This document shows positions 1-64,000 of a stretch of DNA of 64,000 bases, one piece after another. How positions within the stretch are numbered: position 1 is the first letter of the stretch; each line of letters begins with the position of its first letter. Source of the DNA: Petrosia ficiformis. Lineage: Eukaryota; Porifera; Demospongiae; Haplosclerida; Petrosiidae. The stretch is from the NCBI GenBank assembly GCA_947044365.1, contig OX345636.1, positions 21,492,548 through 21,556,547 on the forward strand. Direction: 5' to 3'. Position numbers and translations under genes: made by a program. The notes beneath the pieces are model-generated. The model ran no database searches and was not told the origin of the DNA. It was given only the letters and a program-made list of their open reading frames with translations.

Positions 1-2372
1 TCTTCTGTTCTATATAATACAAATAAGTGATTTTTATTTCTTCAAATTTTATTGCATTGCTGTATGTATAAAATATATATATTTTTTTCTATCAATGATA
101 TGAGATGTGAACCCCAAGATAGTAGTCCAAGGCCGAGGGCTGCTATATTGGGGTGAAAGTTCCTACAGGTACAGTACATCAAAGAACACTATAGCTTTAA
201 CAATTGCCTGAGTCCTGCATAAACTGTTATGTAACCCACATTATAACATATTCTATAGACATGAAAGGCACCTATAGCAATTAGTAATTGTTTGATCACT
301 ATACAGACACATATCTGATCTTATCTGTTCCAGTCTCTCTTCATTGGATTCCTATACACAATATCTCTTCTCAATTTACAATTCAATTGCTCATGTTCAG
401 CTGATACAATTTGTTATAAATTCATTATAGACAAACAGAAAGAATATTCAATCCAGATTTGATATAGTGCAAATTATCCTCTGTTGGTAGCTTTGAGTGC
501 ATATTAAGCCTATTGTAGTGCAAATTAAGCCAATTGTATGTAAAAGAAAACAGCATTTGGTATGGCTGTCAGGTAGTAAGTTCCTAAAAGACAAGAAGTC
601 ACAGATTTGTACTCCCACAAACGAGGTTCATTTAATTGAAGTATTCTACAAATAGTAATCCATGACTGTTTTTGTGTCTTGTATATATGCAGACCATTGC
701 AAAACTCAAAATTGAATATTAAAGAATATAATGATTAGATGCATTTTAACCTACAAATTGTTTGTATAAAAACACACTATACTAACCTGTAGATGTAACG
801 TAGATACTTAATGAGACCTACATGTATATTAAATATAACATGCATTTCTAAAACGTCCTCATAATTATAAGTTAATTGTGTTCCACACAGCCCCAGAAGA
901 TTTCACAGCAGACCAGATACAGGTGACGTTCCTTGCCAATGAAAACATGGCTTGTGCAACATTCACTATCATAGATGATACGATAGATGAAGTAGACGAA
1001 TCATTTGAGATATCATTCACTGTTCCACCTGATGTTACACCACCATCTACCAATCCAATGGTTACTATTATTGATGATGAGAGTAAGTTAATTGTGTTCA
1101 GTATCTTATTTGAAAAATACAACAAACTACTAACAGATAGCAGATAGCTCATAAAGTCACTAGTATATTGTATAGCCATTACTTCAACACTAACATTTGT
1201 TACTTGTTCCTTCACATTTCACTATATTTTGTTTAATTAATTAGGTTTAAGTGTCCTTTTCACTGAACAAACTTACTCTGGTGAAGAAGGAGGGGTAACT
1301 GAAGTGTGTCTTGTGCTAAACAATCAGCTTGATATGGAAACCTCTGTTACATTGTCAATCAGTAATTCTGTTACAGGATATGATGATGCAGAAAGTGAGT
1401 TTGATTATTGCATGAATAATAGTAAAGTAAAAGAATAAATGATTGAAAATACATTTTTTACTATCATTATATCACTTAGATGATGATTATTCTGGTGTGC
1501 TGACTGTCGTAACATTTGTACCTCCTAATCAGATGTCATGTTTTAATATCACATTCCCTGATGACACTGAATATGAATTTGACGAAGCAATAAAATTAAC
1601 AATTGATACTACTGGTAGTGGTTTAAATCCTGGTACTATTACTGAAGCTGATGTTATTATCACTGATGATGATAGTAAGATATAATTATATGAACATAAT
1701 AATAATATTTATAATTATACAGTTGTAGGGCATATACATGAATGCCTACACACACACAAATACACACACACACGCATTCAGCCACAGACTATTACTATTG
1801 TTACTTTTACATTCAGAACCACAAATCAGAGGTGATAATACGACAATATTTGAAAACAGAAGTCCAGTTCGTGTGTGTGTTGATTTAAGGGGAGCTACAC
1901 AGAGTACAAGCCAAGATTTAACAATCACATTTACTCCTCAATTGAAACTTTCAGCAACAAACCAAGCAACACGTAAGAATATGAAATTGTATTTTATAAT
2001 TCTTGAGTTTAGCTCCTTTATTCCTCACACCATCTAATTACATCTCTCACTTCATAATACAGTAACTAATGAATAGCTGATTTGATTAATTATGTTTGAC
2101 TGAAATTGCATTTTTCATTTCAGCTGATGAAGATTTTGATAGTACAGTGATGACAGAGGTAATACAACCTGGACAAACACAAGTTTGTGTGGATATTATT
2201 ATTGCAAATGACAGAGAAGTAGAAAGAGATGAAGAATTCTGTGTACAATTAAGTTCAGATAATAATGATATTGATTTTGGAAGTGAACCATGTCATATTT
2301 GTGTCACTATAGTAGACCCAACAACAGGTTTGTGAGTCTGTACTGTGTAGTCATGTATGATGTCATATAATT
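1..2372 (+). repeat. Intragenic segmental duplication, copy A
   Basis: This stretch is almost the same, base for base, as 7477-9828, across both exons and introns. The match begins at the first base of the window, so the true left edge may lie outside. It ends just past the exon that stops at 2327, after a shared intron start. Differences are scattered substitutions and small indels, such as the shorter CA tract in copy B. Intron identity implies a recent duplication or ongoing gene conversion. Bases 1-890 are intron by this reading and hold no gene I can see. Confidence 0.9.
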
Positions 2373-5300
2373 TACATCAGTATAATATGGAATTGATAGA
2401 GTGGTGGAAAATGTCCTTGAGGAATTTAGTACCAGCAAATGGTTGAAAAGTATCCCAAACTTTGTTATATATTGTTTAATTTGTTAGTGCACTTGTGTAT
2501 CTCTTGTATGAATCTCAGCGATTGTTTGTAATTCGCTCATCAAGTGTATGTTTTGTAGTATACCTTCAACTGCTCCTAATTGTAATAATTATGCTGAAAA
2601 GAGCCATCTTTATACTCAGAGTCCTAAACCACTTGTCATGTATATTAATGGTATCATCAGTTCATTTTACAACATATATAAGTAACCTTCTACCTGAAAG
2701 ATGAAACTAATTATGGCTGAATTTCTTTTCTTTTACAGTATGTCCTTTAATTGCTGATGTCATGTTGGTTGTTGATGGATCTCAGAGTATAATGCCTGAT
2801 AATTTTGATACTCTGATACAATTTGTTGTTAGAGTAACAAGACAATTTGATATTTCTCTTGAAGCAACTCGCATAGGTCTCGTACAGTTCAGTGATCGAA
2901 GTGACGTAGAAATTGGTTTGGGTACTATCACAGACGAGGGAGCATTGGAGACGGAAATTATGAATATCACGTACCAAAACGGTGGTGATACGTTTACAGG
3001 AGTAGCAATTCGACAAGCTACCGATCAATTGCTGAATTCACCACAAGCAAGAAATGTGTCGAAACTTATGTATTTGTTCACAGATGGACAACCTACTCGA
3101 AGAAATAATGCTGTTAGTGCTGGTGAAGAGGCACGTAATGAAAACATTACAATTACAGCTGTTGGAATAGCAATTACTGTTCAAGACGCTCTCAACATGA
3201 TAACAGGAAGTAGCGATAGAGTATTGCTAGTTGAAACCTTTAGTGAAGAACTATTGAATGATATTATAGATGATCTCACTACACAATCTTGTCCCAGTAT
3301 GTAATATACTACACACACGATACATATAATATTAAGAAGTGTACTTTGATATGTATGCAGCAAATGTGATATGTTATTACTACTGATCCAATTTGTGTAT
3401 GTCTCCATTGTAATTAATCATAATCATTAGTCATAATCTACACAGTACACTCCTGATGTTCATATTCTTAGTAAGGTAGTAATACTAAACTTCATAGGTA
3501 GATATGAATAATATTTTGACATTTTTTGTACAGCTGTTTTATGTGCATAGTTAAGTTGTATTTAAATTTCACAGTTGTTAAAATATTACAATTATTGGAG
3601 CCTAACAATAAAATATCATATATTCTATTTTATCCACAGCTGTGGAGATATCATTCACTCAAGCAGATGTTAGGGTTAATGAAGACAATGGCACAGTTTT
3701 TGTTTGTCTGGAGAAAGACAGGCCAACTGTTCTTGACATAGAATTACAAGTGACTGCAAGAGAACAGAATCCTTCAGATGCTATCTGTGAGTTTTCATGC
3801 TTGTTGATCACATGATTTATTACCTTTATGTATCCACATTTCCATAATTATATATCCATTATATATTAACTATTTATAATCTCTCCATCTACAATGTATA
3901 TTATACATTGTATTACATAAACATTTCATTGTATATATAGCACCCGGTGATTTTGATGCAGATACTATAAACATTACGTTTCCATCTGGACAAAACAGAA
4001 TATGTGTGGAGTTCAATATCACAGATGACCTCATAGCAAGAGAGTCCACAGAATCATTTGAAGCAGAGTTTCGAATTACTTCAGATAGTAGATTTGCAGT
4101 ACCTGGACAGACACGAATATCTACTGTTACTATCTTAGATGATGATGGTATGTTGAGGTTGAACAATGAATCATTATGAAGCAAGACTGTAGACATGGGC
4201 ATCCCTTCTCAGCTAGTATGGTCATCACTGCCTAAACATTAATTACATGTCCACAAAACATGTAATAGATATTGAATAGACAGCTATTGTATTATGTTTG
4301 GTGTGCCACTGTCTCAGGTTGTTTTCAGCTTTCTATAGGCAAGTAGAAAAGATGACTTTCATATTCAGGTTCTTGTAACCATCTTTGTTCTAATGGCAAG
4401 CTGTTTATTTTTTTTGCAGCTTCTGTTTGTTTCAATGTAGAAATAACTAGTACAAATTATAAACGGGTGCCGTTGGGACGGTACCCTCGCCTACGTGGCA
4501 AAGTAATACAAACTATAATTTTTTTTCTAAATATAATATGCCAATTATCATTGCTCGTTTCTATGATCATATAATAATGAGAATGTTTACTTCAGATTGT
4601 TTAGTTTATGTGTATAGAACATATTAAGTTATAAAACTGTACTGGCATGTTAGTTTTTATAATAATATTATAATAGTTATATAATATAATTATATTATAT
4701 ATATAATTATATATATATATAATTATATAAACTAACATGTCAGTACTTATTACTTTATAACTGAAAGATTTCAGTATGATTATACTAGTTTCGTCCTTGT
4801 CTATACGATAAGTCTTACATTTCAGTCTCTGTTTTATCTCAAAGAAGAAAAAAAGATCCTCAATTAGTCTTGTGAAATATTCCACAAAGAGAGCCTAGCA
4901 GGTCCTCAAAGCTGCTGACGACCTGACGTTCGAGTCACGTGCACAGCACATGACTTGACAAATTAAAATAGGCGGAGTTTGAAAGTAACGGAGAATGCTT
5001 GGAGCCAGTGCTCGATGTTGTAGCAACCAATACCCAAATTTTGTTTGCTTTTATGTAGTGCTTTGCTAGTGATAGTCATGATACAAGAGTAGTTATGTTT
5101 TGATGTGTCCAGATGCCTCCACGAGTCTTCTCAAGTCTGGAAACAGTAACCGTGAGTTATAAACATTGTGATAACTTTATAACCGAAAGGTTTTAGAAAA
5201 ATTCCTACGTTATTTTTTTCCTTGCATAATTTGAAGTCTACTAGTACCCCTTTTGAAATGTCAATGTTTTTATTTTTCCAGAAAAAATGCTAACAGACAC

Positions 5301-5946
5301 ACACACACACAGACAAAACGATTACCGTACCCTTCCGCCTACGTGGCGAGAAATATTCATACAAATTATTACTGATCATGTGACCTGTGGCCAATCAGAA
5401 TGCTGATAATACATCACATGATTGAACATTCAATCACTTATTGCACACTTTTGCGTACATTAAGTTAGTTATTGCACACTTTGCTCACCTGTACTAACGA
5501 AGCAACAGTGGAAGTTCACCAGATCATTAATAAATCACTTATAACACACTTAACAGTGCATTGTGTGTTTCAATGTAGCACTTTGGTGGTCAATAAAGGC
5601 CTAGTTTACAAAACGCACTCGCCTTCGGCTCGTACATTATGTAAACTCAACCTTTATTGAACCGCCCTCATGCTACATTTAAACACGTAATCACAGTAAA
5701 GTGTGTTATAACTATTACGTATTGTTATAATAATGTTATTTCTACACATAATAACTCATCACATTTTGTTTGTCATTTTAGAAGTGACAACTACTCCAAT
5801 GATAAACCCAGACACTGGAACTATTAATTATGTTGTTAATGAGAATGCTGGAGATGTGACTGTATGTTTGACGAAAGATCTTGTGACTGCTGAAGATTTC
5901 ATAGTGACATTTATAGCACGAGAGAAAACACCATCTGATGCATTAT
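891..5946 (+). CDS. Calx-beta / vWA ectodomain exons (5' part of large receptor gene)
   Basis: Nine exons are inferred from splice sites and homology: 891-1082, 1245-1394, 1480-1674, 1817-1972, 2124-2327, 2739-3296 (vWA), 3640-3786, 3941-4147 and 5782-5946. Each begins and ends in phase 1 and each length is a multiple of three. Except for vWA, they pair into Calx-beta domains: a first-half exon with a V-C-V/L-strand and a second-half exon ending in the acidic T-I-x-D-D-D/E turn. Calx-beta domains are extracellular or cytosolic beta-sandwiches that bind calcium through such acidic loops, known from Na/Ca exchangers, integrin beta4, the ADGRV1 receptor and sponge aggregation factors. The first exon is a second half, so the gene starts upstream of the window. 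The last exon is a first half and needs the exon at 8366 to complete its domain. Function in adhesion is inferred from the domains. Confidence 0.82.
2739..3296 (+). CDS. von Willebrand factor A domain exon
   Basis: A single 558-base exon encodes a whole vWA domain of about 186 residues. The metal-ion-dependent adhesion site looks intact: DGSQS after the first hydrophobic strand, the threonine in GGDTFTG, and the aspartate in YLFTDGQPT. vWA domains of this kind (collagen, matrilin, integrin type) bind ligands through a magnesium or manganese ion. The exon is phase 1 at both ends, begins with a short VCPLIADV lead and ends in a cysteine-containing CPS, so two cysteines may bridge the domain ends. 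It lies between Calx-beta exons of the same gene and has no counterpart in the second copy of the duplicated block. Confidence 0.9.
4148..5781. repeat. Intron holding fold-back and direct repeats
   Basis: No exon is evident here. Three structures stand out. Bases about 4627-4768 form an AT-rich hairpin whose arms share ACTAACATG with a TGTACTG-like tip. Two similar GC-rich motifs around ACCCTCGCCTACGTGGC occur near 4482-4500 and 5328-5348 in the same orientation, about 0.85 kb apart, like the ends of a small element. Bases about 5548-5692 form another hairpin with a CTCGCCTTCGGCTCG loop and arms reading into AATAAAGG and CCTTTATT. All are probably insertions in an intron of the Calx-beta gene. 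Confidence 0.55.
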
Positions 5947-7476
5947 GTAAGATTAGGGAAAATAGAATTATAAAATATTATATACAACATAACTATAATG
6001 AGATATTATATATATATATATATATAATTATATATGTATAGGTTATAACACCTTACGAGTGCTATATCAGATTTATAATCACTGAGCACGAAGCCGTAGG
6101 CCTGAGGGCAAGGTGATTATAATTTTGATATAGCACGAGTAGGCATGTTATAATTAATATATTTCACGAAAGACAAAAGTCTGATGCTTCTCCTACCTTT
6201 TTGTCAGTACTTTGGAGAAGGTAAGCGTTGTTTTCTTGTAGTCTGTTTCGACGGCAGGTTTTATATCTGACCACAGGGTGCTATATTTGATTTATAAACC
6301 TGTGGTTTACTTTGATGTTTCGCCGTATCGGCATATATATATATAATATATATATATATAATTATTTATTTCTATATCATTTTCAATATAATTATATATA
6401 ATTTTATGTGTACTATAATATAGTATTAGTATATATAATTAAATATAAATATATATAACTGTAATATGTTATATTATATATCTATTTATACTTTATACTG
6501 CCCATACCCTATTCTGACCAATCTACCACAGAAATGAGGGATATAACAGGTCTAGGTTTCCTTTGCATGTAGCAGTAAATTCAACCAATCAGATCAATTG
6601 ACATCACAGTTGTAATGCAGCACCTTGCTAAGCAACAATAATAGTGTCTGCAATGGAGAGTTATTTTTTGTGGCCTTCTAGATTCTTTATTTACTGAAAG
6701 TCGTTATTTCTCCTTGATTGATTATACTGAAATTGGCGGAGAGTAGATGCAGCAGCCTCGTTAGCAAAGAACACATTTGTGAAATAATTGAACAATGAAA
6801 ATATACCTAGGAGCTAATGCATGAAGGCTTGGACCAGCTTGTGATCTGATTGATAATAATGTGTTATATTCCTCAGGAAAGGAAAGTGCTTTCATAATGC
6901 CTTGTAAGGGGGCTTCAGGCTCTTCCCTTGGCACTTCCTTGGCTTCACTGAAGCACTTTCCTTTCCCACATGATGCAATGGATTGCTTAAAATGATATTT
7001 CTAAATGTGTCACAATATATATAATGTTCCCAAGATAGTAATAAAAAAATAAAATAAAGTATTCTAAACTATATAGTTATACCAGTTAATAGATTATGCA
7101 TCATTAAAATGGTGCAATCTCCTTGGTCAATTAGAAGGTTCTAAATGTCATACAATGAACAGAAACAAAGTTTGTTGTAAGGCTGGATCTGTTGAACTTT
7201 AGTAACTGAGAAAAACACTAAAGTGTTGGCATTGACTGCTGACTGCTGCCACTTGTAAAAACACTGTCCACATTAGTCATGAGACTGGTCTTCAGTGTTG
7301 CCCTCTACAAGACAAACACAATAAATTCAAAAAGAAATAATAGACAAAACATATAACTGTGCTTGTGTCGTAAAAAGCTGTAAAATTAACAGTACTGAAT
7401 TTAGGCAAGTCAGAGACTTCATACAAACTATTTTTTAATCTATTTCATAATACCATACCCACATAGTAGAAGCTTT
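5947..7476. repeat. Intron between duplicated blocks, with fold-back element
   Basis: This lies between the first-half Calx-beta exon ending at 5946 and the second copy of the duplicated block. About 6040-6330 contains a hairpin (GTGCTATATCAG against a matching TGATATAGCAC) followed by a segment with GACGGCAGGTTTTATATCTG and a run into TA repeats. The same segment is found in inverted orientation at 44685-44985, so it is a dispersed element. Bases 6520-7440 show no coding exon that I can support. Confidence 0.6.
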
Positions 7477-9828
7477 TCTTCTGTTCTATATAATACAAAT
7501 AAGTGATTTTTATTTCTTCAAATTTTATTGCATTGCTGTATGTATAATATATATATTTTTTTTTCTATCAATGATATGAGATGTGAACCCCAAGACAGTA
7601 GTCCAAGGCCGAGGGCTGCTATATTGGGGTGAAAGTTCCTACAGGTACAGTACATCAAAGAACACTATAGCTTTAACAATTGCCTGAGTCCTGCATAAAC
7701 TGTTATGTAACCCACATTATAACATATTCTATAGACATGAAAGGCACCTATAGCAATTAGTAATTGTTTGATCACTATACAGACACATATCTGATCTTAT
7801 CTGTTCCAGTCTCTCTTCATTGGATTCCTATACACAATATCTCTTCTCAATTTACAATTCAATTGCTCATGTTCAGCTGATACAATTTGTTATAAATTCA
7901 TTATAGACAAACAGAAAGAATATTCAATCCAGATTTGATATAGTGCAACTTATCCTCTGTTGGTAGCTTTGAGTGCATATTAAGCCTATTGTAGTACAAA
8001 TTAAGCCCATTGTATATAAAAGAAAACAAGATTTGGTATGGCTGTCAGGTAGTAAGTTCCAAAAAGACAAGAAGTCTACTCCCACAAATGAGGTTCATTT
8101 AATTGAAGTATTCTACAAATAGTAGTAATTAGAAATCCATGACTGTTTTTGTGTCTTGTAAAATTATATGCAGACCATTGCACAACTCAAAATTGAATGT
8201 TAAAGAATATAATGATTAGATACATTTTAACCTACAAATTGTTTGTATAAAAACACACTATGCTAACCTGTAGACGTAACATAGATACTTAATGAGACCT
8301 ATATTAAATATAACATGCATTTCTAAAACGTCCTAATAATTATAAGTTAATTGTGTTCCACACAGCCCCAGAAGATTTCACAGCAGACCAGATACAGGTG
8401 ACGTTCCTTGCCAATGGAAACATGGCTTGTGCAACATTTAGAATTACGGATGATATGATAGATGAAGAAGACGAATCATTTCAGATATTATTCACTGTTC
8501 CACCTGATGTTACACCACCATCTACCAATCCAATGGTTACTATTATTGATGATGAGAGTAAGTTAATTGTGTTCAGTATCTTATTTGAAAAATACAACAA
8601 ACTACTAGCAGATAGCTCATAAAGTCGCTAGTATATTGTATAGCCATTACTTCAACACTAACATTTGTTACTTGTTCCTTCACATTTCACTATATTTTGT
8701 TTAATTAATTAGGTTTAAGTGTCCGTTTCACTGAACAAACTTACTCTGGTGAAGAAGGAGGGGTAACTGAAGTGTGTCTTGTGCTAAACAATCAGCTTGA
8801 TATGGAAACCTCTGTTACATTGTCAATCAGTAATTCTGTTACAGGATATGATGATGCAGAAAGTGAGTTTCATTATTGCATGAATAATAGTAAAGTAAAA
8901 GAATAAATGATTGAAAATACATTTTTTACTGTCATTATATCACTTAGATGATGATTATTCTGGTGTGCTGACTGTCGTAACATTTGTACCTCCTAATCAG
9001 ATGTCATGTTTTAATATCACATTCCCTGATGACACTGAATATGAATTTGATGAAGCAATAAAATTAACAATTGATACTACTGGTAGTGGTTTAAATCCTG
9101 GTACTATTACTGAAGCTAATGTTATTATCACTGATGATGATAGTAAGATATAATTATATGAACATAATAATAATATTTATAATTATACAGTTGTAGGGCA
9201 TATACATGAATGCCTACACACACACATTTAGCCACAAACTATTATATACTATTGTTATTTTACATTCAGAACCACAAATCAGAGGTAATAATACAGAAAT
9301 ATTTGAAAACAGAAGTCCAGTTCGTGTGTGTGTTGATTTAAGGGGAGCTACACAGAGTACAAGCCAAGATTTAACAATCACATTTACTCCTCAATTGAAA
9401 CCTTCAGCAACAAACCAAGCAACACGTAAGAATATGAAATTGTATTTTATAATTCTTGAGTTTAGCTCCTTCATTCCTCACACCATCTAATTACATCTCT
9501 CACTTCATAATACAGTAACTAATGAATAGCTGTTTTGATTAATTATGTTTGACTGAAATTACATTTTTCATTTCAGCTGATGAAGATTTTGATAGTACAG
9601 TGATGACAGAGGTAATACAACCTGGACAAACACAAGTTTGTGTGGATATTATTATTGAAAATGACAGAGTAGTAGAGGGAGATGAAGAATTCTGTGTACA
9701 ATTAAGTTCAGATAATAATGATATTGATTTTGGAAGTGAACCATGTCATATTTGTGTCACTATAATGGACCCAATAGAAACAGGTTTGTGAGTCTGTACT
9801 GTGTTGTCAGGTATGATGTCATATATTT
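7477..9828 (+). repeat. Intragenic segmental duplication, copy B
   Basis: Copy of 1-2372, starting at the same TCTTCTGTTC and losing similarity shortly after the intron start at 9784. It carries the same five exons with the same splice sites. Downstream, where copy A has the vWA exon, copy B instead runs into unrelated sequence with a tRNA-like gene and retroelement remains. Exon differences between the copies concentrate in two patches (see findings), while introns are nearly unchanged. Confidence 0.9.
8366..9783 (+). CDS. Calx-beta exons, second copy (same receptor gene)
   Basis: Five exons, 8366-8557, 8713-8862, 8948-9142, 9270-9425 and 9577-9783, total 900 bases and encode two and a half Calx-beta domains. 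The first is a second-half exon. It joins in phase and in domain logic to the lone first-half exon at 5782-5946, giving a whole Calx-beta domain, which is the main reason to treat both blocks as one gene. The last exon ends in phase 1 with DPIETG. The next in-phase exon I can find is the immunoglobulin exon at 13809, over a 4 kb gap. Whether the transcript really crosses that gap is an inference. If it does not, this is the 3' part of a broken or separate gene. Confidence 0.78.
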
Positions 9829-10019
9829 TATTGTTATGTATGGGTCCAGTTCGGAGGAATAACCAATTACCGGTCGACCTCGAAAGAAGTTCTGACGGCA
9901 CATGCATAACCATTGGAGCATTATACTAGTGATAGCAACAAAAAGGGAGAGACACACACAGCAGAATTTGCCTGACCTAAGTAGTATACACTGTATATGA
10001 AATGCTCTTCCTCAACCTG

Positions 10020-10092
10020 GCTCCAGTAGCTCAGATGATAGAGCATCTGACTAGTAATCAGAAGGTCTTGGGTTCAAATCCCAGCTGGTCCA
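10020..10092 (+). tRNA. tRNA-Thr(AGT)-like gene, possibly pseudogene
   Basis: The 73-base cloverleaf can be laid out: acceptor GCTCCAG, D stem GCTC/GAGC, anticodon stem TCTGA/TCAGA with loop CTAGTAA giving anticodon AGT, five-base variable loop, T stem TTGGG/CCCAG with loop TTCAAAT, and discriminator A. Internal promoter boxes A (TAGCTCAGATG) and B (GGTTCAAATCC) are good, and a run of six T follows at 10095-10100 as a Pol III stop. The acceptor stem has two mismatches (positions 2-71 and 3-70), so it may be a decayed copy or the head of a SINE. No SINE tail follows. Confidence 0.62.
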
Positions 10093-10136
10093 GATTTTTT
10101 CTGGACATGTGTGTCTCTCTTTATCTTATCATATAG

Positions 10137-11262
10137 TCATACTATAACTGTAACTAAACTTATTGGTCAATATTGTCATACTAAAACAATACTAGGTCAT
10201 TCATGTTCACTTTAACCTCGAAAAATCTTCATAGCTTTAGTTTGGATGGACCAACAATCTTTTATCTTCACCATTTTCAGTGGCGGATCTAGGGGGGTTT
10301 CTTTGGTTTCCGTGGAAACCCCCTTTCAAATTTTAAAACTCCGTGAGCCACGCCCACGAACGTGTTGTAATAACAAACAGTAGTATATAGCTTCTCATAG
10401 AAGATAGTAAAGATGATAAGTAGATAACCAACTATATACCTACAATTATACTACATGTGTACTTCAGTTATGATGTTGCTAGTCTGCAAAAGTCTGATGT
10501 AACTGAATCTGAATCAGATGATTGCCAATAACAGTAGTGGTCAGGACTGGAGTGAAGTCTGGTTTCTTCTTACACACAGTCTGGTCATAGATATTATAAT
10601 ATCTATGGTCTGGTTGTGAATCTGATGCTTGTGTTTCATCAAACATTTAGTATAATAAATCATGATCGCTAGTGCTAAGTTATTAATTATAGTAAGTTTG
10701 CATACCTTTCCTAACTGTCCCGATATGACATCAGGCTACTTAGCGCCCGAAAGAGGAAGTTATAATTAAAAAATCAGTGACCACATCCCTCATAAATAAT
10801 TAATGAACAAAAACTTTCGCGTGCTGCGTGCACTATTTATTTTAGAAACCTCCTTCTTAAATTTCTAGATCTTAAATTTCTGGAATTGCTAATAATTTAA
10901 TAATATAGTAACATACATGTAGCGAAATAACCAATCTAGAACGTACATGTATGTTAAGTCAAATACTTTGCATAACACTTACTATTATTCGTTTAGCTGT
11001 TTGTTCACTCGTATCCTTCTTTTATCATGCATCCATTGAGCCATGCATATCTGTTTGAAATTTTTGCAAATCAACTAAAGCAAATTAAACAAAATTATAA
11101 CAGTGATCACCACCTTAATTAAACCTTTCAGTTGTAAGCCTATAAAATATATAGGAATACTATAGCTGTAACTAAAATAATTATTATTGGTCATTATTGT
11201 CATACAAAAACAATACTAGGTCATTTACGTTCACTTTGACCTCAAAAAGATATTCATGTACA
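10137..11262. repeat. Non-coding stretch bounded by two diverged direct repeats
   Basis: Bases about 10137-10240 and 11158-11262 are diverged direct copies sharing the core CAATACTAGGTCATT and flanking TAACTAAA and TTCACTTT blocks. Between them lies a repeat end with a short hairpin (GGGGGTTTC against GAAACCCCC, 10277-10315) next to GTGGCGGATCTAGG, a sequence typical of dispersed-repeat ends. No coding exon was found. Confidence 0.5.
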
Positions 11263-11450
11263 GACAAAGTTAGCTAGATTCTATGCCTAATTGAACAGCT
11301 ATAATTATGTAGACCCAATTAGCATAATTATATAGGCTCGTCAATGCATGAACAGTCTATATATACACCATATAGTACAGTTATGCACTCACCTAGCCTA
11401 TACATCTTTTGCATCTGCCCTCTATACCCATACTCTTTGTAACCATCTAT

Positions 11451-12900
11451 CTAACAGGTGCACGATCTGTGTACACAGTGAATTGGTGACCCCAGAGCTA
11501 TGTTCTGTAGTGCTTGATTACCCACACTACCCCCCCTCTGGGCCTCTAGCTTGATAATTTCGCCATTAGCATCAATATGCAGGACGAATTGCTTTGTAAA
11601 GCCTGGGGAAGATAAAACAGGCGGTGATGTAAGCAACTTCTTCATGTGTTCAAATGCAACACAACACTCATCCATCCACTGGAACTTAGCATTAGACACA
11701 ACAATAAATACATTGGACTGGCTATTTGTAAAAATCCAGGAAAACGTACCTGCAAGTCCCGTAATCTTTTGAACAGGTTTCACATCTGTCAGTACAGGAA
11801 AACGTTTTGCAACCTCAAGCCTGTCAGGGTCTGGAGAAACTCTTTTTTTTTTTGACACAATCTGACCAAGATTACACATTTCTGGGCAACCCAGAGAACA
11901 CTTATCTGTTTGATAGTCATTGAAACACTTCACTCCATGATCACAGTGCTCCTTAACCGACCTGGAGAAAATTGAAATTTCTTGTATAAACACATTACAC
12001 ATGCGACGTAAACCTGATAATATTTGCTACATCAGTATTTGAAATTTTGCCGAAAGGCATGACCTGAAATTCATAGAGTCCACAATGGAAGCAGTTTTCT
12101 CTCAGTAGTCAGGGTTGAATGATGATCAGATGTTTCAACAACATGTTCCACACATGTAATATCCTCCTTGATCATCTTCCAACGAAAACACACCATGATA
12201 TTCAAGTGCACAGACTATCACCTTCTCCAATTTTTGGTCTTGATCGGTGACTAAAAGAGATGTCAATTTACGTTGTCGCTGTGCTTCACTCAAATTCTTC
12301 TTAGGTATACTTTTCACCTAGTAAACTTCTTCTGGAGGCACCTCAGCGCCCTCATCAACATCTGAATTCACAATCAACTTATCTTCTTTCTCAACTACCT
12401 GACGCACATTACCTATAGAAACATCTTGATCTACGTGACGACCTTGCCGGTACTATATTTCGAACTGGAATCAACACATATCCAACTTTAGGATCTACAT
12501 GTAAATCATGTAGTTCCAACTCTGATGATAGTCTTTTGTTCCTTTATAGTCCTGTCAACACAACACCACACTGTCCTGGAACACGTTCAGTATGAACCAA
12601 CCATACAAGAGCATCACCAATAGAATCCTCCACCCGGAGTCTTGTTGAATCCTCCATGGATTTCTACTCCACCACACACAGTGACAACATCTAGGCATGA
12701 GATCACATTGGGATCTACACTTTCAAAGCTTTTTTTGCTAGACTATTCTTATCTTGTTTAACTTTCGATTTTAATTCACTTAACAACGCCTTCAGTTTCG
12801 TCTTGATTTTTAGTTGCCCAACACATGGTCTCATAAATCCATTACAATGCTCTTCTATCCTTCTCGATGAGACCTCCAAATGAATGTAACGCCATTTTCT
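11451..12900 (-). pseudogene. Ty3/gypsy retrotransposon pol relic
   Basis: Read on the minus strand from about 12900 to 11451, broken frames match a Metaviridae-type polyprotein. In order they are a protease-side segment with VPGQCGVVLTGL (near 12545-12660), a connector with SEAQRQRK and EYHGVFSLEDDQGG (12135-12317), a fragment around VMPFG near 12045-12060, then the end of reverse transcriptase and start of RNase H in one 183-codon frame (11451-12002) with FPVLTDVKP, KKLLTSPPVLSSPGF and LHIDANGE. Most of the RT palm is deleted, and there are stops and frame changes, so it is inactive. It lies in the putative 4 kb intron before the Ig exons. No LTR pair was identified. Confidence 0.85.
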
Positions 12901-13681
12901 GTCGATGTCTGATTTTAAGTATGTATATCAATACTAACTCTCTCCTTCAATAACAAGTTATATGTACAATGACTTCAATCAACTCAAAAGAAAAATGTGG
13001 AGACCATGTGTTCTTGTAACCACATTTTATCTTTACAAACATAATTAAGAATGCAACTATACATTACCATTCCGTGGACAATATCCAGGTCATAGTAATT
13101 GAACAGCTCCACCTACACTCGCTTTAACACCTACTCCTGGGATAACTGTCAAAAAAAACCTTTGAATTTTTACATTACATCTTTTATTTTTATCTGTACA
13201 CCTTTAAACCTTTCATTTATACCTTTCACTTTTATAGTACACCTTTTATTTTTATCCGTACACCATTGTACTATAACATAATGTTATAAACTGTACTTGA
13301 CACATTTGTTTTCTCTATAAAATAAACGACAAACTGCCGACTGAACATGACAAAAAAGGTCGAAACAGTTTTATTGGTTTCTTCATAATATATCTTTGGG
13401 CAAAGTGTTAATCCAAGTCAACCCACAATACTGTTTACAAAAAAGAAAGATGAAATGTTCATTACAAATTATGAAAGTACATCAATATTTATACAGGGTA
13501 GAATAGACATTGTGCGAAGAAACATTTAGTAATACAGTAATATCAGGCTCTCATGATAATATACCTCACATAGACCTTATTCAGGAAAATAATAGAAGGG
13601 GCACAAAACAGAACAAGTTTTTAGTCTGGATTGAAAATGTACTGGCTATGAATCTCATTGTGAGATATAATTTATTGTAAT

Positions 13682-13730
<49 letters not shown>

Positions 13731-13808
13731 TATATATAATATACATATATATATATAATGTAATGTCTCTTAAATTACCACTTATAATTTGTCTTACTTT
13801 TCCTGTAG
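12901..13808. other. Non-coding stretch before the Ig exons
   Basis: No gene seen. Bases about 13160-13265 contain a short tandem of pyrimidine-rich units around CCTTTTATTTTTAT. Bases 13688-13760 are mostly TA dinucleotides. A polypyrimidine tract and TAG just before 13809 make the acceptor of the first Ig exon. If the adhesion GPCR were a separate gene, its promoter and first exon would have to lie here, but I see no convincing signal-peptide exon. Confidence 0.5.
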
Positions 13809-16800
13809 AACTTTCTCCTATTATTATTCCAACTTATGGGAAGTTTACACTAGGGGTTACAAGAAACAACTCCATTGACATCTCAGTTAATATAACAGCT
13901 ATACCTCCAGTAAACCCATCTGCAATCCAGTGGTACTTTAACTCCATGCTGATTGAAGAACACAATAAATCCAACAAATACATTTTTTGTTGTGGCAAAC
14001 AATCATTGACTATCTTAGATGTACAACACAGTGATGCTGGAATATACGAAATTACAGTAGGATCAAGTTCCATAAATATTACGTTGAATGTCTATGGTAT
14101 GTTCTTCAATGTGTAATGCAATTATATATAATTATAATATTCCTTGTTTCCAATAATGTAGTTGAAGCTGCATTGCTGAATAATAATGGCATAGTGACCA
14201 CAAAAGAGACTGGAGAAATTGTTACCTTTAATTGTACTGCTGATGGTATTAACACACCCAAAATAATGTGGAGGAGAAATGGACAGTTTCTTTTCAATAC
14301 TACAAGACTTAAAATAATCTTTTTCAATAATAAAAAAGGATTTCGTCCTATACCAGGAGCTCAACAGATCACTAGTTCACTAATTATCAGTGATTTGAAA
14401 GATAGTGACAGTGGTACCTACTCTTGTACTACTGATAATGAAGCTAGGACTCCAGTGTCGTTGAGTTCCCCCTTTGTATTAACAGTATCATGTAATGCCA
14501 TGAAGATATTTATTAATATGAATCTTACAATTTTTGTTACTATAGCACTGCCTCCAACCAATTACTGTTCAAATTCACCATGCCAGAATGGAAGATGTCA
14601 TAGTTTAAGTGATAACTATTTGTGCACTTGTGATGAAGGTTATACAGGGCACAAATGTCAACACAGTTGAGTGGATAAAAACTAGAAGATTGTTTAATGT
14701 TCATAGTTTGTTCATTTCAACAGAAGTAATAGTCTATATACCACCCACAATTGAAATCCATCCAGTAGACACCATAGGTGAACTGTATCAGTCTATCAGT
14801 CTCACATGTACAGCAAGTGGCAACCCAATACCTAATATCATATGGTACAAAGACAATATCTCTATACCAAACACTAACAGTAACACTTCTGTGTTAATAT
14901 TCAATGAGCTGAGCTTAAATGATAGAGGATTTTACCATTGTGAAGCCAAAAGTATTATAAATGGAAAGAATGAATCAGATGCGTCGGATATAATTGTTCT
15001 CAATATCAAAGGTTAGTTTGTCAATCAGAATGTAGATATCATCAAATCCTGTTTCATACCTGACAGGTATTGTTCAGTATGAAGCTATTATTCAATTACA
15101 TTCACAATTTCAAATCACTGACCTCATCCATCAGGTATATAAAAATAACACTTAACAAATAGTTATATTGTTCTATATCACCATTGTAAACAGATTATTG
15201 AGGACCTCTCAGGTACTAGTGATCCAACAAATGATGTGACTTTTTTCCTGGTGGGAATACTGAATCAGGAAAAAATTGAGTGGGTGTCACTAATTAATTA
15301 TATATTATGTATTTTTCAGGTTCTAGTGGAAGAGAGGTGCTGCACTGCTCTATGTAACGCAATTTCCTTTTGATGTTGTAAATAAATGCGATTGAATCGA
15401 TATGCTTTGATTTTTATGTCAGCACAACTGTGTTGAAGAGTGGCTAGCTGAAACATTGGTATTATGTATGGCCTGTTAATGGTAGTTGATATACATATAT
15501 TTACCCGCGTTTTAATTATTACATTGAGGACATACCTTGAATGTATGTATAAAAAATAACTAAATGCCATGTTATCTATCACATTTAGTACTATTATTCT
15601 ATATTAGGAGACCCTAATATCAATTAGGATTATCATCTTTTGTTATTTGACTCTTCTCATGCACTTTTGTTGCTCATTTCTCATACTGACTTCATCTACC
15701 TTTTTAGCTTAGAAAATTCATTAGAAATGATTCCAATTGCAATAACCTTAATAACTGAGGAAAAGGGAAGTGAAGAGTTATTAGAATTTGTTGAAAATGA
15801 AATGCAAAGGCTTGAAACTCAGTTGAACTATAATATCAGTATTGATGATGTTGATCGATTTGGTAGGAAAATGTATGAAATGAATTGAAATAACTTTTTA
15901 AAAATTTGTTTTTCTTATTATCAGATGGCTGTCGCTCTAAAATTACGGAAATTCCTTCCTATCAATCTGGGAATGCAAATTTAACAATATCTATTTCATG
16001 GCCAGAAAGTAACGTTGGTGAACTTGCTAAAGTTCAGTGTTCTTGTGGTAATGTAGCATTAGGGGGGAGGGTTTTTTTAGCTACAAGATACTGTGGAGGT
16101 GATTTCACAAATGGAGGTCGATGGACAAATCCTGATATAACACCTTGTAACTTCAGTGATGTATCTCGTGAAATATGTCAACTTGCGAAGGTATCTGTGT
16201 GCATTTAGATTTTTATAGAGGTGCTAATTTACAAAATGTTAAACTTCTGTAGTTAGCAACAAATCAAAGGATAGAACAACTGCAAGATATCACTGACAAT
16301 GGAAATGATTTGGGATCAACAGATGTTACTGTTTCAGTTGCTGTACTGCTTACAACTACAGAGGAAGTATCTGGAAATCTATCTGTAAGTTATGAGTTAT
16401 ATAATACAGCATATATATAATCGTTCAAAAATTAATTTTCACAGCTGACAAGTGATTTTTTGAATGTGGTGGATAATATAATAAATATAGGTGAGGATAC
16501 ATTACAGGAGAGTCAAGAATCTTCCAATACCTCAGCCAAGTGAGGATTTTTCATGATAATTCACTAGCACTTATTATCTTCTAATAGGATACTTGAAGCT
16601 ATTGGATCTATAGTTGGAGATATTCCTGTTGGAAATAATTCAGAACCTGTGGTTATTACCCGAAGAACATTTGCACTTTCAGTACAGCAAGTGGTTCTTG
16701 ATCAATTCATGGAGATAGGTCAAAATTTCAGTGCTAATCTTGGAGATTTTTCAAACATAAACATAAATGAGAGTATTGACTCTAGCGATTTGCAATTTGG

Positions 16801-19122
16801 AACCACCACACAGGCAACGGCTTCTGTTAGACTTCCTAGTAACTTATTCATGGCAATTCCTAATGTCACTAGTAACACTAGAATCACACATGCAGTCTTC
16901 CTTACTGATGGTTTATTCTTAAGGAGAAATAGTAATGACCTGGAGGTTGGAGGTATTATCATCTCAGCACGTGTTGTAGGATATAGCTCAATACAAAGTC
17001 TAGATCCACCTGTCTCCATAAGCTTCCTCAAAAACCCGGTATATATAACAATGATAGATTTAATCCTTGTTGTAAATCTGATATTTTCATATAGATGATC
17101 AATGGTTCAGAACCTCTCTGCTCTTTTTGGAACCCCATTTTAGATGGTAAAACATATCTGCAAAGTAACATCAATTACTACTAGTGTATTATTTCATTAT
17201 AGATGGATATGGAGACTGGTCATCTGATGGATGCAAAATTGATGAAAGTTATAATGATACTCAAGATTATGTTACATGTTTCTGCAATCATTTGACTAGT
17301 TTTTCTATACTCCTGGTTGGTCAAAGACACACATCAACTGATTTCATTACAATGATTTGTCTTTTTGCTTATAACATTACAGGACGTGTCTCCAACAATT
17401 GAACCAACAGAAGAAACACCATTGGCTCTTGCACTGAATGCTGTGACATACATTGGAATAATCATATCAATTTTCTGTCTACTCATTACCATCATATCAT
17501 ATCTAAGTAGCAAGTATGTTAATTATTTATAACTTTTTTTTGATGTGATATTCATTCTTTACTATAGGAAACTACGTACCTCAGAAAATGGTCAACTACT
17601 CATTAATTTATGTTTAGCTTTAATTGGTCTATATATAACTTTCATATTTGCCATTCACAGCACACCAGTAATTGGTTTATGTGCATTTGTAGCTGCTACT
17701 CTGCAGTATTTTTTTCTTGTGAGCTTTATGATTATGGCATCTGAGGCTATTAGCCTTTATATGAAGCTAGTTGTTGTTCTTGGAAGAAATATACCTCACT
17801 TTGTTATGAAAGCTACTCTTATTTCTTGGGGTAAGTAATATTGCATATAAACATAGTTATTGTAATTTTGCTTAACGCAGTTATGTGTGTGAAAAACAAT
17901 TCTTTATTGTCTTTTAGTGACACCAATATTTATTGTCCTCTTCTGCTTTGCTCCAAATTATGAAAACTATGTCAGTGACCATTTGTAAGTTTTTAATCAA
18001 TAAATATGAACTCTAAGTATGTCAAATATTTAACCGCTTTGAACAACTAGGGACAAATAGCTTTGGATTATTTATTCTTCCTGTGTTTACTTTTTTCTAT
18101 TCTTTGTTTTTACTCTTCTATCTCCTTTTATAATTTATTTCACATTAAGTGTCTGATCCCAAATTTAAGTCTATATATATTGTTACTTGTACACTTCATT
18201 AGTATTGAAGTATAGTGATTTAATTTTGTACTCAGAGGTCTGTATTTCATATATAAGAACAGGAAAAAGTATGTAATTATTTCATTCATGTAAAAATCTT
18301 ATTATGTTATATATTTATAATTAGATATCTACAATTATATCTACTCTTTCCCTTTATGACGAATAATTCTATTTTTCAATTCCATTCTGTAGTTGTCGTG
18401 CTTTTAATATACCATACTATATTGGAATGGTGGTTCCTTTCTTGATTATTTACATTTTCAACTGGATGGTATTTTTCATTATAATTGTCTCACTGTTTCG
18501 TAAAACTTGGACATCAAAGAATTTCAAGAAAAAACAAGAAAACATTTCCTTTGTTCGTCAACAGCTTGTCATTGTCACAGTTCTGTCCATCTTTTTCGGT
18601 TTAGGATGGGGCATTGGATTAATTGCTACTCAGGATATTTACGATAATAAATTTGTTCGTGACATGGTTGCTGCTCTGTTTGTGATTATCACTGCTTTTC
18701 ATGGATTATTTCTGTTCATTATGCAATGCCTTCGTTCAAAAGATGTTCGAAATGTTTGGAAACAATTGTTTTATGGGAAGTTTAGTGATCAATTTCAGAT
18801 GTATTATTCACACGCCAGAAGCTCAAAAAATACAGATACTTTGAGAAAGAAAGTCAGTACATCCACTCTCCCTCTAAAGGAAGTAATTGACAAGAAAATG
18901 GCAAAGGAAGAAGCAGGAATGGAGGAATCTACTTTTAATGAAACCACTATAGATTTGGATACTAATGGTGAAGAACATGAGAAACAGGAAATGAAGAAGG
19001 AATTGTCGAATGCAGAAGTAAAGATGGAAGAATCTTCTTTCACTATAACATTAGAATGTGTAGACGATGATGGAGAGAATGAAGTTGATGTGAATCCCAC
19101 TGATCCAAAAACTGATCAGTGA
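13809..19122 (+). CDS. Adhesion GPCR: Ig-Ig-EGF-Ig-HRM-GAIN/GPS-7TM
   Basis: Sixteen exons are inferred: 13809-14096 (Ig), 14162-14491 (Ig), 14546-14665 (EGF), 14724-15011 (Ig), 15713-15862, 15925-16190 (hormone-receptor-like), 16253-16384, 16445-16539, 16588-17038 and 17095-17146 (GAIN), 17203-17315 (GPS), 17383-17513, 17568-17830, 17918-17984, 18236-18268 and 18393-19122 (7TM and tail). With one base carried in from the previous exon they total 1170 codons. The EGF shows six cysteines (YCSNSPCQNGRC..CTCDEGYTGHKC). The GPS reads CFCNHLTSFSILL, with the HL/T autoproteolysis site between 17294 and 17295. Helix 3 has YFFLVSFMIMASEAISLY and helix 7 FHGLFLFIMQCLRSKDVR, both typical of class B2 receptors. 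The cytosolic tail has two similar acidic segments starting MEES. The first Ig exon starts in phase 1 with no signal peptide, so more exons lie upstream, possibly the Calx-beta exons. Confidence 0.9.
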
Positions 19123-19549
19123 ATGCTTATATTTACAAACCAGTGTTTGTTCTTTATTCATATTTTGTTGTAGTAGTTTTTTATGGCCCGTAGGGCCATC
19201 CCTATGATTGCTTTCCCACGGGTTCAAACTATATATCTATATAATTATAATTATCCTTGTCTGTCTGTCAAATTCACCCGCAACAAAGACCCAGAAAATC
19301 CTATACGTAAGAAACCATGGCGACCACGTTAAACCGCGCCCATAAATTTGCAAATGGAGAAGAGAGAAAAAGAGTTAAAAAGTTGTTTTATTAATTTAAA
19401 CTTGGATATTCTAGTCTGTGTGAAGAGCAAATGAAAGCAATCACATCTTTTGCATCTGGAAATGACGTATTTGTGTCGTTACCTCAGTACTGGTTTTGGG
19501 AAGACATTGTGTTATTTAATGTTATAGATATTCATTACCATGTTGTAAT
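19123..19549. other. 3' flank of the GPCR gene
   Basis: This covers the 3' untranslated and intergenic DNA after the TGA at 19120-19122. No clear AATAAA is present close by. Bases 19183-19340 look like a repeat end (ATGGCCCGTAGGGCCAT palindrome, then CTGTCTGTCAAATTCACCCG). No coding exon seen. Confidence 0.45.
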
Positions 19550-19645
19550 ATATAATAGAGTAATTTTATTGAGCCTTAATAACACGGTAGAGTTTTTTTA
19601 AATTATCAATAACAATAATAAAATTCTTATTAATAAAAACTGAAT

Positions 19646-19670
19646 GTTTCGACCCGAAGGTCTTCTTCAG
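19646..19670 (-). ncRNA. Hammerhead-ribozyme-like core, left arm
   Basis: On the minus strand the core CTGAAGA, a four-pair stem GACC/GGTC capped by TTCG, and GAAAC occur in order. It equals the right-arm motif except that the base after GAAAC is A where the right arm has G, the change expected from CpG decay. Hammerhead cores are known from Penelope-like terminal repeats; cleavage here is untested. Confidence 0.5.
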
Positions 19671-20545
19671 CAGTATACAAAAAAATCAAAACCAAATAGC
19701 CTATTTATATACGGACAGATAACAAGTGATGACATCATGACAGTACAAAGAGTGAGAACAATGATGGTACGGGAATACAAAGGGTAGTACAGAAAATAAC
19801 AAGGTTTGACAATGATGGTACAAGAAAAGTAAACTATGACATGAAGGTTTAGATTAAGTCTGTGATGGTAGAATAGAGTCCCAAGACGGATTAATGTGTA
19901 CTCCAGGGTCTGTATTGATGGTGTCAGAAGTACTTTTTATTAAGATAGCTTCTCTGATCTTTCTTCTTCTCTAATTTTCTTCAACTGCTAAAACTTCACA
20001 CTTGTCCCATAGAATACTGTGACCTGTAGAATGAACATGTACTGATATAGCATTGTTATGATCTCCGATCTTGATAGCTCTCTTGTGTTCATAGGTGAAA
20101 CCGGAAGGACTTTCAAGATCAGGATGAGTGAACACAAGAGAGCTATCAAGATCGGAGATCATAACAATGCTATATCAGTACATGTTCATTCTACAGGTCA
20201 CAGTATTCTATGGGACAAGTGTGAAGTTTTAGCAGTTGAAGAAAATTGGAGAAGAAAGATCAGAGAAGCTATCTTAATAAAAAGTACTTCTGACACCATC
20301 AATACAGACCCTGGAGTACACATTAATCCGTCTTGGGACTCTATTCTACCATCACAGACTTAATCTAAACCTTCATGTCATAGTTTACTTTTCTTGTACC
20401 ATCATTGTCAAACCTTGTTATTTTCTGTACTACCCTTTGTATTCCCGTACCATCATTGTTCTCACTCTTTGTACTGTCATGATGTCATCACTTGTTATCT
20501 GTCCGTATATAAATAGGCTATTTGGTTTTGTTTTTTTGTATACTG

Positions 20546-20570
20546 CTGAAGAAGACCTTCGGGTCGAAAC
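20546..20570 (+). ncRNA. Hammerhead-ribozyme-like core, right arm
   Basis: CTGAAGA, stem GACC/GGTC with a TTCG tetraloop, and GAAAC are followed by GTTC. CTGANGA and GAAA are the invariant boxes of hammerhead ribozymes, and AACGTT would be a minimal stem III of the kind that works as a dimer. One extra A lies between CTGAAGA and the stem. The placement just downstream of the GIY-YIG stop region fits Penelope-like elements. Confidence 0.55.
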
Positions 20571-20665
20571 GTTCAGTTTTTATTAATAATAATTTTATTA
20601 TTGTTATTGATAATTTAAAAAACTCTACCGTGTTATTAAGGCTCAATAAAATTACTCTATTATAT

Positions 20666-21182
20666 TGTGTTATTTGTCAACATCACGGCTACTATCGATG
20701 TTATTTACCACTTCTCTCAGCTGTATATAAACAGGATGGCCTTCTGAAAGTCGTCTCTTTCTTGTACCAGCACCACTACTTGAAAGTTTTCTACAACATT
20801 CCAGGCAAATTGACATCGTGGAAACACGTGAACGTTAATTACAATAATTAATTGCATTCTTTGAATTCCGTCGAGACAGATTCAATGCACGCGTTTCGCC
20901 AGATCCTTCCTGCGAAGGGGCTGGGCTCGCCAGACTAGGGTTGTATGGTCCAATCCTAGTCTGGCGTGTGCAGGACAAATGAGTATATTGATGCCTAGGC
21001 TGGAGATGCTGGAGGTCTCTTCGAGTCACTAGATCCAGCCCCCTGTGGGGCATTTCTAGTCTCGCGTAGCCAGCCCCTCCCACTCTAACAAAGCGGAGAG
21101 GGTCTGGTAGACTGTAAGCTAAGCTTTCGTTCAGAAAGCTACCGTAAATTGGTAGGCGTCAAGAGGCTTATAAGTAGCTGCC
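20666..21182. repeat. Repeat-rich non-coding stretch
   Basis: No gene seen. It contains a perfect 12-base hairpin (CGCCAGACTAGG at 20928-20939 against 20955-20966) and a segment around CTCGCGTAGCCAGCCCCTCCC (21060-21080) that recurs near 46110-46130, so it belongs to a dispersed family. Confidence 0.5.
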
Positions 21183-21800
21183 TTAAGGTGGTACTAGGGA
21201 GTGGGCGGATGCGACTCCAATCAGTTTCAAAATAGAATATTATATAATATGACTCTAACCTGGTGTAATGGCAACCTTCGTATCTTCTAATCACCTTTAT
21301 AGGGTCCTGGAAGTGATAAAACATATATAAAATGTCCATTTTTGTAATCGCAATAAGTACAAAACGGAGAAAGCCACGCCCACCAATCATGGCATGCACC
21401 AAGTACAATGCATTTAGAGAAAACAAATAGAGCCGTTTTCTGGAAATTTATTTTACTTTTATAGTTACAAGAGGCTGAAAGCTGAATTCTGTAGCTTTTC
21501 ACTGAAACCATAAAATCTACCTTTCTAGGCACTATCAAACTCCGATCTTTCTCAGAGAGCAACTACAGTTACCCGCCATTGTTTCCCACCCACCGCCCCC
21601 TCCACCACCAGTGGGGCGTGTTTAGGTTTGTTTCTGAAAATAAACTATCAGTCAAAACATTTAGGCCCAATAATTATACCCCCGGGTGGGTGTGGCTTCC
21701 AAAAAATACAGAATGGAACCAGATTGTATGCAGCAAGAAGCTTGCAAGACTAGAAACTGATTGGAGTAGCATCCGCCCACGGAAAAGACTACAACCTTAA
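21183..21800 (+). mobile_element. Non-autonomous DNA transposon with TIRs and TTAA flanks
   Basis: A 618-base element is bounded by TTAA on both sides (21183-21186 and 21797-21800). Its ends are inverted copies of one another for about 45 bases: the left starts AAGGTGGTACTAGGGAGTGG and continues GGCGGATGCGACTCC, and the right end reads back as AAGGTTGTAGTC then GGGCGGATGCTACTCC. The TTAA duplication is typical of piggyBac-like elements. No transposase frame is present. Partial copies occur at 21880, 42008 and 51755. Confidence 0.75.
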
Positions 21801-21879
21801 TATGTTAACTTTCTTAATTAATGATACTGCTAAGTTTAACTGTTAATATGTTAACTTTCTTAATTGCTAAGTTTAACTG

Positions 21880-22096
21880 TTAAGGTGGTACTAGGGAGTG
21901 GGCGGATGCGACTCCAATCAGTTTCAAAATAGAATATTATATAATATGACTCTAACCTGGTGTAATGGCAACCTTCATATCTTCTAATCACCTTTATAGG
22001 GTCCTGGAAGTGATAAAACATATATAAAATGTCCATTTTTGTAATCGCAATAAGTACAAAACGGAGAAAGCAACGCCCACCAATCATGGCATGCAC
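21880..22096 (+). mobile_element. Truncated second copy of the TTAA-type element
   Basis: Repeats the first 215 or so bases of the element at 21183 almost exactly, then stops after GGCATGCAC, where unrelated coding-like sequence begins. It is preceded by a short tandem duplication (TATGTTAACTTTCTTAATT at about 21801 and 21848). The terminal TTAA is present only on its left. Confidence 0.75.
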
Positions 22097-22098
22097 GT

Positions 22099-22786
22099 AT
22101 CCTCTCTGACCTACCTATCCAAGAACCCTCTAAATTACGCGTAATAGTAGGGAGAAATGACACGAAATGTACCTATACATCAACCAAGACACACTATGTT
22201 GAACAAGAGTTCTTTCGTTGTGAAAGCTGTTTTAAAGGTAAACAGAATTGTGGTGTATGTGCACCCTGTGCTAGAACTTGCCATGACAATCGCAGGGTTT
22301 ACTCCATAGGAACAAGTAGTTGTTTTTGCGATTGTGGGCTTCAAAATTGTGCAATATGCTGTAAAGTTGGTGAGAAATGTTCATATGATGCCTTTGGAAA
22401 AGTACCTACTGTCCAAAAGTGGTACGAGTGCCATACATGTTGGGGAGGTGAATCATCTTTGGGCTGTTGTGAAGACTGTGCAAACGATTGCCATTCTGGA
22501 CATAAACTAGTACCTCATGCACCATCATCTTTTTTTTTGTGATTGTGGCCATAATAAGCACAATCCTAATGTCTGCACATATCATTCCACTGGCAGCAAT
22601 TTCCATAAGCAGCCTTTCTACTTTTGCCACAAATGTTTCACAAATCCTATCACTGAAGGTTGTTGTTACCAGTGTACAAAGCACTGTCATGATGGACATA
22701 GAATCAGTTTCAAGGGCATAATTTCAGCTTATTGTGACTGTGGATTAACTGTTTGTGCTATAAATTGTAAAATACCTTGTAAATGA
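22099..22786 (+). pseudogene. Triple UBR-box-like zinc-finger protein, frameshifted
   Basis: Three consecutive cysteine/histidine modules fit the zf-UBR pattern, where a C-x2-C start, a C-x2-C-x3-CH-x2-H centre and a CDCG end bind zinc. They are FRCESC...CAPCARTCHDNRRV...CFCDCG, YECHTC...CEDCANDCHSGHKL...FCDCG and YFCHKC...CYQCTKHCHDGHRI...YCDCG. UBR boxes in N-recognins bind degradation signals; a ligase domain is not seen here. The frame is open upstream into the truncated repeat, so the start is unknown. A run of nine T at 22530-22538 puts the second and third modules out of frame, and one T fewer would keep the frame. This could be a decayed gene, an allelic homopolymer change or an assembly error. 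It ends TGA at 22784-22786. Confidence 0.65.
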
Positions 22787-25127
22787 GACTCCTGTTATCT
22801 GATATTAAATACATAACAATGCACATTAAACCTTTGTGAAAAAACATATTAGTCATGTTGAATGTGTATTTTTTTTATCAAATCAGTAACATTATATACA
22901 AAATGCATAGTACATTGCAAAAATAAAATTGTTGAAATAACTAATTCATTTGTTAGTACAGTTGCAAGGAATAATGAAAATTGTATTTAATTAGTCGTGT
23001 AGGTTCTTATGACTGCATGGTGACATACAAGGTACATGTACTTATTATACTACCAATTATAATCCAGTAATTGCAGTTTCAAATACTGTTTAATTGATTT
23101 ACAAAGAAGCAAAATAAATATTTTAAATTAGGTTTCTAAACCTTCTTTGTGCAGATATTTGATGTATAAGTATGTTATCATGCAGTCATAACATCCTGTA
23201 TGACTAACTAAATTATATTGCAGTGTAGTTATATACAGAAACGATGATATTACTACAAGTATATATATACTTTTAAGAATTGTAACAGGCAATTAATACA
23301 AAATCAAGGTGAACAGATGATCTATTATACAAGAATTACAATATTACACTATTATACATACATACATAGCCATAATAGTTTATTATGCCAAAGTTTTGTG
23401 TGTCAAGAAATTAACAACATCAGCACTTCAAACGAGATACTAGCAGACTTCAAATTGTGTAAAGGATAACAACATGCTTTCTGTTATAAAGGTATGGCTA
23501 TTTTTATAATTCACAGATACCATTTCCCATATAACTTTAGCAAAAGTATTAATTATTGGCGTAAAAATTCAAAGACTCCTAGACCACCCAAAATTAAATT
23601 AAATAGACTTGTTATCAAACAGAAATATAACAAGTGTATAGTAGATAAAACTCAGCAACAGTATAATTATATATAATATATAAGGAGCTAGTTCTATCTA
23701 TTGCACATGATTACATCTGTTTCTGATTACGTAAGCAATTGTGCTGTAGTAAATCAGCTATAATACAAGCTATAGAGGGGGCTTGTGGGCAATGTATGCT
23801 CCCAGGAATTTTCAAATTTTGTTGAGTTTCTATATCATTAGCATTGAAGTCCACAGAAAAACAGACACTCTCTTTTGCAACCTAACCCCATCTAGAACAC
23901 TTTAATACATTCACTGAACAAACTACTTTTAATAAGTACACAATCATCACAATGATATTTTTTAATTTAATACATGTACATACATACATACATTCAGAAA
24001 ACCTAAAATCTTAATTGTTTATCACAGAGAATGTCCCATAACGCCTTCATTGTGTGTAATGTTTTACTAAATGTCTTGTGAGATTATCTAAAAAGAAATC
24101 TTAGCTGGTCTTCAGAAATCGATGCGACTTAACACACTTATATTTGCTTAACCAAACAAGGTAAATGTAAATTTTAAGCATAATAATTATAATTATTATA
24201 TAGCTATCATTAGCTATATAAGTTAAACTCTTTGCTCCTTTCAATTAATATTTTTAAAAGTGTTATCGTAACTCTATGCATTTTTAGCTGCCTTCAGCCT
24301 TTCATCATTTCAAAATTGAAGTTTAAAACAAGTCAGCACTTTAGTAAAAAGCAATTTGTTGTTTGCTTTATATATGTAGCATTAAAATTATGACTTGATG
24401 AAATGTGAACATTAACAATTTAACAAAAGATATTACAAAACCAAACCAATAGTAATTATACTAAACTTTTTACCATTAGTTTCAGTATTCGTATTGTGTT
24501 GATGTTTAGCTACATTTCATCTTTAATTCTCATATCTTATAAGCATTAAATTGTTTTATGTATGCACTATGCATGCAGAAATGATATACACCAGAGAAGA
24601 GAAACATGCAACGAACACAATTATTGCTTTTTACTAACTCCACGTACTTCATGTTATTGCAAGTTTCTGCAAGATATTCAAACGTAGAGCACATAGGCTC
24701 TTATTCAATTTCTTACACAGTATGTTTTCTATATACGTTTTGTGATGCTTTTCAGTGAAATTTTCACAAAATTATTATAATGATGTCATTGATGACCATC
24801 CATTTCATGGTGCATGGGGCAATTCCATTGTAAATTTAATGCACAGGGCAATTCTATAGAAGAACCACAGCAGTACCATGCATAGGCATCAGTAGCAGAG
24901 GGGGCTACACTGCATGAGAAAAATTGCAGTAAGTACCCTACATGTGAGAGAACTGCTGTGGCATTGACAATTAATTATTTATTATTCATGATCAATTACA
25001 AGCCCCTCCCCGGACCCCCAATTGTCGTAATAAAAACCACACTTCTGCAGTACAACTGAGTCTGTAACGGTGCCAGAGAAATTCGAATTAACCTTTGACG
25101 GGATTGCCCTACCTTACCTTAGTCACA
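22787..25127. other. AT-rich intergenic DNA, upstream of receptor gene 2
   Basis: No gene seen. About 22912-23180 is a partial copy of the short TIR element described at 25782. The final 250 bases before 25128 contain a TAATAAAAACC stretch near 25029 that could serve as a weak TATA-like box, but no promoter can be asserted. Short open frames here lack splice sites, domains or composition of real exons. Confidence 0.5.
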
Positions 25128-28100
25128 ATGGACTTGTATTTTTTAGCAATAACTTTATTATCGTTACTGTCCCTGGGAAGTAATACACTTGGGAAACTGT
25201 TTGATGAGATTGTTCAAGGTATGCTGACTTATAATATGAAAATTTCATGTACTTTCTCAGTTTTGATATCTCTAAATGTACTTTCATTTTATTGGAAAAT
25301 GCTTTTATTATTCTCAAGTTTATATACTATCATAGGTATTTTCAAAAGTATAACTATTGCCGTAAACATTGATGTCTTAATTCAAGTATCATTATATGAA
25401 TTTGATATGAACAGTATACTTGCACAATCTTTGAATCTAATACTGATTGGGGCAAAAAAAATGAAACAAACCACTTCCACAATATACGTACATAAGCAAC
25501 TACAGTAAATACATATAGCTATGCTTACATAGGATGTATGGTTTGTTTAATTTTGTTGAGATACAACCCAATATCTGTGCTTTTTCGTTTTGAATATCCC
25601 AACATGTTCTTTCATGTTATTAATAAAATTGTTTTATTATAATGATGGACGGATACCAAACTTACTATACTCTAATTCAGGTGTGCATGAGTAGTACACA
25701 AGTAATCGTTTAGTACTCAATTGTACCAATACTAACTTTATAATAATAAAGCTGCTAATTAAGTTTTATTTACCTTGTACACTGCAAAAATAAAATTATT
25801 AAATTAACAAATTTATTGGTTAATACAGTTGTGAGGAATAATTTAAATTGTAATTTAATTGGTCGTGCGGGTTGTTATGGATATACTGTAATAATAATCG
25901 AATAATTGTCTCAATATCCTTATGCTGTCTATTAGATGTACAAAGTAGAATATTTATTTTAATTGAGCCATTTTAGGTTGTCAAACCTTCTTTGTGCATC
26001 TAATGTGAGATATTAGGCATTATAATAGGTACATACGTATATCTCTTACGTATTTTAATATAATTAGACCAAAATAGCTATGATGTTAGATGTATGTATA
26101 CTGAACAACCAACTAATTGTTAAATCCTTGGAACTGTACTAACCAATATATTTGTTATTTTAACATTTCTATTTTTATACAATCTTAGTCTTAGACTATT
26201 AGTAATAACAATAAAATCTGAGACCCTACGAAAACTTTGATAACTCATATATTTACTCAAGAGTAAAATTTATAACTCATCCTATTTCCTAATTTGTTTA
26301 TGTGGTGCAGTTTTCCAAAAGTGTTGTGTGTGGCAGCTTTGGAATCAGTTTCGGTTCCGGAATAGGTACTCGATTTGAGTACATTGAAGCGGATTAAGTC
26401 ATTTTAGTACTTCTGGTATCAAATGACCCATCACTAATATTATAACATACGCTTACTACAGCAACTGGTCATTCAGGTTTCTACAGAAGTGACTGCCAAA
26501 TATGGTTATTATGACATATATGACCTGACAAGACAAACATATATGTTATGTTGTTTATATATAATATTATATTTATATAGTGTGATTGGCAGGTAAGAAG
26601 CAAGGAAATTTATAATATTATTTCAGTTGCTGAATTTGTTCACCTGTCATTATTACATGCCAAACTAAAATCTTGACTTCAATTATTCCTTTTCATATTT
26701 TTTTCTACAGGTGTCCCTAGAATCTATGGTCATGATGGAAATCAGTTCTGCTTTGCTTTTTTGACAAACACTCCTGGCAACGGTGACCCAGTATTCTTCT
26801 CCATATATATCAGTACGCTTGGAAAGACACCAGTTGATTACATAATTACCTTCGATAGCATTTCAAATATCACAGGTATAGTTGAACCTTGTGAAATAGA
26901 AGAAATATCGATTGACAGCACTCTGCAAGTTTTATCAGCTGATGTTGTTTCTGTTCGTAAAGGAATTATAGTAAAAACTGTAAATGAAGAAGATCGTATA
27001 CAAGTGTTTGGTTACTCTGACGGTAGAGCTACTACAGAGGTATTTACTGCAATACCATTTTGTAGGAAGCAAGAAATAGCGTTGTATGAGTATGCTGAAT
27101 TCTCTTCAACTGTTCCACAAAATAATAGACTCTCGATGTTTGTTGCAGTGATTTGTGAAGATAATACAATTCTAAATATAGCATCCACAACTGCACTCAG
27201 TGGTGATGTAACATTAGGCAACACTTTTCTTCCAGGTCGCCCACAACCTATAAGTGCTGGAGGCGTAAACACTTTATCCCTATCTGTATACACGACAGTT
27301 CATTTAGGAAGTAATGACGAGGATCTCACTGGTTTTCGAGTCAGCAGTACAAATCCAGTAGGCTTCATGGCTGGTCATGCATGTGGACAAATTCCTGTAA
27401 ACAGCCCCACTTGTGATCATATGATTGAACAAATACCACCGAGTTATACTTGGGGATATAATTTCATCAGTTCTCCACTCATGGCACGAATCAGTGGATA
27501 TGTAATTAAAATAATTCCCAGATACAGTGGGACTACAGTAACCCGACATTGTAATGGAATGTCAGAAATGCAAGTAATGCAAGACATCCCTTTTGATGGA
27601 CTGGAAATAGATATTAGTGAGCAGGTGTATTGCTGTTTTCGTACTAGCCGGCCTTGTGCTGTTGCTCAGTTTTCTAAAGGACAGTCAGTTGATGATGCTT
27701 TGAAAGATATATCGGAAAACATTGGTGATCCAGCTATGGTGTGGCTAGCACCTGTTAGTCAGTTTGTCAACTATTTAGTCTTCTATACCGGATTTACTTC
27801 TACGCCTAGTCCTGATGGGTTTGAGGATGGAGAATTTGTAAATGTAATAGTTCCTGCAGATTCTTTTAATCCTCAAATGATAAGACTTGATGGCAATCTT
27901 CTACAGCCAAATGAAAGTGAATGGACTGAAATATTTTGTCCTCCGAATGACATTACTGCATGTGCATATGGTAGAAATGTTACTCTGAGTGGATCTGAAG
28001 GAAAGCACAACATCACACATGATAATCCCAGTGGAAGATTAACCGCAATAGTTTATGGATGGGCAGATCAAATAGGGTATATGTACCCAGCTGGGTTTGC

Positions 28101-30624
28101 ATTGGATCCTATTGGAGGTATGCAGTCAAAGTCTGAAATACATTTCCATAGCAATCACATATCATGATTAGATAACATTACCTATACATCAATACCTTTC
28201 TGATTCATAGTTTCATAGCTGACTGTATATCCCTCTGAGCCTAAAATTGTTTTCAAATCATTTTTGTTCAATGTTAGGGAGAGTGCTTAGCTCATTTGCT
28301 TGTGTTTTTAGCCATGTTATATGTGAATTTTGCAACATTGTATTACAGTTTTCTGCATCAGAGCATATTCAATTATGTGGCTCAAAGTGTTTCTAGTGTC
28401 TTCAAGAGTGTTGGAAGACGACACTATTACCCAGATGAGAACTTATAATTTTCATTTTTGTTTCTTGACATTGCTATAAACAAAATCTCCTCTAACCGTT
28501 CTTGTAACAATTAGTAGAATATCAGAAATGTTGACACAAATGGGCAATCTTGAAAAAACGTAATGATGTAGAAGTCACGAAGTTTCAAGCTAATGTAAAT
28601 TCACCATTATATACAACATCTGTAGTTTTGATGTGATTTATAATATAATAATTAGCTATAATTATGAGATCATTGTAAATTATAATTATTAATTCCCATT
28701 GTACATAAGACTATAACTATTATAATATTTCCACTGTAGAAATAATTTTTCCCTTGTTCGTTGAGACTACCAGAATTGGTGAACGTTCAGGACCTTTTGT
28801 TGTCACTATTATCAGAGCAGGTGATATTAATGTGAATGCAACAGTTGACCTGCAAATACGAAGTGCTAATGGTAAGCTTGATTTCAAGTTTAATCATTGT
28901 TGGATGGACATATTCGTTCTTTAAAGTACTTTATTGGTAGATTATTAGTTGTGTCATAGTGTTCAATAGTTCATGTAAATATGAGAGCAGAAGCTAAGCA
29001 TCTTTTGTTCATAAACTCATTTATAAAAGAATCCAAAATTTCATAACACTATAATTTTCTATTTGTCATCATCACCTCAGTCTATTCTGTTCATTTGTAA
29101 CATACTAAGTAAATTAATATGTTAATTTATTTGTCACCCAAGAGAGCAACAAAAGCTACGTGTATCTGACACCATATTTAATTAGTGAACTTCATACCGT
29201 TAATTATTAATTTATGTTTCAATCTATTGCAGGTCTGATATCTGGTGTATCATTTGCTACAGGTAAGTACATATAGTTTAGATATAATTATAATTGAAGG
29301 GTTAAGAGACAGAGTGGTCTAACTCACAAAACAGTAACATACCCAGGTTAACACCATAACACCATAAAAATCAGTTTCAGGAGCTGGGAAAAATTTAAGA
29401 AATCAAAAATATTCCTTATCTCATAGCGGGGTATATCCAATTTTTAATCCATTTTTGTGGAATATGGACAATTTCCAGTAGTCAAGTTTTGGTTAGACCA
29501 CTCTGGCTCTCAACCCTTCAATTATAGATACATGTAGAATTACAGAAATTCTTAATTTCATGTAGTTGGTGTGGCTAATGCTCCTGGTGTTGATATTGAG
29601 GAGAGAACAGTGACCATAAGGTTTGCAGCTGGAGAAACAATGAAGTTGGAATCCATTGAAATATTACCTGATAATGAAGAGGAAGTGGAGTGAGTATTTC
29701 AATGTTAATCTTGTTCAACAACCTGGTGTCTTGTTAGGTTCTCCAAGTTCAGAATTCCTCATCATGGAAGAGGATAGTGAGAGTCCACACACACACACAC
29801 ACACACATGCACACATTTATTGTGATGTGAACTAGTGATTTACATTTTCTACAATAATGAAGTGGATAGACAGATCACAAATGTACTAAAAAGTAACAAG
29901 GTGTATGGCTATGCATTAAAGTATAGAGAAACTAAAACATAGCTCAATAATAAATGAGAATGATTAAATGTATATCCAACTACATCAATACTGAATGTAA
30001 CACTCTGTTAATAAACCAATTACAAATATTTACAATACATGCCAGTCAACTCCCCACCATTGAGCATTGCACGTATGACATATCAATCCAAATTTCACAC
30101 ACTAGCAGGCATACACCCATATCTGGGCCGAGTAACACTGAAGCCAACTTGTAGATCAATGCAGTTTATTAGTGAAAGGTGAATCAAGAAAAAAGAAACA
30201 CACTATGCATGCATGTAAAGGTCACTTTTAATGCACATGGGCAATAAATTAATTTCGTCAATTTACATTAATCTACTGTGGGCAGGAGATCTCACCATCA
30301 TACAATATATTGTATATAGTATCTCTCTCTGTGTCTATACTATGTACTGAATGGCCATAACTACTATATAGCTCTCAATTTAAATATTAAATGGTCACAG
30401 TCAGTTGTGTGTAGTCTTCAAAACGATATCCTATCTCTAGCAAAACAGCTTCGCGGTCATTGAAAGTATCTTTCTATATGACTATATACAAAATATAGGA
30501 CCTGAGTTTTGTGTCCTTGGATGTGATATAGCCCTCGCAGGCTTGGGGTATATCACATCCTCGGACACAAAACTCAGGTCCTATATTTTGTATATAGACC
30601 TGTTAGCATACTATATACGTATAT

Positions 30625-30662
<38 letters not shown>

Positions 30663-31280
30663 ATATATATAGTACACTTACAGGTCTTATATACAAAAAT
30701 ATAGACCCGAGGTTTAGTGTCCAAGGATGTGATATAGCCCGAGCCTGCGAGGGCTATATCACATCCGAGGACACTAAACCAAGGTTTTATATTGTTTTAT
30801 ATAAGAACTGTAAGTGTACTATATACAATATATTGTATGCTGATAGATTAAAGATTCACAGGTCTATATACAAAAATATAAGACCTAACCACATCAAACG
30901 GTTGCCATGGTAGCATGCTATATATATATATATATCTCATAATGAGATTCATAGCCCATACATTTCTATGGGGCGTGTAAGTTTATATTTCTCATATAAA
31001 CCTCAAAATAGGTTGATATTTTAAAATATCAACCTTGTGAAACTCGACGGCGATTTCTGACAGAGTTAATGACAATCTCTTGCAGGACAATCCAAGGTAT
31101 GAATCTCATTCTAAAATATATCAGATATAACATGTTTCATCTGTCTATATGCGTTATATAAACCTGCCAACTCGGATGATATCACCCTCGGGCTACGCCC
31201 TCGGATGATATCTTACCTCGTGGCAGGTTTATATAACGCATATAGACCTCTGAAACATGATATATATAACACATATATAT

Positions 31281-31326
<46 letters not shown>

Positions 31327-34300
31327 ATAATGAGATTCATAGCCCACGTATTTTCAATTGGGCGTGTAAGTTTATATTGTGCATATAAACCTCAAAATAA
31401 GTTGATATTTTAAAATATAAACCTTCTGCTAATAATCAGTCTCTATACAGAAATATTGGCTGAAACCCAAAGGCGATTTCTTGCAGGACAACGCTAAGTA
31501 TGAATCTCATGCTAAAATATATCAGATATAACATATTTCATCTGTCTATATAAACCTCTGAAACATGTTATATATAACACATATAATTAAACTCTATAGA
31601 ACTCTCATATAATTAAACTCTATATATATATATATGCGTATCAAACTCTAATCCATCTAAGTTAATATAAGCTAAGAATTGTATTGCTTGTTATAGAATT
31701 GGTTATATGCACATGTATATAGTTGTATTATATATTATTTTTAGTAGTTTTTAAATCACTAATTATTTTTAGTAGTTTTTAAATCACTAATTACTTGAGT
31801 AGTAATAAAATTATTGTACACTGTGTATTAAAAAGGATTTGACAAATTCAGATTTAATTTGAAATGAATGTTTTGAATACAACACATAGGCACCTTACTG
31901 GTGGACATGAAATTGTCACCCATAAGTCCAATCAATGCATAATCAAAAGGTTTTTTTTTTAATTGAATTTAAGATGGATAAATATATTCTCCTAAAGATA
32001 TCAACATCTTAGATATTGATTCATCATGAATAAACAATTAGCAAAAACATTTTTGCAACACTATGTGTGGCAATATCTATGCATGCCTCTAAATTTACTT
32101 TCAATGCAAAAGCTTGTGTGTTTGAAAATAGAAGGTGCTATTGATAGACTTTAACTATTTGACATCTCATACAAGTAATGTAGCTTTATAAAATGATATT
32201 TTCATAAGATACTATATCTTACCTTCTGTGTATCTCCTATTACATTCTTTATCTATAAAAATACTGTTATAATGTAGTTAGTACCTTATTACTTGTACAT
32301 TTTATAAACATATGAAACATATAACCTTACAGTGTCATTGATTCACTGGTAGAGTTGTATAATGATTTACTAGCATATGAAAAAGATTAACTTCATAATA
32401 CACTACATATGTGTATAACTGTATATGCACAAACTAGTTGAAGAAGCAATAAAAGGTTGAATTATCTCTTTCATACATAATATCTTTGAAAGTACAATGT
32501 TGACAAGTTATCATAGTCAAAAGTATCCATAATTAGTTAGATAAATGTTATAATGGAATATGCATTAATAAAGTAATCGATTCAAGTTGTCAGTGATTAA
32601 TTTGTACTATAAACAAATATTATGTAGATAAAGGTACACAAACATAACCATATTCTGATAATTGTTTATGGTTATCCAATGATTACTTTCAACAGCATGT
32701 AATTGTATATACCTGTATTATTTCATTCATGTTGTGTTAGTGTTTACCACTAGGAGAGAAACCCACTAGGAGAGAAATCCAGCAAGTTATAATCACATCT
32801 ATTTAGCAACTATACATGCAATGTATGTCACATTATTATTTCACCATAATGAATCAATGATGTTTAATCAGTATCTGTAATGTAAACATCTCTCTTAAGT
32901 ACTTTAGACTCTTAGTGTAGTTTAAGTGTAATGTTATAGACACTAGAATTGCAAGGAACTAATATTCAGTGTACAAACACTCCATGTATTATTCACAAAA
33001 TAGCTATTCTCTTGTTCCAATTACCTATTTTGGAATTCTTTATATAGATATTCACTTATCTAAAATTACAAATGTTTACGATATGCTAGCTACATAAGTT
33101 ATTATATTATATAATTGTGTTGTGATTAGCTGTATATTACTTATTAACATGTTACAATTATTATATAATAATTGTAATGTATAATTAAGAAGACTTCATA
33201 TCACATGATGCACCAATAACATAAATACAAGAGTTGATATTTCTGTTGATGATGACATGTTGACATATACAGATATTATAGTTATATTTTAATTATATAA
33301 CAATATTAAAGAAAAATATTGACTGTTCAAGGTCTGTTGTTGAACATTTATAATTACAAAGATAATTAATTATACAGTTCTGGATTTTCTAATTGGTCAG
33401 AGTGGGTTTAATAAAGTTTGAATGTCTTTGGATTAATGGATTTTGTGAAGTCAGTTTATCATAATATTAACAACTAAACAGGGAGGGAAGAAGATTAGTT
33501 TGGAAACACACGAGAAAGAATCTTCTCAGCAATGAGTATAATTATAATAATAATGATTATAGTGGATTATTTATCCTGATATTTTTTTCAGCTTTGCTGA
33601 AATATCCAATTGCTAATAACATTAAATTTTTTTCAATGTCCATTTTTTTCAATGTCCATTTAAACCAATGGTAAATGATGAGTGTGAGTTATAAAATCTT
33701 ATCGATTCAGTCAATTACTAACTGGTAGCAGATACCATTATCATCCATTTGTAAAATGTATTGCAGTTTTTTTTCTTCTCTATTAAAATTTGTTATTTTT
33801 TTCCTTTCACATTTTACTATTTTCCTCTAATTAATTAGGTTCAAGTGTCAACTTCACTCAACACACTTACTCTGGTGAAGAAGGAAGGGAAGTTGAAGTG
33901 TGTCTTATGCTAAGCAATCAGCTTAACATGGAAACCTCTGTTATATTGACAATCAATAATTCTGTTATAGGATATGATGATGCAGAATGTAAGCTTCATC
34001 AAAATAATTATTGCATGAACAATAGCTTACATTATGAATTATTATGATAATATCCCATAGATGATGATTATTTTGGTGTGGTGACTGTCATACCATTTGT
34101 ACCTCTTAGTCAGATGTCATGTTTTAATATAACCTTCCCTGGAGACACGGAATATGAATTTGATGAAGCAATTAAGTTGACAATTGATACTACTGGTAGC
34201 GTTTTAAATCCTGGTACTATTACTGAAGCTGATGTTATTATCACTGATGATGATAGTAAGATAACACCAACATAATAAATATGCTAATAATTATGCATTA

Positions 34301-35713
34301 TTAATACTATATATTGCATTTAGAACCACAAATCAGAGGTAATAATACTGAAATATTTGAAAACAGAAGTCCAGTTCATGTTTGTGTTGATTTAAGGGGA
34401 GCTACACAGAGTACAAGCCAAGATTTAACAATCACATTTACTCCTCGATTGAAACTTTCAGCAGCAAACCAAGCAACATGTAAGAATATGAAATTGTATT
34501 TTATAATTCTTGAGTTTAGCTCCTTTATTCCTCACATGCGCTATCTACTTACATCTCTCACTTCATAATACAGTAACTAATGAATAGCTGTTTTGATTAA
34601 TTATGTTTGACTGAAATTGCATTTTTCATTTCAGCTAATGAAGATTTTGATAGTACAGTGATGACAGAGGTAATACAGCCTGGACAAACAGAAGTTTGTG
34701 TGGATATTATTATTGAAAATGATGAAGTAGAAGAAGGAGATGAAGAATTCTGCATACATTTAAGTTCAGATAATAATGATATTGATTTTGGAAGTGAACC
34801 ATGTCATATTTGTGTCACTATAATGGACCTATTAGAAAGAGGTTTGTGAGTTGTGTAGTAATTTATGATGTCATACGAAATTGTATTTTATAATTTTATA
34901 ATACATTACATCTATGGAAATTGATATAATGGTGGTAGGGAATTTAGCTCCTCTGTGAAGTTGCCTGAAGATTGTATATATAATTTGGGTCCTATGCTAG
35001 TCTCCTGTGTTAGTACTATCCTGACTTTGTTTGCTTGCATACATGTACCTTCTGAGGTTTTGCCATCCCTCAAATCATACACTACGTCATCTGTATGCTA
35101 CTATTTGGTGCTAAGGATAGGCACTGTTGAAAAGATGTCTAATTCTTATAACAAAAGTAGGATTTGTCAATTGCTTGTTATATTTACTATCTATAGTAAA
35201 AACAAAAACATACATTGATTTTATACATATCCACTTGAATAAAATATCACTTCTCATCCTAACTTGAAATATCATGAAAACATCCTTTCCGTGATCATTA
35301 ATACATTGGATATATTAATTTTCTGTATTCTATTTTTTTTAGCTCAACAAACCCAATAGTAAAATGTTTCATTGTTTCTTTTTACAGTGCTTCCAAGCTC
35401 TACACCGGAATCAAAACAAAGTAGCAATCTTCTTTTATTTATCATGATCAGTGTCAGTATAGCTGGTGTGATTCTGCTTTTGATTACTATAGTTATATGT
35501 ATTACAGTTTATAAACTATATAAAATGATATATAAAGAAAGACATTTGCCTGCTACAAATACAATGGAACTATCTCAGAAGGAATCTTATGGTCCTGGTA
35601 CTGCTGGGAATGTAGCATATAATGCTACTATTAATAGAAATGAAAACCCTCCATCTCCTGTGATTTATGAAGATATTAATCCTGAAAAGAATTATGAGCA
35701 GACTAAAATGTAA
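25128..35713 (+). CDS. Single-pass receptor: IgGFc-binding domain, three Calx-beta domains, TM, short tail
   Basis: Eleven exons are inferred: 25128-25218, 26711-28117, 28740-28871, 29233-29262, 29566-29689, 29748-29776, 33839-33988, 34061-34255, 34324-34479, 34635-34841 and 35388-35713. They sum to 2847 bases, 948 codons plus stop. The first exon begins MDLYFLAITLLSLLSLG, a clear signal peptide. The long second exon (469 codons) matches the IgGFc-binding protein N-terminal domain, with motifs GFMAGHACGQIPVN and a paired CC in VYCCFRTSRPCAVAQF. Calx-beta 1 spans four small exons, including a 30-base exon. Calx-beta 2 and 3 are copies of the module in the upstream gene. The last exon carries SSNLLLFIMISVSIAGVILL as a membrane helix and a 60-residue tail ending in VIYEDINPEKNYEQTKM. 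The junction 29689/29748 leaves phase 2 and rejoins phase 1, and is the least certain. Confidence 0.83.
25782..26190. mobile_element. Short TIR element (MITE-like), about 400 bases, in intron 1
   Basis: The left end reads CTGCAAAAATAAAATTATTA and continues into TTTATTGGTTAATACAG. The right end reads as the reverse complement of almost the same sequence (CTGTACTAACCAATA...TTATTTTAACATTT). It carries no coding capacity. Relatives are the left part at 22912 and a full-length diverged copy at 61785-62135. Confidence 0.65.
29287..29528. mobile_element. 240-base MITE in the intron beside a micro-exon
   Basis: Terminal inverted repeats of about 30 bases: left AATTGAAGGGTTAAGAGACA then GAGTGGTCTAAC (29291-29323); right is the reverse complement with two or three changes (29492-29523). 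ATTATA-like sequence borders both sides. The element starts only about 25 bases after the donor of the 30-base exon 29233-29262 of the receptor gene. Confidence 0.75.
29777..33838. repeat. 4 kb intron with clustered fold-back elements
   Basis: No exon recognised. Near 29787 is a CA microsatellite. Four structured units follow: hairpin 30483-30600 (arms with CCTGAGTTTTGTGTCC, loop CCCTCGCAGGCTTGGGG), hairpin 30672-30815 (related, loop CGAGCCTGCGAGGG), hairpin 31140-31250 (arms GTTATATAAACCTGCCA, loop CTCGGGCTACGCCCTCGG), and two copies (30930-31130 and 31322-31560) of a unit opening with CTCATAATGAGATTCATAG and closing with TATGAATCTCAT. TA tracts separate them. Bases 31600-33830 are plain AT-rich DNA with nothing I can name. 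Confidence 0.7.
33796..34880 (+). repeat. Third copy of the Calx-beta exon module
   Basis: Similar to 1203-2375 and 8664-9830, across exons and introns, but more diverged than those two are from each other. It begins in the intron upstream of exon 33839 and fades shortly after the donor at 34842. It covers four exons and lacks the preceding second-half exon. Confidence 0.85.
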
Positions 35714-36189
35714 TATAAAATAATAATACATTAATTTTGCTTAATCAATGTCAGTTAGTTTATAGTTATACAGCTAACATGTGATAGTGAAACAATAATA
35801 CAATGATTATACATAACATAGCAGGTTTTGTTAATGCTTTTATAATGAAATGTCTTCATGTTATTACAATTTCAATATAAACATAAGGACACCATAATTA
35901 TACATACCATACTGTGGATGAAATATAACGTTAACAAGATATATAGAGAAAAAAGTATCCCTATGACTGCTTTGCAGTGTCCAGCATTCAGTAATCATAG
36001 CTGATTTTATTGTGCCTGAAACACAACAGCCTATATATTATAGTTATTATTTTGATTTTCTCGTAAATGACCTTGTAGGAATATATTTCAGGTAGAATAG
36101 ATAACTATCACTTTCAGTTTCTGCGTAAGCTAGCTTTCTTTCTGCTGAGCTCGAGCGTGTTCTATTACGCCTATGAGGCCACGCCTGTT
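35714..36189. other. 3' flank of receptor gene 2
   Basis: AT-rich sequence after the TAA at 35711-35713. TAATATAAAATAATAATACA follows at once and could act as a weak polyadenylation region. No exon or RNA gene seen. Confidence 0.45.
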
Positions 36190-36381
36190 GTCACGAAAAT
36201 TTTGGTCCTCCCAAAATCTGGTCCCCGGACCGAAATTTACAGTACTGGGGGAGTGAATATAACGGTCCTCTTTGAAAATATTGTTTCCCCCGTTTCACTC
36301 GAGCTAACGTGGAATTGGTCCCCCGAACTGAAAATTTCTGTCCGGGGACCAGATTTTTTGGGGGACCATAATTTTCACTAC
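36190..36381. mobile_element. Small TIR fold-back element
   Basis: About 190 bases with inverted ends of roughly 40 bases: left GTCACGAAAATTTTGGTCC then CCAAAATCTGGTCCCCGGA; right TCCGGGGACCAGATTTTTTG then GGACCATAATTTTCACT. No coding content. GGGACCC-rich sequence after it (36386-36435) resembles 39570-39640. Confidence 0.65.
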
Positions 36382-36819
36382 ACCGGGTCCCTAATGTTGT
36401 TGGCAAAACGGGGACCCCCTCGTGTAAACAAGGGATCCCCTATATAGCCAGCGGCGTAGTGGAAGACTCTGCTAATGGTGACAGTCAACTAGAGGACTTT
36501 GATGGTGACAACTGTGATGGTCGATTTGCTTAACCATTCATAGTTACCTGGATTGCAGAGTTTATCCCAAAAAATAAGACAAAAACAAAAATTTTTTTTT
36601 TACTAAGGGTGCTGACCTATACTATGTTGGTGGTTCTTCAAGTAAGTTTACAGTGTTAGTTTTCAAAGGTATATATATGCAGTGTAAAATAACACTGAAT
36701 AGTAATACTTGTAACTTCAAATGTGCATTAAATTAATATATTGTGAAATTGTAAAAAATGTAAGTTGCATAATAAACACCAAATCACAGAATAAAAACAG
36801 TTATATATCTGATAAAAAA

Positions 36820-38520
36820 ATACTGCTTTGTTTGTTTAACACTGTAGAGAGAGATGATAAAAATGCAAAGACAGAGAGGTTGGTTATTGAAGACTTGGAC
36901 CAACGACAACGTATTGTTGCCAGAGTGCATGATAGCGGCCACTTAGGAATCAACGAGTCACTTGACATGGTAGCTTCAAAGTATTACTGACCAGGATTAT
37001 CTAAAGATGTCAAACTTTATGTACGTTGTTTGTGTGACTATTATATTATACTGTAGGCAGGGAGTTGTTGTTATGTGAAGAGGATAGGTTTTTAAGTGTT
37101 TACTTTGTTGTTTTTTTTGTGTTGATTGCTTGTGAAGCCACAAGTTTGCAGCCTAAAATTCATTTTCTTGTCTAAATATTATTGACCTGTGAGCAATGCC
37201 AGAGGAACAATTACAAGTTACACAAAACCTCAGGGGTTCTTCATCCTCTCCCTGTAAAACCAAAAATCTGGAGTCAAGTTGGTTTGGACGTTGTTGGTCC
37301 CCCGCCTGAAATTCCATGTGGGAACAAGTATATTGCCACATTAACAGGATATTTTTCGAAGTGGGCTGAGGCTGCTCCCTTGCAAAATAAATCAGCAGTT
37401 TGTGTGGCCAAATTCATCTACTCCATAAGTGAATTGTGTATGACAGTTCATATATGTACATTTATATCCTGCACAGAAAACCTAGCATGCATGGATATAA
37501 TAACTGATGTATTCTGTATAGGTCATATGTAGGATGGGTTGTCCTGAGACACTTATCACAGACCAAGGTCATGAGTTTGTGAACTATCATCAGCACTCTA
37601 CACTTTTACCAACACAGAACATTGTATTACAAGTGCTTACCACCCTCAGGTTATTTACCATGATTATCATGATCAAATGAGATTCTAGCTAAATTATAAT
37701 AATAATTTTTTATTTACATAACTTTGCAGACTAATGGTCTCACTGAGCGATTCAACCAGACACTTTCAAGGTGTCTTACAAAGATTGTCAATGAATCTCA
37801 AACTAGGTCTTTGCAACAATCGTCAACAAAATACTTCCCTTATTCTATGTTGCTTCAACAGAGAATGCGTTTCCCAATTGATAACAAAATTATGTCAATT
37901 GATCAACTGCGAGAGGATGATACAACTAGTATTGACCAACAGATAGACCAGCTAATGGATGTGCGAAGCAAAGTATTTAAATCAGCCGAACTAAACATTC
38001 TCTCTGCGCAGAAATCACAGAAAGAGACTTATGAGAGGAAACACGAGGTGCAAGTGCTATCAGAAGGAACAGAAATTCTTTTAGAGAATACTTATCAGAA
38101 ACAGAGGAAAGGTGGCAAAATGGAACCACTGTGGTTAGGATCATTCCATATCAACAGATGTTTAGGGAAAGGTTTGTATGAGTTGAAAAACATGAATGGG
38201 GAAGTCATGAAAAAGAAGGCCAATATCAATTGCTTAAAATTCTACAAACAAAAACAAAAAACATTTCCTCCACACTACCAGGAAATGAACCTTCAGTAAG
38301 CGACGACTCTCCTCTGACAACCCATATTGTAGATAGCTGTCTTCAAATGGACGTACCACCAGTAAACAACAGTCTCATAAATACCACCTTAACACTTATA
38401 GACAAGTTGGAGAGCTTATTGTTTGACAGCAGTTTGATGCAGTTGTGGAGAATAGGAGCATTTGAGGAGCTTTATATGCCTGAGGAAGATATTGATGTTG
38501 ATGTAAGTTTGTATGCATAA
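36820..38520 (+). pseudogene. Ty3/gypsy-type integrase relic (KRBA2/GIN1-like)
   Basis: Pieces of an integrase lie in order: an H2C2 zinc-binding segment with HDSGHLGINESLDMVASKYY (near 36925-36988) and CEQCQRN (near 37186); a core with GLDVVGPP (first catalytic Asp, near 37290), ITDQGHEF (second Asp, near 37555) and QTNGLTERFNQTL (Glu, near 37727); then a C-terminal KAQ-type helix and a chromo-like tail with QRKGGKMEPLWLGSFHI. An in-frame TGA sits where YYWPGL is expected, the two core pieces cannot be joined in phase by any splice pair I found, and a segment after NESQT is missing. It is therefore a dead copy of a retroelement or domesticated integrase gene. Confidence 0.82.
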
Positions 38521-38799
38521 TTATGCATGTGTAGTATAATTAATTATAAGTTTTCATCTATTATTAATCTATTATTAATTATTATGTTGTCAACAAAAAT
38601 GCCAATAATATTTATAATTTAATCTATATTTGGTGGTGAAGGTAAAAAGAAGCAGTGTTGTGTATTAAAGAAGTGCCAGGCTTTGGCTAGTTCTACATAT
38701 CCACTACCATCCCTTAATTATATACAATTCCATCCTCGTTCATGGTTTTAACCCAGGAAACACCACCTACATGAAGTTTTTCAGCATTTGGGCGTGCTG

Positions 38800-39275
38800 T
38801 AAAGAAAATTAAAGCAGAAGGTAATTGTTTTTTCCATGCAGTATCTTTCCTCATAGCTGGTTCTGAGAACTACCACATCTTGAGATTCGCAATTTGATTA
38901 TTCAATTTGAAGAGATGAACTGAGGGATATTTGAAACCTACCTACTACCAATTAACAAACAAACCTACTTTTGAAGAGCATTTACGGCTCTTACATAATC
39001 CTACTTCCTGGCCAACCCAGACAGAAGTGCTTGCAGTAGATAAATATTTCAGAGTACCCGTGTTTTATTATGTTTTGCAGTATGAAGAGTATGTTTGGGG
39101 ATGTTTCAAGCCACTAACTCATTTAAACAGGAAACAACCTCGAAACGAACTTGATGATAATCTTTTAATTGTTGTTCCTCCTCATTTTGAACTTTTGTAT
39201 TACAAAACTTCTCACTACGACTGCATTGTCTCCAGTTCTGATTCCTGTGTACCAAATGACTTCCCTCTGGTATAG
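38800..39275 (+). pseudogene. OTU-type cysteine protease relic
   Basis: A segment reading EGNCFFHAVSFLIAGSE (near 38818-38868) matches the catalytic-cysteine box of OTU deubiquitinases, normally D-G-N-C. The later frame (38931-39275) ends with a conserved LLYYKTSHYDCIV, where HYD supplies the catalytic histidine. Two in-frame stops and a frame change separate these pieces, so it is inactive. It follows the integrase relic on the same strand within 500 bases and may have been part of the same element. Confidence 0.68.
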
Positions 39276-39687
39276 AAGAAAAGGTTGTCAATGTAATAAT
39301 ATTTGATGAATAACATACCAAACTAAGTTCCCACTCAAGTGGTAGACAATAAAATAAAATTAATATAATTATGCGCTCGTTTAGAGGGCTAGTCATTGGC
39401 TTGACGCGATGGCTAGTGTAGCTATCAACCAGCAACAACACTAGCTGAAAGACATAACTAGTCTGGTGAACACACCAAGATAATTATAATTGTATGTGCT
39501 ACACTTCTACTGCTGCATTTATTTTAGTAAGATACGTAATAAACAGCAGTGCAGCGCTAGCATGGTTTGAAGGGGGTGCCCATTTTACACAGTGGGGTCC
39601 CTATTCGAATAGCAAAATGCGTAATAGGGACCTGGGTCCCTATTTTATTTAAATTATTTAAAAAATTGTCTTTCCTTTTTTAAGTTA
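39276..39687. other. Non-coding stretch after the OTU relic
   Basis: No gene seen. Bases 39570-39640 hold a GGGTCCCTATT-rich fold (GTCCCTATTcg...aATAGGGAC) related to the sequence after 36386. Confidence 0.4.
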
Positions 39688-40112
39688 ACACTTACAGGAC
39701 TGAGCAAATTTCTTCCCATTTCTAACAATGTCGACTTTACTGCATATATTTTGGCCACCGTTCACTTTCTCTGCCCCAAACTTGGCTCCTTTTTTGACAT
39801 GGAGTACTACTTACTAGCAACTTGCTTACTGGGACTCGAAAGTCCCCAAGCGCTTCAATCAAATGCAGTGCTCTCCCCCTTTGACTGGAACTAGGGCAAA
39901 CAAAATGACCCCATTGCATGTTGGCACCAGCTACACCCACAATATCAGGATTTACAGCAAGGGAAATGCTTCATGCAGGTATATACCCACCAGAGTGCGT
40001 GGGCGGGGTCAACGAAACTACAATTTGCGTGGCGTGGGCGGAGAAGGGCACAGCCACCTTCGAACCCCGTTAGTGGAGACACCCCCTTTAAAATTCCCCT
40101 ATAGTAGCGCAA
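39688..40112 (+). repeat. Dispersed repeat family R1, copy 1
   Basis: About 420 bases that recur in the same orientation at 51998-52442, sharing landmarks GGCCACCGTTCACTTTCTCT, GGGACTCGAAAGTCCCCAAGC and a GTGGGCGGGGTCA block near the end. The internal GGGACT/AGTCCC pair forms a hairpin. The reading frames through it are not conserved, so it is unlikely to code. It starts next to TTAACACTTACAG. Confidence 0.75.
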
Positions 40113-40599
40113 AGGGCAGCCGAAAAACCATCAACTTTTTTAGCCATTTCATGGGCTAATGCCTGACACCAATAATTGAATCATTTGGAGAGCTTTGTAA
40201 TGCTAGGAACACACTCTGAACCACATAGGGGTGAAATGTCACATATATGTGACATCAGTCTTCTAAGGGCTAAGAAAAGTTCAAATTGACTTACATAACG
40301 TTCTTGCTGAAGAATTCAGTTAAATATTGTTTATTGGCTTGTTTCAGTTTAAATTAATGTAGCTATATGCACATTACTCCAAGTTATTATCATAAATTGT
40401 TAGTGGTTTCTATATTATTTTCAAGCACAGAACAGATGTTATAATTAACGATTTAATAATAATAATAATAATAATAACAATAATAATAATAATAATAATA
40501 ATTAAAAAATATATATATATTAACATATAAATACAGAAAATAACAATAAGTTAATTATTGGTGCTAATTTGAAGTCATAATATCCTGTCTTCAGACGGT
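40113..40599. repeat. Non-coding stretch with AAT microsatellite
   Basis: Bases 40456-40502 are (AAT)n with a few interruptions. Bases near 40235 contain the palindrome TGTCACATATATGTGACA. No gene seen. Confidence 0.6.
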
Positions 40600-41790
40600 G
40601 ATATCATGGGCAATCGAGAGGCCCATAGGCAGGCATTTCCACGCCATAAACAGATAGACAGCCATTGGAACAAATGATTGAATGAGAGGGGGACAAACTA
40701 AGGCGATGGGCTTCGAACCTTCCAAGTTCTCTTACTCTGCTAGACGATTCCCTACTCCATCCTACTCGATCATGTATTTCCTGCACTTCAATCAACAGAA
40801 TTAAAAGCATTAGAAAAATCAATTTGGAGGGTCCATTTACACTCACACTGAATTGAGGTATCACCTAGAATGCTGTTAACAGAGTGAACAATGGCCTCAC
40901 AGCCAACTGGAATTCCAACACCAACTTGCAACCGCGAAAGACACGTACTGCTTCAGATGAAACAGACAATGAGATACACTTTGAAGTTATTCTTCGAAAG
41001 ACCTCACCAACAGCTATAGCCGCCAGACTTCTTCTTTAAAGCCGTAAGAGAGGCACCAGACAAATAGTGGACAACAATAGAAGGAACATTGCCAGAAACT
41101 AAAATGTTCACAAACTTGACGATGGATTTAATAACAAAGAATTGATCCTAGGGGATGGACAAGACAGCAAATGATTGGCCCTCAAACCTGAAGGACCTGG
41201 GGCAGTGCCGGCTGGAAATGACTGTATGGCTTTGACCACAAAATATAAAACTATCTCAATTGGACTGTGAGGGGGTAATGGGGGATGAATGGGAGGGGGA
41301 GCTTGTGGATGTTTCAACAGCAAGTCGAGAGAACATCATCACTCACCGCAACAACACCTTCAGATGTAAGAAACTAAATGGCGTTCCTATACTGACCATC
41401 TTCGACACCATGTCAAGCTCGTTTAGCATTATTGTGAAACGCCAATGAAAGGTTTCCCGAGGGCTATACAAAATACATTTAGGTAACATCATTTTCACTA
41501 GACGTGGAGACAATAACCGCTGACTGTGTTGTGGCGGGAGACCTTACAGAAACAGGGATGTCCTGAGAATCTAAGAGAGAAGGACATGGGGCCATCAACA
41601 GAATTATCAGAATTATCAGAGTGAACACTCGAGGTAGATGAGCATGAAGAGGACGACTGAACCGTACCTCCGAGCTTTATACAACTTCCAGCTTTCGTCA
41701 TAGAAATTTGACATCTTCCAGCTTTTAGCGGACAACAGGACAAACACACATGGTTTTCTTCACGCAAATACAGTGAACACAACAAGCACT
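40600..41790 (-). pseudogene. Non-LTR-type reverse transcriptase relic, family A
   Basis: On the minus strand, broken frames follow the order of a retroelement ORF: a serine-rich lead (41498-41785), FPAGTAPGPSGLRANHL (near 41180-41240), VGVGIPVGCEAIVHSV (near 40880-40930) and the RT segment IDFSNAFNSVD with its first catalytic Asp (near 40800-40835), followed by a stop. The second catalytic box (YADD) is absent, since the sequence decays toward 40600. An AAT tract lies nearby. The family is widely seen in cnidarian and sponge genomes; the exact clade cannot be decided by eye. Confidence 0.78.
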
Positions 41791-41825
41791 TTGACCATTA
41801 CAGGGGCAACACTTTGCCATTTTTT

Positions 41826-41864
41826 TGTTATAATAATAATAATAATAATAATAATAATTGCAGA
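41826..41864. repeat. AAT/ATT microsatellite
   Basis: Nine or more ATA/AAT units in a row, adjacent to the 5' side of the reverse-transcriptase relic. Confidence 0.8.
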
Positions 41865-42007
41865 GCTCCTTAGCGTGAGGTATAGAGTCTGGGAGAAACT
41901 ATTTTCCGGTGTGACAGGTGCGCGATCCCCCCATGAGATCATATCCCCACTACATATCTGCCCTTGGACGACACATCTCTGCTAATATATAATAGATTAT
42001 CTTCTGC

Positions 42008-42415
42008 ATCCAACAGACAGGGTAACTGTAGTTGCTCTCTGAGAAAGATCGGAGTTTGATAGTGTCTAGAAAGGTAGATTTTATGGTTTGAGTGAAAAGC
42101 TACAGAATTCAGCTTTCTTCAGCCTCTTGTAAGTATAAAAGTAAAATGAATTTTCAGAAAACGGCTCTATTTGTTTTCTCAAAATACATTGTACTTGGTG
42201 CACGCCATGATTGGTGGGCGTGGCTTTAGTGGTTTTGTACTTATTGCGATTGCAAAAATGGCAATTTTAACCATATTTCTTCAATTACAGGACAATATAA
42301 AGCTGATCAGAAGATATGAAGGCTTCTATTAGACCAGGTTAGAGTCATATTATATAATATTCTATTTTGAAAGTGATTGGAGTCGCATCCGCCCACTCCC
42401 TAGTACTACCTTTTA
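42008..42415 (-). mobile_element. Partial copy of the TTAA-type element, inverted
   Basis: Read on the minus strand, this matches the first 400 or so bases of the element at 21183: the end CCGCCCACTCCCTAGTACTACC (here on the plus strand) is the same terminal repeat, and the segment GAGAAAGATCGGAGTTTGATA matches 21540-21560. The inner right half and right terminal repeat are missing. Confidence 0.75.
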
Positions 42416-42853
42416 AATTGGATATTAGATAAAAATTATCGTAATTATTCTTCATTATGTAAATTATTTAATATATAATAATATAATATTTACCAATGAA
42501 ACCGTCTACTACACTCATCGCACTCGATCATGTTACTTTCTGTTGTGCATAAGTGGCAAATAGTACAAATCCATTCCAGTTGTTTTTTGTGTACTAAATG
42601 TTAGCAAATGAAAACTCATTAACTAATTATGTACATGCACTTTATAATGACTTTACCAAACTGTTGTAATTTTTCCCATGCATCTTCTTCCATATATCTT
42701 TCCACTACACTGATGTCTGTGTCAATAATGCTGTCAGGTATCATGTTTATTTTAGTGTTCAGTTGAGGCAAAGTCAGTTTCGTCCATTACTTTCAATAAG
42801 TTTCTTAGCCCTGTCTTTGGTACACATAAGTGACAATATATCTACATGAACAT
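42416..42853. other. Non-coding stretch
   Basis: AT-rich, with no exon, RNA gene or repeat that I recognise. Confidence 0.4.
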
Positions 42854-42911
42854 TTATACATTATTATAATATCTAATGCATTTATGCATTAGATATTATA
42901 ATAATGTATAA
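42854..42911. repeat. Perfect 28-base inverted repeat
   Basis: Arms 42854-42881 and 42884-42911 are perfect reverse complements around a two-base centre (TTATACATTATTATAATATC... into ATGCAT-TT-ATGCAT). It would extrude a cruciform or form a long RNA hairpin. It sits at the downstream edge of a minus-strand relic containing a ubiquitin-protease fragment. Confidence 0.95.
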
Positions 42912-43880
42912 GTAAAGTACCGTATGGAATTTTTGTAGTTGTGAACATTTTAGAGTGAAGGTTTAATTTGTTTTCGATTACGCATTTATCATGTGTTGTT
43001 GGCTTTGCTATTCTGATTGAGGCAGTTTTTTTTCTTTTTCTAGTACTAAAAAATGGTCTTTGTTTAGCTAAACTTTTATTAGCTGGCTGATGTTGAGTGA
43101 TGGGTGGAAATACTGCCTTTTTCTGTACAGAATGACATTTTATTATTCCAATTGTAGTATCTAGGTGAACATTTACAGCTTGTAGTGTTTGTTTTTCCAC
43201 ACACTGTTCAACTAATGTGGTTATAATCTAATTTTTTTCTTGATGACTTGTGGCTTTTCTATTTGTAATGGTGTTAACAAATCACCTTTGATGAGTGTTT
43301 TCTGTGGTGAATGTCATGTTACAGGGTCAAGTATGTGTTGAGACTGTTAGTAACCTTATTATAAAATAGAACATAAGCTTGCTTGTTCAAGACTTGATTT
43401 ATGTTACCTGTGTAATCAATAATGCATGGCTAGATGGATTTTACATTATTTCGAATTACTTGTGTATCATCCATTTCATACCACCCATTTAAGGTGCGGA
43501 CATAAGATATGTAATGTCCCTCTTTGGATGTACTACCCACATGTACTATAATAGAAGATAGCATATACTGATCCTCTTTACCCTGTAATATATTGCCTTT
43601 TAAATGAAGTACAATATTTCTCTGCAATGTTTACTTTTTTGTCATAAACTGTTAGCATCTCTTGAAAGTTTACTGCCTGACAATTTTTCTTAGGCTGCAT
43701 ATTTTCCCATGAAAACCTTTAAAAAAGATGTACAGATGACCAAGATGTTCATTGCTATGTAGAGTAAAGTGTTGATATACCTCCTGATGTGTATGATTAA
43801 AGTGGAAGGTATATGAAAAATCTCACGCCTTACCCCTGCTCTTGTATTGACTTGGTAACTGTGTAATTTGTACTTCACGT
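42889..43880 (-). pseudogene. Ubiquitin-specific protease (USP) C-terminal relic
   Basis: On the minus strand, 43690-43878 encodes REIFHIPSTLIIHIRRY, the P-x-x-L-I-x-H-x-R-R-Y motif of the USP fold. Then 43430-43627 encodes IIVHVGSTSKEGHYISYVR and WYEMDDTQV, the histidine box, with the catalytic H in EGHY and the D in MDD. Stops and a frame change lie between them, and the cysteine box is not present. A 103-codon basic frame at 42889-43200, rich in Lys and Arg, may be the tail of the same protein, but I cannot identify it. USPs remove ubiquitin from proteins; this copy cannot. Confidence 0.72.
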
Positions 43881-44440
43881 ATACTATTAAAGGTTATGTT
43901 ATTGTACCTGTTACAAAATACAAGGTTATCAGGAGTTAGAATAATATATATGTAATTACATATACAACCGGCTCTGTGAAACCTGTCTTATGGATCAAGA
44001 TTTCAAAATTGATTTCTGAATAGACCATTAGATTAGCTCTAGAATGCATCCCAATCATGTAAAAGACAAAGCTACAGCGAGCGATTAAACCATGGTAGTC
44101 ACAAATATTTTATTTGAAGAAAAACACATTAATGTTTTAACCATTAAAATTAATGATTAGCAATTTCTTTAACCATGGTTAGCGAAGTACAAAGAGGTCT
44201 CTAAGACATGCTAAAGGTATCAGATGACAGGTAAGACATTTGTGAAGCTTTTTGTGTAATAAAACAGTGATCGCCCAAATAATTCATAACTGTCTATTTT
44301 CGATCATATCTCCAAATTATATTTTGATCCATAAGACTGGTTTTCGCAGAGCTGGTCACATATATTATATATATATTATGATGGCGACATCATCCCTTTG
44401 ATGTGGTGAGTCCTATATATTGTATATAGATCTTCCTTGT
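43881..44440. other. Non-coding stretch
   Basis: No gene seen. It contains an imperfect inverted stretch (TTAATGTTTTAACCATTAAAATTAATG near 44130) and a TA-rich end. Confidence 0.35.
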
Positions 44441-44627
44441 GCACACCATCATACAATATATTGTATAATTATAGTATGCTAATAGGTCCTATATACTGCA
44501 TATAGGACCTGAGTTTGTGTCTTCAGATGTGATATAGCCCTCGCAGGCTCGGGCTATATCACATCCATGACATAAACTCAGGTCCTATATTTTTAGGACT
44601 ATTAGCATACTATATATATTACATAGT

Positions 44628-44677
<50 letters not shown>

Positions 44678-45265
44678 TATATATCCCGATACGGCAAAAC
44701 ATCAAAGTAAACCACAGGTTTATAAATCAGATATAGCATCTTGTGGTCAGATATAAAACCTGCCGTCGAAACAGACTACAAAAAAACAACACTTACCTTC
44801 TCCAAAGTGCTGACAAAAAGGTAGGAGAAACATCAACAAAGGTTTTGTCTTTCGTGAAATATATTAATTATAACACGCCTACTTGTGCTATATCAGATTT
44901 ATAATCACCTAGCCCTCGCGCCTACAGCCCTCGTGCTCGGTGATTATAAATCTGATATAGCACTCGTAGCGTGTTATAACGTATACATATATATATATAT
45001 ATATCTCATAATGAGATTCATAGCCTATATATTTTCAATTCGGCATGTAAGTTTATATTGTGCATATAAACCTAAAAAAAGGTTGATATTTTAAAATATA
45101 TATAACCTTCTGCTAATAATCAGTCTCTATACAGAAATACTGGCTGAAAACTCGATGGCGATTTTTTGCAGGACAATGCTAGGTATGAATCTCATGCAAA
45201 AATATATCAGATATAATATGTTTCATCTGTCTATATAAACCTCTGAAACATGTATAATATATATA
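44441..45265. repeat. Cluster of fold-back elements
   Basis: Three units are joined by TA tracts. First, hairpin 44470-44610 with arms around CCTGAGTTTGTGTC and loop CCCTCGCAGGCTCGGG, the same family as 30483-30815. Second, 44685-44985, an inverted copy of the element at 6040-6330, with its own hairpin closing on GATATAGCAC. Third, 45003-45250, a copy of the unit opening CTCATAATGAGATTCATAG seen twice in the 30.9-31.6 kb intron. None codes for protein. Confidence 0.75.
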
Positions 45266-47480
45266 GTAATGTCTGGTTTGGTTTCAGTAGAAACTACACT
45301 AAAGAGTAAAATATCAACTGAATAATGATTAATTCAATTCAACTCACCTTAATTAAGATGAGATTACTAGCCGAATTGTATGACAAGAACTGTGAAACAA
45401 TATCAAAGCTCTGCCGGCAAGCCACACCTTAAATAACATTACTCCTATCACTTACAGTTTCGTAACCCGGGGGCTTTTGAAAAAAGAATGAATAATAATT
45501 CCAACCACACCTACCATGGAGTACTGTACTGATTGCGAGGTGTGGCTCGGCATCTCATTAAAATCAAAACCTTCGTTGCAAATGAATACAGGCAATTTGC
45601 AACTTTCTCCAACTTCTGGAGCAATCTAACACTCACCTCAACCTTGCTTACCAATTACTGCAAGCACAGCATCTACTCAAGTCTGCACACGAACGCTATT
45701 TGTCACTTATTCTCCCAACATCCCTTTCTCTCTCGCTAGAACCAGCTAGAAACCAAGTCTATACATCACACAAACATCAACATAACGTTCTACTCTCCTT
45801 TCACTTTTCTTTTTTTTTTTTTTAAAGTACCTTAAGCTAACTTCAAAGTAACATCAAAGGGCGGACACTTGAATCAAAGCACCGCTAGACCACATCCAAC
45901 GAAGCGTGGGCGTTTTGAACAATAGAATGCCGACATGCCGCCACCACATTGGTATACTCTTGTAATCTACAGTAATTTGGGGTGTGGTACATCCAAGACC
46001 CAGCCATTGCAGTGAAATTTAGCAATGTAATAAGTAGGTGTGGTACTTCCTATCTGACAGGATGTTGTAAAATTACAACACTAAAAAACTGAAAGTGCTA
46101 TATAGTCTCGCGTAGCCAGCCCCTCCCCTCGTTTAGAGGGCAGGGCTGGCTACTGCACATGGGGTCCAAGTAAGATCACTGGATGGCTGCAAGAAAGGGA
46201 CTCCTTGCCGATGTGTGGTATGTAGCGAATGTTGGATAGTTCTTTAAAGATTTACAGCAAATTATGAAGACTTATGAGATTCTAGAATTGTTGGCTATAA
46301 AGGATGGTGCTTGTCCTTACCTACTCATTCTGATACACAAGACTCAAGATCCAAATTATTCTTCAAATTTTTCAATGTGAGGTCACACTCTTGTAGCACC
46401 AACGGGAGAAGCATTTATTCAGGTAAAATATATCAGTTTGTCAACTTAAGATATAAGTTCCAGGGTGTTGGGACACAGATATTTTTTATGTTCGCTAAAA
46501 ATTTAAAGTAATATTTAAAAAAATTTTAGCCTCCTCCCTCTACTATCTCCTCTTTCTCCTTTTTCTGATCCCTTTACTATCTCCTCCTCTTACTCCTCCT
46601 CTCACTCCTCATCCTCCTCCTGCTACCTGTTCCTTCACTCATCTACAGATCTTCATCTACAGATCTTCATCTCATGGAAAGTCCTCATAAACATATTGTC
46701 ATTTACAGTTTTTTAAAAAATAACCTGAGTACAGTAGATGTATAGTATTATGCATGATTTAGTCTCACCTGTACCAGATAATGGAGATATGTTGAGGTTA
46801 GACTTGAATTTGATGACAGACATACTTATGAATAATTATATGTATTACTCAATAGATAAAAGACAGCCTTGATGACTAATATTGAGAAAAGACAAACAGA
46901 CAGACAGAGATGGAGATATTGATGGAAAATGGTTTACTGTGATGCAATATATATCTGTTCTTATTAGAGTTTCAAATAGTAGTATAGGTAATTCAGATAT
47001 TCTTATCTCTACAGATGTATAGTCACACACAGTTTCCTTTGTTTCATGACTAGTGATAAACTATTAGGTATACTGTTCTTTAGATCAGATTATACATCCA
47101 CATAGTTTGTTATAGCTTACAAGTTGGAATTGGCTTCACGTATGTAACATTTCATGTATAGTATTATCCATAAGGTAACTAGTGGCTCCAAGTATGAGGT
47201 ACAGGACAGGTGTATGTTCATACAGGACAGGTGTATGTTCATAATAAATTGTTATACCAATTTTGGTAAATTTTCATAGTCCTACACATGTATGTTTCAT
47301 CACTCATATTCCTTCCGTAAAGTTAAGCTTTATATTAAACTGACATTTTTTTATATGATGGTCATGCTCAATTGATATTATATCATGATTTCACCTGTTG
47401 ATAATATTCAAGACACAATCACAAGAACATTATTTATTACTAACTATCAATTTTGACCATGAATGCAAAAAGGTGACCAC
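45266..47480. other. Long stretch without a recognisable gene
   Basis: Short open frames exist but none shows domains or splice signals I trust. Bases 46105-46150 hold a repeat piece (CTCGCGTAGCCAGCCCCTCCC with an inverted AGGGCAGGGCTGGCTAC) shared with 21060. Bases 46530-46640 are a CT-rich tract (CTCCT repeats). GTACAGGACAGGTGTATGTTCATA is duplicated in tandem near 47205-47240. Confidence 0.5.
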
Positions 47481-47489
47481 ATTATGTCT

Positions 47490-47600
47490 TCCATCCATCC
47501 ATCCATCTATTGTAAACCATCTATACATTCTTCCATCAATCATTCATTCATCCTTCCATCCATCTATTCCTCCATCCATCCATCTGTCGATCTGTCCATT
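47490..47600. repeat. CCAT microsatellite
   Basis: Interrupted CCAT/CATC tetranucleotide repeats over about 110 bases. The open frames through it are repeat artefacts. Confidence 0.85.
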
Positions 47601-48240
47601 CATCAATTCATTTATTTACCTCTCAACTCTTTGATATTACACTCACTTCTACACATTCATGTAGTAGGTGCCACTAGATTCAATACTTCAACAATGATGG
47701 ATTGGTTTGTACATGTAGTATCACCAACGCATCAAGATGTATATTTCTGGTGTAAGTCAACATGAGGGAGATTGGATCAAACTGCTATTAATAATGTCAG
47801 ATTACCTCGTATAGGGAAAGCATAGTCTGGAAAAGATATTAAATGGTTAGTGAGTGTGGTCATATTAAAATGTGTACTTGTATGTATATATACTAGGGCT
47901 ATGTACATGTACCTCATATATACAAGTACTCCTATATATAAATGTATCCCTATTTGTACGATATAGTCCATAAAAAACGCTACATAGAGTAGAGGTAATT
48001 ACTCCGCAACTGCGCTCAACTTCTGCAAGTTATACCTGCATTTAATGCTGCCTCCTCTGTCACAACTAGTGATTTGAAATTCCTCTATTGCCACTTCCAA
48101 TCTTTACCACCCCCTTTAATGAAGCAAGCAATTTTTTATCATTATCTAACATTCCAACCAATACTATGTATTGACCTTGGAGAGAAAAGAGCTATGAAAT
48201 GGAAGCAAACATTTAGGAACAGAACTCACTGATTGCAGGT
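47601..48240. other. Non-coding stretch
   Basis: No exon, RNA gene or named repeat recognised. Confidence 0.4.
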
Positions 48241-48329
48241 AACCAAATAAGTTCTGTCTATAATTAATAGTGTTGTTTTAGTAGGTCAATAATCACCACT
48301 TTAAGTTATAGTTATAGTATGTCTTGTTT

Positions 48330-48580
48330 CTCGCAATTTAATTAAAACATAATTGGGCTTAAATAAACATTTGTTCACAAGCTTTGATAATTAAATACTA
48401 TAACTAAAACTTTAGAACTAAAATGATTCGACAGTTAATTAATTACTAAAACTAGAGGCATGTAATCTTTCAATTGTTAATTAAAAACCAAAACTAAGCA
48501 AACTTCATTCTGATTAATTACTAAAACTTTTATTATGTGAGTTTGGATTTGCTAATTAAAACCAAAACTAAAACGGTTTG
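48330..48580. repeat. Degenerate tandem repeat, about 55-65 base period
   Basis: The phrase TTAATTACTAAAACT, with variants AATTAAAACCAAAACTAA, recurs about five times at roughly 60-base spacing, with unrelated sequence between occurrences. It does not code. Confidence 0.55.
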
Positions 48581-48639
48581 TACTGATCTAACTGAAATAG
48601 CACTAATATTATTTATATTGATATACAATTATCTATAAT

Positions 48640-49520
48640 TAATATCAAATATCTTGGCTTAGGCTTTGGTTGCCCTTTCTTCCTACAACAAAACCGTCTG
48701 TGGCATTCTAGCATAACTGTACATTAATCAGTCCATACCACATCTTAGTCTTGCGGGCCAAACTACGTTTTTTGGGTACAATGTCACTTAATTTGCTAAA
48801 AGTACTATGCTTTCATCCTTTGACAACTTTAAAAACCTCAGCGGAGAGTAATTGCTGGACCATTTTGTCAATATCTTTCATGTTATTCCTCCCGGAATGC
48901 TTATATGACTGACTAGAAACATTGTTTTCAGAGACAAATTATTGTTGTAATGCTGTTTCACTTTTTCAATGACTTGCCAGCTCTAACTATTCAATGTGAT
49001 GTGATGTTTGCACCTTGTCATGCAATTGAACCTTTGATTTCCCAATTCAAGTGCTCCATACAGAGGTCACAAGAGATATTCTTTTCAGCGCATCCCTGCG
49101 TATTGATGATATGGTTCCATTTCAGCTATGCAGCCATCCTTTGGGTGAATAACAAGTTGTGTTGAACAAGCAGAATAAACACTTCAATTGAATAATTAGT
49201 TCTTTCTTCGTTCCTAAATATCAGCAAAACATAATGGCAGCAACGAATGATTGGTCACCATCACTTTGACGAATTCCATTGTTGAATTCAATGAGTAGAA
49301 GGCCAAGAGATAACAGATGTGATGCAAATGCATTTACACGATTTAAACCAATACAAATGCATGAATCAGAACCAGAACTAAAATTACTATATGAAATGTT
49401 GACAAATTTGTCAACTAGAGTTCGGCAAGCAATAACAAACACTTTTCTTCTTTCTAAATCATTGAACTCTGAACTCCCCTTGGGAAAGTGAGTAAGAGAT
49501 AGAGCATCGTCCCTTTTACT
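48640..49520 (-). other. Possible decayed reading frame, unidentified
   Basis: On the minus strand, 48690-48900 reads NMKDIDKMVQQLLSAEVFKV and, after a stop, a basic DIVPKKRSLARKTKMWYG segment. Composition and length suggest an old protein-coding element rather than random DNA, but stops are frequent and I do not recognise the family. It may be linked to the reverse-transcriptase relic downstream on the same strand. Confidence 0.3.
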
Positions 49521-49949
49521 CATATGAAAAAGCTACATAGCTGCTGTAACTATGTGTGCCTCAACAACACTCACAAAAAAATCTTCACAAGTAGCAACAT
49601 CATTTTTAGGGGTTACAACTACATTCCTGCGATTTATCAAATTTCTTAACTGAAACATTGTCCCAATGTCTGCTGATGAGCAAACATTGTACAACATTCG
49701 CCATATAACCTACCCAAATATATATATATATATAATGAAACAAACTCATATACCTTTATCTACTTTTATAGCTTGCACCATGAAGCAATTGTTTATTCTC
49801 TATATTTACCCCCAAAAAGCATACTTTCGCATGCCAATCTTCACTAATTGATGCCAATTCTTCTAGATGCTCCTTTGGATGCTCTTCACAGTTCCTTAAC
49901 TCTTTAACTGCCTCTTGCCTTAGTCGCTGTTAGTTGATCGCCACCAACT

Positions 49950-51520
49950 AATGAATAATGGAAGTCATCCAAGATGACTTCCTTCTCCTTGTCATCATCC
50001 ATCTCAGCCATTTCTGTTGACGCTACAGTTGGAATGTAGTTGCGTAGCTCGTCATTAACGCATACCATGTCTTCTTAGTTAATCTCATTCTTTAGTGAAA
50101 TACCAAGAGGTTATTCCAGGGAGCGTGTGGGTTGAATACTCTAACATCCAGGAACGTTTTCTCATACCTGCCTCCCCAAAAACCACTAACCGAAATGTCT
50201 AGTCTTGCCTCATTAGCTGAATTTGTATGGTATCATTAAAACCTTCACCCGACAAAGGCTATAGGTGGGGCTCTATGCAGACATCCTGACAAACCTCGGT
50301 TAGCAAGTTGACAGTAAAATCACGAAGTTCGTTATGACGGATGGCAGGAAAACCACCCTTTTTGCAAGATAGTGCATGTTCCACTGAAAAGCTGGCTCCA
50401 CATTCACAATAAACTGGTAGTTCCTTCGGTTGCAATCCATACCTAAGTGCCAACGCATCAAAGAAAGCTCTTTTATGTAAAGTGAAACCGAATTCGGAGA
50501 GTGGGAGCACTGAAAGCCACGAAGATGCTCCTTTCTCGCTGGCCAACTCTAGGGATTTCTTTTCACATGGTTCCATAGCATCTAATAGTTCGTCCGTTGC
50601 TGTCTATCTCGTTTATGACGATCAGCTTTAATCTCGTTTCTGATTCTTATCTGTGCACACTCGCAATCATAATCATATTCCCGTTTCCCAACACCCATTA
50701 CATTGTCCATAATCGGGCTTCAAATCTTTGTGGAGGCTTCGTACTCAATAGGGGCTTGTTTAGTCAGGTCACGAATGCCTAAACCTCCCAATCTAATCGG
50801 TAGTGCTAGAATCTTTCTGAATATTTTATTTGGTGGTGATCTTCCTGTAATTGCAGGGATGAGCAATCTTGATATACATTCTTCCAAACATGATGTGCAT
50901 CGCACATAGTATGTACAACCATTTGCTGGAGAGTCCATGAATTAAGGTGGCATATGCAGCATGCGACTGGGTAGTGGTGATTTTAGACAGGGTCTTAAGT
51001 TCATCTAACCATTGGTCCACCTTTTCCTTTACAAACTGTTCAATGTATTCGTCAGTCCCAATGGGTGCCCCAAGATGAGGTCTGCCTTGATTGGTGATTT
51101 CCACATTTGTACCTTCAAATACCCTTATAGCTGTATTGTAATATTCTGCTTTTGTCACTAGCCAAGTTTTAGATGAGTTAGGATAATATCCAAAACTTGG
51201 AGCAGATGAGTTTAAGGCATCCCACCATTCTCGCAAAGCAGTCACAGAGCCAACCGCGATGGCATCATCTGCGTACCATATCTGTTTAGCTTTTTTCGGT
51301 AATCTATTTATCAAAGGAATAACCCCCAATGTGTAAAACGACATTGAAAGTGGGTCACCTTGAGTAGTTCCTTCTTTCAATTCTATTACTTCCCCATCAA
51401 TAAATAGGTCGGAAGGATTACGATAACAGTTAATTACAGGTGTTGCAAGGGCCAGACAAATTGACAGTATGTTATACACAGCAGTTGTTCTATTCAGGGA
51501 GTTATATATAATTATTAGTA
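49950..51520 (-). pseudogene. Reverse transcriptase relic, family B (YADD)
   Basis: The minus strand 51479-50826 holds a 217-codon frame with the RT boxes EGTTQGDPLSM and IWYADDAIAVG (catalytic YADD), then GAPIGTDEYIEQFVKEKVD. A frame change near 50890 continues as IPAITGRSPPNKIF and RLGGLGIRDL. After a gap, 50259-50576 gives KGASSWLSVLPLSEFGFTLHK and a zinc-like CECGASFSVEHALSCKKGG, and weaker similarity with many stops continues to about 49950. The N-terminal RT half is missing (5' truncation), as usual for target-primed insertions. The family differs from that at 40600. Exact class (LINE or DIRS-like) is not decidable here. Confidence 0.82.
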
Positions 51521-51754
51521 ATTAACAATAATTATTAATAAACTGTAATAATTTTCAATCAGTTGTGAAGAATTTGTTGTCAGATGTGTGTGGATTTCTG
51601 TGAATCTTCTTGGATTAATTTCTTTACATTCTTCTGGATTTCTTTATATTTGTCTGGATTTCTTTACATTCTTCTGGATTTTGTTACTTTGCTGTGGATT
51701 TCTGTTGATTTCTTTGCTCCCATACGAGATTTCCACACTGTTGTGAACCCCTCG

Positions 51755-51990
51755 GTACTTGGTGCACGCCATGTTTGGTTGGCGTGGCTTTCGTGGTTTT
51801 GTACTTATTGCAATTGTAAAAATAGAGATTTTAGCTACATTTCCTCACTTTCAGGATGAAAAAGAAGTGATCAGAAGATACAAAGGTTGGTAGCTATTAC
51901 ACAAAATTGAGTCCTGTTATATTATATTGTATTATGAAACTGATTGGAGTCACATCTGCCCACTCCCATGTACCATCTTAACAGTTAAGG
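51755..51990 (-). mobile_element. Truncated copy of the TTAA-type element, inverted
   Basis: Matches the left 230 bases of the element at 21183 in reverse orientation, ending in CTGCCCACTCCCATGTACCA next to TTAA. It is more diverged than the copies at 21880 and 42008. Copy 2 of repeat R1 follows within ten bases. Confidence 0.7.
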
Positions 51991-51997
51991 TTAGCAC

Positions 51998-52442
51998 TTT
52001 CAATAGTTAACCCTTACAGCACTGAACGTGTTTTTCAAATTTCTTCCAATTTCCATCACTGGCGACTCTATTGCATATATTTTGGCCACCGTTCACTTTC
52101 TCTATTCCAAACTTGGCTCCTTTTCCGACATGGAGCACTACTTCTACCAACTCGCTTATCGGGACTCGAAAGTCCCCAAGCGCTTTGTAGGATTAAATCA
52201 AATACAGTGCTCTTCCTTTTTTGACTAGAACTGGCGTGAACAAAATGACCTCACTGCATGTTGGTACCAGCTACACTTACGAATTCAGGTTTTACAGCAA
52301 GGGAAATGCCTCAGGTACCCACCAGAGTGCATGGGCGGGGTCACTGAAATCACAATAGCGTGGGCGGCGAGGGGGCTGTGCCCCCTTCCAACCCCCATTA
52401 ACAGGGGGACACCCCTCTTTAAAATTTCCCCCGGAGTTGATG
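51998..52442 (+). repeat. Dispersed repeat family R1, copy 2
   Basis: Same family and orientation as 39688-40112. It shares GGCCACCGTTCACTTTCTCT, GGGACTCGAAAGTCCCCAAGC and the GTGGGCGGGGTCA end block, and extends into AAAATTTCCCCC. It lacks a conserved frame. Confidence 0.75.
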
Positions 52443-53932
52443 AATACTGCACCTCCTACAATATACACCGGCTGTATTTCTTATTCATCATTTATCACCT
52501 TAGTGTACACGCTATAATAGCAATTTTGGTGTTTGAATATTAAGTGGTGTAAAAGACCAAATTAATTATTACTTAATTACGTAATAATTATAATAATTAT
52601 GATAAATTACACAATGTATCCACTGTCAGTGTGCATACACCAATTCAAAGTGACATTTTGCATTCAAACAAATGATTACATATGTACATGTAGTACACGA
52701 TACCAAAAAAGAATGGTTTGCAACCCCTCAACCCAACCTCCCATGGATCCGGCCCTGTTAATTTTGTATCATATTATGTGTGTTGGTGAGGTGAATAAAC
52801 ATACTTTCAAATACATCTGACTTAAAACAGGAATACAGCATCATTAATGAAGAGAGTGTATCAAGTAACTATTATTAGCTATTTTCTCAGATAAAACAAA
52901 ACTGTTAATACGATGTCTGATAAAATCAAAGCAACTTATATATACTGATAGAGTAATACAAATGCAAAAAGTACAATTATTATCTTGCCTGAGACAATCT
53001 ACCAGTAAACAGTCACTTCGCACTCCTCACGTGTATAATATTATATCCTTGAAATATTGCATATTAAATATGAAATGCATAATTATATTATATTCAAGTA
53101 AATGAAGTTTAAAATATTACTGTGATATTATTTCCATTGACTGTAGTAGTACAATCCAGAAAATGGTGTTGAATATATAAAAACTAATAAAAATTATTCA
53201 TGCAATAATTATCTGGATTGAGTGTTTGAGTTAGATATTATAAATGTTATACTGTGTTAACATTCCAAATGCAATGCAGTCTTACATGTGTAGATCTATT
53301 TAACATTTTTTATGGCCTGTAGAGACTCCGTATAATTTCTTTCTGACAGTTTTGAACTATAATAATTTGATAAATGTTTGTGACTATATGTAAATATAGT
53401 TGATCTTAGCAAGTAAGAAAAACAAGTAATCATAATAAGTTATCGAGTTGCAGACATGAGAGAGTCATCAGCAATGACTAAGGATAGAATATTCAGTTTC
53501 ATCGAAGATCTGTAGACTACAATTTTGATTTTTCAGGCCAAAAGTTTCAGAGTATGCATAAAAATAGAGACACTAGGGCATCGGCAATGATTGATTTATA
53601 GTGACTGCAAAGCAATCATAGCGATACTTTTTCTGAATAATTATATCTCCTTGTTTCTGCTTTTTTTTAATTGTTGCTCGAGTCTCATGAGTCCTCCATT
53701 TAGTTCATGAATTCTATTTTATTCATGTGTGGAATATGTGTTTCTACATAAACTCTAATCCCCATTATTTAATAATGTTAATAAATTTTTATCAAAATAT
53801 TAAATGTACTAATATACATGTACCATAACAACAAAATAAAATACTGTATTTTCGACTAAAATATAAAGAAAACTACTTGTATTATGTAACTGATAATTAT
53901 TATAATGATTGTTATCATAATTATTGTTTCTA
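52443..53932. other. Long non-coding stretch
   Basis: No gene seen. A repeat end (CCCATGGATCCGGCCCTG) lies near 52740. The remainder is AT-rich and probably the 3' flank of the minus-strand MATH exon. Confidence 0.5.
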
Positions 53933-54441
53933 TTAATGTATAGTAATTTTGGATACTGCAAAACACAATTTATCGTTGTATATATATTTAGTATTAGTGT
54001 ATTCCAAATCACTGAGTGATATGAAGTCAGATTTTCCCCGTCCACCAGGAGCTTTCTCTCCTTGTGTGACTCTTGTACAATAAGGTAATGGTGCATTGTA
54101 ATGGTAGATAGTCTTCTCTACATGTCCCTTATCCTCTCTCCAGTTGAGTAGTCGAATGGTAATCTTACTATTGAAAGGACATTTTAAGCTCTCATCATTT
54201 TCACATTTCATGAGATGAACACTAACACCTACATGTGTACCTGTACCAGTACTGTAACCATTAGAATGTACTACTAATGCAAGTTTGTATCCATGTGGTC
54301 CGGTATAGAATGGGGTACTTCTCCATGTATCACCCACTCTCTTGTGTTCACTAAAGTTGTACATAGTGAGAGTACATGGAGGAAGGAGATAAGGGAACTC
54401 AGTTACAGATATAGGAATATACCAACTAGGTACATTTTGAC
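53933..54441 (-). CDS. MATH (TRAF C-terminal) domain exon of a TRAF-like gene
   Basis: One uninterrupted exon of 509 bases on the minus strand, with an acceptor (TTACAG) just above 54441 and entry in phase 1. It encodes a whole MATH domain. Signature segments are FSEHKRVGDTWRSTPFYTG, GYKLALVVHSNGYSTG (the Y-K-L-x-L-x-V strand), THVGVSVHLMKCENDESLKC, ITIRLLNW and DFISLSDLEYTNTKYI, then the final strand and stop. MATH domains of TRAFs form trimers and bind receptor tails. In TRAFs this is the last exon after RING, zinc-finger and coiled-coil exons, which is what lies upstream on this strand at 59.8-60.9 kb. This exon shows no damage. Confidence 0.83.
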
Positions 54442-54511
54442 CTGTAATATAATAAATTAATAATGATAAAGTATACTGCATATAATTTATGATATCAAGT
54501 GTATCCTTCAA

Positions 54512-55559
54512 AGAGGATATATATTATTAGTGACTGGATATACTATACTAGCATAATATAATAATTACTAATAATAAAGTATACATCATATAGCTCATGC
54601 ATAATATATCATTTGATAGTAAATTTGTTTGTGTTTATATTTTCTGTTCAGTACTCTACAAGATAAGAATCATGAAAACAATCATCATCTAGTTGATTTG
54701 ACTTTTTCAGTTCATGTAATTATCATTACATAATTTACTATCTCTATAGATATCCAGGTACTACTGATAATTTGATAATGATGTTAGCTGCCAATGTCAC
54801 TATACATACAGTAGCTACAAAAACGTCATCCTTGTAATTTTCATTGAAGAATGTGACAGAGTTTCCAGAGGACTGATAGACATGCAGCAAGTGTAAGAAT
54901 GCAATGGTAAGGCAACAGGTGATGTTATTTCCCAATTCATATCAGTATTAGTATATCAATATGTGCATCCAGGTTGGCTTATTTGCTATTTATAACAGGG
55001 TTCATAAATGTTTGAATGTGTTATGAGTAGATGTCTAGTAAATGAATAAGCATGTTCAGATTATTAGAAATGTAATAAATCTAGTTGTTAATGTCTGCAA
55101 AACTGTTAGGATAAAAACTGTGGAATATGACTCACAATGATTAGTCATGATTGTCTTGTACAATGTTAGCCCCAGGTTTACATCACTGGGTATCTGGTCT
55201 TCATTCATCAGGGAAGTGCATTAATAGGAAATATAAAGTATAACAACCATGTTCTACTCTAGCTATGGAAAACTGCATTTCCAGCGAGCCTTAAAATTCC
55301 TTGCTTGCTTCTTAATCTTGGGAACAGACTTACCAACTCCAATGTCACAATAATTATCTGAATTTTTTGAATCTTGGCCCCAGACAATAAACCATAGGTA
55401 CACGTGTGAACCACATTAATATCTAATTATTTGTAAGTGAAAATCTGAAATTATACAGTGATTATGAGACTCCACCAGGAACCTTCTTTTCGCAGTTATC
55501 TCAGGTAAATACTAAAGCATCAGGAGACGCCTAGACGCCCTCTGACGCAAATATGGTGT

Positions 55560-55562
<3 letters not shown>
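54512..55562. other. Intron or intergenic DNA, minus-strand TRAF region
   Basis: No clear exon. A minus-strand frame near 54744-54935 has a hydrophobic run but no splice or domain support. The stretch would be intron if the MATH exon belongs with the RING exons at 60.9 kb. Confidence 0.4.

Positions 55563-55611
<49 letters not shown>
55563..55611. repeat. TA dinucleotide tract
   Basis: About 24 TA units directly before the left edge of the Ty3/gypsy relic, a common insertion context in this window. Confidence 0.9.
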
Positions 55612-55618
<7 letters not shown>

Positions 55619-57680
55619 GTTGTAGTGTTTGACATATTGTTGTAGTATCTTGTACATGTCTATCCAATTATTTTAGTCTTTGTAATGTATGTTGTTTACT
55701 AAGATAGACGGCTATTCTACATTTAGTATATTTAGCTAGCAGTAAGTATAAATACGAAATAATTTTGTTTATAAAGATCTTTTTAAAGAGTTAAGTGAAT
55801 AATACCACATGGTGGCAGAGGTGTACTATGGTTCAATTACGTTTACAACCTCCAGAACTGTTTAACCTCCGAAACCCAGATGATTGGCCGAGATGGAAAA
55901 GACGCTTCAAACAGTTTCGTGTAGCATCTGGACTAATTGCTGATAATCCATCTAAACAGATCAACACACTACTGTTTTGCATAAGAGAGAAAGCTGAAGC
56001 AGTCTTAATGTCAACAAATATTACAGAAGATGAGAGGAAGGTCTATGATACAGTCATAATGGAACTCAATGCCTTCTTCAAAGTTCAGAGGAACATTATT
56101 TTAGAACGAGCAAGATTCAATAAGAGCAATCAACTTGAAGGTGAATCAGCAGAACAGTATATCATGGAGCTGTACAAACTAGCTGAAAATTGCAACTATG
56201 GTGATATGAAAACCGAAATGATCCGTGACAGACTGGTAGTAGGTATAAGAGACATTGTTCTATCCCAACACCTACAACTTGATGCTGATTTGACTGAGGA
56301 ACAGAGGACAAATGGAGATTCCAAAACTTTGCACCCCCTAGTTGTCCAAACACGCAAGCAGTACACTGCAAGGAAGAGCAGGAGATACTGCAAACCGGTT
56401 TACGATGGAAACCCTAGAGTCAAGACAAAACCATGCACTTGCTGTGTGTGGGAAAGGTGTATATCCCTGTGACAAGTGTCCAGAAAAAAATTCAACTTGT
56501 CATAGATGCCACAAATAGTTCACTACAGCTCTCAATGCTTTGCAATTCCAAGGTGGTTTATCTAGTTATACCTCAGCATGGATTAGATACCTCAGCATGG
56601 TTTACATCAATTGAACACAAAACTGCCTTTAAGCTTGACATGGGAGCCGAAGTGACAGCAATCTCAAAGATAACACATCAGAGACTGGGGGATCCATAGC
56701 TCGCCATTCTTGAAAAGAGACTTTATAGGCTTTCTCAACAACCACTCAAGTAAATAGTAAAAACAGTGACTTTTGCAATAGATTGTCTGAAGATGAGCCT
56801 CTTGTGACTAGCAGCAATCAAAGCTATGGATCTCGTTTCTAGAGCAATAGATTCAAAATCATTAATCATAAACAAGTTATTGTCAGTCTTCCAAGGACTG
56901 GGTAACCTTGGAGAGGAGTACAAAGCCAGGAGCAACACCTCACGCTCTGTTCACACCTGACATGTGCCACTACCACTTCCATCTAAAGTTCAAGAAGAGC
57001 TTGACAGGATGGAATTTCATAAGTGTTATCTCTAAAGTTGAGTAGCCTACACCCTGGTGTGCTGGGATGGTGGTGGTGCCTAAAAAAGGGGCTATCTGCA
57101 TTTGTGTAGATTAAAACCTCTGAATGAAAGTGCATCATCTACAGATGTCATGAGGCAAAGTACTTGTAGTGGTGCACTATCAAGTTGTTGAGAGCATCAG
57201 CCCTTACTGATGAAGATGACAGCAGACTGGAGGAAGAAACAGATGCGGTGATGGAACTCTGTGTGTGTCATTTACCAGCCAGCAAAGAGAGACTAAACGA
57301 ATACAGGAAGTCACAAGCCACAGATCTCTTATATTACGCTTTGCTGACATGGTTAGCCAGAGAAAGGGAGAATTGAATCAATTATCGGACCATACTGGCT
57401 GGTTTGTTGTGAACTGACATTTGGCAATAACAATCTCTTGCTCTATGGCAAATGTATTGATGTTCCTAAAGCACTCCAAAGACAAACACTACTGAAGATC
57501 CATCAAGCGCATCATGCAGGGAATTCAAAGATGTCGTCTACGTGCTAACACATCAGTGTTGTGGCATGAAATCACTGACATGATGAAGTAGTGTTCTATT
57601 TGTGCCAGAGACTACAAACCACATAAGGAGCCGATGATTCCATCTCAGTTACCTGTCTACCCATGGCAACAACAGATGTT
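55612..57680 (+). pseudogene. Ty3/gypsy retrotransposon relic (gag to integrase)
   Basis: Bases about 55615-55800 look like LTR and leader, ending in a CATGGTGGCAGAGG stretch that could be a primer-binding site. A gag-like frame follows (55795-56472) with LFNLRNPDDWPRWKRRFKQF, ARFNKSNQLEGESAEQYI and MIRDRLVVGIRD. A protease fragment with FKLDMGAEVTAIS lies near 56630-56670. Then come eroded RT (around GMVVVPKKGA with stops, 57060-57120), the pre-integrase segment CHLPASKERLNEYRKSQATD (near 57265-57325) and an integrase zinc region near 57480-57640. Most of RT and the integrase core is gone. It sits on the strand opposite the TRAF-like exons, in their putative intron. Confidence 0.85.
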
Positions 57681-59799
57681 GTATACTGTCTGTATATTAA
57701 TACTCCTATTTACAATTACATGTAACTTGTGATATTTACTAGTAACATAATTATAAAGTCATTAGTTCACTATCATATACTATATGAACCAGTGTGTTAT
57801 GAATGGAAAGATCATTACTACAAGTCAATATCAAGTATAATAGATAATGAGTATGTATTTAATTAATCACATGATGTATATAACTATTATATGTTATAAA
57901 CAAAACGGTGTGTGTAATTTGGATTGATACAATTTATATAACATAAAGAGTGTATTAACTATAAAACAATACATCAGGTGAAATATGTAAATATCAACTT
58001 GTACATTTCATGTTCTTGTAATTATAATTATCACACAAGATATAATATACACATTTCCATATTATTATATTTCATATAATATCATCTTATGAAACAATGA
58101 TGGATTTAGATTATATCAAAGGATAGTTATTGTGTAGTAATAATTAATATAGTTTCACTGACTATTCTACTTAGCTTGTCTGTTTACAAATAAAGTTGCA
58201 AAAATGTTTATTAGATGTAACTATATATTTGTAGTTTGTACTGTTGATTGAAGAGTAGTTGATATGAAGTACTCTTAAATCCACCATTATAAAATATATC
58301 ACATTTTTTTTATTTTTTTAATAATAAGAAATACACAATGTTTACTGAATTATAATTAGTCATGTACTAATGTGTGATATCGATTGTAGATATCTAATGA
58401 TAACTGATATACTGATCTGATATTATATCTACATGTATCTGATTCTATCAAGGAAAGTGAACATCAAAATAATTAATAGTACACTTATACCAATATCAGT
58501 TACATCACTCAAAACTAATCAATACCAGGTACTAAAAATAATGACTGATATTGATCAATTAGATTATAACTGATCAGGAATATATAAATAATATGTGAGT
58601 GTTGTTTATAATTAAATATGTTTAATATACTTTACTTTTATGTATAGTTTAATAACTGGCATAACAATAATTTCTAATGTACTATTTAATGACAAGAATA
58701 ATAAAAACCATTTCCAATAAAATGAAAGAAGATGTGGGGATGTCAAAACCCAAAAAGCATGTGAACAAGGTTAGGTGGGACCCAAAATTAAACAAACCAC
58801 TTCCATATAACCCTACATAAGTACAGCTTTTTGTATTTTGCTTTATAAGTACTTATGAAGGGGAACTATAATATATATTGTTAATTTTCTTCTGTTCAGA
58901 AAAGTTAACAATGTTTATTATAAATGGCGGAATAGAACGATACTTGGTAGTTTTGGGAGGAGGAGGATACCAAATGGGAACTACAATTCCTATAAAATTT
59001 AATATCTGATAATTAATTGTATGCTATAATTATATAAACTTTGTAATTATAAAAATTATAACAATTATAGACACATCGATTTAAAGGGTTGTCAATTATT
59101 TAGAATGGATATTATAATGGGTGAAGTTATGAATGTTTCAGTTTATAAAATTTAGTAATTATTGAATATCATTAGATATTATTAGTTACTAATGATATTT
59201 GATCCACTGAAGTTGGCTTAGCTGGAATTTGAGATTAGCTGGTATTCAGGGCTTCTGCACCTAATTAGGAAGGTCAAATATGTATTATACCGCATGTAAT
59301 CCATATACATGTATTGGATGTACTAATATAATTATCGTTACTTGTGATTGAATAGGCACATTGTCCATGTGTCACATGTCCACATGTCACTATAAATAAT
59401 ATATGTGATCGAGCAGGTCAAAAGTAGCAAAATGCTTTATTCCATTATAGTACAAAATTCACTGAAACCAAATACTATGATGATTTCAGTAGTATAATAC
59501 CTTGGCCCTGTTGTGGACTCACACAATGTTATAGTTTGTGTAGGACAAGCATTTAAAATATGCAATTTTCATAGTAATTAATAGTTGCTCTTGATTTAAT
59601 GAGTGTCTTCTCAAAATCTGAATAGAAACAACAACTGGAACAAGACAACCACTCCTTATAAAGAAGGTGAGAACAATAATAATAAAAACACTTGTATTTT
59701 CTTAACCAAACTTCGAATTTAATATTGATCCAAGCATTGTTTAATTTTTTGAAAATCACACAGTCTGGTTAACAACTCTCATGATTTTACTGATGAACT
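57681..59799. other. AT-rich stretch without recognised genes
   Basis: No exon, RNA gene or repeat with clear ends. Possibly intron of the minus-strand TRAF-like gene. Confidence 0.45.
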
Positions 59800-60907
59800 C
59801 ATATAGTTAAAATGATTTGATGAGAACGTGTACTGATTTTGAATTGTGTACAAATAAAAGTTAGTAAATCCAGACATACATTATACACAATACCTTTCAT
59901 TTGTGATAACTGTTGTTTCATTTGTAAAATCAAATGAGAATTGCGTAAATCATTAGCTTGTAGTTGTGCTAGTATATATTTCTTCATGATCTCTGGTTAT
60001 TTTCTCATCAAGCTTCCTCAGTTCTCTGAGCTCTTCTTCCATCTGGTGTAGCCTATCTTCTCTTTCTTGTAGCATTTAAACTCCCTCATTATTTCTTCCT
60101 TGCCTTCCTTGAACTCATTTACCATTTCTCTCCAATTAGCTTCATATTTCTCATAAATCTCTTTTAATATCTCTGCACACTTGCTCTGTAACATCCTCTA
60201 GTAACATCATCTGCTCATCCAAAACTGTCTGGACTATTTCTTTTCTGCTTGCTTCAACCTTCTTTTGCAGCATTTCGATTTCTCCTTGTCTTGTTTCGGT
60301 TTCACTGTCTGTCTCCTCCACATATAGACACTCATTAGTAAGATGTCTCTCTTTGTCATCCAGCTCTCCCACCCATTCACACCCTTTCTCAACATTTGTA
60401 CATCTTCAATTTGGAAAGTAGACGATGTTGTTTTCTATCAAAGATAGTAGTATATTCCTATGTATTACAAGAAGGACAGGACTGTTCATTTGCTCTAGTA
60501 TGTTCTATACATGCCTGAAAATATCAAATGATTGGTTTAGTAAATTAAAAGCTGTGAAGTATGATTGAAAATCAACAAAATAAAATAACACAAAAATATT
60601 CTAAAAACATTTCATGTAAATAATGATAATAGAACTTTATGTTTTGTGTATAATATTCTGTAATGTGGCATTCCCTATTATTATTCATGTGGTATAGAAA
60701 ATGGTGAAATTGCTATGATTCAGGGTTCTTTAAATTCCTTACCTCACAAATACGAGTTCCACAACACACTAATACATGTGGTTCTCTCGCTACTAACAGA
60801 CACACTGGACAGTGAGGTAATTCTGAAGGAAAATCAAGAAATAGTTGATCTTCACATCCACAAGTTGGTAGTGATTCATGAACAGTGTTATTAGAAATAG
60901 CCATCAT
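59800..60907 (-). pseudogene. TRAF-like RING, zinc-finger and coiled-coil exons with stops
   Basis: The first exon starts at 60907 (MMAISNNTV) and encodes HCPVCLLVAREPHVLVCCG and TRICE, the first half of a RING, ending at a good donor (GAG/GTAAGG). The next exon begins after TTTTCAG near 60516 and completes the RING with ACIEHTRANEQSCPSCN. It then gives an RKQHRLLSKLKMYKC and EKGCEWVGELDDKERHL zinc-finger segment and a heptad-rich coiled coil (60151-60340, continuing below to about 59900). Two in-frame stops (TAG after CPSCNT, TGA after MYKC) and a frame change near 60075 interrupt it. Both stops are one C-to-T step from Gln or Arg codons. This order continues with the MATH exon at 54441, so this is probably the front of that gene, damaged here. 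Confidence 0.72.
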
Positions 60908-61784
60908 AGGAAGTGTAGTATACTATGACACACCCAAACTGCCTAATGTAGCTATGTATTTCACACTCTACTATTATCTAATCATAGTGTACACTCAACA
61001 TCATGAAAAGATAAACACCATCTTTACTAATATTATTTAGTACATCATAGAAATTTGAAATGTAATACTGAAATTAGTGTAACGCAAACTTCCATCAATT
61101 TAGTATTATTGAACAAGACATACATGTATACACTAAACAAAATATAAGCCGGTACAGTGAGTAACAAGTATTAATTTTCTTTTCTCTAGAAGTTAATTGT
61201 AGTCTACCTCATCTTGAAGAATCTCTGGCATTTTTGAAAATTATAAAACCATGAATTATTATAAAGTATAATCGACAACCATTATCATGATAATATAGTG
61301 TTCTCATATGAAGGTAGAGAACTGTTATATATACCCTTCTTGAATTCTCATCTCTACCCTTCTTTAAATAAAGCACTGCAGTATTGCATATATAGTCAAG
61401 ATTGCAAGTGACTATCTATGGGCTCAATTTTAAACTAAAAACTGTGATAATATACAATGCGATGTAGTTAGTTGTTCGTGAATACTTAATAAATAAAACT
61501 TCCCCTTTATGATAGTTTTCTGTCAGAAGCTTTTTATATATAATGTAGTGATGTTTCTAATCTATTTATATAATATACATTCATAAAATTAATCTTGAAA
61601 TTATGAATGACATGTCTCTTAACGAAAGCTGTCATTAATTCTATTCTTTAGTATATCCATAATTGAAATGAGTGGTAGTATTATCTGTATAATAATTATA
61701 ATGATATTATGCTTATTAATGTCAGGATAAACCTGAATATCAGGAGTATCAGGTGATCATTGTAACTATAATTCCTACACTTCA
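60908..61784. other. 5' flank of the TRAF-like gene
   Basis: AT-rich, with no exon seen. A promoter for the minus-strand gene would lie here, but no motif is decisive. Confidence 0.4.
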
Positions 61785-62135
61785 ATAATAGAATTGCTAA
61801 AATAACAAATGTATTGGTAAATACATTTACAAGGATACAACTCATACATGTTGTCATGACTGCATGATAACATAATTATATCATGTCTTATATCTCATAT
61901 TAGATGCATAAAGAAAGTCTGAAAACCTATAAGGATTTAATAAAACATCTATTAAACAGTATAAGGAGGTGAAACTGTAATTATTGGATTATAATTTGTA
62001 CAAGTACATGTACATCACCATATAGTGATAACAAACTATAGGACAGGACCAATTAAATTACAATTTTTACTTTTCCATGCAAATGTACTAACCAATAAAT
62101 TAGTTATTTTAACAATTTTATTTTTGCGCTTTAGC
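61785..62135. mobile_element. Short TIR element (MITE-like), third copy
   Basis: The left end (AATTGCTAAAATAACAAATG then TATTGGTAAATACATTT) and right end (AAATGTACTAACCAATAAAT then TTATTTTAACAATTTTATTT) are inverted repeats of about 50 bases. About 350 bases long, non-coding, related to 25782-26190 and 22912. Confidence 0.65.
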
Positions 62136-64000
62136 TCTGTCTTTTGTATACATGATTAAAATACTCTACCTAGATTAGAACACTTGCATGTAGACTGTAT
62201 GATTTTACATACAGAACATTTTGGTCAGTCAGTTAGTAGTAACAGTTATAGTATGCATCCGAATGCCACATGAAATATTATGACATCAGGCCCAATGATG
62301 TGGTGTCATCACAGTGACAATATATTCCATATGTGCATGATTAGGTATGTTATAACTGTTTGGTAAACATGAAATCAAAGCAGAAATGTATCCTTACTGT
62401 GTAGAATATTTCTTTCCAGTACTTTGGATGTTGTGGATTCACTTCCTTAAATTTCCCTAGAGCGAGTGTTTAATTGCTATCCCTAAATATTTTTCATTTT
62501 TTGAAATGTTTTTATTATTCTTGTATAATATTCACTGATTAAGAACACAAAGTAGAATATGACAGCACTCATATTGTATTACATAAATAAATGGGATATT
62601 ATGTATATTATTATAGTGTATGTACTTATAGTAAAGCAATCTAATATATATATACTAACACTTGCATATTATGTATATTACTGTATTGAGATTGCAATTT
62701 AATTCCAGGTTCTGTTTTATAATCCTAATTTAGTTGTGACCTCATTATGTTATTAACAGTTAACTTTTAATTAATAAAGTTTGGTAAGTAATAATTGAGA
62801 TTAATAATAGCTTTTCCTGGATTCAAAATTTCTGGTGAGCAATTGAAGATATGCTTTTCATCAAATTATTTTGAAGGAATGTATTGCATTTGTTCTTTGT
62901 AAATAATTTATTATTGGACTCATTGTGTATGTCTCTCATCTACACATGGAGTACTTCATTATTTATGAACTGATTAAATAGACTGTTCTCATATGACTTC
63001 ATAATAAAACCATTCCTATATCCCAAGCACTATAATGAAATAAGTCTATAATCTGTGCCTTGCACATTTCATTTAGAATAATTATAAAACATGTCGGTTA
63101 TGTTGGAATATATTCATTGTATATAAAAATTATAGTGAATATATAATTTACCAATGAAACTCAGTTTCTTGATAAAACATCTCGAGATGTTTTCATGTGC
63201 CAGTAGCCTTGTGACTGACATATCTTTCTTAAAACAATCGATTTCATTTTTCCATATCTAACGTGTTATAATAATTACAGTGTTTTATTAACATAACCAT
63301 GTTCAAATAAATGAAAATATTAACCTGATATTTGGTTCAACTCATAATATTAAATGAATTTTCTCTATGTAAATATTGTTATGTAATAACACATAGTACT
63401 ACAGTACTGAGTTATCACAGTATGACAGTTGCCATCGTAATACATTAGTAAGTATATGTACTGTTGGAGTACACAACAGACATAACATAATAGACATAAT
63501 TGAATTATAATAAAGCATGTCATCATGAATGTTAAAAAGGACATATATATTTACTAGTTACCATAATTATTATATTATTATGGTATACATGAAAATATTG
63601 ACATTTTGCTGTTGCCAAATTAAATTTTGATGATTAACGCTTTATAACCAACCCGTTGGCTTCTATAATCATCATGCATATATCAAAAGTTACATTTTCG
63701 AAGTCCTTTAACATTTTTCAATCACATTTCCACACAAGACAGTCTACTAAATTTGCTTTAAGCTGATGTAAATATTGAAGCTACATGATTAAGCATGTAA
63801 GTGATGGAATTGACAAAAACGCTAAGTATGTACATTGGCAATGACCACTGCACACTCAGCTTGCTGCTTTCCTCTGACTAACGAAGCACGATTTTGGTAT
63901 CTATGACTTACTTAGAAGGTCTTATGTCTAACTAAGTAAGTTAAAAGTCTATGTTGTGTAAAATGTGGAAGTTATGAAGGTAAGTAAAAGTGTGGTTGTT
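62136..64000. other. AT-rich stretch to the window end
   Basis: No coding exon, RNA gene or structured repeat that I can support on either strand. Confidence 0.45.

Follow-up and report, generated by a model that had tools for sequence, protein, structure and literature searches.

A Calx-beta/vWA exon array and an Ig/EGF adhesion GPCR probably form one fused receptor gene in the sponge Petrosia ficiformis

Does the array of Calx-beta and vWA exons found in a 64,000-nucleotide stretch of the Petrosia ficiformis genome (the window, on contig C1) belong to the Ig/EGF adhesion GPCR encoded downstream of it, or do two genes lie next to each other? The first-pass annotation had proposed a single hybrid receptor, and exon order in paralogues, the gaps before the Ig exons and the domain chains of Amphimedon proteins supported this proposal. 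Judging from sequence comparisons, array and GPCR are likely (probability roughly 0.85) to be parts of one fused adhesion GPCR at the cell surface, which would be encoded by a single message spanning all exons; this estimate jointly covers a gene extending from C1:21470110 to 21511669 (~41.5 kb), with the window exons as its 3' part.

The model of the window gene (31 exons, 891–19122) encodes 2168 residues followed by a stop codon, with GT–AG introns, matching phases and no internal stops, in line with the more than 2100 residues predicted earlier. It was extended from 29 exons by adding two short exons (15067–15134 and 15194–15279) and shifting one exon start to 15708; the Pfam domain scores are those of the first, 29-exon model. 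The exons of the model are real: all 14 array exons (891–9783) and all four Ig/EGF exons (13809–15011) are open and bounded by AG and GT, and the phase 1 noted at both ends of the Calx-beta, vWA, Ig and EGF exons was found in 18/18. Their order is more than chance, because it recurs in paralogues and because the Calx-beta, vWA and 7tm_2 matches of a genome-wide search are interspersed along C1 20.4–21.7 Mb. The lone half-exon at 5782–5946 is completed by 8366–8557, and paralogues B, C, D and G have the same split pair. As had also been noted, the last Calx-beta donor (phase 1) fits the Ig exon at 13809; taken alone, this phase match at 9783/13809 is weak evidence, with a chance probability that we estimate at about 1/3. 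Pfam matched Calx-beta in seven stretches (204 bits), Ig_3 in three, GPS (54 bits, cleavage letters CNHL/T kept) and 7tm_2 (86 bits, cut-off 20.6). The 7tm_2 match and the predicted GAIN/GPS with its cleavage motif place the protein among the adhesion GPCRs (class B2), and the GAIN region aligns with ADGRG6; that a large adhesion ectodomain sits on the same chain, as in this class, is probable from gene structure and relatives. The EGF and HRM labels both lie below the Pfam cut-off, and an NCBIfam scan of the receptor core gave no match.

Table 1. Features of the predicted receptor gene in the window.
Feature	Position	Strand	Basis
Calx-beta, second half (first half before the window, about -1607)	891..1082	+	Pfam, phase 1-1
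Calx-beta, exons 1245-1394 and 1480-1674	1245..1674	+	Pfam
Calx-beta, exons 1817-1972 and 2124-2327	1817..2327	+	Pfam
vWA, one exon; DGSQS, T and D letters present, which we take to be the metal-site motif	2739..3296	+	Pfam 117 bits
Calx-beta, exons 3640-3786 and 3941-4147	3640..4147	+	Pfam
Calx-beta, first half	5782..5946	+	Exon model, split pair in paralogues
Calx-beta, second half completing 5782; opens third, truncated copy of the 7.4 kb unit	8366..8557	+	
Two Calx-beta, exons 8713-8862, 8948-9142, 9270-9425 and 9577-9783; last donor phase 1	8713..9783	+	
Predicted junction intron, array to Ig exons; contains tRNA-Thr gene	9784..13808	+	
Ig domains 1 and 2, exons 13809-14096 and 14162-14491	13809..14491	+	Pfam
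EGF-like exon	14546..14665	+	21.3 bits, cut-off 21.5
Ig domain 3	14724..15011	+	Pfam
Linker, exons 15067-15134, 15194-15279 and 15708-15862	15067..15862	+	Comparison with Amphimedon P0001
Hormone-receptor-like (HRM) exon, below Pfam cut-off	15925..16190	+	20.9 bits, cut-off 26.2
GAIN region and GPS, exons 16253-16384, 16445-16539, 16588-17038, 17095-17146 and 17203-17315	16253..17315	+	
7TM and cytoplasmic tail, exons 17383-17513, 17568-17830, 17918-17984 and 18393-19122 (stop)	17383..19122	+	
7.4 kb tandem unit, part; 95% identical to 7477-9830	1..2374	+	

The window opens mid-gene, and 891 is not the gene start. A signal-peptide exon followed by an IgGFc-binding exon lies 22.4 kb upstream of the window, and the gene probably starts there, giving the domain order signal peptide, IgGFc-binding, Calx-beta/vWA array, Ig-Ig-EGF-Ig, weak HRM, GAIN/GPS and 7TM. 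The signal-peptide and IgGFc-binding part lies outside the window and was thus invisible to the first-pass annotation. The 5' array was modelled in part and contains a truncated Calx exon at 21486212; a codon-position filter for upstream exons was dropped, as it returned mostly small open frames and missed the IgGFc exon, and a second filter in this 5' array returned one exon that was already known. Inside the array, a recent tandem duplication of ~7.4 kb was recognised. An assembly artefact could still account for this unit, but the Petrosia genome note gives PacBio HiFi reads and a QV of 62.8 (PMC12648040), and the two window copies (1–2374 and 7477–9830) differ by 5%.

The window gene (A) lies with B, C and D within 272 kb, while G is located 12.5 Mb away. 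In all five, the array is followed by the Ig/EGF/GAIN/7TM part in a single orientation; that four further genes, including the distant G, share this arrangement with A supports the fusion. The gap before the first Ig exon measures 4025 (A), 1790 (B), 6081 (C), 1779 (D) and 1751 bp (G), and the last Calx domain is of type CBc in A and C, CBb in B and D and CBa in G; its donor has phase 1 in all but D, where a frameshift alters it. The region contains six signal-peptide exons, all with an IgGFc match after them, and the IgGFc exon of A, B and C begins and ends in phase 1. Among the matches listed upstream of 33 related 7TM cores, the Calx/vWA/IgGFc matches share the strand of the core in 43/43 cases, in favour of the fusion. 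Against it, IgGFc, Calx and vWA all occur among these matches upstream of no more than five of the 33 cores, and for G no signal peptide was found in the 2.3 kb before its IgGFc exon.

Order and strand would also be kept if two neighbouring genes had been co-duplicated, namely one for a secreted, aggregation-factor-like IgGFc/Calx-beta/vWA protein ending after 9783 and one for an Ig/EGF adhesion GPCR starting in the gap. If the last Calx exon is read on without splicing, a stop codon follows within two codons, so that a secreted end is possible, and the gap of A contains four AATAAA (crude expectation 5) and three ATTAAA motifs; among the matches listed, IgGFc/Calx clusters without a 7tm_2 match exist and an IgGFc match is missing upstream of 24 of the 33 cores. 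A signal-peptide start exon between 9784 and 13808, named beforehand as the finding that would speak against a fusion, does have two candidates in the gap of A, but no candidate recurs in all four gaps searched (A 2, B 1, C 2 and D 1 candidates), in a search that recovered the real signal-peptide exon in 6/6 copies; this lack of a common start exon supports the fusion. Similarity of the G gap to those of A–D is patchy, falls in several frames and on both strands and is not coding-like, and gaps can be as short as 1.75 kb. Fusion is further supported by Amphimedon predicted proteins that carry these domains in one chain (P0030 and P0029), against which it may be held that these models are predictions, possibly misjoined, and that P0001, which has the closest core, has Ig/EGF domains alone upstream. 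On balance, we consider two separate genes improbable. Somewhat unlikely, yet clearly less so, is that the locus would give rise to both a secreted array and the full receptor by alternative ends or splicing, which overlaps with the fused-receptor reading and does not exclude it: all window array exons (14/14) are symmetric (1-1) and hence skippable, a stop follows the last donor, and P0029 lacks the Ig part present in P0030, although P0029 may be a model fault.

A decaying copy, with an array free of selection and a locus yielding no full receptor, would be in line with an ectodomain dN/dS of ~1 among A–D (0.62–1.47 for the IgGFc, Calx, vWA and Ig blocks, compatible with relaxed constraint) and with the state of several copies: B is broken, with stop codons in one Calx exon and in the final 7TM exon and the frame disrupted in vWA and HRM, D carries a Calx fragment and a frameshifted last Calx exon, E and F are degenerate, and A carries the truncated Calx exon. 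Against this, A and C are free of stops in the exons matched, apart from a single stop of A that lies past the IgGFc donor, and G has none in the exons compared. When the number of A–C changes was placed randomly on the 1119 upstream codons of A, a mean of 5.9 stops resulted (P(none) 0.003), and half the changes still gave 2.9 (P(none) 0.05). Moreover, dN/dS between A and G was below 1 in five of six blocks (IgGFc 0.68, Calx 0.79, Ig/EGF 0.46, HRM/GAIN/GPS 0.52, 7TM 0.55; vWA 1.15). Decay of the window gene appears hardly probable.

A comparable chain is the Amphimedon queenslandica predicted protein LOC100634318 (P0030; 3207 residues), in which IgGFc-binding, Calx-beta, vWA, Ig, GPS and 7TM follow in the same order on one chain, with EGF and HRM below the cut-off as in the Petrosia gene. 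It differs by a second IgGFc domain, a C-terminal kinase and two Ig stretches (Pfam) instead of three, and its core is 42% identical to the Petrosia core. P0029, 99% identical to P0030 over 59%, probably represents another model of that locus; IgGFc, Calx-beta, GPS and 7TM are combined with a kinase in both predicted proteins, one of which also has vWA and Ig. The nearest core is that of the Amphimedon 'hemicentin-1-like' receptor P0001 (47% identical between Ig1 and the tail), whose ectodomain, unlike that of the Petrosia gene, is an Ig/EGF array without Calx-beta, vWA or IgGFc match. P0030 fits the description of the sponge GPCR-tyrosine kinases, 7TM receptors of sponges, in PMC12716839, whereas tblastn with the P0030 kinase gave no match in the Petrosia stretches covered, which were the 272 kb around A–D and 25 kb of G (ending 59 bases past the last 7TM exon). 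The term 'IgGFc' is absent from the main text of that paper, and the legend of Figure 1 of a Halichondria study names IgGFc-binding, Calx-beta, VWA, HormR, GPS and TyrKc among receptor domains, be they in one GPCR or in several (PMC8242945). No text describing the present architecture was found in the open-licence literature.

Among solved structures, GAIN and 7TM matched ADGRG6 and ADGRG2 best; these have other ectodomains than the Petrosia receptor. ADGRV1 (VLGR1) combines Calx-beta repeats with a GPS and 7TM, and to our knowledge lacks vWA, Ig, EGF and IgGFc. Its Calx-beta array upstream of GPS/7TM is likewise present here; the suggested sponge-specific relative of ADGRV1 found no support, given that the window exons have no laminin-G/EPTP match (Pfam), that the closest solved sequences are ADGRG6 and ADGRG2 and that the nearest relatives are sponge receptors in a tree containing no ADGRV sequence. 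This tree comprised 18 of 46 proteins and five Petrosia cores. An AU test disfavoured grouping the Calx-bearing cores in one clade (p 0.013, for a group picked by architecture before the tree, after pairwise identities pointing the same way), suggesting that ectodomain and 7TM may evolve separately. Sponge aggregation factors have Calx-beta arrays in clustered genes, as does the Petrosia gene, but they are secreted, contain a Wreath domain and lack the 7TM that the Petrosia gene has.

The Petrosia receptor genes are probably a young tandem family with rapidly changing outer parts, and the fused receptor a variant of an already known receptor kind. Such a receptor would reach the surface and cut itself at the GPS (HL/T letters), and its long N-terminal fragment might bind matrix, neighbouring cells or microbes; a ligand or pull could then expose the tethered agonist TSFSILLDVS, which would activate the 7TM and through it a G protein. 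Symmetric phase-1 exons would permit gain, loss and exchange of domains with the frame intact, and unequal exchange between tandem copies could keep altering the ectodomain; repeat numbers do differ between cluster copies. More tentatively, and with the odds rather against it, the family may consist of hypervariable recognition receptors with a conserved 7TM end, on which the ectodomains would be rebuilt through unequal exchange between symmetric domain exons and would move from one receptor core to another, a pattern to be expected if they recognise self and non-self or microbes. How sponges recognise self and sense microbes is genetically an open question, for which the locus offers a candidate receptor with an obvious signalling end that bears Calx-beta, vWA and IgGFc modules within a repeat-variable cluster. 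Expression and polymorphism work can start from named loci: B and D are broken, and A, C and G show no breaks in the exons examined, bar the stop in A beyond the IgGFc donor.

The window covers C1:21492548-21556547 (contig OX345636.1) in the 191.2-Mb genome of the demosponge Petrosia ficiformis. The part of the receptor gene A inside it was modelled as 31 exons; the introns are GT-AG, exon phases agree, and the frame contains no premature stop. It codes for 2168 residues plus a stop, in line with the more than 2100 residues that the first-pass annotation had expected within the window. The array, Ig and EGF exons listed there were recovered, and all 18 start and end in phase 1 as had been claimed; two further exons and a corrected start of the next exon, absent from that list, were found by comparison with an Amphimedon queenslandica receptor. 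Calx-beta (seven stretches), VWA, Ig (three stretches), GPS and 7tm_2 domains scored above the Pfam cut-off, HRM and EGF under it, and the vWA domain retains the letters of a metal-site motif.

Positions of features in and around gene A (window positions unless prefixed by contig)
Feature	Position	Strand	Remarks
Gene A	891-19122 (part inside window)		31 exons
Calx-beta/vWA array	891-9783 (part inside window)
Junction intron of A	9784-13808		between array and Ig1 exon
tRNA-Thr (AGT) gene	10020-10092	+	inside junction intron
New exon start of A	15708
Long inverted repeat	19550-20665		just 3' of A; arms 96% identical
Signal-peptide exon of A	C1:21470110		about 22.4 kb upstream of window; then IgGFc-binding domain exon
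Paralogue F, signal peptide	25128		F starts within window
Paralogue F, IgGFc exon	26677-28164		148 bits against PF17517
Paralogue F, Calx exons	33838-34875
Family 7TM fragments	C1:21558962-21560283; C1:21600256-21601444		Ig-to-GPS part absent from vicinity; appear to be decayed copies
Tandem array	C1:21615760-21620906		in 5' portion of gene B; repeat spacing about 214 bp
IgGFc and Calx-beta clusters	C5:3.64-3.76 Mb; C10:1.54-1.58 Mb

The 5' start of A lies outside the window, probably at the signal-peptide exon listed above. Within a joined stretch of 272.5 kb, six signal-peptide exons of this type were found (each E 3.1e-10 or better), each followed by one of six IgGFc matches, that of the degenerate copy E being broken; in A and in the neighbouring paralogues B and C, the IgGFc exon both starts and ends in phase 1. 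Two more signal-peptide matches, at E 0.25 and 0.35, are probably chance hits. The 7TM pieces of F, another degenerate copy, lie past the window end and contain stops.

The simplest reading is one fused gene, a single hybrid receptor joining the Calx-beta/vWA array to an Ig/EGF adhesion GPCR as first proposed (probability about 0.85). In A, B, C and D, the array is followed by Ig1-Ig2-EGF-Ig3-HRM-GAIN-GPS-7TM, all on one strand, across gaps of 4025, 1790, 6081 and 1779 bp, respectively, whose introns are mutually alignable in part. The junction had been regarded as the weak point, at which the receptor part might have a start exon of its own: a search for an ATG, a hydrophobic stretch and a phase-1 donor returned 2, 1, 2 and 1 candidates in these gaps, one of them common to B and D, whose gap introns are 94% identical, and none common to all four, while the same search found the real signal-peptide exon in 6/6 copies. 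In A, B, C and the distant paralogue G, the donor of the last Calx-beta exon has phase 1; in D it is altered by a frameshift in that exon.

Gene G, 12.5 Mb away on the opposite strand, is compact, with IgGFc, three Calx-beta and one vWA followed by the same Ig-to-7TM series. Exon identity to the query sequences is 57-94%, with one partial match at 35%; the queries came from gene A, except those for IgGFc and for the first half of Calx, which were taken from B. Its gap of 1751 bp resembles those of A-D in patches, in several frames and on both strands, and the 2.3 kb upstream of its IgGFc exon yielded no signal peptide. Among 33 related cores (≥69% identity over one 7TM exon), the matches listed upstream (within 45 kb or up to the next core, so that some may belong to neighbours) included Calx at at least eight, vWA at at least five and IgGFc at at least nine, with all three at at least five (A, B, C, D and G); all 43 were on the strand of their core. 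Calx matches came from the 150 of 287 candidates that were scored, so that absence of Calx at a core is not inferable. Calx-beta counts were 13, 10, 13 and 13 in A-D (second-half matches, weak and truncated ones included) and 3 in G. The clusters on C5 and C10 showed no 7tm_2 among the matches listed (150 of 171 candidates scored) and are perhaps another gene type made from the same modules.

The domain order recurs in a predicted protein of another sponge. Amphimedon P0030, a predicted single chain of 3207 residues, has a hydrophobic start and, above cut-off, two IgGFc stretches (the first 34% identical to the Petrosia IgGFc exon), three Calx-beta, VWA, two Ig, GPS, 7TM and kinase domains, with EGF and HRM under it. 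Of 11 matches to P0030 among the candidates scored (those sharing most words), only P0030 and P0029, probably a second model of the same locus, combine these domains; the predicted P0029 has no VWA or Ig match. P0030 ends in a kinase, which fits the sponge GPCR-tyrosine kinases of PMC12716839; in Petrosia, its kinase had no match in the 272-kb region or in the 25 kb of G. Because of this predicted relative, and because a figure legend in a Halichondria paper (PMC8242945) lists the same domain names among those of receptors, the architecture is a variation on the adhesion GPCR, not a separate kind of receptor. By analogy with adhesion GPCR biology, the receptor would be cut at the GPS, the long N-terminal fragment would bind something outside the cell, and TSFSILLDVS may be the tethered agonist.

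Stops were found in one of 35 exon matches of A, past the IgGFc donor, and in none of 35 of C; in B, a Calx exon and the final 7TM exon contain stops, and the reading frame is broken in vWA and in HRM. Among A-D, dN/dS was 0.62-1.47 for IgGFc, Calx, vWA and Ig/EGF, 0.48-1.00 for HRM/GAIN/GPS, and 0.14 (A-C) and 0.40 (A-D) for 7TM plus tail, A-B being undefined (no silent and two replacement changes). Between A and G it was 0.68 for IgGFc, 0.79 for Calx, 1.15 for vWA, 0.46 for Ig/EGF, 0.52 for HRM/GAIN/GPS and 0.55 for 7TM, which is thus not the most constrained block over this longer time. When the A-C changes were placed at random, the 1119 upstream codons of A acquired about 5.9 stops (probability of none 0.003, or 0.05 if the number of changes is halved) and the 948 downstream codons 4.2 (0.016 and 0.11); A-C is a selected pair, and its changes had been counted over a smaller set of aligned codons than the one on which they were distributed.

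In a 23-row tree, the five Petrosia cores formed one group (100/100) adjoining a second that consists of Amphimedon P0001, P0027 and P0029/P0030 (100/99); support for the node uniting the two was 85/84. A constraint grouping the Calx-bearing cores together was disfavoured (p = 0.0132); the ectodomain is either old and was then lost or replaced in some cores, or has moved from one core to another. Among solved structures, ADGRG6 and ADGRG2 were the closest.
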